NCBI RefSeq assembly: GCF_014084105.1
Contig: NZ_CP048289.1
Location: forward strand, 7,945,922-8,009,921
Direction: 5' to 3'
Source of the DNA: Streptacidiphilus sp. P02-A3a
GTDB taxonomy: Bacteria; Actinomycetota; Actinomycetes; Streptomycetales; Streptomycetaceae
DNA length: 64,000 nt
Shown here: positions 1 to 64,000 of the stretch, one piece after another
How the letters are laid out: every line of letters starts with the position of its first letter
Numbering within the stretch: the first letter of the stretch is position 1
Program-made: the position numbers and the translations under genes
The notes under the pieces: generated by a model
Told to the model about the DNA's origin: nothing
Database searches by the model: none
The model's input: only the letters and a program-made list of their open reading frames with translations

Positions 1-258
1 ACGCACATGGAACCGAGCGCCCCTGTTCCCAGGTATGCGCATCCCTTAGCTCCCCCTCATTGTTCGCCCGATGGCCGAACGTCGAATCCAAGAGCGGCTC
101 CTGCCTGCTCATCACGCTGGACCATTTCATGATCCACAGTCATTTCGGTAAGAGCGGAGAAAGACTTACCTTCACCGCCTTGATAAAAGCGGCGCATCCG
201 GATGAAAGGGGACTGTGATGGGAGCCACAGGTCCCGGGTGTACCGCGGCTGCCATTGG
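1..258. other. Window start, no supported gene
   Basis: Short overlapping frames occur on both strands but none has a ribosome binding site, a recognisable domain or a convincing codon pattern. Positions 25-38 (GTTCCCAGGTATGC) recur in inverted orientation at 463-476 inside the VOC remnant, so the stretch may hold rearranged debris of that gene. Confidence 0.4.
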
Positions 259-476
259 CTACCGACGAAGAATGCGCCGCGCCAACTCCGGGACCCACTG
301 CACGTATTCGACCTCCGCGCCGCCCCGGTGGCGGGCGTACAGGAAGCGGCCGGTGGCCCGGCGATGACGAGGAAGTCACCGATCGCCGCGAGTTCGACGG
401 AGTCGAAGCCGAAACGGAGTTCGGGTTCGACGCCGGTCAACTCGCTCAGCAGGGTTACTTGTGCATACCTGGGAAC
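259..476 (-). pseudogene. Broken VOC (glyoxalase-fold) family gene
   Basis: Two pieces of one protein lie in different minus-strand frames. The upstream piece, coding from about 476 down to 355, reads VPRYAQVTLL...GVEPELRFGF, then VELAAIGDFLVIAG, which resembles the middle of a VOC-family protein. The downstream piece, ending at a TAG at 259-261, reads ATGRFLYARHRGGAEVEYVQ, the usual VOC C-terminus. About 40-50 residues that normally lie between them are missing and the frame changes at 348-363. No start codon or N-terminal half is visible; a TGA lies in frame just upstream. The family assignment comes from recalled sequence pattern. I infer a decayed gene with an internal deletion rather than a functional protein. 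Confidence 0.55.
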
Positions 477-663
477 CGTAGGAGAGCGGCCGGCTCAGCC
501 GGAAGAGAGCACCTTTCCGAAAGAGGGGCACCTGGTGGTAACCGAAGAGGTGCCCACCCGGACGCGGGCCAGTCCCGGGCCCTGAGCCCGGGCGCCCCCC
601 GGGATGCGGGTCGGCGCCGGCTGCGGCAGGCTCGGAGGACGACGACGTCACGAGGAGGCTCCG

Positions 664-834
664 GTGGTCTGGTTCCTGCTGCTCCTGCTGATCGCCGTCG
701 TGTTCGGGTTCCTCGGGGCGATCATCAAGGGACTCCTGTGGCTCCTCGTGGTCGGGTGCGTGATCTTCGTCATCGCGCTGCTGTACGCCGGGTGGCGGCT
801 GCGCAGCGGCTCCGGTACCCGCGCCAGACGGTAG
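664..834 (+). CDS. Small hydrophobic membrane protein
   Basis: A 56-residue protein made almost entirely of two hydrophobic helices (about residues 2-20 and 24-41) with a short basic tail ending in arginines. The GTG start is chosen because an AGGAGG-like site (cgaggagg) lies 7-8 bases upstream; the longer frame from 604 adds an Arg-rich stretch with no ribosome binding site. Proteins of this size and shape are common in Streptomyces and are annotated only as hydrophobic proteins. No function can be read from the sequence. It stands alone between the VOC remnant and the NlpC/P60 gene. Confidence 0.7.
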   Translation: MVWFLLLLLIAVVFGFLGAIIKGLLWLLVVGCVIFVIALLYAGWRLRSGSGTRARR

Positions 835-965
835 CCCCGCCGCTCGGCCCGCCGCTGCCCCGATCGGACGCCGTCGGCGCGCGGCGCGGCGGCCGGGCGG
901 CGAGGATCGGGAACAGGCAGGGCGGTGCACGGACGCGCCCGGTGCGGTGACTGGAGGAGCAGCGG

Positions 966-1760
966 GTGACGACAGCCACCGGCGCGGTCCGGGCGGAGCG
1001 GCGAGCGCGGACGCGGAGCGGCCGGGCCCGGCTGGCGGCGGCCGGTGTGCTCACGTCGGCGCTGCTGGTCGCGCCGGTCCCGGCGGCGAGCGCCCAGCCC
1101 CGCGCCGTCTGCCCGGGGCTGCTCGCGGCCCGGGCGACGCCGGTACGGCCCGGGTTCCCGGCCGAGGGCGCCCGGTGCGGCGCCGACGCGCAGGCGCGGC
1201 TGCTCGGCCTGGCCGTGGTCGACGTGGCGCTCGGCGCGATCGGCACACCGTACGCCTGGGGCGGCGGCGGCGAGGAGGGGCCGACCCGGGGGTACTGCGA
1301 CCGGGTCAACGGCTATCTGGACGGGGTGTGCCAGGCCGATCACACGGTCGGTTTCGACTGCAGCGGTCTCGCTCTGTACTCCTGGTACCAGGCCAGCGAC
1401 GGCACGGTCACGCTGCCCCGGCACAGCTCATGGCAGTACGACCGCGACCGGCATCTCGGCCCGGACCAGCTGATCCCGGGCGACCTGCTGTTCTTCGCCG
1501 AGCCCGGCGGTCCGATCCACCATGTCGGCATCTACCTCGGCGGCGGCGCGATGGTCCACGCCGAGCGCACCGGCACCCTGGTCCGGATCCTCGGCGACGT
1601 CTTCCACGATCCCTACTGGGGGCCGCGCTACGTGGGCGCCGCCCGCCCGGCGCCGGACGCCGGTTCCCCGACCTCGCCCGGTCCGGCCGACCGGACCGCG
1701 GCGCCGCCGCCCGGGTGGCGCGGGGCGGTCAACCGGCCGGGTGCTCCAGGTAGGAGCTGA
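966..1760 (+). CDS. Secreted NlpC/P60 peptidoglycan hydrolase
   Basis: A 264-residue exported cysteine peptidase, expected to cut the stem peptides of peptidoglycan. Residues 1-43 form a signal peptide (Arg-rich start, hydrophobic core, ASA cleavage site). The NlpC/P60 domain follows from about residue 80, with catalytic Cys132 in FDCSGL, His186 in IHHVGIY and a third polar His198 in MVHAE. An unusual insert of about 25 residues with two extra cysteines (Cys111, Cys122) lies between TPYAWGG and the catalytic Cys and may form a disulfide. The tail is Pro/Ala-rich. The GTG start follows a ggagg site. Its 3' end overlaps the convergent amidase gene by 32 bases, so two wall hydrolases sit end to end. 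Confidence 0.9.
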   Translation: MTTATGAVRAERRARTRSGRARLAAAGVLTSALLVAPVPAASAQPRAVCPGLLAARATPVRPGFPAEGARCGADAQARLLGLAVVDVALGAIGTPYAWGGGGEEGPTRGYCDRVNGYLDGVCQADHTVGFDCSGLALYSWYQASDGTVTLPRHSSWQYDRDRHLGPDQLIPGDLLFFAEPGGPIHHVGIYLGGGAMVHAERTGTLVRILGDVFHDPYWGPRYVGAARPAPDAGSPTSPGPADRTAAPPPGWRGAVNRPGAPGRS

Positions 1761-2535
1761 TCCCCGCGGCGATCCCCCGGGCCGCCGACTCGCGCCAGGC
1801 CGGGGTGGTCATCCGCCCGGCGTCGGTCGGGTTGGCCATGTTGCCGCACTCGATGAAGACCGCGGGCACGGTGGACAGGTTGAGGCCGCCGAGGTCGCCG
1901 CGGACGGTCAGTGCGGTGCCGCGCCCGAGGTAGGTCGAGCGCGCCTCGCCGGTACTGGCGCCGAAGGCTGAGCGCAGCGCGAGGCCGAGCCGACGCGAGG
2001 GGCCGACGATCGGGCGGGTGTCGACGGTCCCGGCCACCACCACCGCGGGCAGGATCACCTGGAATCCGTAGCCGGTCGGCGGGGCGCCGTCGGCGTGGAT
2101 GGACACGGCCGCGTCGGCGTGGGCCCGGGTGGCGATCGCCGCCCGCTCGGTGACGCAGGGCCCCCAGGGCCGGTCCCCGTCCTGGGTGAGCACCACCGTC
2201 GCGCCCGCCGCGCGCAGGATCGCCTCCGCCCGGCGGGCCACGTCCAGGTTGAACACGGCCTCGGTGTATCCGTCGGCGGTGGCGGTGCCGGTGGTGTTGC
2301 AGGCCTTGCGGCCGTTGCCGACATCGACCAGCCGGTTGATCTGCCCGGGGTGCGAGAAGTTGCCCGGATTGTGGCCGGGGTCGAGCACCACCGTCCGCCC
2401 GGAGAGCGGCAGCCCGCCGCCCGGCGCGGCCTGGCCGCCCGCGCCCAGCAGGGCGCCCGCCAGCGCACCGGCCGCCAGCACCGGCGCCACCGCGGTCGCC
2501 AGCACCGAGGTCCCCACCGAGACGGCACCGCCCAC
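1729..2535 (-). CDS. N-acetylmuramoyl-L-alanine amidase (Amidase_3)
   Basis: A 268-residue secreted zinc amidase that cleaves the bond between N-acetylmuramic acid and L-alanine. The N-terminus has a hydrophobic signal or anchor segment (about residues 5-32). The zinc ligands and catalytic residues are in place: His in VVLDPGHNPG, Glu in GYTEAVFNLD, His in SIHADGAP and Glu in FIECGNM. The GTG start at 2535 is chosen because GGGAGG lies 6 bases upstream; a much longer open frame reaching 2793 runs through a repetitive GC-rich tract and has no such signal. Convergent overlap with the NlpC/P60 gene suggests the two hydrolases are transcribed towards each other. Confidence 0.9.
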   Translation of the reverse strand: MGGAVSVGTSVLATAVAPVLAAGALAGALLGAGGQAAPGGGLPLSGRTVVLDPGHNPGNFSHPGQINRLVDVGNGRKACNTTGTATADGYTEAVFNLDVARRAEAILRAAGATVVLTQDGDRPWGPCVTERAAIATRAHADAAVSIHADGAPPTGYGFQVILPAVVVAGTVDTRPIVGPSRRLGLALRSAFGASTGEARSTYLGRGTALTVRGDLGGLNLSTVPAVFIECGNMANPTDAGRMTTPAWRESAARGIAAGISSYLEHPAG

Positions 2536-2740
2536 AGCCAACCTCCCACGACGTCCCCCGGCCGGTCCGGGGTGCCCCGAGTCGACCACACCGCGTCCCG
2601 GCCGGACGTCCCGCGCCGCCGGTCTGTCCCCCGTGCGGCCGACCCGGACGGCGACCGGCGGCCCGGAACCCCCCTCCGCCCGGCCCGCGTGCGCCCAGGG
2701 GGTAGTCGGCCGCCCGCCTGGCTCGGAAGATGAGTCCGCA

Positions 2741-2817
2741 CGGCACTCGGGCCCGGCATTCGGGCACAGCGCGCGGGCACGGCACTCGGGCACGGCATTC
2801 GGGCACTGCGCGCGGCA
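2741..2817. repeat. 39-bp tandem repeat, two copies
   Basis: Two adjacent copies of a 39-bp unit that starts CGGCACTCGGGC, differing at only a few positions. It lies between the divergently transcribed amidase and acyl-CoA synthetase genes, just upstream of the latter's ribosome binding site. No promoter box is obvious inside it. Confidence 0.7.
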
Positions 2818-2834
2818 GAGAAACGGGGAGCGAT

Positions 2835-4532
2835 ATGACAGACCTGGACCGGCCCGACTCCAGCGGGGTCCACCCGGACGCCGCCATGGACCGGGTACGT
2901 GAGCTGCTCGCCGTCCACGGCGCCGCGGACGCCTGCGCCGCGGAACTGCTCTGCGACCGGCATCCCGCCGACCAGGTGGCGTTCACCGTCGTCGACGCGG
3001 ATCTGTCGGCTCGTCACCTCAGCTACGGCACGCTGCGCCGCGAGTCGGCCCGCTTCGCGGCAGCGCTCGCCGACCTGGGCGTCGAACCGGGCGACGCGGT
3101 GGCCGTGCTGATGGGGAAGTCCGCGGAGCTGCTGGTGGCGCTGCTCGGGATCTGGCGCCGGGGAGCGGTGCACATACCGCTGTTCACCGCGTTCGCCCCA
3201 CCCGCCATCGCGCTCCGGCTGGGTGCCGGGCGGGCGAAGGTGGTCGTGGTCGACGTCGACCAGCGGGCGAAGCTCGCGCCGGGCGAGGACTTCCCGGCCG
3301 ATCCGCCGTGGGCCACCGTGGTCGTCGGCGGCGAGCCCGAGGGCGAGCAGCTGTCCCTCGCCGACCTGCTGTCCCGGTACTCCGGCGACGAACCGCAGGC
3401 CAGGGCCGTCGCGGTCGGCCCGGACGGCGTGCTGGTCAAGCTCTTCACCTCGGGTACCACCGGCACCCCGAAGGCCGTGCCGGTACCGGTGAGGGCGCTC
3501 GCCTCCTTCCAGGCGTACCTGGAGTTCGGGCTCGACGTCCGCCCCGACGACGTGTTCTGGAACGCCGCCGACCCCGGTTGGGCCTACGGCCTCTACTACG
3601 CCGTGCTCGGACCGCTCGCCGCAGGGGCGCGCAGCCTGCTGCTGCGCGCCGGTTTCTCGGCCGGGCTGACCTGGCAGGTGATGGAGCGCTTCGCGGTCAG
3701 CAACTTCGCCGCCGCCCCCACCGTCTACCGCGGCCTGCGGGCCGGAACCGAGCGGGTACCGGAGGGGGTCCGGCTGCGCCGGGCGTCCTCGGCGGGCGAG
3801 CCGCTCACCCCGGACGTGGTCACCTGGTCCGCGCGGCACCTGCGGGTGGCTGTCGGTGACCACTACGGCCAGACCGAGCACGGGATGATCATCGCGAACA
3901 GCTGGGCCGACGGCCTGCGGTCGCCGGTCAGGCCCGGGTCCATGGGACGGCCGCTGCCCGGCTGGAGCGCGGTGGTGCTCGACGACGAGCGCGACGAACC
4001 GGCGCTGCCGGGCATGCTCGGCCAGGTGGCGATCGACGTGACCGACAGCCCGCTGCTGTGGTTCCGGGGTTACGACGACGCGCCGCGGAAGACCGCCGAG
4101 CGCTTCACCGCCGACGGCCGCTGGTACCTCACCGGCGACGCCGGAACCCAGGACGAGGACGGCCACTTCTACTTCTCCGCCCGCGACGACGACGTCATCA
4201 TCATGGCCGGGTACCGGATCGGCCCCTTCGAGGTGGAGAGCGTCCTCGCGGAGCATCCCGGTGTGGTCGAATCAGCCGTCATCGGCGTCCCCGACGAGTT
4301 GCGCGGCGAGGTGCTGGAGGCGTTCGTCGTGCTGCGGGAGGGGACACCGGCGGGCGAGGAGCTCGTCGAGGAGTTGCGGCAACTGGTCAAGCGCCGTTTC
4401 GCGGCGCACGCCTACCCTCGGGCCGTGCACGTCGTCGACCAGCTGCCGAAGACCCCGAGCGGGAAGGTCCAGCGCTTCGTCCTGCGGGCACGGCGGGCGC
4501 GGGAGCTGTCCGGCCGGGTCGGCCGCCGGTAA
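2835..4532 (+). CDS. Acyl-CoA synthetase / AMP-binding enzyme
   Basis: A 565-residue ATP-dependent acyl-CoA ligase of the ANL superfamily, closest in layout to acetyl-CoA and medium-chain acyl-CoA synthetases. The phosphate-binding loop TSGTTGTPKAV is at about residues 203-213. Further motifs are the YGQTEHG core motif, the WYLTGDAG motif (conserved Asp contacting the ribose), GYRIGPFEVES at the domain hinge, and TPSGKVQR near the C-terminus carrying the catalytic Lys. The substrate cannot be read from sequence. The ATG start follows a ggggag site; upstream in-frame codons read through the tandem repeat and are unlikely to be coding. It stands alone, divergent from the amidase. Confidence 0.9.
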   Translation: MTDLDRPDSSGVHPDAAMDRVRELLAVHGAADACAAELLCDRHPADQVAFTVVDADLSARHLSYGTLRRESARFAAALADLGVEPGDAVAVLMGKSAELLVALLGIWRRGAVHIPLFTAFAPPAIALRLGAGRAKVVVVDVDQRAKLAPGEDFPADPPWATVVVGGEPEGEQLSLADLLSRYSGDEPQARAVAVGPDGVLVKLFTSGTTGTPKAVPVPVRALASFQAYLEFGLDVRPDDVFWNAADPGWAYGLYYAVLGPLAAGARSLLLRAGFSAGLTWQVMERFAVSNFAAAPTVYRGLRAGTERVPEGVRLRRASSAGEPLTPDVVTWSARHLRVAVGDHYGQTEHGMIIANSWADGLRSPVRPGSMGRPLPGWSAVVLDDERDEPALPGMLGQVAIDVTDSPLLWFRGYDDAPRKTAERFTADGRWYLTGDAGTQDEDGHFYFSARDDDVIIMAGYRIGPFEVESVLAEHPGVVESAVIGVPDELRGEVLEAFVVLREGTPAGEELVEELRQLVKRRFAAHAYPRAVHVVDQLPKTPSGKVQRFVLRARRARELSGRVGRR

Positions 4533-4627
4533 CCGGGCGGGACCCCCACGGTGCGGGCGAGGTCGGCCCGTCCGTGCCCCCGACGCCCGGGGTGCTCACT
4601 CGTACGGGGTGGTGGCCGAGGGGAGGG

Positions 4628-5305
4628 TCACCGCCGGGTGGCGGCGGGGGCGGCGGGGTTGGCCTGGGCGGACGACGGCGATGCCGATCGCGGCTCCCAC
4701 CGCGGAGACGGCGAAGGCGGTCGCCATGTCGTCGGGTCCGGGCCCTCCGGCAGGAAGTACACCGCGAGCAGCGCGTACGTGCCGGTGAACAGGGCGCCGA
4801 CCAGCGGCGGGGAGACGTCGAACGGCACCGGGACGGCGAGTGTGCTCTGGCTCCCGCCGCCGCCGGACACCCGCAGCACCCTCCCCTCCCAGAGGGTGGC
4901 CCGGACGCTGTCGCCGGGCGCGACACTGTCGAACAGGCCGTCGTTCTCGGGCAGCGCGACATCGACGGGTGCGGCCGCGATACCCGCGAGCACCACGTGC
5001 GGATAGGGATCCTTCCCAGCCTGGACGTACTGCCTGGTGAGCGTGGCGGTGACGGTCGCCAGGCAGTCGGCGCCGGTCGGCTCGCGCTGCCCCGCCGGGC
5101 AGGCCCGCGCCGCGCGGTAGGCGTTCAGCCGGGCGTCGTCGTGTGCGGCCAGCGTCCCGGTGAACCAGGCGGCGGCGGCCAGCGCGACCGCGATCAGCAG
5201 CAGCGTCACGACGGCCTTCCGCGACTCCTTGGCCGGATCCGGCCGCGCGGGCTGTTCCAGGGTGAAGTGCTCGGGCGGTGGCAGCGGGGTGGTGGTTCGC
5301 TTCAT
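4628..5305 (-). CDS. Membrane protein, C-terminus probably frameshifted
   Basis: A 225-residue open frame with a cytoplasmic Pro-rich head, one transmembrane helix (about residues 29-50), an extracellular region with two cysteines (CPAGQ...DCLA) and a second helix near FTGTYALLAVYFLPEG. After that point the frame gives a low-complexity Pro/Arg/Ser tail. The neighbouring minus frame instead continues with DDMATAFAVSAVGAAIGIAV, a clear third membrane helix, and ends at 4596. A one-step frame change near 4735-4750 would join the two, so either the gene is frameshifted or the read has an error there. No family was recognised. The ATG at 5305 (MKRTTTPLP) is preferred over an upstream Met in a GC-rich shadow. 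Confidence 0.6.
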   Translation of the reverse strand: MKRTTTPLPPPEHFTLEQPARPDPAKESRKAVVTLLLIAVALAAAAWFTGTLAAHDDARLNAYRAARACPAGQREPTGADCLATVTATLTRQYVQAGKDPYPHVVLAGIAAAPVDVALPENDGLFDSVAPGDSVRATLWEGRVLRVSGGGGSQSTLAVPVPFDVSPPLVGALFTGTYALLAVYFLPEGPDPTTWRPPSPSPRWEPRSASPSSAQANPAAPAATRR

Positions 5306-5389
5306 CCTGGACGGCTCGCTCCGCTGGTGGGGACGGCCAGAGCATAGGCCCAGCCCCGACGCCCCCACCAGGGAGGCTCCCGCCGCCGG

Positions 5390-6331
5390 TCAGGAGACGG
5401 TGAGGACGATCTTGCCGGTGACGCGGCCGGTGTCGCCCAGTTCGTGGCCCTTGGCGGCCTGCGCCAGCGGGTAGTCGGCCTCGATCACCGCGCGGAGCCT
5501 GCCCGCGGTGACCAGGTCGCTGATGGCGCGCATACCGGCCTGGTCGGCCTCGACCAGCATCGCGTAGGTGTCGACGCCGAGCGCGGCGGCCTGCTCCGGC
5601 AGGTCCGCCGGGAAGGAGCTGACCGCGATCGAGACCAGCTTTCCGCCGGGCTTCAGGGCCTTCAGCGAGCGGGTGGCGGTCTCGCCGCCGATCGCGTCGA
5701 AGACCACGTCGACCGGGTCGATCGCGGTGAAGTCCTCGGTCCGGTAGTCGATCAGTTCTTCCGCGCCGAGTTCGCGCAGCAGCCCGTGCTTCGGGGCGCT
5801 GGCCGTGCCGATCACGTGCGCGCCGAGCTGCTTGGCGATCTGGACGGCGAGGTGGCCGACGCCGCCCGCGGCGGCGTGGATCAGCACCCGCTGGCCGGGC
5901 TGGACGTCCGCCACGTCCACCAGGCCCTGCCACGCGGTCAGCGCGGCCAGCGGGATCGCGGCGGCCTGGACGTGGTCGATGCCCTCCGGCTTGCGGACCA
6001 GGGCGCGCGCCGGGGCGACCACGTACTCGGCGAACGAACCGACGCCGTGCGGGTACGGGAGCATGCCGAAGACCTCGTCGCCGACCTTGTGCAGCGTCAC
6101 GCCGAAGCCGACCGACTCCACCACCCCCGAGACGTCCCAGCCGAGCACCAGCGGCAGCTTGCCGACGAGGCCGCTGAACGTGCGGTGCTTCCAGTCGGTC
6201 GGGTTCATGCCCGCCGCGCGGACGCGGACGAGTACCTCGGACGGGCCGGGCGTCGGGCGGTCGAGCTCGACCTCCCGCAGAACCTCGGTGCCGCCGTACG
6301 TGTTCTGGCTGATTGCCTTCATTGTGGTCAT
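5390..6331 (-). CDS. Zinc-less MDR NADP-dependent oxidoreductase
   Basis: A 313-residue medium-chain dehydrogenase/reductase of the NADPH:quinone oxidoreductase type. The N-terminal GroES-like fold contains AAGMNPTDWKHR. The Rossmann fold carries the dinucleotide motif AAAGGVGHLAVQIAKQLGA, and VVFDAIGG follows. The zinc-binding cysteines of alcohol dehydrogenases are absent, as in QOR-type enzymes. Start at 6331 (MTTMKAI); a second Met three codons later is equally possible. It is divergent from a GlxA-type regulator across a 52-base gap holding an inverted repeat, so that regulator probably controls it. Confidence 0.9.
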   Translation of the reverse strand: MTTMKAISQNTYGGTEVLREVELDRPTPGPSEVLVRVRAAGMNPTDWKHRTFSGLVGKLPLVLGWDVSGVVESVGFGVTLHKVGDEVFGMLPYPHGVGSFAEYVVAPARALVRKPEGIDHVQAAAIPLAALTAWQGLVDVADVQPGQRVLIHAAAGGVGHLAVQIAKQLGAHVIGTASAPKHGLLRELGAEELIDYRTEDFTAIDPVDVVFDAIGGETATRSLKALKPGGKLVSIAVSSFPADLPEQAAALGVDTYAMLVEADQAGMRAISDLVTAGRLRAVIEADYPLAQAAKGHELGDTGRVTGKIVLTVS

Positions 6332-6340
6332 GGATCCAGC

Positions 6341-6365
6341 ATCTACGGCTTCCACCTGCGTAGAT
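6341..6365. promoter_or_regulatory. Inverted repeat operator candidate
   Basis: ATCTACG (6341-6347) and CGTAGAT (6359-6365) form a perfect 7-bp inverted repeat with an 11-base spacer, giving half-sites about 18 bases apart. It lies in the short gap between the MDR oxidoreductase and the AraC-type regulator, just upstream of both starts, where a shared operator is expected. Confidence 0.55.
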
Positions 6366-6383
6366 AGTGGCCCGGAGGTCATC

Positions 6384-7367
6384 ATGTGCAAGGATTGGGC
6401 CATGCAGCCCATCCACAGAGTCGTCGTCCTCGCGCTGGACGGGGTGATCCCGTTCGAACTGAGCCTGGCGTCGCGGCTGCTCGGCACCGCCGAGGACGCC
6501 GACGGCCGCCCCCTCTACGAGGTGGTCACCTGCTCGGTCGACGGAAAGCCGGTCCGCACCGGGGCCGACTTCGCGATCACCGTCGAGCGCGACGCCTCCG
6601 CCCTGGCCGAGGCCGACACGGTGGTGATCCCCGCGTCCGAGAGCTTCGCCGACATCGTCGACCGGGACGCCCTGCCGCGCCGGACCGCCGAGGCGCTGGC
6701 CCTGATCAGGCCCGAGGCCCGGATCGTGGGCATCTGCATCGCCACCTTCCTGCTGGCGGCGGCGGACCTGCTCGACGGCCGGACCGCGGCCACCCACTGG
6801 TTTCACGCCGCCCGCTTCCAGCGCTCCTACCCGCAGGTCGAACTCGCCCCGGACGTGCTGTTCGTGGACTCGGGCCGGGTACTCACCTCGGCCGGCGCGG
6901 CCTCCGGTATCGACCTGCTGCTGCACCTGATCCGCTCGGACCACGGCAGCGCCGTCGCCAACCACGTGGCCCGCCGCTGCGTCGTCCCCCCGCAGCGGGA
7001 GGGCGGCCAGGCCCAGTACGTCGAGCGGCCGCTGCCGCAGCGCTCGGACGCCGGGACCTCCGCGACCCGAGCCTGGGTCCTGGACCGGCTGCACGAGCCG
7101 CTGCAACTCGCCGACCTGGCCGACCACGCGGGCATGAGCCGCCGCACCTTCACCCGCCGCTTCCGGGCCGAGGTCGGCCTGAGCCCCGGCCAGTGGCTCA
7201 CCCAGCAGCGGGTCGACCTGGCCCGCCAACTCCTGGAGAGCAGCGACCTGCCGGTCAACCGCATCGCCGAACGCGTCGGCTTCGCGGCGGGCGCCACCCT
7301 CCGCCAACACCTCCACGCCGCGATCGGCGTCTCCCCCGGCGCCTACCGCCGCACCTTCCGAACCTGA
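6384..7367 (+). CDS. GlxA-family transcriptional regulator (DJ-1 + AraC HTH)
   Basis: A 327-residue regulator. Residues about 10-175 are a DJ-1/PfpI-like domain (RVVVLALDGVIPFELSLASR; VGICIATFLLAAADLLDGR, with Cys at the usual nucleophile elbow). Residues about 220-325 are a double helix-turn-helix AraC domain (LADLADHAGMSRRTFTRRFR and INRIAERVGF-type second helix). ATG at 6384 is chosen because CGGAGG lies just upstream; a second ATG at 6402 (MQPIHRVVV) has no site of its own. Divergent orientation to the MDR oxidoreductase across a short palindromic gap suggests local control of that gene in response to a reactive carbonyl or quinone; the ligand is unknown. Confidence 0.9.
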   Translation: MCKDWAMQPIHRVVVLALDGVIPFELSLASRLLGTAEDADGRPLYEVVTCSVDGKPVRTGADFAITVERDASALAEADTVVIPASESFADIVDRDALPRRTAEALALIRPEARIVGICIATFLLAAADLLDGRTAATHWFHAARFQRSYPQVELAPDVLFVDSGRVLTSAGAASGIDLLLHLIRSDHGSAVANHVARRCVVPPQREGGQAQYVERPLPQRSDAGTSATRAWVLDRLHEPLQLADLADHAGMSRRTFTRRFRAEVGLSPGQWLTQQRVDLARQLLESSDLPVNRIAERVGFAAGATLRQHLHAAIGVSPGAYRRTFRT

Positions 7368-7486
7368 CGGCTCCAGCTACCTCCACCCGCCGCCGGAGGC
7401 CGGGCGAGGAAGGCACCTCTGCCGATGGGCGAGAGTGGCCGGAGAGTGCTCCTGATGGCCTGCAACTCTAATGCGAAATAGCCGAA

Positions 7487-7515
7487 TTGACATGGCAGCA
7501 GGAGTTCGCAAGATA
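7487..7515 (+). promoter_or_regulatory. Candidate promoter of the conflict-system operon
   Basis: TTGACA (7487-7492), a 17-base spacer and AAGATA (7510-7515) resemble a vegetative sigma-70-type promoter. It lies about 55 bases upstream of the first gene of the four-gene operon. The -35 box is perfect, the -10 box is weak. Confidence 0.45.
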
Positions 7516-7570
7516 GCTGACAGTACTGTTGGCCTGTGCCAGACTGACGCCGAATATGCCGGGGGGTGTC

Positions 7571-8797
7571 GTGGTCTCGATCGTGCTTGTCCATGGAACT
7601 GGGGTCAGAGGGAGGGACTATGACCGGCTAGTGGACCAGGTGACCACGAACCTCAAGGGGAAGGTGCCTCAGCTGCACATCGTGCGCTGCCCCTGGGGCG
7701 ACGCGCACGGGGCCCGCCTGAACGCCGGCGGTCTGTCGCTGCCCGCCGAAGCGCGACCCTTCCCCTCCGCTGCGACGGAACCGGTGGCCTCGGAGGCCGA
7801 GGAGGCGGAAGCCGTCGAGGTGTCCGAGTGGGCTGCCCTGGAGGCGGACCCCTACGCCGAGTTGCGGATCCTCGGGCAGGAGGCGCGATCGCATGGCTAC
7901 TCCCCCGTGGCACAGTCCGCCGTGGCCCGCTCCTACGCCGAGGTCAGCGCCCTGGACAGTGCGCTCTTCGCTGAGTTCCTGAGCGAACACGGTCTGGAGC
8001 CGGTCGATTTGGACGAGGCCAAGCGCGTTGCGCTCGACGGCCTGGGCCTCCTCCCGGAGGAGGCGGCGGTCGACCTCGGGGACCTGCGGCGCGCGATGGG
8101 CCGCCTCATGGCCGTCTCGGTCGTCGACCACGCGGATGCGCGTTGGGGCGTCGGCGGCGCCGCTGTGGACGGGGATTCCCTGGATGCCCTGGTGGCGGAG
8201 ATCCTCACGTCGTGGGGTGCGCCGAAGGGCGAGTTGGGCATCGTTTCAAGCCTGACGAAGCCGCTCTGGCTGCCCCTGGCCCGTGGCTTCGAGTACACGG
8301 CGTCCTCGGTGCTGCGCGGCAACCGATTGAAGCAGACCGAACACGGCACGCCCATGATCGGCGACATCCTGCGCTACCAGGTCCGGGGCGAGGGGGTGCG
8401 GGCCGCCGTCGCCGAAGCCATCGACAGCGTGGACGGACCGGTGGTCGTGCTCGCCCACAGCCTGGGCGGCGTAGCCTGCGTGGACCTGCTGGCGTCGCAG
8501 AACCGCAGCGGCAAGGTGACCGCCCTGGTGACGGTCGGCTCCCAGGCCCCGTTCTTCTACGAGTTGGACGCACTGTGGTCCCTGCCGTTCGGCACACCCT
8601 TGCCGCCGACCTTTCCCGCCTGGTGGAACGTGTTCGACCCGCGCGACCCGCTGGCCTACGTCGGCGAACAGGTCTTCGGGTCCGACCGGGTGACTGACGT
8701 CGAATTCGATACCCGACGCCCGCTACTCCGCGCCCACAGTGCCTACTGGGGTCACCAGCGGTTCTACACCTGGCTCGCCGGAACCGTACTGTCATGA
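7571..8797 (+). CDS. Alpha/beta hydrolase, first gene of conflict operon
   Basis: A 408-residue soluble protein with a lipase-like alpha/beta hydrolase fold. The first strand and oxyanion region are MVSIVLVHGTGVRGRDYD. The nucleophile elbow is AHSLGG (Ser about residue 297). A later Asp in VFDPRDPLAYVG and a His in RAHSAYWGH are candidates for the triad. Between about residues 45 and 240 it carries a long acidic, helical insertion not found in ordinary lipases. GTG at 7571 is chosen because GGGGGG lies 4 bases upstream; the alternative ATG at 7556 lacks a site. Its stop overlaps the next start (ATGA). As first gene of a caspase/MoxR/vWA operon it is a candidate effector, perhaps acting on lipids or esters; that role is inferred from context only. 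Confidence 0.85.
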   Translation: MVSIVLVHGTGVRGRDYDRLVDQVTTNLKGKVPQLHIVRCPWGDAHGARLNAGGLSLPAEARPFPSAATEPVASEAEEAEAVEVSEWAALEADPYAELRILGQEARSHGYSPVAQSAVARSYAEVSALDSALFAEFLSEHGLEPVDLDEAKRVALDGLGLLPEEAAVDLGDLRRAMGRLMAVSVVDHADARWGVGGAAVDGDSLDALVAEILTSWGAPKGELGIVSSLTKPLWLPLARGFEYTASSVLRGNRLKQTEHGTPMIGDILRYQVRGEGVRAAVAEAIDSVDGPVVVLAHSLGGVACVDLLASQNRSGKVTALVTVGSQAPFFYELDALWSLPFGTPLPPTFPAWWNVFDPRDPLAYVGEQVFGSDRVTDVEFDTRRPLLRAHSAYWGHQRFYTWLAGTVLS

Positions 8798-11067
8798 GCC
8801 ACGGGGAAGCCCGACAGCCTCCGGGCGAGTGCGATCCCATGAAGGTCCACGCTCTCATCGTGGCCGTTGAGGACTACGGGTCGTACAGCAAGGACTGGAA
8901 TGTCACCGGCCCGTACGCGGGCGCCCGCTCCTTCCGGGACTGGCTGATCGGACGAGGTGTACCCGCAGGCAACATCACGTTTCTGGGACGACCGCTCCCG
9001 GAGAGCCGGGGGATTGCTCCCAACGAGCCCGAAGCGGGGAGCCCAGCCGATGGCGGGCTGCTGAACGGGACCTCGCTGCAAGTCTTCTTCGGGGAGGTGC
9101 TGCCGGACATCGACGCCGAGTTGCTGTGGGTTTTCTGGGCCGGACACGGCATTACCGACGGCGAGCAACGCCACCAGCTGCTCCTGCCCGCCGACGGCAG
9201 GAAAGGACTGGAAACAGTCGACGCCCGCGAGCTCAGGGACACGCTGATTTCCACGGAGTGGGGAATGAAGAGCGGCACCCACCTGTCGCGAGTGGCCATG
9301 GTGATCGACGCCTGCCAGAACAATCTGCCACCGACCGACAAGGGCCTGAAAACCTGGCCGGTTTCAGTCCGTAGCAAGGACATGCGGAGCACCGCCCGGC
9401 CGTTCTTCACGTCGTTCTCCTGCGGGCCCGACCAGAAGGCCTACACCGGGACGAACAGGACCCATCTCGCCGCGACGCTCATGGAGTATCTGGACGCCAA
9501 CCCGTCGCTCCTGCCCCATCCTCAGCACATGATGGGCCACATCGACCTGGCCTTCGCCAAACGGTCCGAAGCACAGGCGCAGACCCCGAGCTGGGAAATC
9601 CTCAACTGGGGGGAACCGGTCGGAACTGGAGTCTTCGAACTGACGCCGACAGAGGAGGAGTGCGCCCTGGCCCTCCAGTTCCGGCCCGGTCTCGACGACC
9701 GTGAGAAGCGGCGGCGGTGCGTCGAGGAGCTGGAGAACCGCGGTGTGGCGGTCACCGCGGACCACCAAGGCGAGCCGCCCAGTCCCGAACAGCTGGTCGC
9801 GGCCGCGGGCCGGGTCCGGCACGGTCTGCCGACCCTGGTCGACCTGCTCTGCTCCCCGCAGTGGCGGGACGACGAGCACGAGCGCCTCGATCTCGCGGGC
9901 GACCTCGGCAAAGCCGTCAGCCTCATCCACGAGGACGAGTTCCTGACGGTGGCGGAGTACGACACGCTGCTGCCACTTCTCGACCGGGCGGGGGACACGC
10001 TGGAGCAGGTCGCACGGTTCGGGCGCAGCTGGAGCGAGCACCTGCGCGGCATGCCCGTCACCGCACAGGCGGTGACGCGGAAGCTGGAGGCAGCCGGCGC
10101 CCTCAGGGGACGGCTGCCGCTGCTCCTGGGGTTCACCGCACTCCTGGCGGCCCTCACCGGGTCCGTTCCTCCGGACGAGGGACAAGACGCCGTTCCGGAT
10201 GGGCCGTTGCAGACCTGGTGGCTCGGCGTCGCGGCCCGGCTGGGCTACGGTGACCGACTGCTGCGGGACGAGCGGGCCAAGGCAGCCGAGGACGCGTCAA
10301 GGCTTCAGCAGACCCCGGGGGGTTGGCTCCTGGTAGAGGTGCAGACAACCTGCCCCGAGGCGGTTCCTGGACACCCGAACCGCTATGACAGCCGGGCCTG
10401 GTACTTCGATGTCGAGGGCACACACCAGCAGGTCTTCAACGGGTCCGGGTGGACGGACTGGCAGCATTCTCTTGAGGCGGCGGTGGCCGACCACGTCGAC
10501 GAGAATCTCAGCGGAATCGAATTCCTGCTGCCGCAGAGCCAGTTGGAACTACAGGTCGAACGTCTGGCAGTGGAGTACCGAGGGAGGTCCAACGTGCTGC
10601 TCGGACATGTCCACCCGGTCGTCGTGCGATGCGGCGACCGGGAGACAAGTCCGGCCCGACAGGCACAGTGGCAGGACAACTGGAAGCACTGTTCCCAGGA
10701 CCACGACGGCGCGCCTTGGCTGGTCAAGGACGGCGCCGCCCTGAAGGAGCTCACGAAAGGCCTGACCGGTCACCAGGGATGCGTGGAGCTCACCGGGACC
10801 GCGAAGGACTTCAGCGCCGCCCTCGCGGTGTGCCTCCGGGAGGGCAGCCCCATCATCTCGTGGAACCGGTGCACCGGGGACATCCGCCCCCTCCAGAGCC
10901 TTGAACCCATCCACGGCCGCGCTCCCTCCAGTCTCCCCGCGGCGCTCCACGACTGGCGTCGCGCGGGGCCGAGCTCCGGCTCCGACGACGTCGTACTGCT
11001 CTGGGACAACCCCGACCGCCGTACCCAACGCCCCAGACTGCGCTCACCACGAAGAAGGAACAGATGA
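8794..11067 (+). CDS. Caspase-family protease with VMAP C-terminal domain
   Basis: A 757-residue fusion. Residues about 15-250 are a caspase-like (C14) peptidase: KVHALIVAVEDYG as first strand, His118 in WAGHGI and Cys174 in VIDACQNN form the dyad. The middle (about 275-480) is helical and may match the middle or effector-associated region of VMAP proteins. Residues about 500-757 match the VMAP (vWA-MoxR-associated protein) C-terminal domain, with LLVEVQ, a VVVRCGDR-like strand, PIISWNR and a closing VVLLWDNPDRR. VMAPs are described as adaptors or effectors of ternary conflict systems. The ATG at 8794 overlaps the hydrolase stop; MKVHALIV at 8839 is an alternative start with a weaker site. 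Its end overlaps the MoxR gene by four bases. I infer a protease switched on by its ATPase partners. Confidence 0.85.
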   Translation: MSHGEARQPPGECDPMKVHALIVAVEDYGSYSKDWNVTGPYAGARSFRDWLIGRGVPAGNITFLGRPLPESRGIAPNEPEAGSPADGGLLNGTSLQVFFGEVLPDIDAELLWVFWAGHGITDGEQRHQLLLPADGRKGLETVDARELRDTLISTEWGMKSGTHLSRVAMVIDACQNNLPPTDKGLKTWPVSVRSKDMRSTARPFFTSFSCGPDQKAYTGTNRTHLAATLMEYLDANPSLLPHPQHMMGHIDLAFAKRSEAQAQTPSWEILNWGEPVGTGVFELTPTEEECALALQFRPGLDDREKRRRCVEELENRGVAVTADHQGEPPSPEQLVAAAGRVRHGLPTLVDLLCSPQWRDDEHERLDLAGDLGKAVSLIHEDEFLTVAEYDTLLPLLDRAGDTLEQVARFGRSWSEHLRGMPVTAQAVTRKLEAAGALRGRLPLLLGFTALLAALTGSVPPDEGQDAVPDGPLQTWWLGVAARLGYGDRLLRDERAKAAEDASRLQQTPGGWLLVEVQTTCPEAVPGHPNRYDSRAWYFDVEGTHQQVFNGSGWTDWQHSLEAAVADHVDENLSGIEFLLPQSQLELQVERLAVEYRGRSNVLLGHVHPVVVRCGDRETSPARQAQWQDNWKHCSQDHDGAPWLVKDGAALKELTKGLTGHQGCVELTGTAKDFSAALAVCLREGSPIISWNRCTGDIRPLQSLEPIHGRAPSSLPAALHDWRRAGPSSGSDDVVLLWDNPDRRTQRPRLRSPRRRNR

Positions 11068-12206
11068 CCGACGAGGACCGCACCTGGGAGCTCTTCGGCG
11101 ACGGCGAAGCGCCGCCGACGCCCCGAAAGCTGCCGCCGGGGCCGCCATGGCGCCGCTTCGGTCGGCAGTCCCTGCCCCGTGCCCCCTACGTGATCCGCCA
11201 AGAGGACGCGGCCGTGGTCAACACGGCCCTGCACCTGCGTCGGCCGCTCCTGGTGACGGGCTTCCCCGGTGTGGGCAAGTCGTCCCTGGCCCATGAGATC
11301 GCCCGCCAGTTGGGGCTGGGTGAGGTCCTGGTCTGGCCGGTCAACTCCCGTTCCACGCTCAACGACGCGCTGTACCGCTACGACGCGGTCGGGCGCCTGC
11401 GGGACGTGGGCCTGGCCACCAGCAAGCGTGCCCGGGCCGGCGGTGAGGCGGGAGGCCAGGAAGTGGGCGACGACGCGAAGCAGGCGGTGGAGAACTACAT
11501 CACCCTCGGCCCGCTGGGGACAGCCCTGGCGGCCAAGCCGGGCAGGCCTCGGGTCCTGCTCATCGACGAGTTGGACAAGAGCGACCTCGACCTGCCCAAC
11601 GACCTGCTCGTTGCCTTCGAGGACGGCGCTTTCGAGATCCCCGAGCTCAGCCGATTGGCGGTGAGCGATGACGAGGTCGCCGAAGTCGGTCTCATCGGCG
11701 GGCCGCAGGCCATCGACCCGGCCAGGGGCAGCTCCGACGATGTGCGTTCCGGTCAGCCGGTCCCCGCGGCCTCCAGGAACCGAGGGACGGTGGTCGGTGG
11801 CTGGGTCACCTGCGAGGAGTTCCCAGTCATTGTGATCACCAGCAACGGCGAGCGCGACTTCCCCCCGGCCTTCCTGCGTCGCGTCGTCCGCCTCAACCTG
11901 CCCGACCCCAGCCGGGACTACCTGCGGAAGATCGTCGAAGCCCAGTTCGCCGGTCCGCTGGCCGATGCGGATGACACGACCAAGCGCGAACTGGACGAGC
12001 TCGTCGACAGGTTCAGCGCCGCCGCGCAGGACGGGAACCTGGCCACCGACCAGCTCCTCAATGCCATCCACCTCCGGCTCAGCCAAGTACCGCTCGACGT
12101 CAACGTCTTGAGTGCCATCCTCAGTTCTCTCGACGACACCGAGGCAGGGGGGTTCACCCTGTCGTCGACGGACTCCTCCCCCACGGCACACGGCCACCGC
12201 ACATGA
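11064..12206 (+). CDS. MoxR-family AAA+ ATPase
   Basis: A 380-residue AAA+ ATPase. Walker A GFPGVGKSS is at residues 66-74 (Lys72), Walker B LLIDELDKSD has Asp168/Glu169, sensor 1 is ITSNGERDF, and FLRRVVRLNLP carries the arginine finger region. The lid follows to about residue 360. A loop of about 45 residues rich in Gly/Asp/Ser (about 210-250) is inserted before sensor 1. In known vWA-MoxR-VMAP systems this ATPase is the chaperone-like switch that acts on the vWA protein. It is joined to both neighbours by ATGA overlaps, so production of the three proteins is coupled. Confidence 0.9.
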   Translation: MTDEDRTWELFGDGEAPPTPRKLPPGPPWRRFGRQSLPRAPYVIRQEDAAVVNTALHLRRPLLVTGFPGVGKSSLAHEIARQLGLGEVLVWPVNSRSTLNDALYRYDAVGRLRDVGLATSKRARAGGEAGGQEVGDDAKQAVENYITLGPLGTALAAKPGRPRVLLIDELDKSDLDLPNDLLVAFEDGAFEIPELSRLAVSDDEVAEVGLIGGPQAIDPARGSSDDVRSGQPVPAASRNRGTVVGGWVTCEEFPVIVITSNGERDFPPAFLRRVVRLNLPDPSRDYLRKIVEAQFAGPLADADDTTKRELDELVDRFSAAAQDGNLATDQLLNAIHLRLSQVPLDVNVLSAILSSLDDTEAGGFTLSSTDSSPTAHGHRT

Positions 12207-15200
12207 TCGCCCGGCTCGGTGAGGTGCTCGCGGAGGCGCTGCGTGCCTGCGGGTACGACCCCTCGCCCCGTGAACTCACCGAGATCCTCTGGCTGGCCGG
12301 GCAGCTCCCCCCTGCCGCCCGGCCAGAGGTCCCCGCGGAGGAGGAGCCGGCAGACGCCGCCGTGACCGCCGTGGCATCGGAGCCGCCCCAGCAGCAACCC
12401 CCGGCCGCGGCCACGCCCCCCGCACCGCGGGACGATGTCCGCACCGTCGAGACCCGGCCGATCTACTCCGCGGCCAACCGGACCGCGGCGTCCGACGGCC
12501 CACGGGCGTCGTCCATCCGGCTTCCCGTGCCGAGCGCGCTGCCCCGGTCGCGCGAGCTGTCGAAGGCCCTGCGCTCGCTGCGCTCCAACGTCGCCTCACG
12601 CACGACCTTCGAGATCGACATCGCCGCCACGGTCGCCTCCCTCGCCAGTGGCATGCCGGACGTGCTGCTGCAACCGATCCGCGAGCCCCGGTTCGACCTC
12701 ACCCTCATCGTGGACGACGGTGAGTCGATGGCGATCTGGTACGACACCGCCCGTGAACTGCGCACAGCTCTCTACCAGTTGCACGCCTTCCGGCGCACGC
12801 GCTTCCTGGGCCTGAACACCGATCTGGACGACGGCTCCCTGAGCCTGACGACCGAGCCGTTCCGTCTCCACGCACCCGCCATATCCCCCGCGGCCGCGGT
12901 GGAAGCCGGTGAACGCTCGCTCGTCGTCGTGCTGACCGACGGGGTCGGCCTGGCCTGGCATTCCGGGGCAGCCCTCAACCTGCTCTCCTCGTGGGCCCGC
13001 CGAAGCCCGGTGGCCGTCTGGCACCTGCTGCCGGAGGCGCTCTGGCCGGACACCGCCTTGTCCGCCGCCCGCCGAAGGACCACGGCCCCACGCCCTGGCG
13101 TCGCCAACCGCAAGCTCACCGTGCGGGCGCCCCGGATCCGCACCCGGCACGACCGAACGATCCAACTCCCGCTCCCTGTGGTGGACATCGGCGCCGGTAC
13201 CGCCACTGCGGCCTGGGCCCGCCTGATCGGCGCACCCTCGGGCGAGGTGATCCTCCCGCTGATGGACGCCGTTCCGCCCGTCGCGGAGCACGGGACGATC
13301 GACGACGAGGAGTGGCCCGCCACCGAGGTCCCGGCACTGGAACTCCTGGACGGCTTCCTCGGCTCGGCCACCCCGCTGGCCCGAAGGCTGGCCGCCCATC
13401 TGGCCTGTGTCCCACCGATCACCGTCCCCCTCATGCGGCTGGTCCAACAGTCAGCCGCACCGGAGGCGGCTCTTTCGCACCTGGCCGAGGTATTCCTGTC
13501 CGGGCTGCTCCAGCCGACGACAGCCACCGGGGCACCCGCGCCACCGGCCGAGGAGACGCCTTGGGGACAGCGCTACTACGCCTTCCTGCCTGAGGTCGTC
13601 GACCCGCTACGCGAACTGATCCCCCGCTCGGCCGAACATGGCACCAGCACCCTGGTCTCGCGCCACCTGCGCCGGATCAACCAGTCGCGCGACGCGGCCC
13701 TTGCCCTGATTAGTGACCCCAGGGGCACGACCGCGTACACCCCGCAAGCGCCCGAACTGGCCTGGTCCGATCTGCAGTCGACCACCTCCGCGCCATCCGA
13801 TGCCGACGTGCCGTTCGAGGCGCCGTCGATCATCGAGGGACCTGAGGGCATGGGAGGGGCCGCGGTCGCCGAGGAAGGGCCGGTACCTGTCGGCTTCATT
13901 ATCGGAATCGCGCTGGGAAAGGGGCTGCGCATTCGGGCAGCGGCCACGTTGCTGCGCCAGTCCGGCTATCCGGTCCCGGAGCCGACCGCGCTGCCCGACC
14001 TCGTGCCCGAATCCCCGGATGTCGTTGTCCTCAGCCTGCACCTCGACGGAAGCCTGTGGGCCGACCCCGGCCACCAGTGGCTCGACGTGAACGAGCCGGT
14101 GACGATGGGGCATGTGCTGGCAGCCGCGGCGAGCACGGGACAGTCCGCACGACACCTCGCCGAACGCCTGGGCGAACTGGGCTACCGGACGCCCAGCCCG
14201 ACGAAGTTGCCAGCAGACCCACCGGAGAAGTCGGACCGGATGCTGATCAGCCGGGACCTTGACGAGGCCGAGCCCTGGCTCGACGCGAACGAGCCGGTGA
14301 AGGTGGGGCAGGTGCTGTCAGCCGCGGTGAAGACGGGGCAGTCCGCCCAGCGGGTCGCCGAACGCCTGCGTGAACTGGGCTACGACACACCCGACCCAGC
14401 ACAGCTGCCCGAGGTCGCACCCGAGGAGGCCGACCTCATCCTGATCAACCTGGACCTCCACTCGGTGGGTGCGCGGCTCGATCCGGGCGAGCCGACTCCG
14501 ATGGGGCATGTGCTGGCAGCCGCGGTGAGGACGGGGCAGTCCGCCCAGCGGGTCGCCGAACGCCTGCGCGAACTGGGCTACGACGCACCCGACCCGGCAC
14601 AGCTGCCCGACGTCCTACCCGAGGAGGCCGACCAGACACTGATCAGCCAGGACCTCGACGCGGTGCCCCCCTGGCTCGACGCGAGCAGACCAGTGCGGGT
14701 GGGGCATGCGCTGGCAGCCGCGATCGTGACCGAACAGTCCGCGCAGCGGGTCGCCGAGCGCCTGCGCGAACTGGGCTACGACGCACCCGACCCGGCACAG
14801 CTGCCCGACGTCGTACCCGATGAGGCCGACCAGACACTGATCAGCCAGGACCTCGACGCGGTGCCCCCCTGGCTCGACGCGAGCGAACCAGTGCCGGTGG
14901 GGCATGCGCTGACTGCCGCGATCGTGACCGATCAGACCGCGCAGCGGGTCGCCGAGCGCCTGCGCGAACTGGGCTACCACACAACTGCTTCGGCGCAGCT
15001 GCCCGATATCGTGCCGGAGGAGGACGACCGCATCCTGATCAGCCGTCGCCTCGACGGAATGAGCAGGTGGATCGACCCGGCCGAACCAGTGACGGTAGAA
15101 CACCTGCTGACTGCCGCGATCGTGACCGGACGATCCGCACGCGCAGCCGCCGAGCGCCTGCGCGAACTGGGCTACCACACAACTGCTTTGGCGCAGCTGC

Positions 15201-16255
15201 CCGATATCGTGCCGGAGGAGGACGACCGCATCCTGATCAGCCGTCGCCTCGACGGAATGAGCAGGTGGATCGACCCGGCCGAACCAGTGACGGTAGAACA
15301 CCTGCTGACTGCCGCGATCGTGACCGGACGATCCGCACGCGCGACCGCCGAGCGCCTGCGCGAACTGGGCTACCACACACCCGACCCAGCACACCTGCCC
15401 GATATCGCACCAGAGTACGACGACCAGATCCTGATCAGCCGGTACCTCCACAGAGGTCCCCTGGAGGATCCGACAGAGGCCGGTCCCGAGTGGCTCGACG
15501 CGGGCGATCCGGTGGCGATGGGACACGTGTCGGCGGCCGCGATCGTGACTGAGCAGTCCGCACGCACGGTCGCCGAACGCCTGCGAGAACTCGGTTACCA
15601 GACGCCCGACCCGGCAGGCCTACCGGACACCCCCCCGGCGGACGCCGATCGAACCCTCATCAGCCGAGACCTCGACGCGGTGGGGCCGTGGCTCGACGCG
15701 AGCGAGGCGGTGACCGTAGCGCATGTACTGGCAGCCGCGACCGCGATCCAACAGTCCGCACGCGCGGTCGCCGAGCGCCTGCGCGAACTCGGCTTCCAGA
15801 CAAAGCACCCGGCACAGTTGTCCGATGTCATACCAGAGGACGACGACCGAATCCTGATCAGCCGATACCTCGACGGATACGCCCTGGAGGATCTCGATGC
15901 GGATTGGCTCGATGCACGCGAGCCGGTGCCAAAGGGGCATGTGCTGGCGGCCGCGATCGTGACCGGCCGGCCCGCCCTGGCCGTCGCCAACCGCCTGAAC
16001 GAGCTGGGCTACCGCACCCCCGCCGGGGTGCGGTGGCCGGACTTCTCTCCGGAGGACGTCGATCGGACCCTGATCAGCCTGGACCTCGACGCAGTGGGGC
16101 CGTGGCTCGACGCCACCGATCCGGTGACGGTGGGACATGTACTGGCAGCCGCGCGGAAGACGGGATGGTCCGCGCATCGCGTCGGCGAACGCCTACACCT
16201 GTTGGGATACTCCCCTCCCGCCTCGGTCATCCTGCCGGACGCCATCGACAAGTGA
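12203..16255 (+). CDS. SAV_2336/vWA-type protein with long wHTH-like repeat array
   Basis: A 1350-residue protein, much longer than the roughly 550-600 residues of its N-terminal part alone. Residues 1-125 are a short helical start and a Pro/Ala linker. Residues about 160-560 look like the SAV_2336/vWA-like region: FDLTLIVDDGESM (171-175) in the place of the vWA DxSxS metal site and VVVLTDGVG (Thr245/Asp246) as the second metal motif. From about residue 560 to the end there are eleven to twelve units of about 66-76 residues with consensus AERLRELGY.TPDPAQLP, D..LISRDLD, PWLDASEPV, GHVLAAA.VTGQSA. Each unit looks like a small winged-helix module. Two units carry roughly 8-10 extra residues (YLHRGPLEDPTEAG and YLDGYALEDL). 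Start overlaps the MoxR stop. The inferred role is the sensor or scaffold of the conflict system. Confidence 0.85.
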   Translation: MIARLGEVLAEALRACGYDPSPRELTEILWLAGQLPPAARPEVPAEEEPADAAVTAVASEPPQQQPPAAATPPAPRDDVRTVETRPIYSAANRTAASDGPRASSIRLPVPSALPRSRELSKALRSLRSNVASRTTFEIDIAATVASLASGMPDVLLQPIREPRFDLTLIVDDGESMAIWYDTARELRTALYQLHAFRRTRFLGLNTDLDDGSLSLTTEPFRLHAPAISPAAAVEAGERSLVVVLTDGVGLAWHSGAALNLLSSWARRSPVAVWHLLPEALWPDTALSAARRRTTAPRPGVANRKLTVRAPRIRTRHDRTIQLPLPVVDIGAGTATAAWARLIGAPSGEVILPLMDAVPPVAEHGTIDDEEWPATEVPALELLDGFLGSATPLARRLAAHLACVPPITVPLMRLVQQSAAPEAALSHLAEVFLSGLLQPTTATGAPAPPAEETPWGQRYYAFLPEVVDPLRELIPRSAEHGTSTLVSRHLRRINQSRDAALALISDPRGTTAYTPQAPELAWSDLQSTTSAPSDADVPFEAPSIIEGPEGMGGAAVAEEGPVPVGFIIGIALGKGLRIRAAATLLRQSGYPVPEPTALPDLVPESPDVVVLSLHLDGSLWADPGHQWLDVNEPVTMGHVLAAAASTGQSARHLAERLGELGYRTPSPTKLPADPPEKSDRMLISRDLDEAEPWLDANEPVKVGQVLSAAVKTGQSAQRVAERLRELGYDTPDPAQLPEVAPEEADLILINLDLHSVGARLDPGEPTPMGHVLAAAVRTGQSAQRVAERLRELGYDAPDPAQLPDVLPEEADQTLISQDLDAVPPWLDASRPVRVGHALAAAIVTEQSAQRVAERLRELGYDAPDPAQLPDVVPDEADQTLISQDLDAVPPWLDASEPVPVGHALTAAIVTDQTAQRVAERLRELGYHTTASAQLPDIVPEEDDRILISRRLDGMSRWIDPAEPVTVEHLLTAAIVTGRSARAAAERLRELGYHTTALAQLPDIVPEEDDRILISRRLDGMSRWIDPAEPVTVEHLLTAAIVTGRSARATAERLRELGYHTPDPAHLPDIAPEYDDQILISRYLHRGPLEDPTEAGPEWLDAGDPVAMGHVSAAAIVTEQSARTVAERLRELGYQTPDPAGLPDTPPADADRTLISRDLDAVGPWLDASEAVTVAHVLAAATAIQQSARAVAERLRELGFQTKHPAQLSDVIPEDDDRILISRYLDGYALEDLDADWLDAREPVPKGHVLAAAIVTGRPALAVANRLNELGYRTPAGVRWPDFSPEDVDRTLISLDLDAVGPWLDATDPVTVGHVLAAARKTGWSAHRVGERLHLLGYSPPASVILPDAIDK
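13886..16252 (+). repeat. In-frame tandem array, 11-12 units of ~200 bp
   Basis: The 3' 58% of the preceding gene is a direct repeat array. Counting the GYxTPxPxxLP core, units begin near 13964, 14181, 14379, 14577, 14775, 14973, 15171, 15369, 15597, 15792, 16005 and 16203. Most spacings are exactly 198 bases (66 codons); the longer ones reflect short in-frame insertions. Central units are most alike, the outer ones more diverged, as expected for expansion by slippage or unequal recombination within the array. Confidence 0.85.
14971..15366 (+). repeat. Near-perfect 198-bp tandem duplication
   Basis: Copy 1 (14971-15168) and copy 2 (15169-15366) differ at only a few bases: TCGGCG against TTGGCG near the start, and GCAGCC against GCGACC near the end. 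Synonymous positions are also identical, so the duplication is recent or maintained by gene conversion. The two preceding units (near 14571 and 14769) are also very similar to each other over most of their length. Confidence 0.9.
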
Positions 16256-16290
16256 CCCGACCCGCCCGCTTCCGGGCCCGACGCCCGGGG

Positions 16291-17172
16291 TCAGGCGACG
16301 ATGGCGGAAAGGCCCGGCCGGGTCAGGGACCTGGCTCGGGCGGCGATCAGCGAGCGCAGCGCCTGCTCGGCCGCCCCGTCGGCCGGGGTCAACACGGCCA
16401 GCCGCTGGTCCGAACCGTCCAACGCGGCCATGACGTCGTAGCAGACGGTCAGTTCGCCGACGGCGGCGTGCTGGATGCGCTTGACCCCGTGCACCCGCTC
16501 CTGCACCGTGTGGTCCCCCCACCAGGCCGCGAACTCCGCACTGGCCGAGCGCAGTTCGCCGATCAGCGCGTTCAGTTGCGGGTCGTCGCGGTGCCGGGCG
16601 AGGTTGGCACGCAGATTGCCGACCGTCTCGCGGGCGATCCGCACCCAGTCCAACTGCGCCGCGCGCACAGCTGGATCGGTGAAGATCATCCGGGCGGCGT
16701 TGTCAGCGCCCGGTGACCCGAACTCCTCGCCGAACAGGGCGGCGGCCGCGCCGTTGCGGGCCAGGATGCCGAAGCGGAAGTCGACCACGTAGGCCGGGAG
16801 CAGCGGCATGCCGTCCAGCAGCGCCAGCAGCGAGCGGCCCACCGGTGCCGGGACGTGCGTCGCGGGTGGTCGCTGGCCGCGCGCGACCAGGTGCAGGTGC
16901 TCCCGCTCGGTCGGCGACATGCGCAGCGCCGCCGCCACGCTGTCCAGCACGCCGGTCCCGGGGGTCCCGACCCGGCCCTGTTCCAGCCGGATGTACCAGT
17001 CGATGCTGACGGCCGCCAGCTGCGCCACCTCCTGGCGGCGCAGCCCGGGCGTGCGGCGGCTGCCGACGCTGGGCAGGCCGACGTCCGCCGGTTGCACCCG
17101 GGCCCGCGCCGCGCGCAGGAACTGCGCCAGTTCGCTCTGCTGCCGTCCCTGTCCGCTCGTCATGTCACCCAT
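16291..17172 (-). CDS. XRE-family regulator with MmyB-like ligand domain
   Basis: A 293-residue transcription factor. Residues about 14-85 form an XRE helix-turn-helix (LRRQEVAQLAAVSIDWYIRL is its recognition region). The rest matches the MmyB-like C-terminal domain: PAYVVDFRFGILARNGAAAA and a late VMAALDGSDQRLAVLTP. This is a common Streptomyces architecture; ligands are mostly unknown. The ATG at 17172 is preceded by GGGGGAG at good spacing. It ends 35 bases from the convergent repeat-array gene and is divergent from the PEBP gene, a likely target. Confidence 0.9.
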   Translation of the reverse strand: MGDMTSGQGRQQSELAQFLRAARARVQPADVGLPSVGSRRTPGLRRQEVAQLAAVSIDWYIRLEQGRVGTPGTGVLDSVAAALRMSPTEREHLHLVARGQRPPATHVPAPVGRSLLALLDGMPLLPAYVVDFRFGILARNGAAAALFGEEFGSPGADNAARMIFTDPAVRAAQLDWVRIARETVGNLRANLARHRDDPQLNALIGELRSASAEFAAWWGDHTVQERVHGVKRIQHAAVGELTVCYDVMAALDGSDQRLAVLTPADGAAEQALRSLIAARARSLTRPGLSAIVA

Positions 17173-17314
17173 GATCGCCGCTCCCCCCGGGCCACGTCCA
17201 CGGGACCGGGTGGCACTCGGAGCACCAGGATGCGAAGGGCCTTCCAGGCCGTGGCCGCCGGACGGAATGGTTGCTGTCGTACCCACCGCACCGCATGCGC
17301 CCCTGGAGGCTGCC

Positions 17315-17977
17315 ATGAAGAAGACCGTTCGCAGTATCGCCGCCGCCACTGCGGCCGCCGCCGCGCTGACCCTGGCCGTCAGCACCGCCGCTTCCGCGCA
17401 CAGCGACAACGCCAACGCCAGCGCCAGCGCCAGCGGGCATCCGGGCAAGCGGGGCGACGGCGGCTACGGCTACACCGTGATCCGCAGCGGCATCCCCGAC
17501 ACCGCCCGGCGTTTCACCGTGACCAGTCCCCAGGTGCACAACGGCGGGACGTTCCCGGCGAGCGCCTGGGCCGACGCCTTCGGCTGCTCCGGCGGCAACC
17601 AGCAGTTCACGCTGGACTGGACCGGCGCGCCGGTCGGCACCCGCAGCTTCGCGGTCACCATGTACGACCCGGACGCCCCGAGCGGCAGCGGCTTCTGGCA
17701 CTGGCTGGAGTGGGACATCCCCGGCAGCGCGACCTCGTTGAGCCCGGCCGCCACACCGGTCGGCGCGGTCTCCGGCACCGACGACGCCGGTCTGACCGGC
17801 TACCTGGGCCCGTGCCCGCCCGCCGGGGACGTGAACCACGGCTACCAGATCACCGTCTACGCGCTGGACACCGCCTCGCTGGGACTGCCCGCCACCACCC
17901 CGGCGGCGCTGACGACCTTCAGCATGAGCAGCCACATCGTCGGCTACGCCCGGATGACGGTGAACGCCCGCCGCTGA
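17315..17977 (+). CDS. Secreted YbhB/YbcL-type PEBP protein
   Basis: A 220-residue exported protein of the phosphatidylethanolamine-binding (Raf-kinase-inhibitor-like) family. Residues 1-29 are a signal peptide (basic start, Ala-rich core, ASA site), followed by an Asn/Ser/Ala-rich linker. The PEBP domain has the ligand-pocket motifs VTMYDPDAPSGSGFWHW and the late GYQITVYALD. ATG follows TGGAGG. It is divergent from the XRE/MmyB regulator. The function of bacterial PEBPs is poorly known. Confidence 0.88.
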   Translation: MKKTVRSIAAATAAAAALTLAVSTAASAHSDNANASASASGHPGKRGDGGYGYTVIRSGIPDTARRFTVTSPQVHNGGTFPASAWADAFGCSGGNQQFTLDWTGAPVGTRSFAVTMYDPDAPSGSGFWHWLEWDIPGSATSLSPAATPVGAVSGTDDAGLTGYLGPCPPAGDVNHGYQITVYALDTASLGLPATTPAALTTFSMSSHIVGYARMTVNARR

Positions 17978-17987
17978 CCGGTTTCGG

Positions 17988-18464
17988 TCAGTTCCGGGTG
18001 GCCCAGGTGGCGTTGTCGTTGGCGTCGTAGAAGACGAAGTTCTGGTCGGCCTGGACAACGGCCTTGACGCTCTTCGCGCTGGAGGAAGGGCCGACCTGGG
18101 CGATGACCCTGTGGTTGCGTTCCAGCAGGATCGGCCCGTTGGCCGGGAAGAGCATCTCGTTGGCGCCGGTACCGGCGGTGTTGGACGCCCAGAGCACGTT
18201 GCCGGTGTTCAGTTGGTAGAGCACCAGGTTTCCGTCGGTCTGGAAACGCAGGGTCGCGCCGTTGGTGGTGGTGCCGGCGGACGCCTGGGTGTCCGGGTAC
18301 CAGACCACACCCTGGCCGAAGTAGATCGTCGGGTTGACGTTGATGAGCATCGGGTGCGTCGCGGCGGCCGGGCCGAACCCGGTCAACAGCGCCAGCGACG
18401 CCCCCGACGCGATCAGCGCCAGCAGGCGTCGGCCTCGGGTGCGCTTCCGTGTCGATGCGCTCAT
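17988..18464 (-). CDS. Secreted bulb-type (mannose-binding) lectin-like protein
   Basis: A 158-residue exported protein. Residues 1-35 form a signal peptide (RKRTRGRRLLALIASG, then PAAATHP). The mature part is one B-lectin fold with two clear mannose-site-like motifs: FQTDGNLVLY (fits QxDxNxVxY) and VQADQNFVFYD. Bacterial bulb lectins of this type are often bacteriocin-like or bind surface sugars. It is convergent with the PEBP gene, 10 bases apart. No partner gene suggests a target. Confidence 0.82.
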   Translation of the reverse strand: MSASTRKRTRGRRLLALIASGASLALLTGFGPAAATHPMLINVNPTIYFGQGVVWYPDTQASAGTTTNGATLRFQTDGNLVLYQLNTGNVLWASNTAGTGANEMLFPANGPILLERNHRVIAQVGPSSSAKSVKAVVQADQNFVFYDANDNATWATRN

Positions 18465-18593
18465 CTCACACTTCCTTCGTCTCGTTGGGCGACACGCTCA
18501 CCTCAGTGTGGGATCGCCGCGCGGCCGAACGCCAGCAACTCCTCCGTATACGACACGATCGGGCGAATGTCCGCCCGGGTCGCGGAGCCGCGC

Positions 18594-18653
18594 CGCGCGG
18601 TTCGCGCGGTTCGCGCGGTTCATGCGGTTCATGCGGTTCGCGCGGTTCGTGCG
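18594..18653. repeat. 9-bp tandem repeat
   Basis: About six and a half copies of a 9-base unit GCGGTTCGC / GCGGTTCAT in the gap between the lectin gene and the downstream end of the SnoaL-like gene. It would read as an Arg/Ala or His/Ala repeat but lies outside both genes. Confidence 0.8.
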
Positions 18654-18665
18654 GAGACGGTGGGC

Positions 18666-19145
18666 TCAGGCGCGGGGTGCGCCTGCGCTCGGAAGCCGCT
18701 CGGTGGCCCGGCCGAAGGGGATGACCAGGGTGCGGGCGGCGAGCAGCCAGGTGCCGTCGATGTTCCGGAAGACGTCCTCGTAGTGGCCCACGTTGACGGG
18801 GACGCGTGGTTCGATCATCCCGCCGGTGTACCCGTCGACCCGGTAGGTCGTCAGGTAGGAGACGGCACGCGCCGTGGTGGGAGATTCGACGGTCACCAGC
18901 AGGTTCGTCATCAGGCGGCGGGAGAGCCGGTCCGCGGGACGCGAGCCGAAGTAGGCGCGAAGGGCTTCGCGGCCTTCGATCCGGCGGTCGCCGAAGGGCC
19001 AACGCCACACGCCGTCAGGGGTGAACAGCTCCGCGACCGTGCTCGGCTCGCCGAGGTCTAGGCGGTGGATGAAGTCCACGATGATTCGCTCGCACGCGCG
19101 CTCCGCCAGCATCCGGTCCATCGGCGTCATGATCTTGTCGTCCAT
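18666..19145 (-). CDS. SnoaL-like / NTF2-fold protein
   Basis: A 159-residue protein of the nuclear transport factor 2 superfamily. Helical start CERIIVDFIHRLDLGEPSTV, then AELFTPDGVWRWPFGDRRIE and a late HYEDVFRNIDGTWLLAARTL, all usual for SnoaL-like proteins and ring-hydroxylating dioxygenase small subunits. The pocket has no clear catalytic set, so it could be an isomerase, a dehydratase or a binding protein. Divergent from the GNAT gene. Confidence 0.85.
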   Translation of the reverse strand: MDDKIMTPMDRMLAERACERIIVDFIHRLDLGEPSTVAELFTPDGVWRWPFGDRRIEGREALRAYFGSRPADRLSRRLMTNLLVTVESPTTARAVSYLTTYRVDGYTGGMIEPRVPVNVGHYEDVFRNIDGTWLLAARTLVIPFGRATERLPSAGAPRA

Positions 19146-19231
19146 TCGCCATTACTAGCAGGCGGGCGGCCACCGTCCGCAACCCGTTTTCGCGAGCCGG
19201 CCCGCCGGGCCCGCTGGGGAATACTGCGGTC

Positions 19232-19750
19232 GTGAACACAGGTCGACGAGTGAACGAGATGCAGGCGGGTCGCCAGGTGGGCTGGGTGCTGCGGGCCGCG
19301 GGCCCGGCCGACGTCGAACGGATAGCGGAGCTACGGGCGACGGTGATGCGACCGGACTTGGAGCGGCTGGGCCGTTTCGACGAGCACCGCGTCCGGCAGC
19401 GGCTGCGGGACTCCTTCTCCCCTCGGTACACGTCGGTCGTCGTGGCCGATGACGCCTTCGCGGGCTGCGTCACCCTGCGACCGGCGGAGAACGGGCACTG
19501 GCTGGAGCACTTCTACCTCGACCCGGGCGTCCAGGGCCGGGGGCTCGGCTCGGCCGTCCTGCGGGCGCTGCTGGGGCGGGCCGACGCGGACGCCGTGCCG
19601 GTCCGGCTGAACGTGCTGCAGGGCAGCGCCGCTCGTCGGCTCTACGAGCGCCACGGGTTCACCGTGGAGGACGAGGACCCGATCGACGTCCTCATGCTGC
19701 GACCGCCGGATACGACCAGGTACCGGCGCGGCCTGGTCCCTCAGCCGTAG
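19232..19750 (+). CDS. GNAT-family N-acetyltransferase
   Basis: A 172-residue acetyltransferase. The acetyl-CoA-binding motif is LDPGVQGRGLGSAVLRALL (about residues 91-109), followed by RLNVLQGSAARRLYERHGF, the usual beta-4/5 region. The acceptor is unknown. The GTG at 19232 is the first in-frame start; a second GTG at 19250 and an ATG at 19259 are alternatives because no strong ribosome binding site decides. The 3' end runs into an 11-bp tandem repeat. Confidence 0.85.
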   Translation: MNTGRRVNEMQAGRQVGWVLRAAGPADVERIAELRATVMRPDLERLGRFDEHRVRQRLRDSFSPRYTSVVVADDAFAGCVTLRPAENGHWLEHFYLDPGVQGRGLGSAVLRALLGRADADAVPVRLNVLQGSAARRLYERHGFTVEDEDPIDVLMLRPPDTTRYRRGLVPQP

Positions 19751-19774
19751 CTCAGCCGTAGCTCAGCCGTAGCT
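19742..19774. repeat. 11-bp tandem repeat over the GNAT stop codon
   Basis: Three perfect copies of CAGCCGTAGCT. The first copy supplies the TAG stop of the GNAT gene; the last touches the end of the convergent TetR gene. Confidence 0.85.
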
Positions 19775-20406
19775 CAGCGGGCGAGGTCACCGGGCACGGT
19801 GTCGACGAGTCCCGCGCAGCCGCGCAGCAGGACGTTGATGCCGAAGTCGAAGGCGCGGTCGGCGCGGGTGGGTTCGGCCGGTTGCGCGGCCAGCGCGGCG
19901 TTGAGGCGGTCGGCGGGGAGGCCGGATGGGACGGCCCACATCACCTCGGGCGCGGCGAGGTCCAGCGCCGCGCCGAGGACGAAGTTCTCCAGCGCGGTGA
20001 GCGCGGTCATCACCGACGGGAGCGGGAAGCCCGCCTTCTCCATCAGCGCCACCACCCGCTCGTACCCGGCCAGGACCTGCGGTGAGCGGATCGGTTCGGT
20101 GGTGAGCAGCGGCACCACGTGCGGGTGCGCGGCGAAGGCGGCGCGGTAGGAGTAGGCGTAGGAGCGCAGCGCGGGCTCCCAGGACTGCTCGGGGTGCGGT
20201 GCGGAGACGATGGCGTCGCCGATCCGGATGCGCAGCAGTTCGACCACGCCGGAGCGGCCGTCGACGTGGTGGTAGAGCGAGGCGGTCTGCACCCCCAGGC
20301 GGGCGGCCAGCGCGGGCATGGTGAAGTCGCCGGTCTCGTCCACCAGGTCCATCGCGGCGGTCGTGATCCGCTCCAGGTCGAGCAGTGCCGTTCTCGGTCG
20401 TGCCAC
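19774..20406 (-). CDS. TetR-family regulator (TetR_C-type)
   Basis: A 210-residue repressor. The N-terminal HTH is TMPALAARLGVQTASLYHHV; the C-terminal domain has the layout of TetR/AcrR regulators with C-terminal helix pairs (FALENFVLGA-like stretch at ALENFVLGAALDLA). GTG at 20406 is preferred because GAGAGGAGAG lies upstream; the longer frame reaches back into the intergenic operator. It is divergent from an APC permease and amidohydrolase pair, with a 25-bp palindrome between them, so it probably represses that pair. Confidence 0.88.
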   Translation of the reverse strand: MARPRTALLDLERITTAAMDLVDETGDFTMPALAARLGVQTASLYHHVDGRSGVVELLRIRIGDAIVSAPHPEQSWEPALRSYAYSYRAAFAAHPHVVPLLTTEPIRSPQVLAGYERVVALMEKAGFPLPSVMTALTALENFVLGAALDLAAPEVMWAVPSGLPADRLNAALAAQPAEPTRADRAFDFGINVLLRGCAGLVDTVPGDLAR

Positions 20407-20492
20407 CGTGCTCTCCTCTCGACGCACCGCACAGGGTAGCGATGTGACGCTCATCACTTGGTATGAGCCCCTGCCAGGGATATATTGCCCGA

Positions 20493-20517
20493 AACCTAAA
20501 TCTAATCGGTTTAGGTT
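20493..20517. promoter_or_regulatory. TetR operator candidate, 8-bp inverted repeat
   Basis: AACCTAAA (20493-20500), nine bases, TTTAGGTT (20510-20517): a perfect palindrome in an AT-rich island within GC-rich DNA. It lies 37 bases upstream of the permease start and 87 bases from the divergent TetR start. Size and spacing fit a TetR dimer site. Confidence 0.75.
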
Positions 20518-20554
20518 AACCCCCCTCCCCCACGGAACCCACGGAAGGCCCCCC

Positions 20555-22000
20555 ATGGAGCCAAAGCTGCGCCAAGGGACGCTCGGGACCGGTGACATCG
20601 CGTTCTTCGTCATCTCCGCTGCCGCACCCCTGATGATCCTGGCCGGTGTCGCCCCCTTCGCGATCCTGGTCGGCGGCATCGGCGCGCCCTCCGCGTACCT
20701 GATCGCCGGGATCGTGCTCACCGTCTTCGCCGTCGGGTTCACCACCATGTCCCGCTACGTGACCAACGCCGGCGCCTTCTACGCCTACATCACCCGGGGT
20801 CTGGGCCGACCGGCCGGTGTGGCCTCCGCCATCCTCGCGCTGGTGTCCTACAACGCGGTGCAGATCGGCATGTACGGGCTGCTCGGCAGCGTCGCGCAGA
20901 GCACCGTGGACTCGCTGTTCGGCGTGGACATCGCCTGGCCGGTCTACGCCCTGACCGGCGTGGCCCTGGTCTGGTTCGCCGGGTACCGCAGCATCGAGTT
21001 CGGCGCGAAGCTGCTGGCGGTGCTGATGATCGCCGAGTCCGGGATCCTGGTGGTGCTCGCCGCCGCCGTCCTGCTCAAGGGCGGCGCCCACGGCCTGGAC
21101 CTCCAGTCCTACGCGCCGAAGCACGTGTTCAACGGCAGTACCAGTTCGCTGATGGTCTTCGCCTTCGCCGCCTTCATGGGCTTCGAGTCCACCGCGATCT
21201 ACCGCTCGGAGGCCCGCGACCCGCGCCGGACGATCCCGCGCGCCACCTACGTGGCGGTGGCCTTCCTCGGCATCTTCTACAGCTTCATCGCCTGGACGAT
21301 CATCCAGGGCTACGGCTCGGCCGAGGTCCAGGCCGCCGCCGCGAAGGACACCTCCGGGCTGGTCTTCGCCGAGATGACCACGTACGTCGGCTCCTGGGCG
21401 ACCGACGTGATGCACCTGCTGATCCTCAGCAGCACCCTGGCCTCGCTGCTGGCCTTCCACAACGCCATCAACCGGTACACCAAGGCCGTCGCCGACGAGG
21501 GCATGCTGCCGCGCCGCCTGGCCGCGCTGCACCCGAGGACCGGGTCACCGTTCCTGGCCGGCGGGCTGCAGACCGCGCTGTCGGTGGTCATCGTCGCGGG
21601 CTTCGCGATCGCCGGGCTCGACCCCTACCTGAAGCTGATGATCTGGGTGAACACCCCCGGTGTCATCGGGCTGGTGCTGCTGCAAGTACTGGTCGCGGTG
21701 GCGGTGCCGGTGTTCTTCCGGGGCTTCCGCCACAACGAGGGCCGGTGGCGGACGCTGGTCGCGCCGATCGCGGCGGCGGTCGGGATGGCCACCGCGCTCT
21801 ACCTGATGATCTCGAAGATCGCGCTGCTCTCCGGCGCCACCGGCTTCGTCAACGTGGTCCTGGTCGGGATCGTGCCGCTGGTGATCGTGGTCGGGGTGCT
21901 GCTGGCGCTCTGGCTGCGGGCCAGGCGTCCCGAGGTCTACGCCACCATCGGCGCCGAGGCGCCGACCGTCAAGAGGGAACCCGAACATGTCCACAGCTGA
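20555..22000 (+). CDS. APC-family amino acid permease
   Basis: A 481-residue integral membrane transporter of the amino acid/polyamine/organocation superfamily, with about twelve hydrophobic segments. Family marks include the GDIAFFVISAAAPLMILAGV first helix, AFAAFMGFESTAIYRSEARD (the conserved helix 6 unwound region) and FHNAINRYTKAVADEGMLP in helix 8. ATG follows GGAAGG. It overlaps the downstream amidohydrolase by 14 bases, and the pair is divergent from a TetR gene; uptake followed by hydrolysis of an amide or cyclic amide substrate is the likely theme. Confidence 0.9.
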   Translation: MEPKLRQGTLGTGDIAFFVISAAAPLMILAGVAPFAILVGGIGAPSAYLIAGIVLTVFAVGFTTMSRYVTNAGAFYAYITRGLGRPAGVASAILALVSYNAVQIGMYGLLGSVAQSTVDSLFGVDIAWPVYALTGVALVWFAGYRSIEFGAKLLAVLMIAESGILVVLAAAVLLKGGAHGLDLQSYAPKHVFNGSTSSLMVFAFAAFMGFESTAIYRSEARDPRRTIPRATYVAVAFLGIFYSFIAWTIIQGYGSAEVQAAAAKDTSGLVFAEMTTYVGSWATDVMHLLILSSTLASLLAFHNAINRYTKAVADEGMLPRRLAALHPRTGSPFLAGGLQTALSVVIVAGFAIAGLDPYLKLMIWVNTPGVIGLVLLQVLVAVAVPVFFRGFRHNEGRWRTLVAPIAAAVGMATALYLMISKIALLSGATGFVNVVLVGIVPLVIVVGVLLALWLRARRPEVYATIGAEAPTVKREPEHVHS

Positions 22001-23588
22001 CGCGCTGCTCACCGGAGCCGTGCTCCGCACCCTCGACCCGGCCCGGCCGGAGTCCGAGTCCGCCGACGTCGCCGTCAAGGACGGCACCATCGTCGCCGTC
22101 GGCCCGGACGCCGCCGACTGGCGCGGCCCGGCCACCGTCGTGCACGACCTGGCCGGCGCCACGCTGACGCCCGGCCTGGTCGACGGCCACATGCACCCGG
22201 TGCTCGGCGCCACCAGCTTCACCGGGGTCGACCTGTCCGGCTGCCGCGACGTCACCGCGCTGCGGGCCGCGCTGGCCGGGGCGGTCCGCGAGGCCGGGCG
22301 CGGCGAGTGGATCAGCGGCTTCGGGCTCGACCACAACACCTTCGCCGGGCAGCCGATCAGCAACACGCTGATCGAGGACGTCCTCGAAGGCCTGCCCGCC
22401 GTGCTGGTGCTCTACGACGGCCACTCCGCGCTGGCGAGTGACGCCGCGCTGCGCGCCGCCGGGATCGACGGGCCGCGCGACTTCGCCAGCCGCTCGGAGA
22501 TCGTCTGCGACCCGGCCGGACGCCCGACCGGCCTGCTGCTGGAGGACGGCGCGGTCCGGCTGGTACAGCGGCTCATACCGATCCCGGACCTGGCGCAACG
22601 GCGGTCCAAGGTACGGGAGTTGTTGCACGCGATGGCCGCCACCGGGCTGACCGGCGGCCATGTGATGGACCTCAACGGCGACGCGCTGGAGCTGGTCTCC
22701 GGCCTGGAGGAGCTGCCGCTGCGGCTGCGCTTCGCGCCGTGGGCGATGCCCGGCGAGATCGACGGCCAGATCGACGAGCTGATCGCCCAGCACGGCACCT
22801 CGGGCCGGCGCTGGAGCATCGACGCGGTGAAGTTCTTCATCGACGGCACGGTGGAGGGCGGCACCGCCTGGCTGGAGCACGCCGACTGCCACGGCCAGAG
22901 CAAGGACTCGTTCTGGCGCGACCCGGCCGAGTACACCCGGGCCGTGCACCGGCTGGACGCGGCCGGGATCCAGAGCGCGACCCACGCGATCGGCGACGCC
23001 GGGGTCCGGCACGCCCTCGACACCATCGCCGGAGCGCCGGGCCGGGGCCGGGCGGGCGCGGTCCGGCACCGGATCGAGCACATCGAGACGCTGCCCTACG
23101 AGCAGATCAAGCGCTTCGCGGAACTCGGCGTGGCCGCCTCGATGCAGCCCACGCACACCGCCTACACCAAGGCCGACCACAGCGACGAGTGGTCGCAGCG
23201 GGTCGGCGCGGAGCGTGCCGCGCGCGCCTGGTGCTGCCGGGACCTGCGCGACAGCGGGGCCACCCTGGTCCTCGGCTCGGACTGGCCGATCGCCCACTTC
23301 GACCCGCGCCAGGTGCTGGCGACCGCGCGGCTGCGCCGACTGCCCGGCACCGACACCGCGCCGGTCCTGCCCGGCCAGGCACTGACCGGGCTGATGGCGC
23401 TGGAGGGGATGACCAGCCACGCGGCGTACGCCACCGGCCAGGAGCACCGGGCCGGGCGGATCGCCCCGGGCCACCGCGCCGACCTGACCGCCTTCGCGGT
23501 GGACCCGGTCACCGCCGCGCCGGACGAACTGGCCGACGCGCCGATCCGGCTCACCATGCTCGACGGCACGGTGACGCACGGGAATTGA
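21987..23588 (+). CDS. Amidohydrolase 3 (YtcJ-like)
   Basis: A 533-residue metal-dependent amidohydrolase of the NfdA/YtcJ type. After a beta-rich N-terminal lobe, VDGHMHP gives the first HxH metal pair. KFFIDGTVEGGTAWLEH carries the region of the metal-bridging Lys. ATHAIGDAG and RIEHIETL supply further His ligands, and LVLGSDWPIAHFDPR the catalytic Asp. The substrate is unknown. It starts inside the last 14 bases of the permease gene, so translation is coupled. A strong hairpin follows its stop. Confidence 0.9.
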   Translation: MSTADALLTGAVLRTLDPARPESESADVAVKDGTIVAVGPDAADWRGPATVVHDLAGATLTPGLVDGHMHPVLGATSFTGVDLSGCRDVTALRAALAGAVREAGRGEWISGFGLDHNTFAGQPISNTLIEDVLEGLPAVLVLYDGHSALASDAALRAAGIDGPRDFASRSEIVCDPAGRPTGLLLEDGAVRLVQRLIPIPDLAQRRSKVRELLHAMAATGLTGGHVMDLNGDALELVSGLEELPLRLRFAPWAMPGEIDGQIDELIAQHGTSGRRWSIDAVKFFIDGTVEGGTAWLEHADCHGQSKDSFWRDPAEYTRAVHRLDAAGIQSATHAIGDAGVRHALDTIAGAPGRGRAGAVRHRIEHIETLPYEQIKRFAELGVAASMQPTHTAYTKADHSDEWSQRVGAERAARAWCCRDLRDSGATLVLGSDWPIAHFDPRQVLATARLRRLPGTDTAPVLPGQALTGLMALEGMTSHAAYATGQEHRAGRIAPGHRADLTAFAVDPVTAAPDELADAPIRLTMLDGTVTHGN

Positions 23589-23605
23589 CACATCGTCAGA
23601 TACAG

Positions 23606-23633
23606 CAGCGCCGCCCCGACCGGGGCGGCGCTG
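23606..23633. terminator. Rho-independent-type hairpin
   Basis: A perfect 12-bp stem (CAGCGCCGCCCC / GGGGCGGCGCTG) with a 4-base loop, 17 bases after the amidohydrolase stop and 24 bases beyond the convergent FMN reductase end. No U-run; it likely serves both directions. Confidence 0.8.
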
Positions 23634-23656
23634 GGTGTCCGCGCAGGGCGGAGGGG

Positions 23657-24214
23657 TCAGGCGCTGACGCTCGCGGCCTCGACGATCTGGGCGATGATGG
23701 CCGGAAGCTTCTCGATGACCTCGGCGTCGTCCTGCGGGTGCAGCTCGGCGAAGCGGACCACGGAGCCGGACAGCGACAGCACGGCCTCGGTCAGCACGTT
23801 GGCGCCGGCGATGCCCACGGTCTTGCGGGTCTCGTCCTGCGCCCACAGGCCACCGAACTGGCCGTAGGCGGTGCCGATGACGGCGGCGGGCTTGCCGGTC
23901 AGCGCACCCGCGCCGTACGGACGGGAGAGCCAGTCCACGGCGTTCTTGAGCACGGCGGTGATGGTGCCGTTGTACTCCGGGGAGAACAGCAGGAAGCCGT
24001 CGGCCTGGCCGGCGGCCTCACGCAGCGCGGCGGCGGCGGCCGGGACGCTGCCCTCGACGTCGATGTCCTCGTTGTAGAAGGGGATGTCGGCGAGGCCCTC
24101 GTAGATCACGATCTCGACACCCTCGGGGGCGTGCTTGACGGCCGCCTCGGCGAGCTGGCGGTTGTGCGAACCGGCACGAAGGCTACCGACGAGGGCGAGA
24201 ACACGTACGGACAT
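23657..24214 (-). CDS. NAD(P)H-dependent FMN reductase
   Basis: A 185-residue flavodoxin-like oxidoreductase (NADPH-dependent FMN reductase/azoreductase family). The phosphate-binding loop is LVGSLRAGSHNRQLA, and the flavin-contact motif is FSPEYNGTITAVLKNAVDWL. Start at 24214 (MSVRVLALVGSL). It is divergent from a TetR gene, with a long inverted repeat between them, so it is probably induced by quinones or related compounds through that repressor. Confidence 0.9.
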   Translation of the reverse strand: MSVRVLALVGSLRAGSHNRQLAEAAVKHAPEGVEIVIYEGLADIPFYNEDIDVEGSVPAAAAALREAAGQADGFLLFSPEYNGTITAVLKNAVDWLSRPYGAGALTGKPAAVIGTAYGQFGGLWAQDETRKTVGIAGANVLTEAVLSLSGSVVRFAELHPQDDAEVIEKLPAIIAQIVEAASVSA

Positions 24215-24248
24215 GTCGAACTCCTGGGTGTATGGGTAGTTGGCCCAC

Positions 24249-24308
24249 AGAAGTGGACTGTGGTCCGGATTAAGGTTTAACACGCCAAGCGGACCGGAGT
24301 CCACTTCT
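24249..24308. promoter_or_regulatory. Paired inverted operator between FMN reductase and TetR
   Basis: AGAAGTGGACT (24249-24259) and AGTCCACTTCT (24298-24308) are perfect complements; the inner GGTCC (24262-24266) and GGACC (24291-24295) extend the match to about 16 of 18 bases. Spacer 38 bases, AT-rich in the middle. The arrangement suggests two binding sites in opposite orientation, one over each promoter. Confidence 0.7.
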
Positions 24309-24333
24309 TCTTTCCGAGGCTAGAGTGGAGAGC

Positions 24334-24975
24334 ATGAACGCGCAGCAAGCCTCGACCGGAGCCGAGCCTCACTGTCCGCGCGAGCTCACCCTGCTGGGGC
24401 AGCCCCCTCGCGAACGGGCCGACGCCGCGCGCAACCGGTCGCGCCTGCTGGACGCCGCCGCGCAACTGGTCCGCGAGCTGGGCGCGCAGAATGTGACCAT
24501 GGACGCGGTCGCCGCCGCCGCGCACGTCGGCAAGGGCACGCTGTTCCGGCGCTTCGGGGACCGCGAGGGGCTGATGCGGGCGCTGCTGGACCACGCGGAG
24601 GCGGAGTACCAGCGCGGATTCCTGACCGGCCCGCCGCCGCTCGGCCCCGGCGCGGGGCCGGGCGAGCGGCTGCTGGCGTTCGGCTGTGCCACGATCCGCC
24701 ACCACCTGGACCACCTGGACCTCTATCTCGCCGCCGACACCTGCGCCGAGCGGCGGCTGCTGGTCCCGGCCGCGATGCTGCGGGTGAGCCATGTGGCCGG
24801 ACTGCTGCGGCAGGCCGGGGTCGACGGGGACACCGACCTGCTCGCCCAGGCGCTCAACGGCTACCTCGACCCGGTGCTGCTGCACCACCTGCACGTGCAG
24901 CGCGGCTACCCGGTGGCCCGGCTGGAGAACGGCTGGCGGCAGTTCGTCACCCGGCAGCTCCCGGCCCCGGAGTGA
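24334..24975 (+). CDS. TetR-family regulator
   Basis: A 213-residue repressor. HTH at about residues 50-70: TMDAVAAAAHVGKGTLFRRF. The C-terminal ligand domain resembles the group with a SbtR-like C-terminus (YLAADTCAERRLLVPAAMLR). ATG at 24334 follows gtggagag; a GTG at 24325 is possible. It is divergent from the FMN reductase across paired inverted repeats, and likely regulates that gene and itself. Confidence 0.88.
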   Translation: MNAQQASTGAEPHCPRELTLLGQPPRERADAARNRSRLLDAAAQLVRELGAQNVTMDAVAAAAHVGKGTLFRRFGDREGLMRALLDHAEAEYQRGFLTGPPPLGPGAGPGERLLAFGCATIRHHLDHLDLYLAADTCAERRLLVPAAMLRVSHVAGLLRQAGVDGDTDLLAQALNGYLDPVLLHHLHVQRGYPVARLENGWRQFVTRQLPAPE

Positions 24976-25081
24976 CCACGGACGGCGCGACGGCGTCGGC
25001 GCAGGTGGTGAAGGTCCGCGCGAGCAGGGGGGCCGAGAAGTCGCCCGCGCCGGAGGCGAGCGTCCGGCCCCGGCCGATCAT
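24947..25081 (-). pseudogene. Truncated ORF coupled to the deacetylase stop
   Basis: A 44-codon frame (MIGRGRTLASGAGDF...) starts with an ATGA overlap on the stop of the YdjC-like deacetylase, just as the next gene of an operon would. It then overlaps the end of the convergent TetR gene by 29 bases and stops. I do not recognise the family. The start context and sudden end suggest the 5' stump of a lost gene; a small real protein cannot be excluded. Confidence 0.4.
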
Positions 25082-25974
25082 CTCGACCTCTGCAGGTCGC
25101 GCAGGTCGGACCAGCCGATGCGGGTGACGCCGGTACCGGCGAGCGTCCGCTGAATCTGAGGGTCCGTCATCAGCCTCAGCTCCCAACCGCGTTTGCGGTG
25201 GTGCGGCATGATCGAACGCAACTCGTCATCGTCGGTGAACGGGTGCAGGTAGACCTCGGTCACCCCCGGCCGCAGCCGCTCCAGCATCGCTGTGAAGTCG
25301 GCCCGGAAGGACTCGTAGGTCTCCCCCTCGCCCTGCGTGAACGGCAGCGTCCACAGCCGGTCGAGGATCACCACGCCGTACTGGTCCGCCAGTTCGGCGT
25401 GGTGGTCGAGCAACCCCTGCGCCTCGTCCGGCAGTCCCAAGCCGTCGACCCGACGCGGCAGCCGGAAGGGCAGGCCGAAGCGGGCGCAGACGGCCAGCGT
25501 GACGTCGAGGAAGTCCCGCCCGGTGGCCAGGCCGTAGAGGCTGCCCATGTGGTTGTCGGCGTGCGAGGGGTCCAGGCCGAGCGCGAGTGCCCGCTCGATC
25601 TGGGCGGTGAGCTCGACCCGGATCTCGTCGGGGTCGGCGGTGAGCTCGACGCTCGCGCAGTCGGCCGGGAAGTACCCGGCCGCGTCGGTCAGGCTGGGCA
25701 CCGGACGGCCGGTGCTGACCGGGCCCCAGCGGTATCCCGCCCACTCGCTGGTGAGGGTGAGGTGCACCCCGACGTCGTAGCCGCCCGCGACGGCGGTGGC
25801 GATCGCGTCCGGCGCCCAGGGGCAGGGCGGCATCACGGTGGCCGAGCTGATGGCGCGGGCCGCCAGCAGCGAGGTGATGCCGGTGTTGGCGGCGCGGGAC
25901 ATGCCGTAGTCGTCGGCGTTGATGATCAGCAGACGCTCGTCCGGGCCGAAGCCGAGACGCTGGGCGAGGGTCAT
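25078..25974 (-). CDS. YdjC/ChbG-like carbohydrate deacetylase
   Basis: A 298-residue polysaccharide deacetylase of the YdjC family, related to ChbG, which removes an acetyl group from N-acetylated oligosaccharides. The metal-site motifs are LLIINADDYGMSRAAN (Asp-Asp), DVGVHLTLTSEW (His), PSHADNHMGS (His) and EVYLHPFTDD (late His). ATG at 25974 follows AGGAGA. Upstream and downstream it touches two short broken frames through ATGA overlaps, so it seems to be the only intact gene left of a former operon, possibly for sugar or amino-sugar use. Confidence 0.88.
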   Translation of the reverse strand: MTLAQRLGFGPDERLLIINADDYGMSRAANTGITSLLAARAISSATVMPPCPWAPDAIATAVAGGYDVGVHLTLTSEWAGYRWGPVSTGRPVPSLTDAAGYFPADCASVELTADPDEIRVELTAQIERALALGLDPSHADNHMGSLYGLATGRDFLDVTLAVCARFGLPFRLPRRVDGLGLPDEAQGLLDHHAELADQYGVVILDRLWTLPFTQGEGETYESFRADFTAMLERLRPGVTEVYLHPFTDDDELRSIMPHHRKRGWELRLMTDPQIQRTLAGTGVTRIGWSDLRDLQRSR

Positions 25975-26060
25975 CGGGGTCTCCTGGAAGGGGGTGGGGG
26001 CTCGCGCGGTTGCTCGTGCGCCAGGGCGACCGCGCCGTTCAGCGCCGCGTCCCCGGGCAT
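25971..26060 (-). pseudogene. 3' remnant of gene upstream of deacetylase
   Basis: A 29-codon frame ending with a TGA that overlaps the deacetylase ATG (ATGA). It reads MPGDAALNGAVALAHEQ and then a Pro/Arg tail. A GDAAL.GA.ALA ending is common in sugar kinases of the BadF/ROK kind, which would fit the deacetylase, but the piece is too short to prove. In-frame stops lie directly upstream, so only the 3' end of the gene survives. Confidence 0.35.
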
Positions 26061-26493
26061 CTCCTACCCGATCCCGAAGCCCGTCAAGAGCCGCCCCGGC
26101 GCGGGCTACGGCGAGGCGGACATAAAAACCGCCACCGATCACCCCTCCACACAGTCAGCAATCGACTACCGATCACGAACTACGCATGCCGTTTCTGTCC
26201 GCCCCCCGACCGGTTTGCCAGGAGATCGGACTTCTCACAGCGGAAACAAAAGTGACTGGGTTCACGCCGTTTCGAGGCAACCGTGAGAGCTTCATAGACG
26301 TCTTCTGTCCGTCGTCTGCCATAATCCGGGATCCAACGGACCCCGGAACCGCGTGGTCGGACGCGGGTTTCGGAATGGCGCTCAACGGCGCGTGCAGCGG
26401 GAGAGCCGGGGCACGGGCATCGGCGTGCCCGAGCTGTTTGTGGCTGACGGTCGATAAGGAGTAGCTGAACGTGGTCGGATTCCGGAGGGGCGC
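26061..26493. other. Intergenic region upstream of LCP gene
   Basis: About 430 bases with no supported gene. The part from 26120 to 26350 is clearly richer in A/T than its surroundings and probably holds the promoter of the LCP gene; I see no confident -35/-10 pair. The GGAGGGGCGC just before 26494 is the LCP ribosome binding site. Confidence 0.5.
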
Positions 26494-28146
26494 ATGAGTG
26501 GGAAACGAGCGGCGGGGTCGGGGAGCGCCCTGGCCGCACCGGTGGACAGCGATTCCACGCCGAGCAGCCGCGCCCAGATGCGCAAGGCCCAGAAGCGCGG
26601 CCACAAGAAGGTCCTGAAGATCGTGGGCCTGAGCACCGCCGGAGTCCTGGTCGTGGGCGGCGCCGGAGCGGGCTACATCTACTACCACCTGGCCGGCAAC
26701 ATCAAGAGCGACCCGCTCTACACCGGCAACAACAAGGCCGCGGCCGTGGGTGTGGAGAAGCCGGACGCCTTCGGCCGGACGCCCTACAACCTGCTGTTGA
26801 TAGGCTCCGACACCCGCGACACCGCCGCCGACGCCGCCATCGGCGGGGATGCCGGCGCCGGTGCCAACGCCGACGTGGAGATGGTGGTCCACCTCTCCGC
26901 GGACCGCAGCAACATCACGGTGATGAGCATCCCCCGTGACCTGATGACCAACCTCCCCGCCTGCACCGACCCCACCACCGGGGTGAGCAAGGACGCGCAC
27001 TACGGCCAGATCAACAGCACCCTGGACGAAGGCCCCTCCTGCACGGCCAAGGCCATCCACCAGCTCACCAACATACCCATCGACGACTTCGCGATGGTCG
27101 ACTTCAGCGGCGTCGAGGCCATGTCCAATGCCCTGGGCGGCGTCAAGGTCTGTGTCAGCAGCAACATGTACGACCTCAACTCCGGCCTGAAGCTCTCCCA
27201 GGGCACGCACACCCTGGAGGGCAAGTCCGCGCTGGAGTTCCTGCGCACCCGCGACTCCTTCGGTGACGGCAGTGACAACATCGGCCGCACCACGGCCACC
27301 CACATCTTCTTCACCGACATGATCGACAAGTTGAAGAGCGGCGGCACGCTCGGCGACCCGCTGGCCCTCTACAACATCGCGGACGCGGCCACCAAGGCGC
27401 TCACGGTCAGCCCGGACATCGACAACCCGGTCAAACTGGTCGAGATGGCGAAGGACATGAACAAGGTGCCCACCAACCGGATCACCTTCGCCACCATGCA
27501 GAACCAGCAGGACACCCAGCCCGGTTACACGACGAAGGTGGTCATCGCCCCCGGGGCGACCACCCTGTTCACCGCGATCGCCAACGACCAGTCGCTGACC
27601 ACCGCGTCCGGCGGCAGCTCCAGCGCGAGCAAGGCGACCGCGTCGGCCTCGGCCACGCCCGCCCCGCCCGCCCCGTCGGCTCCGCCCGCGTCCAGCATCA
27701 CCGTGTCCGTCTACAACGGCACCTCGGTCGACGGCTGGTCCGACGTCATCGCCCAGGAGTTGGTCACCGACGGGTTCAACCCCGCCACCACCGGATACAG
27801 CGACTCGGCCTCCCCGGCCACCACCGTGCTGACCTACGGGCCGGGGCAGGCCGCGCAGGCCCAGGTCACCGCGAAGGCCCTCGGCCTGCCCGGGTCCGCG
27901 CTCAAGCAGGGCACCAGCGCGGGGCTGAGTCTCGTCCTCGGCGCCGACTGGACCAGCGGTACGGCCTTCCCGCACTCCAAGCCGGTCGCCCCGCCGGTGA
28001 ACACCGCCGCCGCCCTGGCCAACAGCCACATGCAGAACGGCAGCAGCAACCAGTGCGTCGCGGTCAGCACCTCCTACACGCAGCCGGGCGCCACCCCGGC
28101 GATGGAGTACGCCGAGCACCCGAACGTGCCCAACTCCGCCCCCTGA
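26494..28146 (+). CDS. LCP (LytR-CpsA-Psr) family cell-wall ligase
   Basis: A 550-residue protein that attaches anionic polymers or glycans to peptidoglycan outside the membrane. Basic cytoplasmic head, one transmembrane helix (about residues 43-66), then the LCP domain: NLLLIGSDTRD, EMVVHLSADRSNITVMSIPR (conserved Arg), an ALEFLRTRDSFGDGSDNIGR block with the conserved Arg residues binding the polyprenyl pyrophosphate head, and TATHIFFTDM. A Ser/Ala/Pro linker leads to a LytR C-terminal domain (ITVSVYNGTSVDGWSDVIAQ). ATG follows GGAGGGG. Two such genes occur in this window (the other at 61752). Confidence 0.92.
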   Translation: MSGKRAAGSGSALAAPVDSDSTPSSRAQMRKAQKRGHKKVLKIVGLSTAGVLVVGGAGAGYIYYHLAGNIKSDPLYTGNNKAAAVGVEKPDAFGRTPYNLLLIGSDTRDTAADAAIGGDAGAGANADVEMVVHLSADRSNITVMSIPRDLMTNLPACTDPTTGVSKDAHYGQINSTLDEGPSCTAKAIHQLTNIPIDDFAMVDFSGVEAMSNALGGVKVCVSSNMYDLNSGLKLSQGTHTLEGKSALEFLRTRDSFGDGSDNIGRTTATHIFFTDMIDKLKSGGTLGDPLALYNIADAATKALTVSPDIDNPVKLVEMAKDMNKVPTNRITFATMQNQQDTQPGYTTKVVIAPGATTLFTAIANDQSLTTASGGSSSASKATASASATPAPPAPSAPPASSITVSVYNGTSVDGWSDVIAQELVTDGFNPATTGYSDSASPATTVLTYGPGQAAQAQVTAKALGLPGSALKQGTSAGLSLVLGADWTSGTAFPHSKPVAPPVNTAAALANSHMQNGSSNQCVAVSTSYTQPGATPAMEYAEHPNVPNSAP

Positions 28147-28230
28147 CCGCCGATCGGTGACCGGGTGCGCCGGTGGCGTGTACGCAGACGAACTGTTCAC
28201 TCGGCGACACGGCGAGGCGACCATGTTCGT

Positions 28231-28443
28231 CCCGCGGAACTCGCGGTGATCGAGCACCGGGGCTCACCCACGGAGATCGACCGCGCCTACGGCAGGCCGG
28301 CCGCCCACGTCGCCCGGCACGCGCTCGCCGTGGACGGTCCCCCGCGTGAGTACTACGTCGTGGGCCTGCGCGACAACCCGGAACCGGCGTCGTGGCGCAC
28401 GGAGGTGTGCTGGCCCGTCTTCCACACCGGGTCAACGCGCTGA
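28231..28443 (+). pseudogene. C-terminal remnant of a MerR-type regulator
   Basis: The frame reads PAELAVIEHRGSPTEIDRAY, then HVARHALAVDGPPREYYVVG, and ends with a WRTEVCWPVF-type motif. This is the second half of the GyrI-like effector-binding domain of MerR-family regulators (typically HRGS...YG.L..YV..H.L...GP.REYY). The DNA-binding half, the first half of the effector domain and any start signal are missing. I infer a gene relic; the family call rests on recalled pattern. Confidence 0.5.
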
Positions 28444-28614
28444 ACCGAGCGGGTGTCAGCTCGCGGGCGGCGTGGAGCGGACCGCCATAGCAGTCCGAAG
28501 TCCGCTGTGCGGGGGCTTTCGCGGAGCCTCCGCTCGGCGGGCCCGGGGCCTGTCAGGGTGGCGATCTCGCCGTCACTCTCGGCGAGCGTCCTGTCACCGT
28601 GTGCGGAGGATCCC

Positions 28615-29409
28615 GTGAGGTACTGCCCGACCTGCCGACGCTACGTCAACGGCGCGCTCTCCTGTCCGGGTTGTGCCATCCCGGCCACCGAGCTGCCGCT
28701 GGCGGACCCGATCGAGCCGGTCGTGCCCACAACCGGGCTGTTCCCGGCCACGGCCGCGCCCCCGCCCCCGGCTCGCACCCGGACGGCCCCGCCGTCGCGG
28801 CCCGTCCGGCGGGTGAGCCTCGGGCGGTGGCTGGCCCCGGCGCTGCTGGTCGCCGCTCTGGGCGTCACCGGCGTGCACGGAGCCGCGGCGACCAGGGAGG
28901 CGGCGCTGCCTGGCGGGTCCGGAGCGAGCGCGCCCGCCGGGACCGGCTACCCCGGCCTCCGGGCCCCGGCGCCGACCGGTGCGGCCGGGCCGTCCGCGCC
29001 GTCGCCGCCGACCATGGCGATCGCCCCCGAAGCGCCGTTGGCCGAGGCGTCGCCGGTGGCCACGGCCGGTCCCGGGGCCCCGGCGCTGGGACCGGCCGCC
29101 CCCGGAACCGGTGACCCCACCGTCCGCGACGCACCGCCCTCCGCGCCGACAACACCACCGCCGCCCGCGCCGCCGACGACAGCACCAACGGCACCGACGG
29201 CAGCAACGGCAGCAACGGCACTGACGGCACCGACGGCAGCACCGACAACGACGGCCACGCGGACCCCGACGACGGCACCCGTGCTCGCTCCGACCCCGGT
29301 CTCGGCCGCGCCGCCGGAGGCGCCGTCGACCAACCCGGCGCCCGGTGCGCTGCCGTCACCACCGGCGACGAGCTGCCTGGTGCGACTGCTCTTCCTCTGC
29401 ATCGGCTGA
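28615..29409 (+). CDS. SCO2400-family Pro/Ala/Thr-rich membrane protein
   Basis: A 264-residue protein with an N-terminal zinc-ribbon-like head (YCPTCRRYVNGALSCPGC: CxxC...CxxC), a Pro-rich linker, one transmembrane helix (about residues 66-85), and a long exported tail of Ala, Pro and Thr. It ends with SCLVRLLFLCIG. Head and layout match what is annotated in Streptomyces as the SCO2400 family; function unknown. GTG at 28615 follows GGAGGAT. Its last 54 bases overlap the convergent ClC gene. Confidence 0.75.
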   Translation: MRYCPTCRRYVNGALSCPGCAIPATELPLADPIEPVVPTTGLFPATAAPPPPARTRTAPPSRPVRRVSLGRWLAPALLVAALGVTGVHGAAATREAALPGGSGASAPAGTGYPGLRAPAPTGAAGPSAPSPPTMAIAPEAPLAEASPVATAGPGAPALGPAAPGTGDPTVRDAPPSAPTTPPPPAPPTTAPTAPTAATAATALTAPTAAPTTTATRTPTTAPVLAPTPVSAAPPEAPSTNPAPGALPSPPATSCLVRLLFLCIG

Positions 29410-31242
29410 CCCCCGCCGCAGCAGGACGCGTTGGCGGTGGTGCTCCTCGGTGAGGTCGTGCAGTCGGGCGTGCAGCAGATCGCGCAGGGTGATCACTCCG
29501 GCCAGCCGCCCGGACCCCGGGTCCACCACGGGGGCGCTGGTCAGCGCGGTCTCGGCGAACAGGTAGGCGACCTGACGCAGGGTGTGGTCGGGGTGCACGG
29601 TCAACCGGCAGGGCTCGGCGGCATCGGCCACCGTCCCGCCGCGCGCGGCCCGGTCGTCCAGTCGGCGGCGGGTGGTGACGCCCGAGACGGCGCCGTCGGC
29701 GGTGGTGACCGGGATCAGCCGCGGTGTCCCGTCGGCCAGGGCGGCGAGGCGGTCGGTCAGCCGCTGGTCGACCCTGGTGCGGCCGTCCAGCGCGGGCGGA
29801 CACCGGTGCATCACCTCGTGGGCGAAGAAGGCCTCCAGCGGGTCGGTGGAGTACTCGCGGGTCAGGTGCAGGCCGCGACGGGCGATCTTCTCGGTCAGCA
29901 CGGAGCGCTTGAGGATCAGCGCGGACAGTGCGTAGGCGGCGGTGGAGGAGATCAGCAGCGGCAGCAACGCGCCCCAGGCGTGCGTGAGTTCCAGGGTGAA
30001 GACGACGCCGGTCAGCGGTGAGCGCATCACCCCGCCGACCACGGCGGCCAGCCCGCACATGGCCCAGAAACCCGGGATGACCTGTGGGAAGAGCATGCCC
30101 TCCCAGGCCCCGAGGGCGCCGCCGATCATGAAGACCGGGGCCAGCACGCCGCCGGAGGTGCCCGAGCCGAGCGACAGTGACCAGATCAGGGTCTTCACCA
30201 CCAGGATGCCGATGATCAGCGACAGCGTCGCGCGGCCGGTCAGCAGCTGGTCGATGACGTCGTAGCCGACGCCCAGCGCGCGCGGCTCGATCAGGCCGCC
30301 GGTGCCGATGACCACTCCGCCGATCGCGGGCCACCACATCCAGTGGAACGGGAGCTTCGCGAAGGTGTCCTCGGCGCGGTAGACCAGCCAGGTCGCGCCG
30401 ACCGCCAGCGCGCCGCCGGTCAGCCCGCAGATCACGGCCAGCGCGTCGTCCGGCGCGGTCAGGTGCAGGCCGGAGGCGTCGACCGGGAAGACCGGGGCGG
30501 TGCCCAGCAGGAATCCCCGGCACACCGTCGCGACCGCGACGGACGCGGCCACCGGGACGAAGCTGCGCGGACGCCACTCGAACAGCAGCAGTTCCACCGC
30601 GAGCAGGACCGCGGCCAGCGGCGAGTCGAAGGTCGCGGCCATGCCCGCGGCGGCGCCCGAGACCAGCAGCGTCTTGCGCTCGTCGGCGGACAGCCGCAGT
30701 GCCTGCGCCAGCATCGAGCCGATGGCGCCGCCGGTCATGATGATCGGGCCCTCGGCACCGAAGGGACCGCCGGTGCCGATGCTGATGGCCGCGGAGACCG
30801 GCTTGAGCAGGGCGACCTTGGGGGCCACCCGACTGCCGCCGGTCAGGATCGCCTCGATGGCCTCGGGCATGCCGTGGCCGCGTATCTTCTCCGACCCGTA
30901 CCGGGCCATCAGCCCGACCACCAGGCCGCCGAGCGCCGGTGCGCACAGCACCAGCCACCAGGGGTGGTGGACCAGGCCGGGGGCGACCAGCTCGGTCCGC
31001 CAGCGCTGGTAGAAGACCAGGTTGGTGACCAGCCCGATCAGCCGCAGCAGGGCCAGCGCGGCCACCGCCCCGGCCGCGCCCACCGGCAGCGCCCAGGCGG
31101 TGATCTGCAGCATCCGCGGGGAGACGGTGAAGTCGCCCAGGTGCGCGGTGCCGCGTGCCGTCTTCGCGCTCACCTCGGCGCCGGACCGTATCTCCTCGTG
31201 GGTGGGTCCGCCGGGTTCGGCGATCCGGCCTGATGTCTTCAT
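29356..31242 (-). CDS. ClC-type chloride channel/antiporter with CBS pair
   Basis: A 628-residue membrane protein with about 10-12 helices. ClC signatures: GTGGPFGAEGPI (the Glu of the GxEGP gate is present, which favours an H+/Cl- antiporter) and SGTSGGVLAPVFMIGGALG (second anion-site motif). Residues about 475-600 form two CBS domains (AHEVMHRCPPAL and SAPVVDPGSGRLAGVITLRD), expected to sense a nucleotide. Start at 31242 (MKTSGRIAEPG) is chosen by homology of length; the ribosome binding site is poor. The 3' end overlaps the convergent SCO2400-like gene. Confidence 0.9.
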   Translation of the reverse strand: MKTSGRIAEPGGPTHEEIRSGAEVSAKTARGTAHLGDFTVSPRMLQITAWALPVGAAGAVAALALLRLIGLVTNLVFYQRWRTELVAPGLVHHPWWLVLCAPALGGLVVGLMARYGSEKIRGHGMPEAIEAILTGGSRVAPKVALLKPVSAAISIGTGGPFGAEGPIIMTGGAIGSMLAQALRLSADERKTLLVSGAAAGMAATFDSPLAAVLLAVELLLFEWRPRSFVPVAASVAVATVCRGFLLGTAPVFPVDASGLHLTAPDDALAVICGLTGGALAVGATWLVYRAEDTFAKLPFHWMWWPAIGGVVIGTGGLIEPRALGVGYDVIDQLLTGRATLSLIIGILVVKTLIWSLSLGSGTSGGVLAPVFMIGGALGAWEGMLFPQVIPGFWAMCGLAAVVGGVMRSPLTGVVFTLELTHAWGALLPLLISSTAAYALSALILKRSVLTEKIARRGLHLTREYSTDPLEAFFAHEVMHRCPPALDGRTRVDQRLTDRLAALADGTPRLIPVTTADGAVSGVTTRRRLDDRAARGGTVADAAEPCRLTVHPDHTLRQVAYLFAETALTSAPVVDPGSGRLAGVITLRDLLHARLHDLTEEHHRQRVLLRRGSADAEEEQSHQAARRRW

Positions 31243-31577
31243 GGGGGCAAGTATTGCATGAGGCAACAGTTGCCTGAAGGTAGCGTTGACGGCGCAAACC
31301 AGCACACCGGGCGCGACCGGCACTCGGACCGGTCCGCCCCGCGCGCCGCCCGGACGCCCCGTCGGAACAGTTCGTCAACGGACCAGTAATTCGCGGCGGC
31401 CTTTCGGCCGACTGACGGAAGGTCAGCCGGGATCCCGCCGCCCCACGTCTGCGAACGCTCAGCGCGACCACTGACATGCGTTCCGTCACCACGCCCGACC
31501 AGCACTCGGGCACCCACCCCTGGCATCCGGCCGGATGGTCCGGTAAAGGCCTTACTTGACAGTAGTTCTGACTGTTC

Positions 31578-31595
31578 GTTGCCCGATCGGGCAAC
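31578..31595. promoter_or_regulatory. Perfect 18-bp palindrome
   Basis: GTTGCCCGATCGGGCAAC is its own reverse complement with no spacer. It lies 26 bases upstream of the TTGACA box before the small ORF and the PhyH cluster, the usual place for a regulator site. TTGACA also occurs just before it (31556-31561). Confidence 0.65.
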
Positions 31596-31620
31596 ACCTC
31601 GGCCCTCTCCAAAGCAAGGG

Positions 31621-31661
31621 TTGACATCGGAAGTTGGTCTAGTCCACCTTGGTCTAGTCCA
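31621..31661 (+). promoter_or_regulatory. Promoter with paired direct repeats
   Basis: TTGACA (31621-31626) is followed by two perfect copies of TTGGTCTAGTCCA at 31634-31646 and 31649-31661, 15 bases apart. The layout recalls the 12-bp direct repeats and DasR-type TGGTCTAGACCA boxes of Streptomyces chitinase promoters, with one base different (GTCCA for GACCA). No chitinase follows. Confidence 0.55.
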
Positions 31662-31682
31662 ACCAGTGGGGCGGAGGTAGGA

Positions 31683-31829
31683 ATGCCAGTCGCGGCTTCT
31701 CGGAGAACTGCCTCCACCGGGCCGACAACTGGCGCGCAATGGTGCGCTGCCGCCACATCCGCATGCCCCGCACCGGATTACCGATCGCGATGTCCGGTCG
31801 CGGACCAGTGGACGCAGGGCCCCCGCTGA
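31683..31829 (+). CDS. Small ORF behind the direct-repeat promoter
   Basis: A 48-residue frame starting MPVAASRRTASTGPTTGAQW and containing three cysteines (Cys21, Cys28, Cys37). The ATG sits in one of the best ribosome binding contexts of the window (gcggaggtaggaATG), directly after the promoter repeats. No similarity is recognised and codon bias is only moderate. It could be a leader peptide, a small protein, or a stump of a lost secreted enzyme. Confidence 0.35.
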   Translation: MPVAASRRTASTGPTTGAQWCAAATSACPAPDYRSRCPVADQWTQGPR

Positions 31830-32020
31830 GGGGTGCCCGCGACCCACCGCCCGGCATCGGAACCGGCCAGTCCCCAGCGCTTCCCCCACCCCCGTTGGCA
31901 CTTCTTCGCGTCCTGAACGGCGACGAGGCCGCCCGCTGCCCCGTCGCCGCCCGAACCGAGCCGGACCACCCGCCGGCCGGCGTCGGTTGCCCATGCCCCA
32001 CCTGCGACAGCCGCTGGTGA
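31790..32020 (+). CDS. Possible Cys-rich small protein before PhyH cluster
   Basis: An open frame with high GC at third positions over its last 45 codons. The C-terminus carries LLRVLNGDEAARCPVAARTE and then VGCPCPTCDSRW, four cysteines in 28 residues. No ribosome binding site supports the ATG at 31790, or those at 31763 or 31739, so the start is unsure. It ends 49 bases before a biosynthesis-like operon; a precursor peptide or small metal-binding protein is possible but unproven. Confidence 0.25.
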   Translation: MSGRGPVDAGPPLRGARDPPPGIGTGQSPALPPPPLALLRVLNGDEAARCPVAARTEPDHPPAGVGCPCPTCDSRW

Positions 32021-32068
32021 GCGGTCGATCCGCCCAGCGCCAGCAAGATTCGATCCTGGAGTGATTGC

Positions 32069-33142
32069 GTGCCGACGCCCGACCGATATCTGCACCGAGC
32101 CCCCTCCGACCGTCCGTACTTCAGCGCCGACGGCGAGACGTACCTGGCGCAGACCCCGTTGCGCGAGCTGAAGAAGTCCAAGGACCTCCGGGTGCTCACC
32201 GAGGAGGACTTCGACTTCTGGCAGACCTACGGCTACATCGTCGTCAGGGAGGCGATTCCGGCCGACGCGGCGAAGCGCCTGCTCGATTTCTCCTGGGAAT
32301 TCCAGGGGCTCGATCCGGACCGCCCCGACACCTGGTACGAGGAGCGGGAGTACCGGTCCGACCTGGACCGGGAACTGCACATCTACGGATTCGTCGAGGC
32401 TTACCACCACCAGCTCATCTGGGACAGCCGGCAGACCCAGCGGGTCTACGACGCTTTCGTCGACGTCTGGGACTGCGAAGAGCTCTGGGTGACCCTGGAC
32501 CGGCTCAACCTGAATCCGCCCAATATCAAGAACCGCGACCGCGCCCTTATCGCACCCACCGACAAGGGTTTCGACATCGAACTCCACTGGGATGTGGACA
32601 CCACGCTCGGCGTGCTGCCGCAGCGGGTCCAGGGAATCATCGCGCTCAACGACACCCAGCCGGACCACGGCGGGTTCCAGTGCAACCCCGAACTGTTCCG
32701 CCGGTTCGACCCGTGGCGGATCACCCAGCCGGACGACCGGGACCCGATCCGGCCGGACGTGGACCGCACGGAGTTCCCCGTGGTCCGACCGGAGCTCAAG
32801 GCAGGCGACCTGCTGATCTGGAACGGCCTGCTCGCCCACGGCGTCGCCCGCAACACCTCGGCCGAGGGCGTCCGGTCGGTCCAGTACCTCTCGATGATGC
32901 CCGCGCTGGAGACCAACCAGGCCATGCGGCAGTCCCGGATCGACTCCTGGCGCGAGCTCAGCACCCCGGACTGGAACGCGACGCTGGTCGGCGACGCGAA
33001 GCAGCACGAATCCCTCAGGTATCCCACCGCCACGCTGAGCGACCTGGGCGCGAAGCTGCTGGGGCTCGATTCCTGGAGCGGCAAGAACTCGGACGAACCG
33101 GAGAGCGGACATGCGCAAGATCTGCCTGACCCTACCCACTAA
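32069..33142 (+). CDS. Phytanoyl-CoA dioxygenase (PhyH)-family oxygenase
   Basis: A 357-residue non-haem Fe(II)/2-oxoglutarate oxygenase. The facial triad is visible: His173 and Asp175 in ELHWDVDTT, and distal His257 in LAHGVARNTS, with Arg261 or Arg269 as the 2-oxoglutarate partner. The N-terminal half has EEDFDFWQTYGYIVVREAIP, typical of the family. The substrate is unknown, probably a small hydrophilic metabolite. GTG at 32069 follows GGAG. It overlaps the DUF6271 gene by 32 bases and is the first clear gene of a five-gene operon with a decarboxylase, an acyltransferase and an exporter. Confidence 0.88.
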   Translation: MPTPDRYLHRAPSDRPYFSADGETYLAQTPLRELKKSKDLRVLTEEDFDFWQTYGYIVVREAIPADAAKRLLDFSWEFQGLDPDRPDTWYEEREYRSDLDRELHIYGFVEAYHHQLIWDSRQTQRVYDAFVDVWDCEELWVTLDRLNLNPPNIKNRDRALIAPTDKGFDIELHWDVDTTLGVLPQRVQGIIALNDTQPDHGGFQCNPELFRRFDPWRITQPDDRDPIRPDVDRTEFPVVRPELKAGDLLIWNGLLAHGVARNTSAEGVRSVQYLSMMPALETNQAMRQSRIDSWRELSTPDWNATLVGDAKQHESLRYPTATLSDLGAKLLGLDSWSGKNSDEPESGHAQDLPDPTH

Positions 33143-34427
33143 CCGGGCCTGCTCCGCCACGCTGTCGGCGATCGGCGAGGAAGCGGACTACGCCGCCAAG
33201 GCCTTCGACGTCGAGGCGCACCTGCTGATCCTGGACTCCTCCCCGGAGGACGTCTTCGCGGTGCACGCCCGGGTCATCGAGGGGTCGAACCGGGCGCCGA
33301 ACGTGGTCGTGCACCACCTGGACGAGGCCCGGCAACGCGCCTTCCTGCAACGGGTGATCGACCACGCCGACGTCGACAACCCGGATCTGGTGCTGGACCT
33401 GATGCTCCCGGCCGCCCTCTCCTACGGCGCCTGCACCAACCGCGCGTTCCTGATCGGCAGCGCGCTCGGCTGCGAGTCCGTGCACCGCCGGGACTCCGAC
33501 AGCAGCTACCAACTCCTGCACGGCGAACCGGTCTTCCCGATCCACCACGAGCTCACCTCGCTCGGCCGGACCGGCGCCGAGGCGGCCGACGGCGTCACCG
33601 TGACCGAGCTCGACCCGGCCCACGCGCACAAGCCGGTGGTGCTGGTGGGCAGTTCCTTCGTGGGTGAACTGTCGGTGGACATCGGCGAGATCCAGCAGCT
33701 CGACCCCGAGGTCTACTACGACGTGGTCAGCCTCTGGGCCCCGGTCGAATGGCCGGAGGAGAAGAAGCGGGAGCTGGTCGCCGAGTCCTTCCGCGGCGAC
33801 GGCACCGACCCCTTCACCGGCGACCACTCGACGCTCACCATCGTCGACCCGATGCGGGTGGACATGTGCAACATCAGCTTCCACCAGGTGCACGAGCTGG
33901 TGCCGCTGCCGCCCGCGACCAACACCATCGGCAGCGACTACTTCCTGATGCACCTGGTCCACGACGCCGCGCTGCCCGGCGTCCTGCACAACCGCAACAT
34001 CGTCAACTTCTACACCGAGGAACGCCGCACCGACTCCGGCTTCGTGGCCTACCAGATGCGGCTGACGAAGTTCTTCCTGTCGATGCTCTACTTCAACCAC
34101 GTCTACGACCGGATGGCCGCGGCCGGCCAGTCGCTGCTGGACGGCCAGGACCGGGTGCGGCCCGCCACGATCATCGAGTTCGCCCGCGAGAGCGCCCAGC
34201 TGGACCGGGCGGAGAACCTCCAGCGGCTGCGCGTGCTCGACCGCGCCTACCGCGAACTCGGCGGCCGGTACGCCCAGTTCGCCGACATCCTGGCGCTGCG
34301 CGGAAAGCGGCTACTGGACGAGGCGCAGCGCGACATCGAGGACTTCGCGCTGCTGATCGAGGCCTGGGGGCCGCTGGTGCGCGCCAGCAAGGTCATCGGC
34401 GTCCACCCGTCAGACCGGCACCAGTAA
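33111..34427 (+). CDS. DUF6271 family protein, possible GT-A-like transferase
   Basis: A 438-residue protein that I recognise as DUF6271, a Streptomyces family of unknown function. The start MRKICLTLPTNRACSATLSA, then FDVEAHLLILDSS, has the alternating strand-helix pattern of a nucleotide-sugar (GT-A) fold. CESVHRRDSDSSYQ (126-133) has a DxD-like Asp128-Ser-Asp130 in a fitting place for a metal/nucleotide-sugar site. Other conserved-looking blocks are VVSLWAPVEWPEEKKRELV, MCNISFHQVHE and a helical C-terminus ending EDFALLIEAWGPLVRASK. The glycosyltransferase idea is inference from pattern. ATG follows ggagagcgg; it overlaps the PhyH gene and is 19 bases from the decarboxylase gene. Confidence 0.85.
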   Translation: MRKICLTLPTNRACSATLSAIGEEADYAAKAFDVEAHLLILDSSPEDVFAVHARVIEGSNRAPNVVVHHLDEARQRAFLQRVIDHADVDNPDLVLDLMLPAALSYGACTNRAFLIGSALGCESVHRRDSDSSYQLLHGEPVFPIHHELTSLGRTGAEAADGVTVTELDPAHAHKPVVLVGSSFVGELSVDIGEIQQLDPEVYYDVVSLWAPVEWPEEKKRELVAESFRGDGTDPFTGDHSTLTIVDPMRVDMCNISFHQVHELVPLPPATNTIGSDYFLMHLVHDAALPGVLHNRNIVNFYTEERRTDSGFVAYQMRLTKFFLSMLYFNHVYDRMAAAGQSLLDGQDRVRPATIIEFARESAQLDRAENLQRLRVLDRAYRELGGRYAQFADILALRGKRLLDEAQRDIEDFALLIEAWGPLVRASKVIGVHPSDRHQ

Positions 34428-34446
34428 CCGGATCCGGAGCACAAGC

Positions 34447-35625
34447 ATGGACGAGAGCAAGCCTATGCGCGCCGCCCTGGCAGCCGCTGCCGAGGACCAG
34501 ATCGTCTTCGACCTCGCCGGAATCGCAGCCCAGTACCGAACGCTGAACCGGGAACTCCCCGGCGTCGGCGTCCGGTTCGCGATGAAGGCGTGCCCGGTGG
34601 ACGAGGTGCTTTCCTGTCTGGCGGCGCAGGGCGCCGGTTTCGACGCGGCCAGCCCCAACGAGATCCGGCAGGCGCTGCGGACCGGCGTGCCGGTCGAGCT
34701 GATCCACTACGGCAACACCATCAAGTCGGACCAGCACATCGCCGAGGCCTACCGGCTCGGGGTCCGCGACTTCGCCACCGACTGCCTGGAGGACGTGGCG
34801 GCGATCGCCGCCCACGCCCCCGGCGCCCGGGTGTTCTGCCGACTGGCCACCGACGGGGCCGGGGCGCTCTGGGGCCTCAGCCACAAGTTCGGCTGCTCCC
34901 CCGGCGACGCGGTGCTGGTACTGGCGGCGGCGCAGGCGGCCGGGCTGGTCCCCTCCGGCCTGTCGGTGCACGTCGGCTCGCAGCAGATGACCGCCGACGC
35001 CTGGCGGGACACCTTCGACCACTTGGCCGACGTGCTGGCCACCCTGAACCAGCGCGGCATCTTCCCGGACCACGTCAACCTCGGCGGCGGCCTGCCCGCC
35101 CAGGGCTACCTGGACAAGCACGGCCGACCGCTGGAACCGCCGCTGGACAAGATCTTCACGGCGATCCGCGAGGGCATGGTCCGGCTCGGCGAGGTCTCGG
35201 CGACCGCCCTGGACTTCGTCATGGAGCCGGGGCGCCACCTGGTCGCCGACCACGGCGCGATCAGGGCGCACGTCTCCCGGCTCTCCGCCCGGCAGCAGCT
35301 GAACGGGGAACGGCAGTACTGGCTCTACCTGAGCTGCGGAAAGTTCAACGGCCTGTACGAGATGGACGAGCTCCAGTACCGGCTGGTCTTTCCCTCGCAC
35401 CCGCAGGGCGGCGAACGCGTCCCGGCCGTGGTCGCCGGGCCGACCTGCGACAGCGACGACGCCTACAACCACCGGTACAGCCTCACCCAGGTGCCCAAGG
35501 CCGTCGCCTCCGGGGATCCGGTCTGGATCCTCTCCTGCGGCGCCTACGCCACCAGTTACACGACCCAGGGGTTCAACGGCTTCGCTCCGCTGCCGTACAC
35601 CCCGATCCACGGCGGGGAGCAGTAG
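34447..35625 (+). CDS. Type III PLP-dependent decarboxylase (ODC-like)
   Basis: A 392-residue enzyme of the alanine-racemase-fold decarboxylases (ornithine, lysine, diaminopimelate, carboxynorspermidine types). Lys47 in RFAMKACP would bind PLP, His in SVHVGSQ stacks on the ring, GGGLP binds the phosphate, EPGRHLV follows, and Cys334-Asp335 in AGPTCDSDD match the substrate-contact motif of ornithine decarboxylases. The product would be an amine from a basic or modified amino acid. Compared with true ODCs it lacks the usual 310-helix sequence I would expect for ornithine, so the substrate is open. It is followed without a gap by the GNAT gene (tagATG). Confidence 0.88.
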   Translation: MDESKPMRAALAAAAEDQIVFDLAGIAAQYRTLNRELPGVGVRFAMKACPVDEVLSCLAAQGAGFDAASPNEIRQALRTGVPVELIHYGNTIKSDQHIAEAYRLGVRDFATDCLEDVAAIAAHAPGARVFCRLATDGAGALWGLSHKFGCSPGDAVLVLAAAQAAGLVPSGLSVHVGSQQMTADAWRDTFDHLADVLATLNQRGIFPDHVNLGGGLPAQGYLDKHGRPLEPPLDKIFTAIREGMVRLGEVSATALDFVMEPGRHLVADHGAIRAHVSRLSARQQLNGERQYWLYLSCGKFNGLYEMDELQYRLVFPSHPQGGERVPAVVAGPTCDSDDAYNHRYSLTQVPKAVASGDPVWILSCGAYATSYTTQGFNGFAPLPYTPIHGGEQ

Positions 35626-36120
35626 ATGGACCAGGAGCCGCGGATCCGCGCCGTCTCCGACCACGACTGGAACAGCATCGTGGCACTGGAGGCCGACGCC
35701 TACACCGAGTCCGAGCTGTCCGAGGAGCGGGCCGCGCTGGAGTCCCGGGCCAGCGCCTCACCGGCCACCTGCTTCGTCCTGGACGTCGAGCGGCGGACGG
35801 TGGGCTACCTGCTGGCGCTGCCCTACCCGGTGTTCCAGTACCCCGACCTGACCCGGGCCGAATCGACGGTCTTCGACTCACGCAATCTGCATCTGCACGA
35901 TCTCGTGATCGACGAGCGCTTCCGCGGCCGGGGACTGGCGAAACACCTGCTGCGCCATCTCGCCGAGGTGGCCAGATCACGAACGCACGATCGGATATCC
36001 CTGGTCGCCGTCGGCGGCAGTGACTCCTTCTGGTCGGCCAACGGATACCGCGCCCACCACGAGGTCGCGCTCCCCAGTAGCTACGGCGCCGACGCCGTCT
36101 ACATGTCGAAAGCGGTGTGA
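35626..36120 (+). CDS. GNAT-family acyltransferase of the PhyH cluster
   Basis: A 164-residue acyltransferase. The cofactor-binding motif is LVIDERFRGRGLAKHLLRHL (about 93-112), with the late SDSFWSANGYRAHHEVALP giving the last strands. It starts directly after the decarboxylase stop and ends in a GTGA overlap with the MFS gene, so it belongs to the same transcript. It may acylate the amine made by the decarboxylase, as a tailoring or self-protection step; that is inference. Confidence 0.88.
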   Translation: MDQEPRIRAVSDHDWNSIVALEADAYTESELSEERAALESRASASPATCFVLDVERRTVGYLLALPYPVFQYPDLTRAESTVFDSRNLHLHDLVIDERFRGRGLAKHLLRHLAEVARSRTHDRISLVAVGGSDSFWSANGYRAHHEVALPSSYGADAVYMSKAV

Positions 36121-37391
36121 GGATGCTCGACCAGGAACTCGGCCAGGATGTCGAAGCCGACCGGAGAACCACCGGCGCGGGCGCCGGGGAGCAGGAGCGG
36201 CCGGGACGCGGATTCCGGCTCCGGGACGACTTCCGCCGGGCGCAGCTGGCGATCGCGGCGCTGTTCTGGGCGCTCGGGTTCCAGTACGGCACCTGGGCGT
36301 CGCGGCTGCCCACGATCAAGGCGCGGCTGGACCTCAGCACCGCCGAGGTCGGGCTGCTGCTGATGGCCTGCGGCGCGGGCGCCGCCGCGTCGTTCCCGCT
36401 GGTGGCGGTGCTGACGAAGCGGCTCGGCTCGCGTCGGCTGGCCTGCCTGTCGGCGGTCTGCCTGGGCCTGCTGCTGCCCGCGCTGGCGGTGGCGCCGGAC
36501 TATCCGGTGGCGTTGGTGATCGTCTGCTGCGACGGCATCCTGGTCGGCTGCCTGAACGTCGCCATGAACGCCCAGGGGGCGGCGCTCGAAGTCGTCTACG
36601 ACCGGCGGTCGATGGGCAAGTTCCACGCGACCTTCAGCGCCGGTTCGCTGTGCGCGGCGCTGCTGGCGTCCGGGATGAACCTGCTGACCTCGTCGCTGCT
36701 GGCGCACTTCGCGGTGGCCGCCGCGATCCTGCTGCTGCTGATCGCCTACGCCCGGCCGGGGCTGCTGCCCCAGGACCAGCAGCCCGAGCCGGAGCCGAAG
36801 GGGGAGTCGACGCAGGCGGAGCCGAAGCAGCGGCGGCTGCCGCTGCCGTCCCGGGTCACCATCTGGATGGGTCTGGCCATGGCCTTCGGCACGGTGACCG
36901 AGGGCGCCATGAACGACTGGTCGGCGCTCTACCTGAAGAACGTGGCCAAGGCGGCGGCGGAGCTGGCGCCGATGGGCATCGCCGTGGTGTCGGTGATGAT
37001 GGTGCTGGCCCGGGTGTTCGCCGACGGCTGGCGCGCCCGCTGGGGCGACGCGCGGATCGTCCGGGTCGGCAGTGCCCTGGCCGGGCTCGGGCTGGCGGTG
37101 GCGCTGCTGGTCGGCGGGGTGGTCCCGGCGCTGCTCGGGTTCGCCTGCGTCGGGCTCGGTGTCGCCGCGGTGACGCCCTGCGTCTACATGGCCGCGGCCC
37201 GGCAGGGCTCGGACGCGCTGGCCCTGGTCGCCGCCATGGGCACCACCGGCATGCTGGCCGGGCCCGCGGTGATCGGTTTCATCGCCAGCGCCAGCAGCCT
37301 GGCCTGGGGCATGGGCGCGGTCGCCGCCTCGGCGGTGCTGGTGTCGCTGTGCAGCACCCGGATCAACTGGCCCGCGAACGCCGAGAAATGA
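36117..37391 (+). CDS. MFS transporter, likely exporter of cluster product
   Basis: A 424-residue major facilitator protein with twelve hydrophobic segments. Family marks: YGTWASRLPTIKARLDLS in the first loop, a central charged Pro/Glu/Gln loop (QDQQPEPEPKGESTQ) and MARVFADGWRARWGD-like second-half loop (LARVFADGWRARWGDA). The layout resembles the sugar/drug MFS group with FucP/YbjJ-like members. The GTG at 36117 overlaps the GNAT stop; an ATG six bases later is equally possible. Last gene before a very strong terminator; likely exports the product of the four upstream genes. Confidence 0.88.
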   Translation: MRMLDQELGQDVEADRRTTGAGAGEQERPGRGFRLRDDFRRAQLAIAALFWALGFQYGTWASRLPTIKARLDLSTAEVGLLLMACGAGAAASFPLVAVLTKRLGSRRLACLSAVCLGLLLPALAVAPDYPVALVIVCCDGILVGCLNVAMNAQGAALEVVYDRRSMGKFHATFSAGSLCAALLASGMNLLTSSLLAHFAVAAAILLLLIAYARPGLLPQDQQPEPEPKGESTQAEPKQRRLPLPSRVTIWMGLAMAFGTVTEGAMNDWSALYLKNVAKAAAELAPMGIAVVSVMMVLARVFADGWRARWGDARIVRVGSALAGLGLAVALLVGGVVPALLGFACVGLGVAAVTPCVYMAAARQGSDALALVAAMGTTGMLAGPAVIGFIASASSLAWGMGAVAASAVLVSLCSTRINWPANAEK

Positions 37392-37412
37392 CCGCCGACA
37401 GCTGAGCACTGA

Positions 37413-37457
37413 CACGCCGGGGCCGGGTGGGGGCGGCCCCCACCCGGCCCCGGCGTG
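37413..37457. terminator. Very long bidirectional terminator hairpin
   Basis: A perfect 21-bp stem (37413-37433 with 37437-37457) around a 3-base loop, placed 21 bases after the MFS stop and 6 bases beyond the end of the convergent htpG gene. No U-run. It isolates the PhyH cluster from htpG. Confidence 0.9.
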
Positions 37458-37463
37458 TGCCGA

Positions 37464-39377
37464 CTAGAGCGTGCGCTCCAGCCGGTCGGTCAGCAGCTTG
37501 GTGAACCTGGCCGGGTCCGGAAGCTCACTGCCCTCGGCCAACAGCGCGGTGCCGTACAGGAGTTCGGCGGTCTCGGCGAGGGCGGGGTCGTCCTCGCGGC
37601 CGGCCTGCGCCGCGCGCAGCCCGGACACCAGCGGGTGGCCCGGGTTGAGTTCCAGGATCCGCTTGGTGTGCGGCATCTCCTGCCCCATGGCCCGGTAGAG
37701 GTTCTGCAGCGCCGGGGTGGCGTCGTCGGAGTCGGAGACGATGCAGGCCGGGGAGACGGTCAGCCGGGCGGACAGCCTGACCTCCTTCACCTGCTCGCTG
37801 AGCTGCGCGGACATCCAGGTCAGCAGCCCGGAGAACTCCTGCCGCTGCTTCTCCCGCTCGGCCTTGACCTCCTCCTTCTGCTCCTCGGTGTCGAGGTCCG
37901 CCTCGCCCCGGGCGATGGAGCGCAGCTCCTTGCCGTCGAAGCCGGGAACCGCCTCCACCCACACCTCGTCCACCGGGTCGGTCAGCAGCAGCACCTCGAT
38001 GCCCCGGTCCCGGAAGGCCTCCATGTGCGGCGAGTTCTCGATTCCCGCGCGGGACTCGCCGGTCATGTAGAAGATGTGCTCCTGGCCCTCCTTCATCCGC
38101 TCGACGTACTGCTTGAGGGTGGTCTGCTGCTCCTGGTCGTGGGTGCTGGCGAAGGAGGCGGCGGCCAGGATCGCGTCCTGGTTGTCGGCGTCGCCGAGCA
38201 GGCCCTCCTTGACCACCCGGCCGAACTCCTGCCAGAAGGTCGCGTAGCGCTCCGGGTGGGCCGCCATCATGTCCTTGATGGACGACAGCACCTTCTTGGT
38301 CAGCCGCCGGTGCATCAGCTGGATCTGCCGGTCCTGCTGCAGGATCTCGCGGGAGACGTTGAGCGAGAGGTCCTGTGCGTCCACCACGCCCTTGACGAAG
38401 CGCAGGTACTCCGGCAGCAGCGCCTCGCAGTCGTCCATGATGAAGACGCGCTTCACGTAGAGCTGCACCCCGCGCTTGTGGCCGCGGGTGTAGAGGTCCT
38501 GCGGCGCGCGGGCCGGGATGAACAGCAGGGCCTGGTACTCGAAGGCCCCCTCCGCCTGCATCCGGATGGTTTCCAGCGGGTCGGTCCAGTCGTGGCTGAT
38601 GTGCTTGTACAGCTCGTGGTACTCGTCCTCGGTCACCTCGTCCCGCGAGCGCGCCCACAGCGCCTTCATCGAGTTGACGGTCTCCGGGGCGGGGATCTCG
38701 GTGTTGCCGTCCTCACCGGTGACCGGCTCGGCGGCCATCCGGATCGGCCAGGTGATGAAGTCCGAGTAGCGCTTGACGATCTCCCGGAGCTTCCAGCGCG
38801 AGGTGTAGTCGTAGAGCTTGTCCTCGTCGTCGACCGGCTTCAGCTTCAGCGTGACCGCGGTGCCCTGCGGCGCGTCGTCCACCGTCTCCACGGTGTAGGT
38901 GCCCTCGCCGCTGGAGGTCCAGCGGGTGCCCTCGGTCTCGCCCGCGCGCCGGGTGAGCAGGGTGACCTCGTCGGCCACCATGAAGCTGGAGTAGAAGCCG
39001 ACGCCGAACTGTCCGATCAGCCCCTCGGCGTCGCCGTTGCCCCGGGCCTCCTTGAGGTCCTTCAGGAACTGCGCGGTACCGGAGTTGGCGATCGTCCCGA
39101 TGAGCTTGACCACCTCGTCGTGCGACATCCCGATGCCGTTGTCGCGGATCGTGAGGGTACGGGCCCCGGGGTCGGCCTCAAGGTCGATGTGGAGGTCGGA
39201 GACATCGGCCCCGAGGGTGTCGTCCCGGAGGGATTCCAACCGCAGCTTGTCCAGCGCGTCGGAGGCGTTGGAAACGAGCTCCCGCAGAAACACGTCCTTG
39301 TTCGAATAGATCGAATGGATCATCATCTGCAACAGCTGGCGGGCTTCCACCTGGAACTCGAACGTCTCGGTCGGCAT
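37464..39377 (-). CDS. htpG: Molecular chaperone HtpG (bacterial Hsp90)
   Basis: A 637-residue ATP-dependent chaperone. The N-terminal GHKL ATPase has the catalytic Glu region [23 protein letters not shown] and [15 protein letters not shown]. The middle domain has the conserved NVSREILQQ stretch and its Arg. The C-terminal dimerisation domain ends with [11 protein letters not shown] and so on. Length matches the family. Start at 39377 ([20 protein letters not shown]). It is convergent with the PhyH cluster across a 21-bp terminator, and a terminator for the upstream VOC gene lies between it and that gene. Confidence 0.96.
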
Positions 39378-39475
39378 AGTTCGTGGATTCCTTCTCATCT
39401 CACCCGGTGACGGGAACGTCCTCAGCACCGTAGGTTACCGAGTCGCCCGGCCGAGCGGAAAGGAAGCCGCCAAAA

Positions 39476-39503
39476 GGCCCGGTCGCGGGCGGGCGACCGG
39501 GCC
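39476..39503 (-). terminator. Intrinsic terminator downstream of VOC gene
   Basis: An 11-bp perfect stem (GGCCCGGTCGC / GCGACCGGGCC) with a 6-base loop. Read on the minus strand it is followed at once by TTTT, a classical intrinsic terminator for the VOC gene transcript about 170 bases past its stop and before htpG. Confidence 0.75.
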
Positions 39504-39673
39504 GGGGCGAGCACCGGCCGGGCGAACTGGACTCCCCCGCAGGGCCCTTCGCCCCGGCCGCCGCCCCGCCGCGGCGTCCGTAGAACGCTCACGGAACACC
39601 GTCGGAAGGGCCGTGGAATTCCCGGGGAACAGTGTCCGGCAATCCCCGGCCGCCGGGGGAATTCCGTCGGACC

Positions 39674-40054
39674 TCAGTCGTAGCGGCTGATCTCCAGCAG
39701 ATTGCCGTCCGGGTCGCGCAGGTAGAGGCTGGTGATCGGGCCGAGGGCCCCGGTCCGGCGGACCGGCCCCTCCTCCACCGGGACCCCGGCCTCGGCCAGC
39801 TCGGCGGCGACCTGCTCCAGCGGCGTCCCGGTGACGAAGCAGAGGTCGGCGCTGCCCGGCGTCGGCCGCCGCCCCTTGGGCTCGAACTCGTGCCCGAGCT
39901 GATGCAGGTTGATCTTGCTGCTGCCGAAGGCCAGCGCCCGTCGGCCCTCGCCGAACACCACCGCCTCCATCCCCAGGACCCGGGTGTAGAAGGCGACGGT
40001 GGCGTCGATGTCGGCGACAGTCAGTACCAGGTGGTCGAGCCGTTCGATCCGCAT
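39674..40054 (-). CDS. VOC-family (glyoxalase/fosfomycin-type) protein
   Basis: A 126-residue single-domain vicinal oxygen chelate protein. Start MRIERLDHLVLTVADIDATV has the first metal-ligand His; the motif KINLHQLGHEFEPK has the second; the end LYLRDPDGNLLEISRY has the third ligand Glu. This ligand set is that of ring-cleavage and glyoxalase-like members; the substrate is unknown. It lies behind the DUF3349 gene in the same direction, with a low-complexity repeat between them. Confidence 0.9.
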   Translation of the reverse strand: MRIERLDHLVLTVADIDATVAFYTRVLGMEAVVFGEGRRALAFGSSKINLHQLGHEFEPKGRRPTPGSADLCFVTGTPLEQVAAELAEAGVPVEEGPVRRTGALGPITSLYLRDPDGNLLEISRYD

Positions 40055-40078
40055 GGACCCAGCCTAGCGAGCCGCCGG

Positions 40079-40128
40079 ACCCCGCGACCCCGACCCCGAC
40101 CCCGACTCCGACCCCGACCCCGCGACCA
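40079..40128. repeat. 6-bp CCCGAC tandem repeat
   Basis: About eight imperfect copies of ACCCCG/ACTCCG between the VOC and DUF3349 genes, bounded at both sides by ACCCCGCGACC. Low complexity, likely slippage-prone; no coding role. Confidence 0.8.
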
Positions 40129-40131
40129 TGG

Positions 40132-40443
40132 TCAGGCGCGCGGTTCCAGGTCCTCGGGACCGGCCAGCGGCCAGCCCCCGGCGGCGAGCCGGGCGCTGAC
40201 CCGGGCGACGTCGCTGTCCAGCGGACGGGTGTTGGTGGCGGCGGCGATCGCGTCGCGGATGGCCTTCGCCGAGGCCTGGTCGCCACCGGCCGCCAGCTCG
40301 TCGGCCAGGGCCGCCACGTCGGCGTCACTGAGCCGCCCCGTCAGCAGGGCGAACAGCGGGAGGTAGTCGTAGGCGGGGACCCCGTCGGGGTAGCCGGCCC
40401 GGAGCCAGCCTACGACCGACGAGACGAACGGCGGCAGGGCCAT
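40132..40443 (-). CDS. DUF3349 domain protein
   Basis: A 103-residue small helical protein. The N-terminus FVSSVVGWLRAGYPDGVPAY, then DYLPLFALLTGRLSDADVAA, matches the actinobacterial DUF3349 family, known in Mycobacterium (Rv0543c-like) as a four-helix bundle of unknown function. It is followed by the VOC gene and preceded by a small membrane protein and a phosphate transporter in the same direction, possibly one transcript. Confidence 0.85.
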   Translation of the reverse strand: MALPPFVSSVVGWLRAGYPDGVPAYDYLPLFALLTGRLSDADVAALADELAAGGDQASAKAIRDAIAAATNTRPLDSDVARVSARLAAGGWPLAGPEDLEPRA

Positions 40444-40483
40444 GGGTGTTCTGCCTCTCGGTGAGTGCGGTCGGTCACGGCGC

Positions 40484-40738
40484 TCAGGTGCCCGCGACGA
40501 TGTAGTAGATACCCCAGCCGATCCCGGCCAGCACCACCGCGAAGCAGAGCCCAGCGGCGATCATCCCCGGGATGCTGCCGCCGACGACCTGTCCCTCCTC
40601 GGTGGCCGGGCCGGGTCGGCCTCCCGGCAGGCTCAGCGCCCGCAGTCCGACCGCGAACAGCGCGGGCAGCCCCGCCCCGGCGATCAGGCCGACCACGACG
40701 ATCTGCCACAGGGCGTGGAGGTCGATCCACGAGTTCAT
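40484..40738 (-). CDS. Small two-helix membrane protein
   Basis: An 84-residue protein with two transmembrane helices (about 10-32 and 56-80) separated by a Gly/Pro-rich loop (LPGGRPGPATEEGQVVGG). It lies 31 bases downstream of the Pit phosphate transporter and is probably cotranscribed. Similar small proteins accompany Pit genes in Streptomyces; the role is unknown. Confidence 0.82.
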   Translation of the reverse strand: MNSWIDLHALWQIVVVGLIAGAGLPALFAVGLRALSLPGGRPGPATEEGQVVGGSIPGMIAAGLCFAVVLAGIGWGIYYIVAGT

Positions 40739-40769
40739 CGGCTGTCCTCCCTCGTTGTCGTCCGGCCGC

Positions 40770-41924
40770 TCATACCGCCGCGGCCTCCTTGGCCGGGGCG
40801 GGCGGCGCGACCGTGCCCGTCCACTCCGCGTTGACGTTGTCGTGGCTGACGGCGGTCGCCCGCGACTTCAGGTAGATCAGCACCGCGACCGCGACCAGCA
40901 GCACCAGGTCGACCAGCGCGCCCGCGGTGCCGCCGATGGCGTGCGCCAGCGCGTAGGCGCCCGCGCCGACCAGTCCGGCCGCCGGGAGGGTGAACAGCCA
41001 GGCCGTGGCCATCCGCCCGGCGACGCCCCAGCGGACCACCGCGCCCTTCTTGCCGAGGCCGGTGCCCAGGATCGATCCGGTGGCCACGTGGGTGGTGGAC
41101 AGCGAGTAGCCGAAGTGGCTGGACAGCAGGATGACGGCGGCGGAGGAGGACTCGGCGGCCATGCCCTGCGGCGCCTCGATCTCCACCAGCCCCTTGCCCA
41201 GGGTGCGGATCACCCGCCAGCCGCCGGTGTAGGTGCCGATGCTGATGGCCAGGGCGCAGGACAGGATCACCCAGAAGGGTGCCTTCGCGCCCGCCGGGAC
41301 GGAGCCGTTGGCGATCAGCGCCAGCGTGATCACGCCCATGGTCTTCTGCGCGTCGTTGGTCCCGTGGGCGAGCGAGACCATGGACGCCGAACCGATCTGC
41401 CCGAGCCGGAAGCCGTGGCTGCGGGTCTTCTCCGGGACCGAGCGGCTGATCCGGTAGACCAGGTAGGTACCGGTCGTCGCGATCAGCCCGGCGATCACCG
41501 GCGACAGGCCGGCCGGGATGATCACCTTCTGGAACAGGCCGTGCCATTTCACCGCGTGCCCGCCCGCGGCCGCCATGGTCGAGCCGACCACGCCGCCGAT
41601 CAGCGCGTGCGAGGAACTGGAGGGGATGCCCAGGAACCAGGTGAGCAGGTTCCAGATGATCCCCCCTGCCAGGCCCGCGAAGACCACCGTCAGCGTCACC
41701 AGGCCGGTGTCGACCAGGCCGCTGGCGATGGTCGCCGCGACGCTCAGCGAGAGGAAGGCCCCGACCAGGTTCAGCAGTCCGGACAGGGCGACGGCGATGC
41801 GTGGGCTGAGAGCGCCCGTGGCGATGGACGTGGCCATCGCGTTACCGGTGTCGTGAAAACCGTTCGTGAAGTCGAAGGCCAGGGCCGTGACGACGACAAG
41901 AACCAACAAGAAGTCGTTTCCCAC
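40770..41924 (-). CDS. PiT-family inorganic phosphate transporter
   Basis: A 384-residue membrane transporter with about ten helices. Both inverted PiT signatures are present: FDFTNGFHDTGNAMATSIAT (GFHDxxNA) and MVSLAHGTNDAQKTMGVITL (AHGxNDAQ). The LGIPSSSSHALIGGVVGS and LSTTHVATGSILG motifs mark the repeat halves. It takes up phosphate, usually as a metal-phosphate with protons. GTG start at 41924. Preceded by a broken ABC permease, followed by a small membrane protein. Confidence 0.92.
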   Translation of the reverse strand: MGNDFLLVLVVVTALAFDFTNGFHDTGNAMATSIATGALSPRIAVALSGLLNLVGAFLSLSVAATIASGLVDTGLVTLTVVFAGLAGGIIWNLLTWFLGIPSSSSHALIGGVVGSTMAAAGGHAVKWHGLFQKVIIPAGLSPVIAGLIATTGTYLVYRISRSVPEKTRSHGFRLGQIGSASMVSLAHGTNDAQKTMGVITLALIANGSVPAGAKAPFWVILSCALAISIGTYTGGWRVIRTLGKGLVEIEAPQGMAAESSSAAVILLSSHFGYSLSTTHVATGSILGTGLGKKGAVVRWGVAGRMATAWLFTLPAAGLVGAGAYALAHAIGGTAGALVDLVLLVAVAVLIYLKSRATAVSHDNVNAEWTGTVAPPAPAKEAAAV

Positions 41925-41942
41925 ACGGCCAGAGTCCCCAGG

Positions 41943-42350
41943 TCAGCGCCCGCTGTCGAGTCGTGGGCGGCACTGTTGGGCCACCTGCGCACAAGCCGAC
42001 ACCTGCCGTACACGCGCCGTTGTCCCCTGGCTCCGCAGCGTGCCCGGGGCGTGCCTGCGCGTACTCAAAGGACCGACAGCGCCTCGGGCTCCAGTTCCAG
42101 CCTGCGGGTTCGCCGGGTCGGTGGAGACCTGCGCGGGGGCGGTCCGCGGCAGGAACGGCGCGTTCAGCGAGGGGGCGATCCGCAGCAGTCCGTACAGCAG
42201 TCCGACGAGTGCCAGCGCCACCAGGATGTCGACCGGGCGCAGGCCCGGACGACGCAGGACACCCCGGGTGGGTACCCGGTCCTCTGCTGCCACCGTCCAC
42301 CTCCACCTGGCCCGCTGCCGACGAGCCCACGGCCAGCGAATCATGATCAC
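41943..42350 (-). pseudogene. Truncated ABC-type permease (NitT/TauT-like)
   Basis: The first 81 codons (42350 to 42108) read as the N-terminus of a long ABC permease of the nitrate/taurine-type family: a basic head RWPWARRQRARWRW, one transmembrane helix RPVDILVALALVGLLYGLLR, and the start of the periplasmic segment PAQVSTDPAN. In intact relatives this is followed by LPYYAARSLLRMF and the permease core. Here the frame turns after STDPAN into an unrelated Arg/Gly-rich tail and stops at 41943. The core and the partner genes are missing, so the gene is broken by a deletion or rearrangement. Confidence 0.6.
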
Positions 42351-42482
42351 GGCGTTGGCGCCGCAGCAGACCCTAACGTGGCGAGCGGTGGATGTGAGGG
42401 GCTCCGCGAAGCGTACGGGTGAATTGACGGTTTCTTGGCGCGGACCGGCCGGTACCGGCGGGTGCGGGGGCCCGGCGCGGGC

Positions 42483-43172
42483 TCAGCCGGTCTCGCGGAC
42501 CCGCAGTTCGAACCAGACGGACTTGCCGTGCGACATCAGGTCCGCGCCCCAGCGCTGGGAGAGGTGGTTGACCAGTTGCAGGCCGCGACCGCCCTCGTCG
42601 TCCACGTCGCCGAGGATCAGGCAGGGCAGGGCGCGCGAGGGGTCGCGCACCTCGACCCGGAGGCAGCCCTGGCGGCGGATCAGGCGCAGTCCGAAGGTGC
42701 GCCCACCGGCGTGCCGGACCGCGTTGGCGACCAGTTCGGCGACCAGTTGCACCGCCACCTCACCATGCCCGCCCAGGCCCCAGGACTCCAGGGCGGACAT
42801 GGTGAGCCGACGGGCGCGGGACGAGGAGCCGGGGCCCGCGGCTAACCGCACCTCGTCACTGGCCTGGTCGATCAGCCGGTCACGGAGGGTGAGTTCCATG
42901 GCCGCCACCGAGTCGTAGCGGCCGGGGAAGGCGTCGTCGGCGGCCAGGGCGGCGTCGAAGGCGGGGTCCGCGGACGCGACGGGGGCCGCCCCCGACTGCC
43001 GGACGGGCGGCTCCAAGGGGGTCGGGGGCCGACGTTCCATAGTCCCGGCAGCGGAGGAAACCGCTGATCGGAGCGCTGGTCCGGATTCGGTCCAGGCGGT
43101 GCCGGGTCCGTCTCCGCCGGAGGCCGGATACGTCTGCTGAGTGTTGCCCCGTGCTGCCATGTCATTCATCAT
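42483..43172 (-). CDS. HATPase_c anti-sigma-type regulatory ATPase
   Basis: A 229-residue protein with a disordered Pro/Ala/Ser N-terminus (1-90) and a C-terminal GHKL ATPase fold of the RsbW/SpoIIAB type: N-box VAELVANAVRHAGG, then RVEVRDPSRALP and DEGGRGLQLVNHLS. Such single-domain ATPases are numerous in Streptomyces and act as serine kinases on anti-anti-sigma factors or simply bind sigma factors. No partner is adjacent. Start could also be the Met four codons in (MAARG). Confidence 0.87.
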   Translation of the reverse strand: MMNDMAARGNTQQTYPASGGDGPGTAWTESGPALRSAVSSAAGTMERRPPTPLEPPVRQSGAAPVASADPAFDAALAADDAFPGRYDSVAAMELTLRDRLIDQASDEVRLAAGPGSSSRARRLTMSALESWGLGGHGEVAVQLVAELVANAVRHAGGRTFGLRLIRRQGCLRVEVRDPSRALPCLILGDVDDEGGRGLQLVNHLSQRWGADLMSHGKSVWFELRVRETG

Positions 43173-43283
43173 GACGACTGCTGAGTGATCACGGGGCCAC
43201 TATGCGTAAAGAATCATCATTGCTTCTGGCATATGCCTACCGACCCCCCGCGATCCCCGCCGGAAACTCGATCAACCGTCCGA

Positions 43284-44057
43284 TCAGCGGAACTTCGCCT
43301 TACCCGGTCCCTCCTCGACAAAACTTCTCATACCGATCTCGCGGTCCTCGGTCGCGAACAGCCCCGCGAACAGCTGCCGTTCCAGGGCCAGACCGGTCTC
43401 CAGATCGGTGTCCAGCCCCCGGTCCACCGCCTCCTTGGCGGCGCGCAGCGCGTACGCCGGACCGGCGGCCAGCTTCAGCGCCCAGGCCCGGGCCGTCGAG
43501 TAGACCTCCTCGGCCGGGACGACCTGGTCGGCCAGGCCGATCCGCAGCGCCTCGTCCGCGCGGACCTGGCGCCCGGTGAAGATCAGCTCCTTGGCCCGGG
43601 AGGGGCCCACCAGCCGGGCCAGCCGCTGGGTGCCGCCGGCCCCGGGGATCAGCCCGAGCAGGATCTCCGGCTGGCCGAACTTGGCGTTCTCGGCGGCGAT
43701 CCGGATGTCCGCGCAGAGCGCCAGCTCGCAGCCGCCGCCGAGGGCGTAGCCGGTCACCGCGGCGACCACCGGCTTGGGGATCCGGGCCACGGCGGTGAAG
43801 GACGCCTGTAGCGCGCCGCCGCGGAGCACCATGTCGGTGTAGGACATGCGCTGCATCTCCTTGATGTCCGCGCCCGCCGCGAACACCTTCTCGCCGCCGT
43901 AGACCACCACCGCGCGGATGTCGCTGCGCTCGGCGGCCTCCTCGGCGACGGCCTTGAGCTGGTCCTGCATGGCGACGTCCAGCGCGTTCATCGGCGGCCT
44001 GGCCAGCCGGATGGTGCCGACGGCGTCCTCCACCTCTAGTTCCACGAAGCGGTCCAT
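43284..44057 (-). CDS. Enoyl-CoA hydratase/isomerase
   Basis: A 257-residue crotonase-fold enzyme. The oxyanion-hole strand is VFAAGADIKEM and the second is GYALGGGCELALCADIRIA. Catalytic Glu positions appear as KFGQPEILLGLIPGAGGTQR, so a true hydratase of the beta-oxidation type is likely. ATG at 44057 follows AAGGAGA. The longer frame upstream reads through a 16-bp repeat and is not coding. It stands alone. Confidence 0.92.
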   Translation of the reverse strand: MDRFVELEVEDAVGTIRLARPPMNALDVAMQDQLKAVAEEAAERSDIRAVVVYGGEKVFAAGADIKEMQRMSYTDMVLRGGALQASFTAVARIPKPVVAAVTGYALGGGCELALCADIRIAAENAKFGQPEILLGLIPGAGGTQRLARLVGPSRAKELIFTGRQVRADEALRIGLADQVVPAEEVYSTARAWALKLAAGPAYALRAAKEAVDRGLDTDLETGLALERQLFAGLFATEDREIGMRSFVEEGPGKAKFR

Positions 44058-44079
44058 GACGGTCTCCTTGAGGGTGGGA

Positions 44080-44142
44080 GTCTTGCGGGGCGGGGGTCCT
44101 GCGGGGCGGGAGTCCTGCGGGGCGGGGGTCCTGCTGGGCGGA
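44080..44142. repeat. 16-bp tandem repeat upstream of enoyl-CoA hydratase
   Basis: Four near-identical copies of GTCCTGCGGGGCGGGG directly before the ribosome binding site of the hydratase gene, so it may affect its 5' leader. Confidence 0.85.
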
Positions 44143-44215
44143 CGGTCGAGTGAACGCATGCTAACCGGCGGCACCGACAACCCGACACACCACCGCCCCG
44201 CCGGGCGCCGGACCG

Positions 44216-45406
44216 TCAGGCCGCCGTCCACCGGGCCCAGGGCAGGTTCCACCCGTTCAGCCCGTTGTCGGGGGCTACCTGGTCGCCGTCGGTGCCGACC
44301 ACCTCGACCACGTCCCCCGGCATCGAGTGCGCGAAGAACCACCCGGCGGGCGTGCTGTCGCTGTCGCCGCCCTTGGTGTCGTGCAGCCCGACACAGCCGT
44401 GCGAGGTGTTCGCCGAGCCGAAGACCGAGGCCGGACGCCAGTACACGCCGTGGACGAAGGTCCCCGAGTCGGTGAGCCGCATCGCGTGCGGCACCGCCGG
44501 GATGTCGTACTCGCTGCCCAGACCCACCGTGTGCGAGTCCATCCGGGTCACCTGGAACATCTCGGTGATCACCATGGTCCCGCCGTAGGTGGCGTGCCCG
44601 GGGCCGCCCGCCGAGATCGGCAGTACCCGCAGCACCCGGCCGTCGCGGCGCACCGTGAGCGTGTCGTCGGTCGCGTCCGCGGTGCTGATCTGGGACCGGC
44701 CGATGGTGAACACCACCTGCTTGCGCTGGGTCCCGTAGACCCCGGGCGCGCCCTCGACGCCCTTGAGCCGCAGCGAGAGGGTGACCCTGGTGCCGGGCCG
44801 CCAGAACCGCTCGGGGCGGAAGTCCAGCCGACGCGCGCCGAACCAGTGGCCGACCACCGGCACCGCCGGGTCGGCGGTGACCGAGACCGCCCGGCCGACG
44901 GCGGCCCGGTCGGCGATGTCGCGGCTGAAGCGGAGCGAGACCTCCATGCCGACGCCGACGGTGCTGCCGCCGTCCGGGGTGTAGAAGGCGATGAAGGTGT
45001 GGGTGGGCACGAAGGTGGTGAACTCGGCGTGCCGGGCGGCCTGCAGGCCGTGCGCGTCCACCGCGACCGCGTCCAGGCTGTAGTGGGTCTCCGGCAGCAG
45101 CTTCGCGGCGGGCGCCCAGGCGGACCCGTCGGCGGTGATCGCGCCGGGGATCTCGGTGCCGTGGTCGTCCTTGAGCTGCACGCCGGTGATCCGGCCCGCG
45201 CGCACGGTCACCCCGACGCCGCCCTGGGCCGGGACCTGGTCGGTCCCGTCACCGGGGGTGACCGTGAGCACCGCGGCGGAGACGGAGGTGAGCGCGTCAC
45301 CGGAGCCGTCCGGGTGAGCCCGGCCCCCGGAGCAGGCGGTGAGCAGCAGCGCCCCCAGTAGCGCGGCCCCGGCCGCCGCCCGTCGGAACCACGATCGCTG
45401 ACCCAC
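44216..45406 (-). CDS. Lipoprotein L,D-transpeptidase (YkuD)
   Basis: A 396-residue exported transpeptidase that forms 3-3 links in peptidoglycan. The N-terminus is a lipoprotein signal with lipobox LTAC (Cys25). Two Ig-like domains follow (about 50-250), as in mycobacterial Ldt proteins. The YkuD catalytic domain has HGVYWRP, with the nucleophile Cys in SHGCVGLHD. The GTG at 45406 (MGQRSWF) is chosen because GAGGGA lies 9 bases upstream; the frame also opens from a GTG at 45433 without a site. Length and layout match actinobacterial Ldt enzymes. Confidence 0.9.
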   Translation of the reverse strand: MGQRSWFRRAAAGAALLGALLLTACSGGRAHPDGSGDALTSVSAAVLTVTPGDGTDQVPAQGGVGVTVRAGRITGVQLKDDHGTEIPGAITADGSAWAPAAKLLPETHYSLDAVAVDAHGLQAARHAEFTTFVPTHTFIAFYTPDGGSTVGVGMEVSLRFSRDIADRAAVGRAVSVTADPAVPVVGHWFGARRLDFRPERFWRPGTRVTLSLRLKGVEGAPGVYGTQRKQVVFTIGRSQISTADATDDTLTVRRDGRVLRVLPISAGGPGHATYGGTMVITEMFQVTRMDSHTVGLGSEYDIPAVPHAMRLTDSGTFVHGVYWRPASVFGSANTSHGCVGLHDTKGGDSDSTPAGWFFAHSMPGDVVEVVGTDGDQVAPDNGLNGWNLPWARWTAA

Positions 45407-45604
45407 CGTCACCACTCCCTCTCGGAACTTCACTGATCAACGACGCCCGGAGCGGCGGGACACGTCCCCCGGCGGAGCCCCGGTCGGCCCCCCGGCCGGA
45501 ACAGGGGCGGAACGCGGCCGGAAGACCACGTGACTTTCGCAGCGCGAACGGGAACGTATCTTCCAGCCGGGGAACGGGACTCCCCGAAGCGGGGAGGTAC
45601 GGTC

Positions 45605-47955
<2,351 letters not shown>

Positions 47956-47959
<4 letters not shown>

Positions 47960-48513
47960 ACTTTCGGCGCGGAAGGTGCGTACTGGGAGGCGTGGACCAG
48001 CCATCGACGCGCGACGCCGAGTTCGTGCGAGCCCTCTACGCCCGGTACGGCCGTTCCGTGCTCGGGCGGGTGCTGCGACTGGTCAACGGGGACTACCAGC
48101 GGGCGGAGGACATCGTGCAGGAGACCTTTCTCCGCGCCTGGCAGCACCGGGACTCGCTGGACGCGGACCGGGCCGGGCCGTGGCTGCACACGGTCGCGCA
48201 CAACCTGGTGGTGTCCGCGTACCGCCGGGCCCAGGCCAGGCCACCGGAGGCGCAGCTGCCCGAGGACGGCCTGCCGGACGGCAGCGAGGCCGAGCTCGAC
48301 CGGATGCTGGAGCGCTGGCAGCTGGCCGACGCCATGCGGGAGCTGCGCCCCGAGCACCGGGAAGCCCTGATCGAGGTCTACTACCTGCGGCGTACCGTCG
48401 CCGAGACCGCGGCGCACCTGGGCGTACCACCGGGGACGATCAAGTCCCGCTGCTACTACGGTCTGCGGGCCCTGCGGAACGTCCTCGAAGAGAAAGGGGT
48501 GGCCTCGCCATGA
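47956..48513 (+). CDS. ECF-type sigma-70 factor (SigL-like)
   Basis: A 185-residue extracytoplasmic-function sigma factor. Region 2 is LGRVLRLVNGDYQRAEDIVQ, then ETFLRAWQHRDSL; region 4 is LRPEHREALIEVYYLRRTVA, then AHLGVPPGTIKSRCYYGLRA (HTH). The ATG at 47956 overlaps the glgX stop; the core family would start near the GTG at 47992 (MDQPSTRDAEFVRALY), which is nearly as likely. Its end overlaps the anti-sigma gene by four bases (ATGA). It directs RNA polymerase to a set of promoters, released by its anti-sigma partner on an envelope signal. Confidence 0.9.
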
Positions 48514-49271
48514 CGACACCATGCCGGGAGAGCGTGTCGCTGGGCGCGTACCTGCTCGGCGCCCTCGACCCCGCGGAGCGCGCGGCCGTCCAGGCCCATG
48601 TCGCGGACTGCCCGGACTGCCGCCGGGAGCTGCTGGAGCTGGCCCCGCTGCCGGGGCTGCTGCGGCACACCCCGTTCGAGGAGCTGCCGCGGAGCGCGGC
48701 GGCCGCCGAGTCGCCGGGCCCGGTCCGCGACCCGCTGCCGGTCGACCCGCTGCCCCTTGAGCCACTGCCCCTTGAGCCACTGCCGCTCGACCCGCTGCCG
48801 GAACCGGTGGCCGCCGGTGCGGCGGCTGCCGCCGCGGACCCGCCCGCCCGCGGCGTGTTCCGCTCCCGGACCGGGCGGCTGGTGACCGCCGCCGCCGTGC
48901 TGGCGGCGGTCGCGGCCGGGGTGACCGTCTACACCGGCGTGAACCAGGAGCACCGGTCGGCGACCCCGGTCGCCGCCGCGACCTGGAGCGCCACCGACCC
49001 CGGCACGCACGTGACGGCGAGCGCGGCGGTCATCCCGGAGGTGTGGGGCACCGAGTTCCAGCTGAGGCTGGCCGGGCTGCCCTCGAACATCACCTGTCGG
49101 CTGGTGGTCCACGGCAGCGACGGCCGCAGCGAGACGGCGGGGACCTGGGGCTCGGGCTATGCGGCCTCCGCCTCGGTCCCCGCGTCCACCTCGATCGTGC
49201 CGTCGCAGATCACCCGGCTGGACGTGGTCTCCGGCTCCGGCACGGTGCTGGTCGAGGTCCCCCCGGGCTGA
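48510..49271 (+). CDS. Anti-sigma factor with zinc-finger head and membrane anchor
   Basis: A 253-residue membrane protein. The cytoplasmic zf-HC2 head (about 1-50) has the HVADCPDC zinc motif of ZAS proteins. It is followed by a DPLPLEPLPLEPLPLDPLP repeat (about 73-92), one transmembrane helix (about 128-147) and an exported beta-rich domain with one Cys. It binds and silences the sigma factor encoded just upstream, which it overlaps by four bases. The PLPxxPLP linker is a coding repeat at DNA level as well. Confidence 0.9.
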   Translation: MTTPCRESVSLGAYLLGALDPAERAAVQAHVADCPDCRRELLELAPLPGLLRHTPFEELPRSAAAAESPGPVRDPLPVDPLPLEPLPLEPLPLDPLPEPVAAGAAAAAADPPARGVFRSRTGRLVTAAAVLAAVAAGVTVYTGVNQEHRSATPVAAATWSATDPGTHVTASAAVIPEVWGTEFQLRLAGLPSNITCRLVVHGSDGRSETAGTWGSGYAASASVPASTSIVPSQITRLDVVSGSGTVLVEVPPG

Positions 49272-49296
49272 CCCGGTCCCCCGGCAGCGGTCGGCC

Positions 49297-50955
49297 TCAG
49301 TGGCGGTCGCTGCGGGGCCGCTGCAACACGAAGGTCTCCAGCGGCGCGATCGCCCCGTCCGGCTGGGCGACGGTGTAGTACGTGACGAAGATCCGGGTGG
49401 TGCCGCCGGGCTCGGTGCCCGGGTCCACCGTGAAGGCGGCGAAGCCGTACGAGTGGTCGAGGTCGCGCACGCCGACCCAGGGCGCGCTCTCGTAGACGTA
49501 CGTCGGCGTCTTCTTTCCGTTGCTGCCGACCGCACCCACCGCGGTGATCACCTTGGCCTGCGCGGGCACGAAGAACTCCTCGTTGGACGGCGAGGAGTTG
49601 CCGCCGCCGCCGAGCACCATGTGCACGGTCCCGGTCGAGGTGTCGATCACGTCGGTGGCGTCGGAGACCGGGTTGGGCGTCAGCGTCTCACTGCCGGAGA
49701 CGGTGCCGCGCACCGGGAGCGACCGCTCGTAGTCGTGCTCGTGCCCGCAGACCACCAGGTCCACCCCGTAGCGGTCGAACAGCGGCCCCCACTGCGCGCG
49801 GATGCCCAGGTCGGCGCCGTTGGCGTTGGACGAGCTGATGATCACCTGGTGCATGCAGACGACGATCCAGTCGATCTCGGTGTTCGCCCGGGCCTGCCGC
49901 AGCGTCTTCTCCAGCCAGACGCCCTGCGCGCCGCCGCTGTAGCCGGACACGTACGCGTCACCGGCGTCCTGCAACGCCACGTCGTCGTTCTGCAGCACCA
50001 CCACCTGCACCGAGCCGACCGCGAAGGTGTACCAGAGGCCCTTCAGCTCGGCCTCGGTGGAGCCGTTGCCGGGCAGGTCGAAGCGGGTCTGGTAGGCGGT
50101 GAAGCCGATCGGGCCGTTCTTCAGCTCGTTCTCGTGGTTTCCGGCGGCGGGCATCCACGGCCGGTAGCGGGCCGAGCGGGTGTTGTTGGCGTGGAAGCCC
50201 TGCCAGGTGCGCAGCCGGTCCGGGCTGATGTTGGCGTAGCAGAGGTCCCCGTTGAGCAGGTGGAACAGCGGGTCGACCTGCTCGATCCCGGCGACGATGT
50301 CGGCGGACGCCGGGGAGGCGATGCCGGACGGGACCGCGGTGTAGCCGCCGCTGCCGTTCGGCTGCCAGGTGGTGATCGGCACGGCCTGGTCGCCGAAGCT
50401 GGTGAAGGTGAACGGACGCCGCCCGCGCGGCGCGGTGCGGAAGGTACCCGCGTCCGGCCGTCCGCCGTCGTGCAGGGCGGCGTAGGTGTAGTACGTGTCC
50501 GGTTCCAGCCGGGTCAGCCGCGCGTGGTGCACGTAGACCACCCGGTTGCTGGTGCCGTCGGTGTAGGTGACGGTCTCGGCGGCGACGGTGCGGCCGTGGC
50601 CGCCCTCGGCGGTGCCGTAGCTCACCCGGGGGTTGCGGACGTCGCCGTCGGTGGTCCAGGAGACCGACATCTGGCTGGTCGGGTCGGCGCCGAAGGTCAG
50701 GTGCAGGCCCTCGACCGCCGGAGCGCCCAGCGCCTCGGGACGGAGCAGCAGCAGCGGCGAGGCGGCCTGCCCCGCCACCCCGGTCAGCCCGGTGGCGCCG
50801 GGGGCGGGGGCGGCCTGGGCGGCCTGGGCGTTGCCGAGCAGGGCGGGCGCGGCGAGGCCGAGCGCCCCGCCCACGCCGGCCAGGCGCAGCGCGGAACGGC
50901 GGTCGACGCCCTGGTTCGCCACGGTCACTGGTGAATTGCCGGTTTCGTCGCTCAT
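49297..50955 (-). CDS. Tat-exported purple acid phosphatase-like metallophosphoesterase
   Basis: A 552-residue secreted phosphatase. The N-terminus has a twin-arginine signal (VDRRSALRLAGVGGALGL). A fibronectin-like domain (about 80-180) precedes the metallophosphoesterase core: FTSFGDQA (first ligands), LLNGDLCYAN, MPAAGNHENE (GNHE), VVCMHQV and VVCGHEHDYERS. This is the layout of bacterial and plant purple acid phosphatases. Start at 50955 (MSDETGNSPVTVANQG). Divergent from the ABC exporter pair. The pho regulon is a plausible control but no box was identified. Confidence 0.92.
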   Translation of the reverse strand: MSDETGNSPVTVANQGVDRRSALRLAGVGGALGLAAPALLGNAQAAQAAPAPGATGLTGVAGQAASPLLLLRPEALGAPAVEGLHLTFGADPTSQMSVSWTTDGDVRNPRVSYGTAEGGHGRTVAAETVTYTDGTSNRVVYVHHARLTRLEPDTYYTYAALHDGGRPDAGTFRTAPRGRRPFTFTSFGDQAVPITTWQPNGSGGYTAVPSGIASPASADIVAGIEQVDPLFHLLNGDLCYANISPDRLRTWQGFHANNTRSARYRPWMPAAGNHENELKNGPIGFTAYQTRFDLPGNGSTEAELKGLWYTFAVGSVQVVVLQNDDVALQDAGDAYVSGYSGGAQGVWLEKTLRQARANTEIDWIVVCMHQVIISSSNANGADLGIRAQWGPLFDRYGVDLVVCGHEHDYERSLPVRGTVSGSETLTPNPVSDATDVIDTSTGTVHMVLGGGGNSSPSNEEFFVPAQAKVITAVGAVGSNGKKTPTYVYESAPWVGVRDLDHSYGFAAFTVDPGTEPGGTTRIFVTYYTVAQPDGAIAPLETFVLQRPRSDRH

Positions 50956-51137
50956 TGGGGGTCTCCCGAGGTGTCGGCACTGGTGCGGCACACCGTAGGT
51001 GGCCCCGACTCCTTTGGGATGAACGGGGATTGACGGTGGCCTGAACCACTGCTGGGGCGGCTCCGGCAGCCGCCGCGGAGCCACCTCACAGAAAACCAGA
51101 TGAGGGTTGTCACTGGTCCGCCGTACGCTCACAGACG

Positions 51138-53108
51138 ATGCCCGAATCTCCACCACCCCTGCCCGTGCCACAGCCTGTGCCACAAACACCGTCCATACCG
51201 GAACCAATAGCTCCGGAAACCCCGGATGCGACAGAACCGGACGTAACCGCCATGACCCTTGCTCCCACCCAGCCCGCCACGCCCCCCGCCGAACCAGCCG
51301 CCACCACCGCGGCCGACACCCCCGCGGCCCCCGCCGCCAAGCACTCCACGGCACGCTCGCTGCTGCGGATCTGGCCGTACGCCCGGCCGATCCGCTGGTA
51401 CCTGGCCGCGTCGACCTTCTGTGCCCTGATCGCCTCGCTGGCCGGACTGGTCATCCCGCTCGTGCTGAAGCAGATCGTGGACGGCCCGGTCGGGCACCAC
51501 GACACCGCCGGGCTGTGGTGGCCCTCGGTCCTGCTGCTGCTCCTCGGCCTGGCCGAGGCGGTCTTCTTCGGCCTGCGGCGGTGGCTGGTCGCCCGCCCGC
51601 TGTCCAACGTCGAACGCACCATGCGCTCCGACCTCTACAGCCGCCTGCAACGGCTGCCGGTGAGCTTCCACGACCGATGGCCCTCCGGGCAGCTGCTCTC
51701 CCGAGCCACCTCGGACATGTACACCATCCGGCTGTTCCTGGCCTTCCCGCTGGTCTTCCTGATCGTCAACAGCATGGTGTTCGTCATCGGAATCGGCATC
51801 ATGTTCGCCCTGGACTGGGAACTCGGCCTGATCGCGCTGGTCCCGGCGGTGCCGCTGGTCATGCTGTGCTCCTACTTCGAGCGCCGCTACTCCACCGCCG
51901 CCCGGCTCGCCCAGGACCAGAACGGCGACCTGGCCACCATCGTCGAGGAGTCGGTGCTCGGCATCCGCATCCTCAAGGCCTTCGGCCGCCACCGCACCAT
52001 GGCCCAGCGCTTCCGTGAGCAGGCGGTACTGCTGCGCGGCACCGAACTGCGCAAGGCCCGGCTGCTGGGCAACCTCTGGGCGGTCATCGTCGGCCTGCCC
52101 GAGGTCGCCCTCGCCTGCTCGCTCGCGGTCGGCGTGGTCCAGGTCGCCCACGGCCACACCAGCGCCGGCACCCTGGTCGCCTTCCTGTCCACGGCGCTGG
52201 CCCTGCGCTGGCCGGTGGAGTCGCTGGGCTGGCTGCTGGCGTACAGCAACGAGGCGGCGACCGCCACCGACCGCTTCTTCGAGGTGATGGACACCCCGGT
52301 CGCCGAGGCCGACGACCGCGCGGTCGCCACCGGCCCCCGCGCCGAGCGGGACGGCATCCGCTTCGAGGGCGTGCGCTTCCGCTACCCGGACGCCCCCGAC
52401 GACTCGCCGGACCTGCTCCGCGGCGTCGACCTGCACATCCGCCCCGGCGAGACGATGGCCCTGGTCGGCACCACCGGCAGCGGCAAGACCACGCTGACGG
52501 CGCTGCTCCCCCGGCTCTACGACAGCACCTCCGGCCGGATAACCCTGGACGGCGCCGACATCACCGACCTGCCCCGGCACGAGCTGCGGCGGCTGGTCTC
52601 GGTCGCCTTCGAGGAGCCCACCCTGTTCTCCGCCTCCGTCCGGGAGAACGTGCTGATGGGCGCCCCGGAAGCGGACAACGACGCGCTGGAGAGCGCGCTG
52701 GACACCGCCCAGGCCCAGTTCGTCCGGGCACTGCCGCACGGCCCGGACACCCAGGTCGGCGAGCAGGGGCTCAGCCTCTCCGGCGGCCAGCGGCAGCGCC
52801 TGGCGCTGGCCCGCGCGGTCGTCGGCACCCCGGAGTTCCTGGTCCTGGACGACCCGCTGTCCGCCCTGGACGTCCACACCGAGGCCCTGGTCGAGGAGGC
52901 GCTGCGGCGGGTGCTCGTGGACACCACCGCGCTGATCGTCGCCCACCGGCCCAGCACCGTGCTGCTCGCCGACCGGGTGGCGCTGCTGGTGGACGGCCGG
53001 ATCGAGGCCGTCGGCGAGCACCACGAGCTGCTCGACAGCTGCGCGGCCTACCGCGAGCTGATGTCCGGCGAGCTCGCCGGCGCGGCCACGAGCGGCGGCC
53101 AGGCGTGA
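51138..53108 (+). CDS. ABC exporter half-transporter 1 (degenerate ATP site)
   Basis: A 656-residue half-transporter: a disordered Pro/Thr/Ala head (1-70), six transmembrane helices (about 80-330), and a nucleotide-binding domain. Walker A GTTGSGKTT is at about 441-449, signature LSLSGGQRQRLALARA at about 546-561, Walker B LVLDDPLSALDV with Asp571-Asp572. The residue after the Walker B Asp is Asp, not the catalytic Glu, so its own ATP site is expected to hydrolyse poorly. Its stop overlaps the start of the second half-transporter (GTGA). Resembles heterodimeric multidrug exporters (TM287/288, BmrCD). Confidence 0.9.
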   Translation: MPESPPPLPVPQPVPQTPSIPEPIAPETPDATEPDVTAMTLAPTQPATPPAEPAATTAADTPAAPAAKHSTARSLLRIWPYARPIRWYLAASTFCALIASLAGLVIPLVLKQIVDGPVGHHDTAGLWWPSVLLLLLGLAEAVFFGLRRWLVARPLSNVERTMRSDLYSRLQRLPVSFHDRWPSGQLLSRATSDMYTIRLFLAFPLVFLIVNSMVFVIGIGIMFALDWELGLIALVPAVPLVMLCSYFERRYSTAARLAQDQNGDLATIVEESVLGIRILKAFGRHRTMAQRFREQAVLLRGTELRKARLLGNLWAVIVGLPEVALACSLAVGVVQVAHGHTSAGTLVAFLSTALALRWPVESLGWLLAYSNEAATATDRFFEVMDTPVAEADDRAVATGPRAERDGIRFEGVRFRYPDAPDDSPDLLRGVDLHIRPGETMALVGTTGSGKTTLTALLPRLYDSTSGRITLDGADITDLPRHELRRLVSVAFEEPTLFSASVRENVLMGAPEADNDALESALDTAQAQFVRALPHGPDTQVGEQGLSLSGGQRQRLALARAVVGTPEFLVLDDPLSALDVHTEALVEEALRRVLVDTTALIVAHRPSTVLLADRVALLVDGRIEAVGEHHELLDSCAAYRELMSGELAGAATSGGQA

Positions 53109-55135
53109 ACAACAGCACCACCACCCTGACGGACCGACACCCGAGCGAGAGGGAGACCGACGTGGAAGCGGAAACGCTGGACACAGCCGCCGCCGACGTT
53201 AGGCAGCCCACGGACGAGGCGCAGTCGCCCGCCCGGCCCCCCAGTACCGCCGAACCCGCGCCGCCGCCCGGGGCCGCCGTGCTCCCGGCGCTCCCGGCGC
53301 TCCCGGTGCCCCCGGCGCTCCCGGTGCCCCCGGCCGAGGAGCTGCCGCCGGAGGGCGAGGACATCCCGGTCCCGCCCGGCGCCCCGCGCGCGCTGCTGCG
53401 TTCGCTGATGGGCCCGCACCGCACCCGGATCATCATCGCCATGGTGATGATCTGCGTGCAGCAGGCCGCGCTCCAGGTCGGCCCGCTGCTGGTGTCCGTC
53501 GCCATCGACCGGGCCATCCCGGCACTGCACGACCACAACGACGCCGGTCCGCTGATCGCGCTGACGTCCGCCTACCTCGGCTGCGCCGCGCTGGCCACAC
53601 TGTTGCAGCGCGCCTTCATCCGGCTGTCCGGGCTGATCAACCAGGACATCCTGCTCGACATGCGCCAGCGGATCTTCCGCCACGCGCAGCTGCTCAGCCT
53701 GGACTTCCACGAGCGCTACACCTCGGGCCGGATCATCTCCCGGGCCACCAGCGACGTGGACGCCGTGCGCGAGCTGCTGAACGAGGGCCTCCAGGAGCTG
53801 CTGTCCATGGCCCTGCAGATCCTCTACATCAGCGCCCTGCTGATCTACCTGGACTGGCGGCTCGGCCTGGTCTCGATAGCCTCGTTCGTGCCGGTGCTGC
53901 TGCTGCAACGCGCCTACCGGCGCCGGTCGCAGAGCATCTACCGGCGCTCGCGGACGGCGGTGGCCACGGTCATCGTCCGGTTCACCGAGACCATGAACGG
54001 CATCCGCCCGGTCCAGGCGTTCCGCCGCGAGGCGTCCAACGACGCCGTCTTCGGCCAGGCCAACGGCGAGTACTCGAAGGCCAACGCGGACAGCCTGATG
54101 GCGATGGGCTTCTTCGTCGCGCTCTCCCGGGCCACCGCCAACATCTGGATCAGCGGACTGGTCCTCTGGGGCGCCTACCTGGTGTCGACCAACGCCCTGG
54201 AACTGGGCGTGCTCGCGGCCTTCGTGCTCTACCTGCGCCGCCTGTACGACCCGATCGACCAGCTGGCGATGTTCGTCAACAGCTACCAGTCGGCCGCCGC
54301 CGCCCTGGAGAAGATCGCCGGGCTGCTGGCCCACGAGCCCTCCGTGCCGGAGCCGGTCACCGAGACCCCGCTGCCGGTCCAGCCCGAGGGCTCGCACACC
54401 GGCCGCGAGATCGTCTTCGACGGCGTGGACTTCACCTACCGCACCGGAAAGCAGGTGCTGCCGCACTTCGACCTGCGGATCCCCGCAGGCCAGAGCGTGG
54501 CCGTGGTCGGCGCCACCGGCGCGGGCAAGTCCACCCTGGCCAAGCTGCTCGCCCGGTTCTACGACCCGTCCGACGGCCGGGTGCTGCTGGACGGCGTGGA
54601 CCTGCGCGAGCTCAGCAGCACCGAGCTGCGCTCGGGCGTGGTGATGGTCACCCAGGAGTCCTTCCTGTTCTCCGGGACGGTCGCCGACAACATCGCCATC
54701 GGCCGCCCCGGGGCCACCCCCGAGGAGGTCGAGGCGGCGGCGAGGGCCATCGGCGCGCACGGCTTCATCAGCGAGCTCCCCGAGGGCTACCAGACCGACG
54801 TCCGCAAGCGCGGCGGCCGGATCTCGGCCGGTCAGCGGCAGCTGGTCGCCTTCGCCCGCGCCCTGCTGGCCGACCCGGCGGTGCTGATCCTGGACGAGGC
54901 CACCTCCTCACTGGACGTCCCCGGCGAACGCGCCGTCCAGGACGCCATGCAGACGGTCCTGGCCGGGCGCACCGCCGTGATCATCGCCCACCGGCTCTCC
55001 ACCGTGGAGATCGCCGACCGGGTCCTGGTCATGGAGCAGGGCCGGATCGTCGAGGACGGCACCCCCGCCGAACTGATCGCGGGCACCGGCCGCTTCAGCC
55101 GTCTCCACGAGGCCTGGCGCGACAGCCTGGTCTGA
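53105..55135 (+). CDS. ABC exporter half-transporter 2 (catalytic ATP site)
   Basis: A 676-residue partner of the previous gene. Head with a VLPALPALPVPPALPVPPAE repeat, six transmembrane helices, NBD with Walker A GATGAGKST (about 468-476), signature changed to RISAGQRQLVAFARAL (ISAGQ in place of LSGGQ, about 573), and Walker B VLILDEATSSLDV with the catalytic Glu (about 598). The changed signature pairs across the dimer with the weak Walker B of partner 1, so the complex has one dead and one working ATP site, as in known heterodimeric exporters. A 13-bp hairpin follows. Confidence 0.92.
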   Translation: MNNSTTTLTDRHPSERETDVEAETLDTAAADVRQPTDEAQSPARPPSTAEPAPPPGAAVLPALPALPVPPALPVPPAEELPPEGEDIPVPPGAPRALLRSLMGPHRTRIIIAMVMICVQQAALQVGPLLVSVAIDRAIPALHDHNDAGPLIALTSAYLGCAALATLLQRAFIRLSGLINQDILLDMRQRIFRHAQLLSLDFHERYTSGRIISRATSDVDAVRELLNEGLQELLSMALQILYISALLIYLDWRLGLVSIASFVPVLLLQRAYRRRSQSIYRRSRTAVATVIVRFTETMNGIRPVQAFRREASNDAVFGQANGEYSKANADSLMAMGFFVALSRATANIWISGLVLWGAYLVSTNALELGVLAAFVLYLRRLYDPIDQLAMFVNSYQSAAAALEKIAGLLAHEPSVPEPVTETPLPVQPEGSHTGREIVFDGVDFTYRTGKQVLPHFDLRIPAGQSVAVVGATGAGKSTLAKLLARFYDPSDGRVLLDGVDLRELSSTELRSGVVMVTQESFLFSGTVADNIAIGRPGATPEEVEAAARAIGAHGFISELPEGYQTDVRKRGGRISAGQRQLVAFARALLADPAVLILDEATSSLDVPGERAVQDAMQTVLAGRTAVIIAHRLSTVEIADRVLVMEQGRIVEDGTPAELIAGTGRFSRLHEAWRDSLV

Positions 55136-55166
55136 CCCCGCACCACTGAGTCCGCACCGCTACCAT

Positions 55167-55202
55167 GTGCCGCCCCCGGTTGCCCGTTCCCGGGGGCGGC
55201 AC
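55167..55202 (+). terminator. Hairpin after ABC exporter pair
   Basis: A 13-bp perfect stem (GTGCCGCCCCCGG / CCGGGGGCGGCAC) with a 10-base loop, 31 bases after the second exporter stop and before the zinc-ribbon gene. Confidence 0.75.
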
Positions 55203-55230
55203 ACCCGTCACCGCACCCGGGGGAACACCC

Positions 55231-55488
55231 ATGATCGTCTTCGGTACCCGCAGCTACCTCCACAACCTGGCCATGGTGGTCCTGGTCTGCGGACGCTGCC
55301 GCAACTCCGCCGCCCACGCCGTCCGGCGGCGGGTCGTCAAGTTCACCCTGTTCTTCATCCCGCTGTTCCCGGTCAGCTCGAAGTACACGACGCAGTGCAC
55401 CTCCTGCGGCGCCCAGAGCAAGCTGACCAAGGAGCAGGCCGACCAGCTCCAGTCCCCGGTCCCGCAGACCGCCGTCCCCCAGCCCTGA
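55231..55488 (+). CDS. Zinc-ribbon membrane-associated small protein
   Basis: An 85-residue protein with VCGRCRNSAAH and QCTSCGAQSK as the two CxxC knuckles of a zinc ribbon, and a hydrophobic segment between them (KFTLFFIPLFPVS). Starts MIVFGTRSYLHNLAMVV after GGGGGAA. This fold is a common small Streptomyces protein with no known function. The frame extends upstream to 55165 but through the terminator hairpin. Confidence 0.82.
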   Translation: MIVFGTRSYLHNLAMVVLVCGRCRNSAAHAVRRRVVKFTLFFIPLFPVSSKYTTQCTSCGAQSKLTKEQADQLQSPVPQTAVPQP

Positions 55489-55695
55489 CCACCGACACCG
55501 AACGCCCCGCCACCGTCATGCGGCCCGCCGACTCGTGGTGGACGCCCCTCCGGCCGGGTCGGACCCGACGGCCCCAGGCCCGAGGAGACCGACGGCTGAC
55601 CCCTGCTCACCGCGATCATCGCCCGCAACCGCCGGTCCCCTGCGTAGAGTTGGCGGTGGTTGGTCAACGGGGAACGCGAGGGGAACGGGGCACCC

Positions 55696-56859
55696 ATGCG
55701 CAGTAACGACGGCTACGGCGGCGCGGACATCACGGTCGACATCCCCCCGGGCGACCCGGCCGCCCTCCACCGACTCGCCGACACCCTCGACAGCTACGCC
55801 GCAGCGGTCGGCACCCTCGGCGACAACACGCTCTCGACCACAGCGGGCATCCGCAGCAAGGCCGCCTGGTCCGGCACCGCAGCCGACGCCTACTCCGCCT
55901 TCACCGGCACCACCTCGGGCAGCATCAAGGACTTACAACCCCACCTCAGCACGATCGCCTCCTCCGTGCGCAGCTACGCGACCACCCTCGACGCCGCCCA
56001 GAAGCAGATCGAGGCCATCCTCGACACCGCCAACAAGACGGCCACCCCCCAATCCCAACTCGCCACCGCCCAGCAGGCCGCAGCCCAGGCCCAACACGAC
56101 GTCGACGCCGCCGGAGCGAAAGCCAGCGGCGAAGTCGACGACGCGAAGAGCAGCATGGAGAAGTTCTTCGACGCCATCGAGCCCTACCGCAAGGCCAACG
56201 AGTGGATCCACCTCCCGGTGGACCTGGCCACCGACCCCCTCACCGAGAAGCTCCTGAAGAGCTTGGGAACCGGCTTGGACCTGGCGAGGGAGAGCGTCAA
56301 AGAGCTCAAAACGCAGTTGAGCGATGAATTCACCGAACAAGTCGGCAGCGTCGCGCACGACTTCGACCACGGTGAAGCGTCCATGGAGGACATCGACGCG
56401 GCCATGGCCAGGTATCAGACCGTCGCCGACGGCATTGAGGACGGGCTTGCCGACGCAAAAAGTGTCCTGGGGCGCTGGCGTGTCGGAAACGACTCCTTTG
56501 GCGGCGCGGCGATTCTCGGCGACGCCCTCACCATGGCGGACCCGGAGGACAAAGGCACGATGGGCGACGTCGACCGCTCCGCCGCCGGGGTCAACGCGGC
56601 AGCCGCTGGCTCAAGCCTCATCTACGAACTGGCCACGGCGAACTCGCTCGACGAGGTTCCAGGTATCGGTGAGGTGGTGATGGTCGCCGATGCGGGAACC
56701 GGGATCTACCTCGCTGGGGACTTCCTCTACCACAACGTCAAACCGTTCCACGATGCCTGCGACTTCGTCGGAAGCGGCGTGGCGACGGCTGCGAAGTCCA
56801 CCGCGCACGGCGTCTCCGAGGCAGCGCACAGCGTCGCGCACTTCTTCGACCACCTCTGA
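55696..56859 (+). CDS. WXG100/ESX-like putative secreted protein
   Basis: A 387-residue protein. Residues about 20-120 have the helix-turn-helix of WXG100 proteins with SKAAWSGTAADAYSAFTGTT (W-x-G). Two long coiled-coil-like stretches follow (AQKQIEAILDTANK; TAQQAAAQAQHDVDAAGAK). The C-terminal 120 residues (VPGIGEVVMVADAGTGIYLA, then FLYHNVKPFHDACDF) resemble the pre-toxin region of ESX-exported polymorphic toxins, but no known toxin domain is visible. ATG at 55696 sits in a gggaacggggcaccc context. It heads a group of four small genes in the same direction and may be exported by a type VII system encoded elsewhere. Confidence 0.7.
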   Translation: MRSNDGYGGADITVDIPPGDPAALHRLADTLDSYAAAVGTLGDNTLSTTAGIRSKAAWSGTAADAYSAFTGTTSGSIKDLQPHLSTIASSVRSYATTLDAAQKQIEAILDTANKTATPQSQLATAQQAAAQAQHDVDAAGAKASGEVDDAKSSMEKFFDAIEPYRKANEWIHLPVDLATDPLTEKLLKSLGTGLDLARESVKELKTQLSDEFTEQVGSVAHDFDHGEASMEDIDAAMARYQTVADGIEDGLADAKSVLGRWRVGNDSFGGAAILGDALTMADPEDKGTMGDVDRSAAGVNAAAAGSSLIYELATANSLDEVPGIGEVVMVADAGTGIYLAGDFLYHNVKPFHDACDFVGSGVATAAKSTAHGVSEAAHSVAHFFDHL

Positions 56860-56875
56860 GTCAAGGATCCGCACT

Positions 56876-57616
56876 GTGACAGACAGACCTCTAGATCATC
56901 CCGGTACGGGGCCAGCAGCCATCCTCTACGAGGAGCGACGCTGCGCCAACAGTTGGCAAGTGACTGCTTCGTGGGTCCTTGGCCTGCTGATCATTATCTG
57001 CGGTTTCACACTTGCCATCGTCACCAGAGACCTCCTGTTCGGGCTGATCAGTGCTGCCGGCATCCTCCTGTGGACCTCCATCGGCGGAAATGAGTACCTC
57101 CTCCATCGGCGTACCGGAATCCGGATCACCACGAGCCGACTGACTGTCGGTGCGGTGGCTCTGGTGGACGATCACGATCCCACTCGGCCCCCGGCGCTGG
57201 GATCGGTGACCCGCCTGGGCAGATGTGCCTACTCCTGTGACTGGGCGGGCATCAAATCCCTCACCATCGTGACGGACCCAAGAGCGATCAGAATGATGCG
57301 GCTGGACTCGGCGAACCTGAGCGCCGCTGTGAGTACGACACCCGCCAAAGGGCAACCGCGAGTGCACAAGCTCGGCCACCTCGTTCCGCCTTATACCAAG
57401 GCCGTGCTGATGATCTACGTCGATACATCCATCGCTTGTTTCCCGAAAGACCCACACACCCTGAAGAATGTGGTCAACATCCAGTCACCGACCTGGATCG
57501 TCCCGACTCGTCACCCTGACGCGCTCCGCAGGGCCCTTTCCACCTTTGCTCCCGCCGCGAGCATCAACCTGCTGGATCCCCTGAACTACCAACGCCCGTT
57601 CAGCGCGTGGCGCTAA
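56876..57616 (+). CDS. Membrane protein in the WXG100 group
   Basis: A 246-residue protein with a short soluble head, two transmembrane helices (about 31-50 and 54-72) and a soluble C-terminal domain of about 165 residues. It is not recognised. Its codon use is visibly less GC-biased than the surroundings (codons such as CTA, GAT, ATT, AGA), a possible sign of recent transfer. The start is a GTG at 56876, 17 bases past the stop of the WXG100 gene, after AAGGA. Its position right after a toxin-like gene makes an immunity or membrane partner role possible, but nothing in the sequence proves it. Confidence 0.65.
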   Translation: MTDRPLDHPGTGPAAILYEERRCANSWQVTASWVLGLLIIICGFTLAIVTRDLLFGLISAAGILLWTSIGGNEYLLHRRTGIRITTSRLTVGAVALVDDHDPTRPPALGSVTRLGRCAYSCDWAGIKSLTIVTDPRAIRMMRLDSANLSAAVSTTPAKGQPRVHKLGHLVPPYTKAVLMIYVDTSIACFPKDPHTLKNVVNIQSPTWIVPTRHPDALRRALSTFAPAASINLLDPLNYQRPFSAWR

Positions 57617-57646
57617 CCCATCCAACTCACCGTCCAGGAGCCGTAA

Positions 57647-57979
57647 ATGACGCAGCCACCCGCCCCCGCCGGGCAGACCGTCGTGGATCCCGGGGTGCTT
57701 GCCGCCGGGGTTGGCGAGATGGGGGCGCTTGTCGGGCAGTGTGAGGGGGCGACCAATGGCGCGGCGCAGGCGTTGGTCGGGATGCAGGCCGCCGTAGGCC
57801 ACCCCGGGTTGGCGGGTTCGCTCAACTCGGCGAACGAGACGGCCGTCCAGGTCATGCTCGCGGTGGGCAAGCTGCTCGCGTACGTCGGCGAGGGCCTGGG
57901 GCAGAGCGCGCAGCAGTACAGCGACACCGAGTCGGCCAACGTCGCGGTGATGAAGTCCGTCCATGCGACGATCGCCTGA
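57647..57979 (+). CDS. Small WXG100-like (ESX) helical protein
   Basis: A 110-residue helical hairpin protein of WXG100-like size: VVDPGVLAAGVGEMGALVGQ, then ALVGMQAAVGHPGLAGSLNS and VQVMLAVGKLLAYVGEGLGQ. The central WxG is not conserved. ATG follows CCAGGAGC. It is coupled by a TGATG overlap to the next gene. Likely a substrate or chaperone partner in the ESX-like group. Confidence 0.7.
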   Translation: MTQPPAPAGQTVVDPGVLAAGVGEMGALVGQCEGATNGAAQALVGMQAAVGHPGLAGSLNSANETAVQVMLAVGKLLAYVGEGLGQSAQQYSDTESANVAVMKSVHATIA

Positions 57980-58749
57980 TGCCCGGGCCCCGGCTCCGCC
58001 CGCGCGACATCGACGAGGCCGCCGCGATCCTCGCCATGGTTGACGCCTCCGGCGGCGCCCCGCTGCCCCAGCTCACCGACACCGACCTCTGCGTCTTCTC
58101 CGACGCCTTCGCCACCATGCTGGACCGCGACGTCTGGAAAGCCTGGCTGGCCCTGCCCGACCCGGAGCGGGTCCGCCGGGCGGAGTTGGCCCGTGGCTTC
58201 CTGCTGCACCGCCGCCTGCTGCGCGCCGTGCCTGACGCACCGCCCTCGCAGAGCCTGCGGATCCAGCCCAAGCTGGGGTTCATCCTGGCCGCCCGCCAGC
58301 ACCCCTCCTTCCTCGGCCTCTGCTCCGTCCCCGGCACCAGCCAGCCCTCCGCCCCGCACCTCTTCGGCCTCAGCGACGCGAGCCGCGCCGCCACCCCGGC
58401 CCTGCTGATGGAACAGGTCAGCGCGCGGCAACTGCCCGGCCTCGGCCACGTCCGCGAGTACGGCCTGCTCCGGCCGCACCGGGCGGCGAAGGTCCTGGCG
58501 TCCTGGATCGCGGGCACGCTCCGCGACCCGGCCAACCCCGCCTGCGCGCTCGACATCGTCACCCACTCGCCGCAGAGCCGACCGCACGTCGAGCGGGTCA
58601 CCGTCAGAGCGGCAAGCGCCGGCGCCTCGCTCCGCGTCGAGCACACCCGCCCGGACGGCAGCTACGTCCAGCGCGCCGGACTGGACGAACCCGCCCTCGC
58701 CGACCTCGTCACCCCGGTACTCACAGCCGCAGCCACCGCTCAGGGCTGA
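57979..58749 (+). CDS. ESX-group hypothetical protein (EspG-like layout)
   Basis: A 256-residue protein not recognised with confidence. It begins PRLRPRDIDEAAAILAMVDA and has a mixed alpha/beta pattern with late strands such as RVTVRAASAGASLRVEHTR and DGSYVQRAGL. Its size, position right behind a WXG100-like gene and coupling by TGATG are like ESX-associated chaperones of the EspG type. That link is only by context. It is convergent with the CxxC protein gene and overlaps it by 10 bases. Confidence 0.55.
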   Translation: MPGPRLRPRDIDEAAAILAMVDASGGAPLPQLTDTDLCVFSDAFATMLDRDVWKAWLALPDPERVRRAELARGFLLHRRLLRAVPDAPPSQSLRIQPKLGFILAARQHPSFLGLCSVPGTSQPSAPHLFGLSDASRAATPALLMEQVSARQLPGLGHVREYGLLRPHRAAKVLASWIAGTLRDPANPACALDIVTHSPQSRPHVERVTVRAASAGASLRVEHTRPDGSYVQRAGLDEPALADLVTPVLTAAATAQG

Positions 58750-59408
58750 TCAGCCAACTCCACCACCGTGCACCCCCGCAGCAACCGAACCGCCTGCACA
58801 GCCAACACCCAGGCAGCGGCGGGGTCGTGGTACCCCACCATGACCCCGCCGCCCATCCGCACCACCCCTCCCCGGCCCCGAGCGGGCGCGTAGAGCGCGC
58901 CGTACACACCCCAGGGCCGAGGGTCCGCGACCCGCACCGCGATCGCCCCCTCTCCCAGATGCGGGCACATCTGGATCGACAGCCGCGCGCAGGGAACGCA
59001 CAACGGCGGGTGCGTCGCCCCGACCCGCTCGGGCCAGCCCCGTGGCTCGACCGCGCGGTCATCGTGGAGCAGCCACAACCACCCCTCGTCGCTGCGCGCG
59101 GCCGGACCGGCGCAGACCTGGCACCGCAGCCCCTCCATCACCCCCCGCTGCCGCCGCGCATGCACCCGGTTGTACACCGGCCGCCCTCGCCCGGCTTGCC
59201 CAGCAACCCGCGACCAGAGAACCCCATGCGAATCGCGGTCTTCTGACTTCTCATCAGCAAAGCCGACACCCCGGCCCGAGGCTCTCAGAACAGGTAACCC
59301 CGCCCTCTGCTCAGCCGTCCACGCAGCGATATGCGGCACCACCTCAGGACGCCGCATCCGCCCACCCGGCTCTCCAGCGGAGCCACGACCGTTTGACTCG
59401 GCAGTCAT
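58740..59408 (-). CDS. Zinc-binding CxxC hypothetical protein
   Basis: A 222-residue protein with two zinc knuckles LRCQVCAGPA and LCVPCARLS, a GMRRPEVVPHIAAWTAE-like start and a Trp/Arg-rich middle. This family is common in Streptomyces next to GntR/UTRA regulators and in mobile regions; its function is unknown. Start at 59408 (MTAESN), with a MRRPEV Met possible. It is divergent from the UTRA-only gene across an AT-rich gap that includes TTTCGCGAAA (59506-59515). Confidence 0.7.
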   Translation of the reverse strand: MTAESNGRGSAGEPGGRMRRPEVVPHIAAWTAEQRAGLPVLRASGRGVGFADEKSEDRDSHGVLWSRVAGQAGRGRPVYNRVHARRQRGVMEGLRCQVCAGPAARSDEGWLWLLHDDRAVEPRGWPERVGATHPPLCVPCARLSIQMCPHLGEGAIAVRVADPRPWGVYGALYAPARGRGGVVRMGGGVMVGYHDPAAAWVLAVQAVRLLRGCTVVELADQP

Positions 59409-59599
59409 CTCACCGTTGCCCTTCGTTCGACATGAGAAACAGCACGCAGCGTTCACGCGAGATCACATCAGTAACAAATAATCAACACAGAGTAACCATA
59501 CTGCTTTTCGCGAAAGGCGGCAATGGCAGCCCGTGAACCGCTCCGCCTACTGTGGAGACGGACAAGGATCGGTGACCCACGGACGGCAGAGGAGCGGCA

Positions 59600-60142
59600 G
59601 TGGGCGACAGCGAGTGGGTGCACACGTCAGCCCCGTACGTGCGACCCCGCCAGCAGGGCCAACGGGATGCCTGGAGCGAGGAGACCGCCGCCCAGGGGCA
59701 TCGGGGTACTCAGCACATCGTTCATGCCCGCGAGATCCCCGCTCCGGCGGAGGTCGCCGCACTGCTCGGCGCCACCGAAGGGGTGGGCATCGTGGAGCGG
59801 CGCCGCATCATCTACCTGGAAGGGAACGCGACGGAACTGACCGATACCTACTATCCGGCGGACATCGCACGCGAAACGCCCCTCGCGGGCACAGCCAGGA
59901 TTCGCGGCGGGGCAGTGACCCTGCTGGCGGGCCTCGGCCACACCGGTCACCGGGTGCGGGAGGAGATCAGCGCCCGCATGCCGAGCCCGGCCGAACAGGA
60001 GTCACTGGGTCTGGGCGATCATGAGCCGGTCCTCCAACTGACCAGGGTCACCCTGGACTCCGAGGAGCAGCCGTTCCAGGTGGACGTGTCCGTCTTCCCC
60101 GCGAATACCCAGCGGCTGCGCTACGAGATGAGGATCGACTGA
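59600..60142 (+). CDS. UTRA-domain regulator lacking the GntR HTH
   Basis: A 180-residue protein that is only the UTRA ligand domain of HutC-type GntR regulators: EVAALLGATEGVGIVERRRI, then ETPLAGTARIRGGAVTLLAG and EEISARMPSPAEQESLGLGD. A GntR helix-turn-helix is absent; the GTG start has AGGAG at five bases, so the missing head is not a start-choice error. It is followed after one base by a full-length GntR gene, so it may modulate that protein by heterodimer formation. Confidence 0.75.
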   Translation: MGDSEWVHTSAPYVRPRQQGQRDAWSEETAAQGHRGTQHIVHAREIPAPAEVAALLGATEGVGIVERRRIIYLEGNATELTDTYYPADIARETPLAGTARIRGGAVTLLAGLGHTGHRVREEISARMPSPAEQESLGLGDHEPVLQLTRVTLDSEEQPFQVDVSVFPANTQRLRYEMRID

Positions 60143-60143
60143 C

Positions 60144-60911
60144 ATGCCGAAGGCAGACGAGAACGCGATCGACCGGCGTCCACTCCACCAGCGCATCGCG
60201 GCCGACCTGCGCGACGAGATCCTGGCCGGGGATCTGGCACCGGGAACAGCTCTGCCCTCAACGCCTCGGTTGAAGGAACGCTTCGACGCCTCGAACGCCA
60301 CGGTGCAGAAAGCGCTGCAGGTCCTCAAGGACGAACGCCTGGTGGTCGGCCGGGCAGGATCCGCCGTGACGGTCCGCGAACACCATCAGGAGATCGTCCG
60401 TCCAGCCGACTTCCAACTCCCAGCAGGACCGGGCGAGCCGTACAGTTGGATCACCGAGGCGAACCGGCGAGGCAAGCGGGCCGGCATTCGACTGCTGGAG
60501 GTCGCCGAGGTCCGGCCGCCGAGCGATGTCGCCACCCTCCTTGAACTGACGCAGGCAGAAACGGCGATGATGCGTCATCAGATTCTGTCCCACAACGGTG
60601 ACCCAGTCGAACTCGTGACCTGCTACTACCCGCTAGAGCTGGCTCGCGGAACCGCGCTGGCCGAAGCACGGAGGATTTCGGGCGGCACGCCGACCCTGCT
60701 CGCCGGGATGGGCCACCCGCCGCTCCGCACGGTGGACCGGGTCTCCGCGCGAGTCCCCACTCAGCAGCAGTACGAGGCCCTGCGCCTCCCGAGCGACCTG
60801 CCGATCCTGCGGACCCTCCGAGTCGTGTACAGCACCGGCGGCCGCCCGATCGAGGCCACGGTCATGGCTAAGGCGAGCCACCTTTACGAGCTTCACTACG
60901 AGTTCACCTGA
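60144..60911 (+). CDS. GntR/HutC-type regulator with UTRA domain
   Basis: A 255-residue transcription factor. Winged HTH at residues about 10-75: RPLHQRIAADLRDEILAGDL, then ASNATVQKALQVLKDERLVV. UTRA ligand domain about 95-250, ending IEATVMAKASHLYELHYEF. Its UTRA is similar to that of the HTH-less protein just upstream, suggesting a duplication in which one copy lost its DNA-binding part. It may control the upstream CxxC gene and itself. Confidence 0.88.
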   Translation: MPKADENAIDRRPLHQRIAADLRDEILAGDLAPGTALPSTPRLKERFDASNATVQKALQVLKDERLVVGRAGSAVTVREHHQEIVRPADFQLPAGPGEPYSWITEANRRGKRAGIRLLEVAEVRPPSDVATLLELTQAETAMMRHQILSHNGDPVELVTCYYPLELARGTALAEARRISGGTPTLLAGMGHPPLRTVDRVSARVPTQQQYEALRLPSDLPILRTLRVVYSTGGRPIEATVMAKASHLYELHYEFT

Positions 60912-61084
60912 CCGAATGCGCGCCGCGGCCCCCCGGAGGGGGCGTGCGGGGTTGGGGGTGCGCCGGTGGCTCGTTGATACCTTGGGGGATCGCGCGGATG
61001 GCGCAACCGGCTGGATCTCCTGTGCGTCCCCTGAGTGAGCGCAGGGTGCTGCGGCTCCTGAGGTATGGGCGAAGGGTGTGAGGG

Positions 61085-61729
61085 ATGACCGACTCGTGGG
61101 GTCGGCCGGAGGGGGAAGGCCAGCTGGGCGCTGTGCCGTTCCCGGGGGCCGCGCCGGTCGCGCAGGCTGTCGGGGGGCCGGTGTTCGCAGACGAGGACGA
61201 ACAGGGCGCGGGGGCGGGGGCCCCCGGACGTGGCCTGCCCGGGCCCCGGCGGCCGGAGCCGGGGGCGGAGCGCGAGCCCACGCCCCGGGCCGGGGCGACG
61301 GCGGTCGGCGGCGGGCGGGCGCAGCGGCGGCGGGGTACGGCGGCGGGGGGCGAGCGGCAGCTGCCGGGGGCGGTCCCGGCGCTGGTGCTGATCTGCCTGC
61401 CGCTGGTCGGCGCGCTGGCGGGGCAGGGCTCGGGCGCGCTGTTCTGGGCGGGGGCGCTGCTGGGGGCGGTACCGGCCGCGCTGCTCTGCTCGTCGCGCGG
61501 GGTGTGGTGGGTGGCCACCGGCGCCCCGCCGGTGGTGCTGCTGATGTCGCTGTTCGGGCACCTGGTGGCCAGCGGTTCGAGCAGGAGTACGGCGGCGCTG
61601 GCGACGCACCTGGTCGCCTGGGTCGCGGGGGCGTTCCCGGTGATGGTGCTGGCGGCGGTGGGGGCGGCACTGGTCGGTGTCGGACGATTCGCGCGGGGTC
61701 GGCTCGCGGCGAGGAGCAGTCGTGGTTGA
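61085..61729 (+). CDS. DUF6542 membrane protein
   Basis: A 214-residue protein with a Gly/Pro/Arg-rich head of about 85 residues and a C-terminal membrane region of four helices (LPGAVPALVLICLPLVGALA; ALFWAGALLGAVPAALLCSS; the last two around 143-200). I recognise the C-terminal part as DUF6542, which in Streptomyces often sits upstream of LCP proteins, as here. Function unknown, possibly related to wall polymer attachment. Confidence 0.7.
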   Translation: MTDSWGRPEGEGQLGAVPFPGAAPVAQAVGGPVFADEDEQGAGAGAPGRGLPGPRRPEPGAEREPTPRAGATAVGGGRAQRRRGTAAGGERQLPGAVPALVLICLPLVGALAGQGSGALFWAGALLGAVPAALLCSSRGVWWVATGAPPVVLLMSLFGHLVASGSSRSTAALATHLVAWVAGAFPVMVLAAVGAALVGVGRFARGRLAARSSRG

Positions 61730-61751
61730 CGGTCGAAAGGGGCGGGGCGCG

Positions 61752-63455
61752 ATGGGCCGGAGCAACCGGGGTCGGGGTGCGGCCGCACGGCCCGGCGGAA
61801 GTGCGGGAAGCGCGGGCAGCACCGGAAGCGCGGGCGGCACCGGCGGCGCGGGCGGCGCATCGAAGGCGATGCTGGCGGCCAGGGCGGTGGCGGTGGCGGG
61901 CTCCTGCGCGGTGCTCGGGGTCTCCGGGGTGACCTGGTACGGGTACCACCAGCTGACCTCGGGGGTGCTGACGTCCAGTGCGATCGAGAACTCGCAGAAG
62001 GGCGCGCCGCCGCAGCTGGACAACTCGGTCAACATCCTGCTGATCGGCCTGGACAGCCGGAAGAACAACGACGGCAGCGACCTGCCGGGCTGGTTCGTGC
62101 AGGACGAGCTGCACGCGGGCTCGTCCAGCGACGTCGGCGGCTACAACACCAACAGCCTGATCATGCTGCACATACCCGCGAACCAGAGCGCCAAGGTCGA
62201 GGCGGTGTCGATCCCGCGCGACGACTACGTGATGACCTACAACGGCGACGGTTCGCAGCAGGGCATGCACAAGATCAAGGAGGCCTACGGCCTGGCCAAG
62301 GCCGCGTCGATGGCCGGGCTGCAGGCCAAGGGGCTGAAGGGCGCGGCGCTGGAGCAGGCGAGCCGGGAGGTGGGCCGCGAGGCGACGCTGACCACGGTGC
62401 AGAAGTTCCTGAACGTGCGCATCGACCACTTCGCCGAGGTCAACCTGATCGGGTTCTACGACATCGCCCAGGCGATCGGACCGGTCACCGTCTGCCTCAA
62501 CCACGCGACCTCGGACCCGGCCGAGGAGGGCCAGGGGTCGGGGGCGAACTTCACGGCCGGGATGAACCTGCTGAAGACCCCGGCGGAGGCGCTGTCCTTC
62601 GTCCGGCAGCGGCACAACCTGACCGACACCGACGGGGACGGCAACGGCGGCGACTTCGCCCGCACCCACCGCCAGCAGGCGTACATCACCTCGGCGGAGG
62701 TGCAGCTCAAGAAGGACGGCATGTTCAGCGACCTGGGCAAGCTCCAGGGGCTGCTGGACGTGGTGAAGAAGGACGTGGTGATCGACGACCAGTGGAACAT
62801 CCTGGACTTCGCCCAGCAGGCCCCCAACCTGACCGGCGGCAAGGTCGTCTTCAACACGCTGCCGGTCATCGCCATGACGCCCGAGGTGTACATCCCGAAC
62901 GAGGGCATGCAGTCGGTCAACTACGTGAGCGTGCCGCAGGTGCAGCGCACGGTGCAGGCGTTGTTCGGCCATGATCCGGCCCCGGCCGGGAAGGCCACCG
63001 GCTCGGCCGGCGCGGCGGCCGGTCCGACGCCCGCCGCGCACGCGGTGGTGGACGTGCTGAACGCCTCCGCGCCCACCGGAGCGGCGGGGGTCGAGTCGAA
63101 GGCACTGGTCGCCGACGGCTTCACCAAGGGCCTGGTCGGCGACCACTCCCCCACCGGCACCACCAAGGTCCTGTACGGGGCCGGGGCCGGGGCGGCGGCG
63201 ACGCAGATCGCGTCCAAGGTCGACGTCAGCACGCCCACCGCCAGTAGCGCGGTGGCGGCCGGGCACGTCGAGGTCATCCTCGGCAGCGACTTCACCCCGC
63301 CGACGTCCACGGCCACCACCGGCTCGACGGGCGGCTCGGGCGGCTCGACGGGAAGCGCCACCGGCGGCGCGGGCCCGGCCGCGAGCAACACCCCGCAGCT
63401 GGTCTTCCAGGGACCGGCGGTCCAGGGTGGCAGCGGGATCCCCTGCGTCGACTGA
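61752..63455 (+). CDS. LCP family cell-wall ligase (second copy)
   Basis: A 567-residue protein with a Gly/Ser/Ala-rich cytoplasmic head, a transmembrane helix (about 40-62), and an LCP domain: NILLIGLDSRKNNDGSDLPG, NTNSLIMLHIPANQSAKVEA, VSIPRDDYV (conserved Arg and Asp-Asp), ALSFVRQRHNLTDTDGDGNG with the phosphate-binding Arg residues, and FARTHRQQAYI. A Gly/Ala linker leads to a LytR C-terminal domain (VVDVLNASAPTGAAGVESKA). ATG at 61752 follows GGGGCGGGG. It lies 22 bases after the DUF6542 gene; a strong terminator follows. Confidence 0.92.
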   Translation: MGRSNRGRGAAARPGGSAGSAGSTGSAGGTGGAGGASKAMLAARAVAVAGSCAVLGVSGVTWYGYHQLTSGVLTSSAIENSQKGAPPQLDNSVNILLIGLDSRKNNDGSDLPGWFVQDELHAGSSSDVGGYNTNSLIMLHIPANQSAKVEAVSIPRDDYVMTYNGDGSQQGMHKIKEAYGLAKAASMAGLQAKGLKGAALEQASREVGREATLTTVQKFLNVRIDHFAEVNLIGFYDIAQAIGPVTVCLNHATSDPAEEGQGSGANFTAGMNLLKTPAEALSFVRQRHNLTDTDGDGNGGDFARTHRQQAYITSAEVQLKKDGMFSDLGKLQGLLDVVKKDVVIDDQWNILDFAQQAPNLTGGKVVFNTLPVIAMTPEVYIPNEGMQSVNYVSVPQVQRTVQALFGHDPAPAGKATGSAGAAAGPTPAAHAVVDVLNASAPTGAAGVESKALVADGFTKGLVGDHSPTGTTKVLYGAGAGAAATQIASKVDVSTPTASSAVAAGHVEVILGSDFTPPTSTATTGSTGGSGGSTGSATGGAGPAASNTPQLVFQGPAVQGGSGIPCVD

Positions 63456-63470
63456 CCCCGGGCGACAGCA

Positions 63471-63512
63471 CTGAGCGCCCCGGACGGACAGCGGTCCGTC
63501 CGGGGCGCTCAG
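63471..63512. terminator. Strong bidirectional terminator hairpin
   Basis: A perfect 18-bp stem (63471-63488 with 63495-63512) and a 6-base loop, between the LCP stop and the end of the convergent phosphorylase gene. Confidence 0.9.
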
Positions 63513-63529
63513 CGGTTCCCGTCAGTGCG

Positions 63530-64000
63530 TCAGCGCAGCAGCCCCGAGTCCATGCCGGTGGTCTCCGGCGGGACCGCGATCAGGCCGAGCTCAGCGCCGG
63601 AGGCCAGCAGCCGGTGGGCCGGGAGGATCCGGACCGTGTAGCCGAAGGGCCCGGTGCGGCCGAGCTCCAGCGGGCCCTCGTACCGCCAGCGGCCGTCCAG
63701 GTCGGCACGGTCGGCGGGCTTCAGCGAGACCGCCGAGGCGTCGCTGATCCGGTCCGCGTCGTCCACCCGGCCGGAAACCACCTGCACGTCCACAGCGGCC
63801 GGGTCGAGCCCGTCCAGCGAGACCAGCACCCGCAGCCCCAGCGTGCTGCCCAGCTCCGGGGAGTCGGGGGTGTCGCAGACCTCCACGTGCTCCACCCTGA
63901 CCTGCGGCCAGGCCGCCCGGACCCGGCGCTTCCAGGCCGCGAGCTCCTTCGCCCCGGCGTGGGCGCCGCCGTAGGCGAGGGTGCGGTGCGCCTCGGCGGC
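63530..64000 (-). CDS. glgP: Alpha-glucan phosphorylase, C-terminal part
   Basis: The frame is open to the window edge, so only the last 156 codons are seen. AAEAHRTLAYGGAHAGAKEL, then AAWKRRVRAAWPQVRVEHVE and ELGSTLGLRVLVSLDGLDPA match the C-terminus of the actinobacterial alpha-glucan (glycogen/maltodextrin) phosphorylase, which releases glucose-1-phosphate. The end GPFGYTVRILPAHRLLASGA is typical of that protein. The catalytic PLP site lies outside the window. With glgX it points to glycogen turnover genes in the area, but they are 16 kb apart. Confidence 0.8.
   Translation of the reverse strand, partial: AAEAHRTLAYGGAHAGAKELAAWKRRVRAAWPQVRVEHVEVCDTPDSPELGSTLGLRVLVSLDGLDPAAVDVQVVSGRVDDADRISDASAVSLKPADRADLDGRWRYEGPLELGRTGPFGYTVRILPAHRLLASGAELGLIAVPPETTGMDSGLLR

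Follow-up and report, generated by a model that had tools for sequence, protein, structure and literature searches.

A conserved PhyH–DUF6271 operon behind predicted DasR operators in Streptacidiphilus is a candidate biosynthetic cluster lacking a classical core enzyme

The 64,000-nucleotide stretch of DNA analysed here (the window) comes from the soil bacterium Streptacidiphilus sp. P02-A3a and carries, at positions 32069–37391 of the plus strand, five genes arranged head to tail, which encode a PhyH-family oxygenase, a DUF6271 protein, an ornithine-decarboxylase-like enzyme, a GNAT protein and an MFS transporter. These genes and the features that flank them are as follows.

31621–31626, plus strand: TTGACA, a −35-like hexamer, 8 bp 5′ of the first dre
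31635–31646, plus strand: dre 1, TGGTCTAGTCCA, putative DasR operator (exact sequence match)
31650–31661, plus strand: dre 2, tandem copy of TGGTCTAGTCCA (exact sequence match)
32069–33142, plus strand: PhyH-family Fe(II)/2OG oxygenase, 357 amino acids (PF05721, 3.4e-10)
33111–34427, plus strand: DUF6271 protein, 438 amino acids (PF19787, 772 bits), predicted GT-A sugar-nucleotide enzyme
34447–35625, plus strand: fold-III PLP decarboxylase, ornithine/lysine-decarboxylase-like, 392 amino acids (Orn_Arg_deC_N, 2.5e-39)
35626–36120, plus strand: GNAT acetyltransferase, 164 amino acids (PF00583, 1.5e-13)
36117 or 36123–37391, plus strand: MFS transporter, presumed exporter, about 422–424 amino acids (PF07690, 5.5e-28)
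37412–37458, no strand: inverted repeat with perfect 23-bp arms, probably a terminator common to the operon and the convergent htpG (repeat and fold scores)

The compact arrangement reported in the preliminary description of this DNA was borne out: all five genes lie on the plus strand, the PhyH and DUF6271 genes overlap by 32 nt, the GNAT gene abuts the decarboxylase gene (35625/35626), and the MFS gene starts either at a GTG at 36117, overlapping GNAT, or at an ATG at 36123. The PhyH start codon is GTG, and the resulting MPTP start agrees with the orthologues. Family searches of the five proteins gave no match to a core synthase or precursor of the NRPS, PKS, terpene or RiPP families, as the description had also stated. 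The terminator it placed at the operon end is indeed an inverted repeat, with perfect arms (37412–37434 and 37436–37458) of 23 bp rather than 21 bp and a fold z of −6.67 against 200 shuffles. Since the repeat has no T-run and the genes on its two sides converge (htpG ending at 37464), it may serve as an intrinsic terminator for both the operon and htpG, or for neither.

The leader signals, previously called operator-like, proved to be tandem matches to the DasR site (dre). They are the sole sites with at most one mismatch from TGGTCTAGACCA in the whole 64 kb, and the two exact copies compare with about 0.0017 expected under an order-1 Markov model. Among the 92 loci of the comparison set described below, a dre with at most one mismatch lies upstream of PhyH in 60; the density is 1.01 per kb in the operon upstream regions versus 0.024 per kb in the remainder of these loci, and a TTGACA-like hexamer (at most one mismatch) is found 7–8 bp 5′ of 51 of the 56 exact dre sites. 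The tested upstream stretch, shortened by contig ends in three cases, holds no such dre in the remaining 32 loci; the operon of 12 of these stands behind a sugar-ABC–GH3 gene set with its own promoter outside the tested stretch, and 15 have neither a dre nor an adjoining GH3 gene. The dre sites of the window lie 419–434 nt 5′ of the PhyH start and 312–390 nt from a divergently oriented chloride-channel gene, and they could act on that gene in place of the operon.

In Streptomyces coelicolor, DasR ChIP showed in vivo binding of the SCO6032–SCO6033 intergenic region, with the dre cttggtctagtccatt, and GlcN-6-P is the DasR effector (PMC4398421). A 16-mer identical to this dre is present upstream of the operon in locus L090, where the gap is 415 nt versus 154+278−16 = 416 in S. 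coelicolor. From the identical site and the spacing we infer that SCO6033 is probably the PhyH gene and SCO6033–SCO6037 the S. coelicolor counterpart of the operon. The operon resembles the DasR regulon in its dre core TGGTCTAGTCCA and in the in vivo binding of its presumed counterpart region; it differs in that it is a unit for biosynthesis and export, whereas the paper assigns the region to the hexosaminidase SCO6032 (PMC4398421). In the open-access literature, a single paper was found to mention any of SCO6032–SCO6037, naming no more than SCO6032 and the SCO6032–SCO6033 intergenic region, and no paper among the open-access matches listed combined DasR with phytanoyl-CoA. Elsewhere in the genome from which the window comes (locus L110, 14485–15246), a GntR-UTRA protein is encoded divergently from sugar ABC–GH3 genes with dre-like sites, a gene context that marks it as the presumptive DasR orthologue. 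We consider it very probable that DasR and GlcNAc control the window copy of the operon.

Loci for comparison were fetched by DUF6271 alone, using six peptide patterns of the window protein; the best 80 of 138 were kept and carry close DUF6271 relatives (59–73% identity). The 92-locus set comprises these 80, 11 further loci and the window, leaving out L101, which is without PhyH; L105 and L077, whose contigs are equal in length (270,358), are probably the same genome counted twice. Genes were predicted with a codon-score caller that fused or missed some of them: the DUF6271 gene of L095 was fused with the next gene, and the GNAT genes of L035 and L076 were missed and recovered by tblastn. PhyH is present in 80/80 of the DUF6271-selected loci and the complete five-gene set in 75/80, in the same order and strand in 74/80, so that the recurrence of the five families, proposed earlier as a check, is that of a fixed operon. 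Chance adjacency is untenable, given that DUF6271 was the sole criterion for choosing the 80 loci in which the arrangement is conserved. Fisher values for these loci overstate the certainty, because related species are not independent. A single insertion with fixed neighbours was rejected as well, as the genes beyond GH3 vary widely. Across 394 genomes, strong matches to PhyH and strong matches to DUF6271 fall in one identical set of 12. It is nearly certain that we are dealing with a conserved operon for biosynthesis and export.

A NagZ-like GH3 hexosaminidase gene is found next to PhyH in 56/92 loci and does not adjoin it in 36/92, a distribution that led us to reject GH3 as an obligatory sixth operon gene. 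The KHFPGHG...DSH motif is present in all 56 linked proteins. At E ≤ 1e-190, a GH3 orthologue occurs in 6/394 genomes, five of which are operon carriers, and is thus missing from 7/12 operon carriers and present in 1/382 other genomes; one of the positive carriers is the genome of the window, where the gene is unlinked. Such linkage and co-distribution, together with DasR sites on the same promoters, would suit a product that mimics GlcNAc and inhibits hexosaminidases or chitin enzymes, with GH3 as the resistant target copy and PhyH, decarboxylase and GNAT building an acetamido-bearing amine; the acetamido group could come from GNAT. We regard this as improbable: sugar uptake explains the GH3 gene equally well, as it is preceded by ABC permease genes in 15 loci, and no ring-forming enzyme was seen. 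For nagstatin-type inhibitors, no gene cluster that could be compared was found in the open-access literature, where the single match on nagstatin biosynthesis in Streptomyces was a review of chemical tools.

The assignment of PhyH as an Fe/2OG oxygenase held up. The protein scores above the PF05721 cut-off, and H173-x-D175, H257 and R269, which we take to be the HxD...H metal triad and the 2OG-binding arginine, are invariant in 35 sequences. Because the structure model is poor (pLDDT 57), we drew no substrate inference from it; its Foldseek list, a general mix of enzymes of the PhyH type (TlxI/J, SnoN, Gig2, HygX, KanJ and others), likewise points to no particular substrate. Residues 232–328 match the Gig2-like PF07350 (DUF1479) at 2e-08. 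Candida GIG2 is named for its induction by GlcNAc. The likeness to the fungal Gig2 oxygenases thus combines a C-terminal match with a GlcNAc link, but the match is confined to the C-terminal part of PhyH and the common GlcNAc link may be coincidence.

DUF6271 had been described as lacking an assigned function, and the open-access literature is indeed silent (no paper was found with the term "DUF6271"); a GT-A sugar-nucleotide fold can now be predicted for it. Its AlphaFold2 model has a pLDDT of 92.2 and aligns (VIA) over residues 1–427 with the GT75 mutase MtdL at Z 23.3 (rmsd 3.3, 309 residues); UAM2 (Z 19.4) and MPGS (Z 16.7) also match, Z is at least 8 for 590 of 999 aligned chains, and nearly all of the 50 matches listed are annotated as sugar-nucleotide enzymes. 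The DSD motif (D128-S-D130), invariant in 64 sequences, directly follows the strand 123–127, as a DxD follows a Rossmann-like strand in GT-A enzymes, and the model has the GT75 architecture of a GT-A part, core and C-terminal helices. A relative from Apilactobacillus that is 20% identical retains PTNR, HRRDSD, G[S/T]D and H293. Searches of the PDB by sequence were uninformative: phmmer gave no match at E ≤ 10, and the profile matches, TRAF6 and a designed protein, were dismissed as due to chance. On the strength of the predicted structure, DUF6271 is likely to be a metal-dependent GT-A enzyme that acts on a sugar nucleotide.

A fold common to DUF6271 and GT75 says nothing of function. The full-length structural matches are led by MtdL and UAM2, and DUF6271 might accordingly be read as an NDP-sugar pyranose/furanose mutase like MtdL, the operon yielding a furanosyl compound with the help of a glycosyltransferase encoded outside it. 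This is improbable on several grounds. The likeness to MtdL and plant UAM/RGP extends to the GT-A part, the DxD-type motif and the C-terminal helices, but a profile comparison with four bacterial GT75 (PF03214) proteins was not significant (hhalign probability 0.1, P 0.68), PF03214 matched none of 64 DUF6271 members at E ≤ 1, and in our own alignment the stretch of DUF6271 from the DxD to the VD motif is shorter by about 24 residues. In MtdL, R159 is the conserved essential arginine of GT75 and is linked to autoglycosylation. The same alignment would place it within DUF6271 residues 131–189, where there is no invariant arginine, although other invariant arginines exist. A mutase would also have no user there, because no second glycosyltransferase was seen among the five operon proteins or the scanned variant proteins. 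We tentatively read DUF6271 instead as a glycosyltransferase with an amino-acid acceptor. The mannosyl- and glucosyl-3-phosphoglycerate synthases, GT-A enzymes whose acceptor is a small polar acid, resemble it (Z 13.7–16.7 among the listed matches) and share a nucleotide-sugar site, whereas DUF6271 has HRRDSD and is partnered by an oxygenase and a decarboxylase. Human LH3 (6fxr, Foldseek E 8.3e-03) offers, by analogy only, a scheme in which hydroxylation precedes sugar transfer; unlike the operon proteins, it fuses lysyl hydroxylase and GT-A in one protein and acts on protein substrates.

The PLP decarboxylase was likewise correctly recognised. One of 83 non-window sequences was dropped by a length filter; in the alignment, the PLP lysine K47 is kept in 81/82 sequences (one gap) and H175, G213–215, E260, R263, C334 and D335 in 82/82, which provides the lysine, histidine, GGG loop, EPGR and Cys-Asp motif of fold III. 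Of the relatives with solved structures, the closest is a lysine/ornithine decarboxylase (2plj, 142 bits), and four of five relatives of about 40% identity adjoin spermidine genes (speD/speE). These relations, and the suitability of GNAT and MFS for acetyl-diamine export, would fit polyamine housekeeping, in which a plain ornithine/lysine decarboxylase, an acetyltransferase and an exporter detoxify diamines. We consider this highly improbable, as it leaves unexplained the two most constant genes, PhyH and DUF6271, and variants exist without decarboxylase and GNAT. The decarboxylase is also patchily distributed (7/394 genomes at ≥61% identity, all DUF6271 carriers), and no spermidine genes lie inside the operon. 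Compared with fold-III ornithine/lysine decarboxylases (2plj, 5gjm, Trypanosoma ODC), the enzyme keeps PLP and the catalytic residues but belongs to a biosynthetic operon without speD/speE, and its substrate loop (S296/Y304/M306/D307) differs at fixed positions from the five relatives. GNAT has the acyl-CoA motif RFRGRG at 98. The exporter proposed earlier is an MFS-family transporter, its export direction being presumed.

In variant clusters, ACP, a SerRS-like ligase and a condensation domain, stand-alone and seen in variants only, replace decarboxylase and GNAT, and PhyH–DUF6271 is kept. Because the variants lack both, decarboxylase and GNAT are dispensable and the core is PhyH–DUF6271. For the same reason, the modified-amine pathway proposed in the preliminary description, while consistent with the five families and the transporter, is only one outcome. 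The S. clavuligerus and Apilactobacillus clusters have split transketolase genes beside DUF6271, together with a SerRS-like protein and ACP, and the Apilactobacillus one includes a class IV aminotransferase; a search for phage carriage of the Apilactobacillus relative gave no match. Such partners suggest that PhyH–DUF6271 might build a sugar-derived unusual amino acid instead of decorating a normal one, transketolases feeding carbon units in some clusters. We hold this to be unlikely, though less so than the alternatives above, as the five operon genes include neither transketolase nor aminotransferase, and the genes right after MFS in the condensation-type loci L093 and L095 are, by their sequence starts, not transketolases.

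Our preferred reading, plausible but held with less than even confidence, is a GlcNAc-controlled operon that makes and exports an amino-acid derivative which is hydroxylated, N-acylated and probably also glycosylated. Where chitin or GlcNAc is plentiful, GlcN-6-P would free both dre from DasR and the operon would be expressed. PhyH would hydroxylate a basic amino acid, DUF6271 would transfer a sugar onto it, the ornithine-decarboxylase-like enzyme would take off the carboxylate, GNAT would N-acetylate the resulting amine, and MFS would export the product. The donor would most likely be UDP-GlcNAc, a suggestion drawn from the regulation and GH3 only. GH3 would supply GlcNAc from chitin fragments or trim a GlcNAc-bearing form. 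That this route is right in full, with its proposed substrates, donor sugar, step order and product, is rather doubtful.

The identity of the dre sites, the GH3 partner, the GT-A prediction for DUF6271 and the PhyH–DUF6271 core are new to the present analysis. It is nearly an even possibility that PhyH–DUF6271 is the core of an undescribed cluster class without a classical core enzyme, in which an unusual amino acid, glycosylated or derived from a sugar, is made by an oxygenase and a new GT-A family and finished by interchangeable modules (decarboxylase and GNAT, or ACP, SerRS-like ligase and condensation domain), GlcNAc-switched in actinomycetes and with distant DUF6271 relatives on plasmids of honeybee lactobacilli. 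If so, a widespread cluster type would have been overlooked for want of a core enzyme, apparently even in S. coelicolor, where it would correspond to SCO6033–SCO6037. DasR is known to switch antibiotic production in response to nutrients; here an entire biosynthetic operon would be directly under its control, and GlcNAc addition or dasR deletion would be a way to switch it on. The DUF6271 family, for its part, gains a predicted fold, a predicted metal site and a testable activity.

The five genes that the preliminary description placed at 32069–37391 are all present there. PhyH and DUF6271 overlap by 32 nt, a 19-nt gap separates DUF6271 from the decarboxylase, the decarboxylase directly abuts GNAT, and GNAT and MFS overlap or almost touch. 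A divergent ClC-type chloride channel gene lies upstream, ~745–830 nt away depending on the start, and a convergent htpG lies downstream. The inverted repeat at 37412–37458, with arms perfect across 23 bp and a 1-nt spacer, folds far better than shuffled sequence (z = −6.67) and has no T-run. The promoter and predicted DasR operator (dre) block lies ~400 nt upstream of the PhyH start; the stretch between, 31662–32068, includes a 93-aa ORF (31739–32020) and may be a long leader or contain a small upstream gene. Elsewhere in the window, three adjoining genes (8839–16255) may form a conflict or signalling system; their products are 742 aa (no NCBIfam match), 380 aa (weak match to MadB-type AAA ATPases) and 1350 aa long (SAV_2336 domain at the N terminus).

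Conserved co-occurrence of the five families, named in the preliminary description as one point to check, was borne out. In loci fetched with DUF6271 as the sole query (the best 80 of 138 relatives), partner genes were sought by tblastn with the window's proteins. All five were present in 75 of the 80 loci, in the same order and on the same strand in 74; PhyH was found in 80, the decarboxylase and GNAT in 78 each, and MFS in 75. The MFS gene is inverted relative to the operon in L038 and was not found by tblastn with the window's MFS in L063 and L078, a contig edge cuts L091, and L085 and L093 hold a condensation-domain variant instead of the five-gene form. Median identities to the window proteins were 77% (PhyH), 71% (decarboxylase), 68% (MFS), 66% (DUF6271) and 57% (GNAT). 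By record titles, the fetched loci belong to Streptomyces, Actinacidiphila, Streptantibioticus, Actinokineospora, Amycolatopsis and Actinocrispum, and the operon behaves as a module, because the surroundings past the upstream neighbour vary among them.

Among 394 evenly chosen genomes of the class, 13 carry DUF6271 (12 strong matches and one weak, in two frames). PhyH at no less than 71% identity occurred in exactly the 12 strong-DUF6271 genomes, with one further 42% relative, and the decarboxylase at no less than 61% in seven genomes, every one a DUF6271 carrier. Among the five carriers without a strong decarboxylase, G039, G243, G340 and G378 hold the condensation variant and G089 a remnant only; the G089 locus (L099) keeps PhyH, DUF6271, GNAT and MFS, with a decarboxylase remnant of which 59 aa were matched in locus L007. 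In L145 (4095–13901), two carbamoyltransferase genes flank a 40% PhyH relative, and a radical SAM/SPASM gene is nearby. In L101 (3636–9634), a distant DUF6271 relative, apparently split across two frames, has another carbamoyltransferase gene in its vicinity; both contexts hint at decoration of a new hydroxyl group.

In the condensation variant (L085, L093, L095–L098), a condensation-domain protein and a different MFS come after PhyH-DUF6271, and genes for a SerRS-like protein (tRNA-synt_2b), an ACP-like protein and a PPTase run divergently; the ACP of the S. clavuligerus variant scored 18.7 bits, slightly below the Pfam cut-off. L078 has ligase and ACP genes together with the decarboxylase. 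By tblastn, 29 plasmid records were matched. S. clavuligerus NZ_CP065235 carries the condensation variant followed by two transketolase genes, and S. cattleyicolor pSCAT the five-gene form with dre and a gene for GH3, a NagZ-like hexosaminidase. A further PhyH-DUF6271 pair stands alone on S. clavuligerus NZ_CP065257.1 (L152, 7937–10332), where decarboxylase, condensation domain and MFS are absent alongside and MbtH, MBL-fold and lysyl-oxidase-family genes are nearby. Six of the 29 records are from Apilactobacillus kunkeei; the one examined, OX335149.1 (L154; 11 of 34 annotated proteins scanned), has a compact cluster holding DUF6271.

Cluster on A. kunkeei plasmid OX335149.1 (L154)
8453–18851: SerRS-like ligase, ACP, two ATP-grasp ligases, MFS, methyltransferase, class IV aminotransferase, DUF6271, split transketolase

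Four of the six A. kunkeei DUF6271 records measure 32.8–33.0 kb and are probably the plasmid of PMC9648514, which is 32.9 kb long and reported to carry KS genes for a putative polyketide.

The window leader contains two exact TGGTCTAGTCCA 12-mers in tandem, at 31635 and 31650, against ~0.0017 expected in the window. DasR has the consensus A(G/C)TGGTCTAGACCA(G/C)T, and PMC4398421 reports, by EMSA, DasR binding to a dre with the core TGGTCTAGTCCA upstream of scr5239. In a scan of 92 loci that covered the first 150 nt of PhyH and the 700 nt ahead of it, allowing one mismatch, dre sites were present in 60 (77 sites), at a density of 1.01 per kb versus 0.024 per kb in the remainder of the same loci. 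A TTGACA-like hexamer stands 7–8 bp ahead of 51 of the 56 exact sites, so that the dre sits in a promoter reading towards PhyH; of the others, two are second copies 23 bp away and three lack the hexamer. All six condensation-type loci also carry dre (in L097 and L098, the sole site within one mismatch is TTGTCTAGACCA), and DasR-type control thus goes with PhyH-DUF6271. Against DasR control, no dre within one mismatch was found in the scanned stretch of 32 of the 92 loci: three are truncated at a contig edge, in 12 the operon follows sugar-ABC-GH3 genes of the same orientation, and 15 have neither dre nor an adjacent GH3. Three further loci with the sugar-ABC-GH3-then-operon layout do carry dre. 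In the window, the sites lie 419–434 nt upstream of the PhyH start, and the divergent chloride channel gene starts 312–390 nt from them on the opposite side; the sites might act on that gene instead.

Binding of DasR in vivo is on record at what appears to be the S. coelicolor counterpart. According to PMC4398421, ChIP-on-chip placed DasR at the SCO6032-SCO6033 intergenic region at 24 h and 54 h (four positive experiments in total in its Table 1), with the dre cttggtctagtccatt at −154 and −278, and SCO6032 is named a beta-N-acetylhexosaminidase. The L090 locus (S. violaceorubidus) has PhyH, DUF6271, decarboxylase, GNAT and MFS preceded by a divergently oriented GH3 gene; a 16-mer identical to cttggtctagtccatt lies between GH3 and PhyH, in a gap of 415 nt versus the 416 nt implied by those published offsets. 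From this correspondence of site and spacing, we infer that SCO6033-SCO6037 is the S. coelicolor copy of the operon. No other open-access paper naming SCO6032 to SCO6037 was found, nor any open-access description of the PhyH-DUF6271 core, this architecture or its DasR control; a specialised-metabolite operon as such is of an already known kind.

The gene adjoining PhyH encodes GH3 in 56 of the 92 loci (35 divergent, 21 on the same strand). A representative matches PF00933, and all 56 proteins contain KHFPGHG...DSH and lack a long hydrophobic run at the N-terminal start. The window's own genome has a GH3 orthologue (75%) 7.7 Mb from the operon, and dre-like sites stand close to the start of this orthologue. 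Another GH3 (55%) belongs to a das-type locus that also encodes a GntR-UTRA regulator and an ABC transporter. At E ≤ 1e-190, a cut-off that misses more divergent members adjoining the operons of G225 and G317, GH3 was found in six of the 394 genomes, 5/12 carriers and 1/382 others (Fisher 6e-08, kinship ignored).

The AlphaFold2 model of DUF6271, built with the window protein and 63 locus sequences (pLDDT 92.2, pTM 0.91), matched GT-A glycosyltransferases in Foldseek (22 at E ≤ 1e-3). By VIA-align it most resembles MtdL, an NDP-pyranose mutase of family GT75 (Z 23.3, rmsd 3.3, 309 residues across model 1–427), followed by rice UAM2 (Z 19.4), mannosyl-3-phosphoglycerate synthase (16.7) and others at 15 and below. 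PMC9937993 lists a DXD motif at 109–111, His287, Arg159 and Arg257 as key features of MtdL. D128-S-D130 and H293 are invariant in the 64-sequence set, and the Apilactobacillus protein (20% identity) shares HRRDSD, G[S/T]D and H293 as well as a PT[N/D]R close to the N terminus. In a weak local profile alignment, D130 coincides with the third Asp of the DxD of four bacterial GT75 proteins. On the model, we claim a GT-A fold and a probable metal site, and do not claim GT75 membership, because profile similarity to these four proteins was not significant. No invariant Arg was found between DSD and D190 in the alignment of locus sequences. A transferase role is favoured, since the scanned proteins of the operon and its variants showed no other glycosyltransferase. 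In our own alignment, Pro9 falls on MtdL Thr13, where plant UDP-type enzymes presumably have Pro; this residue hints weakly at a UDP sugar. In MtdL, Thr13 is a base-selecting residue and was mutated to Pro, according to PMC9937993.

The solved relative best matching the decarboxylase is the V. vulnificus lysine/ornithine decarboxylase (142 bits). Of five relatives of ~40% identity examined in other families of the class, four (L147–L150) have genes for S-adenosylmethionine decarboxylase and aminopropyltransferase as neighbours. PLP and catalytic residues are fixed across the 82 operon orthologues. The substrate loop has S296 (82/82), Y304 (81/82), M306 (74/82) and D307 (82/82), versus D (5/5), A or V, T (5/5), and E or L in the five relatives, whose specificity is deduced from their neighbour genes. 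A substrate different from free ornithine would fit this pattern of residues.

In the proposed route, GlcNAc would be the donor sugar, and the order would be hydroxylation, sugar transfer, decarboxylation, N-acetylation and export. We infer that GNAT (acetyl) and the ACP, ligase and condensation domain (aminoacyl) serve as alternative N-acylating modules.
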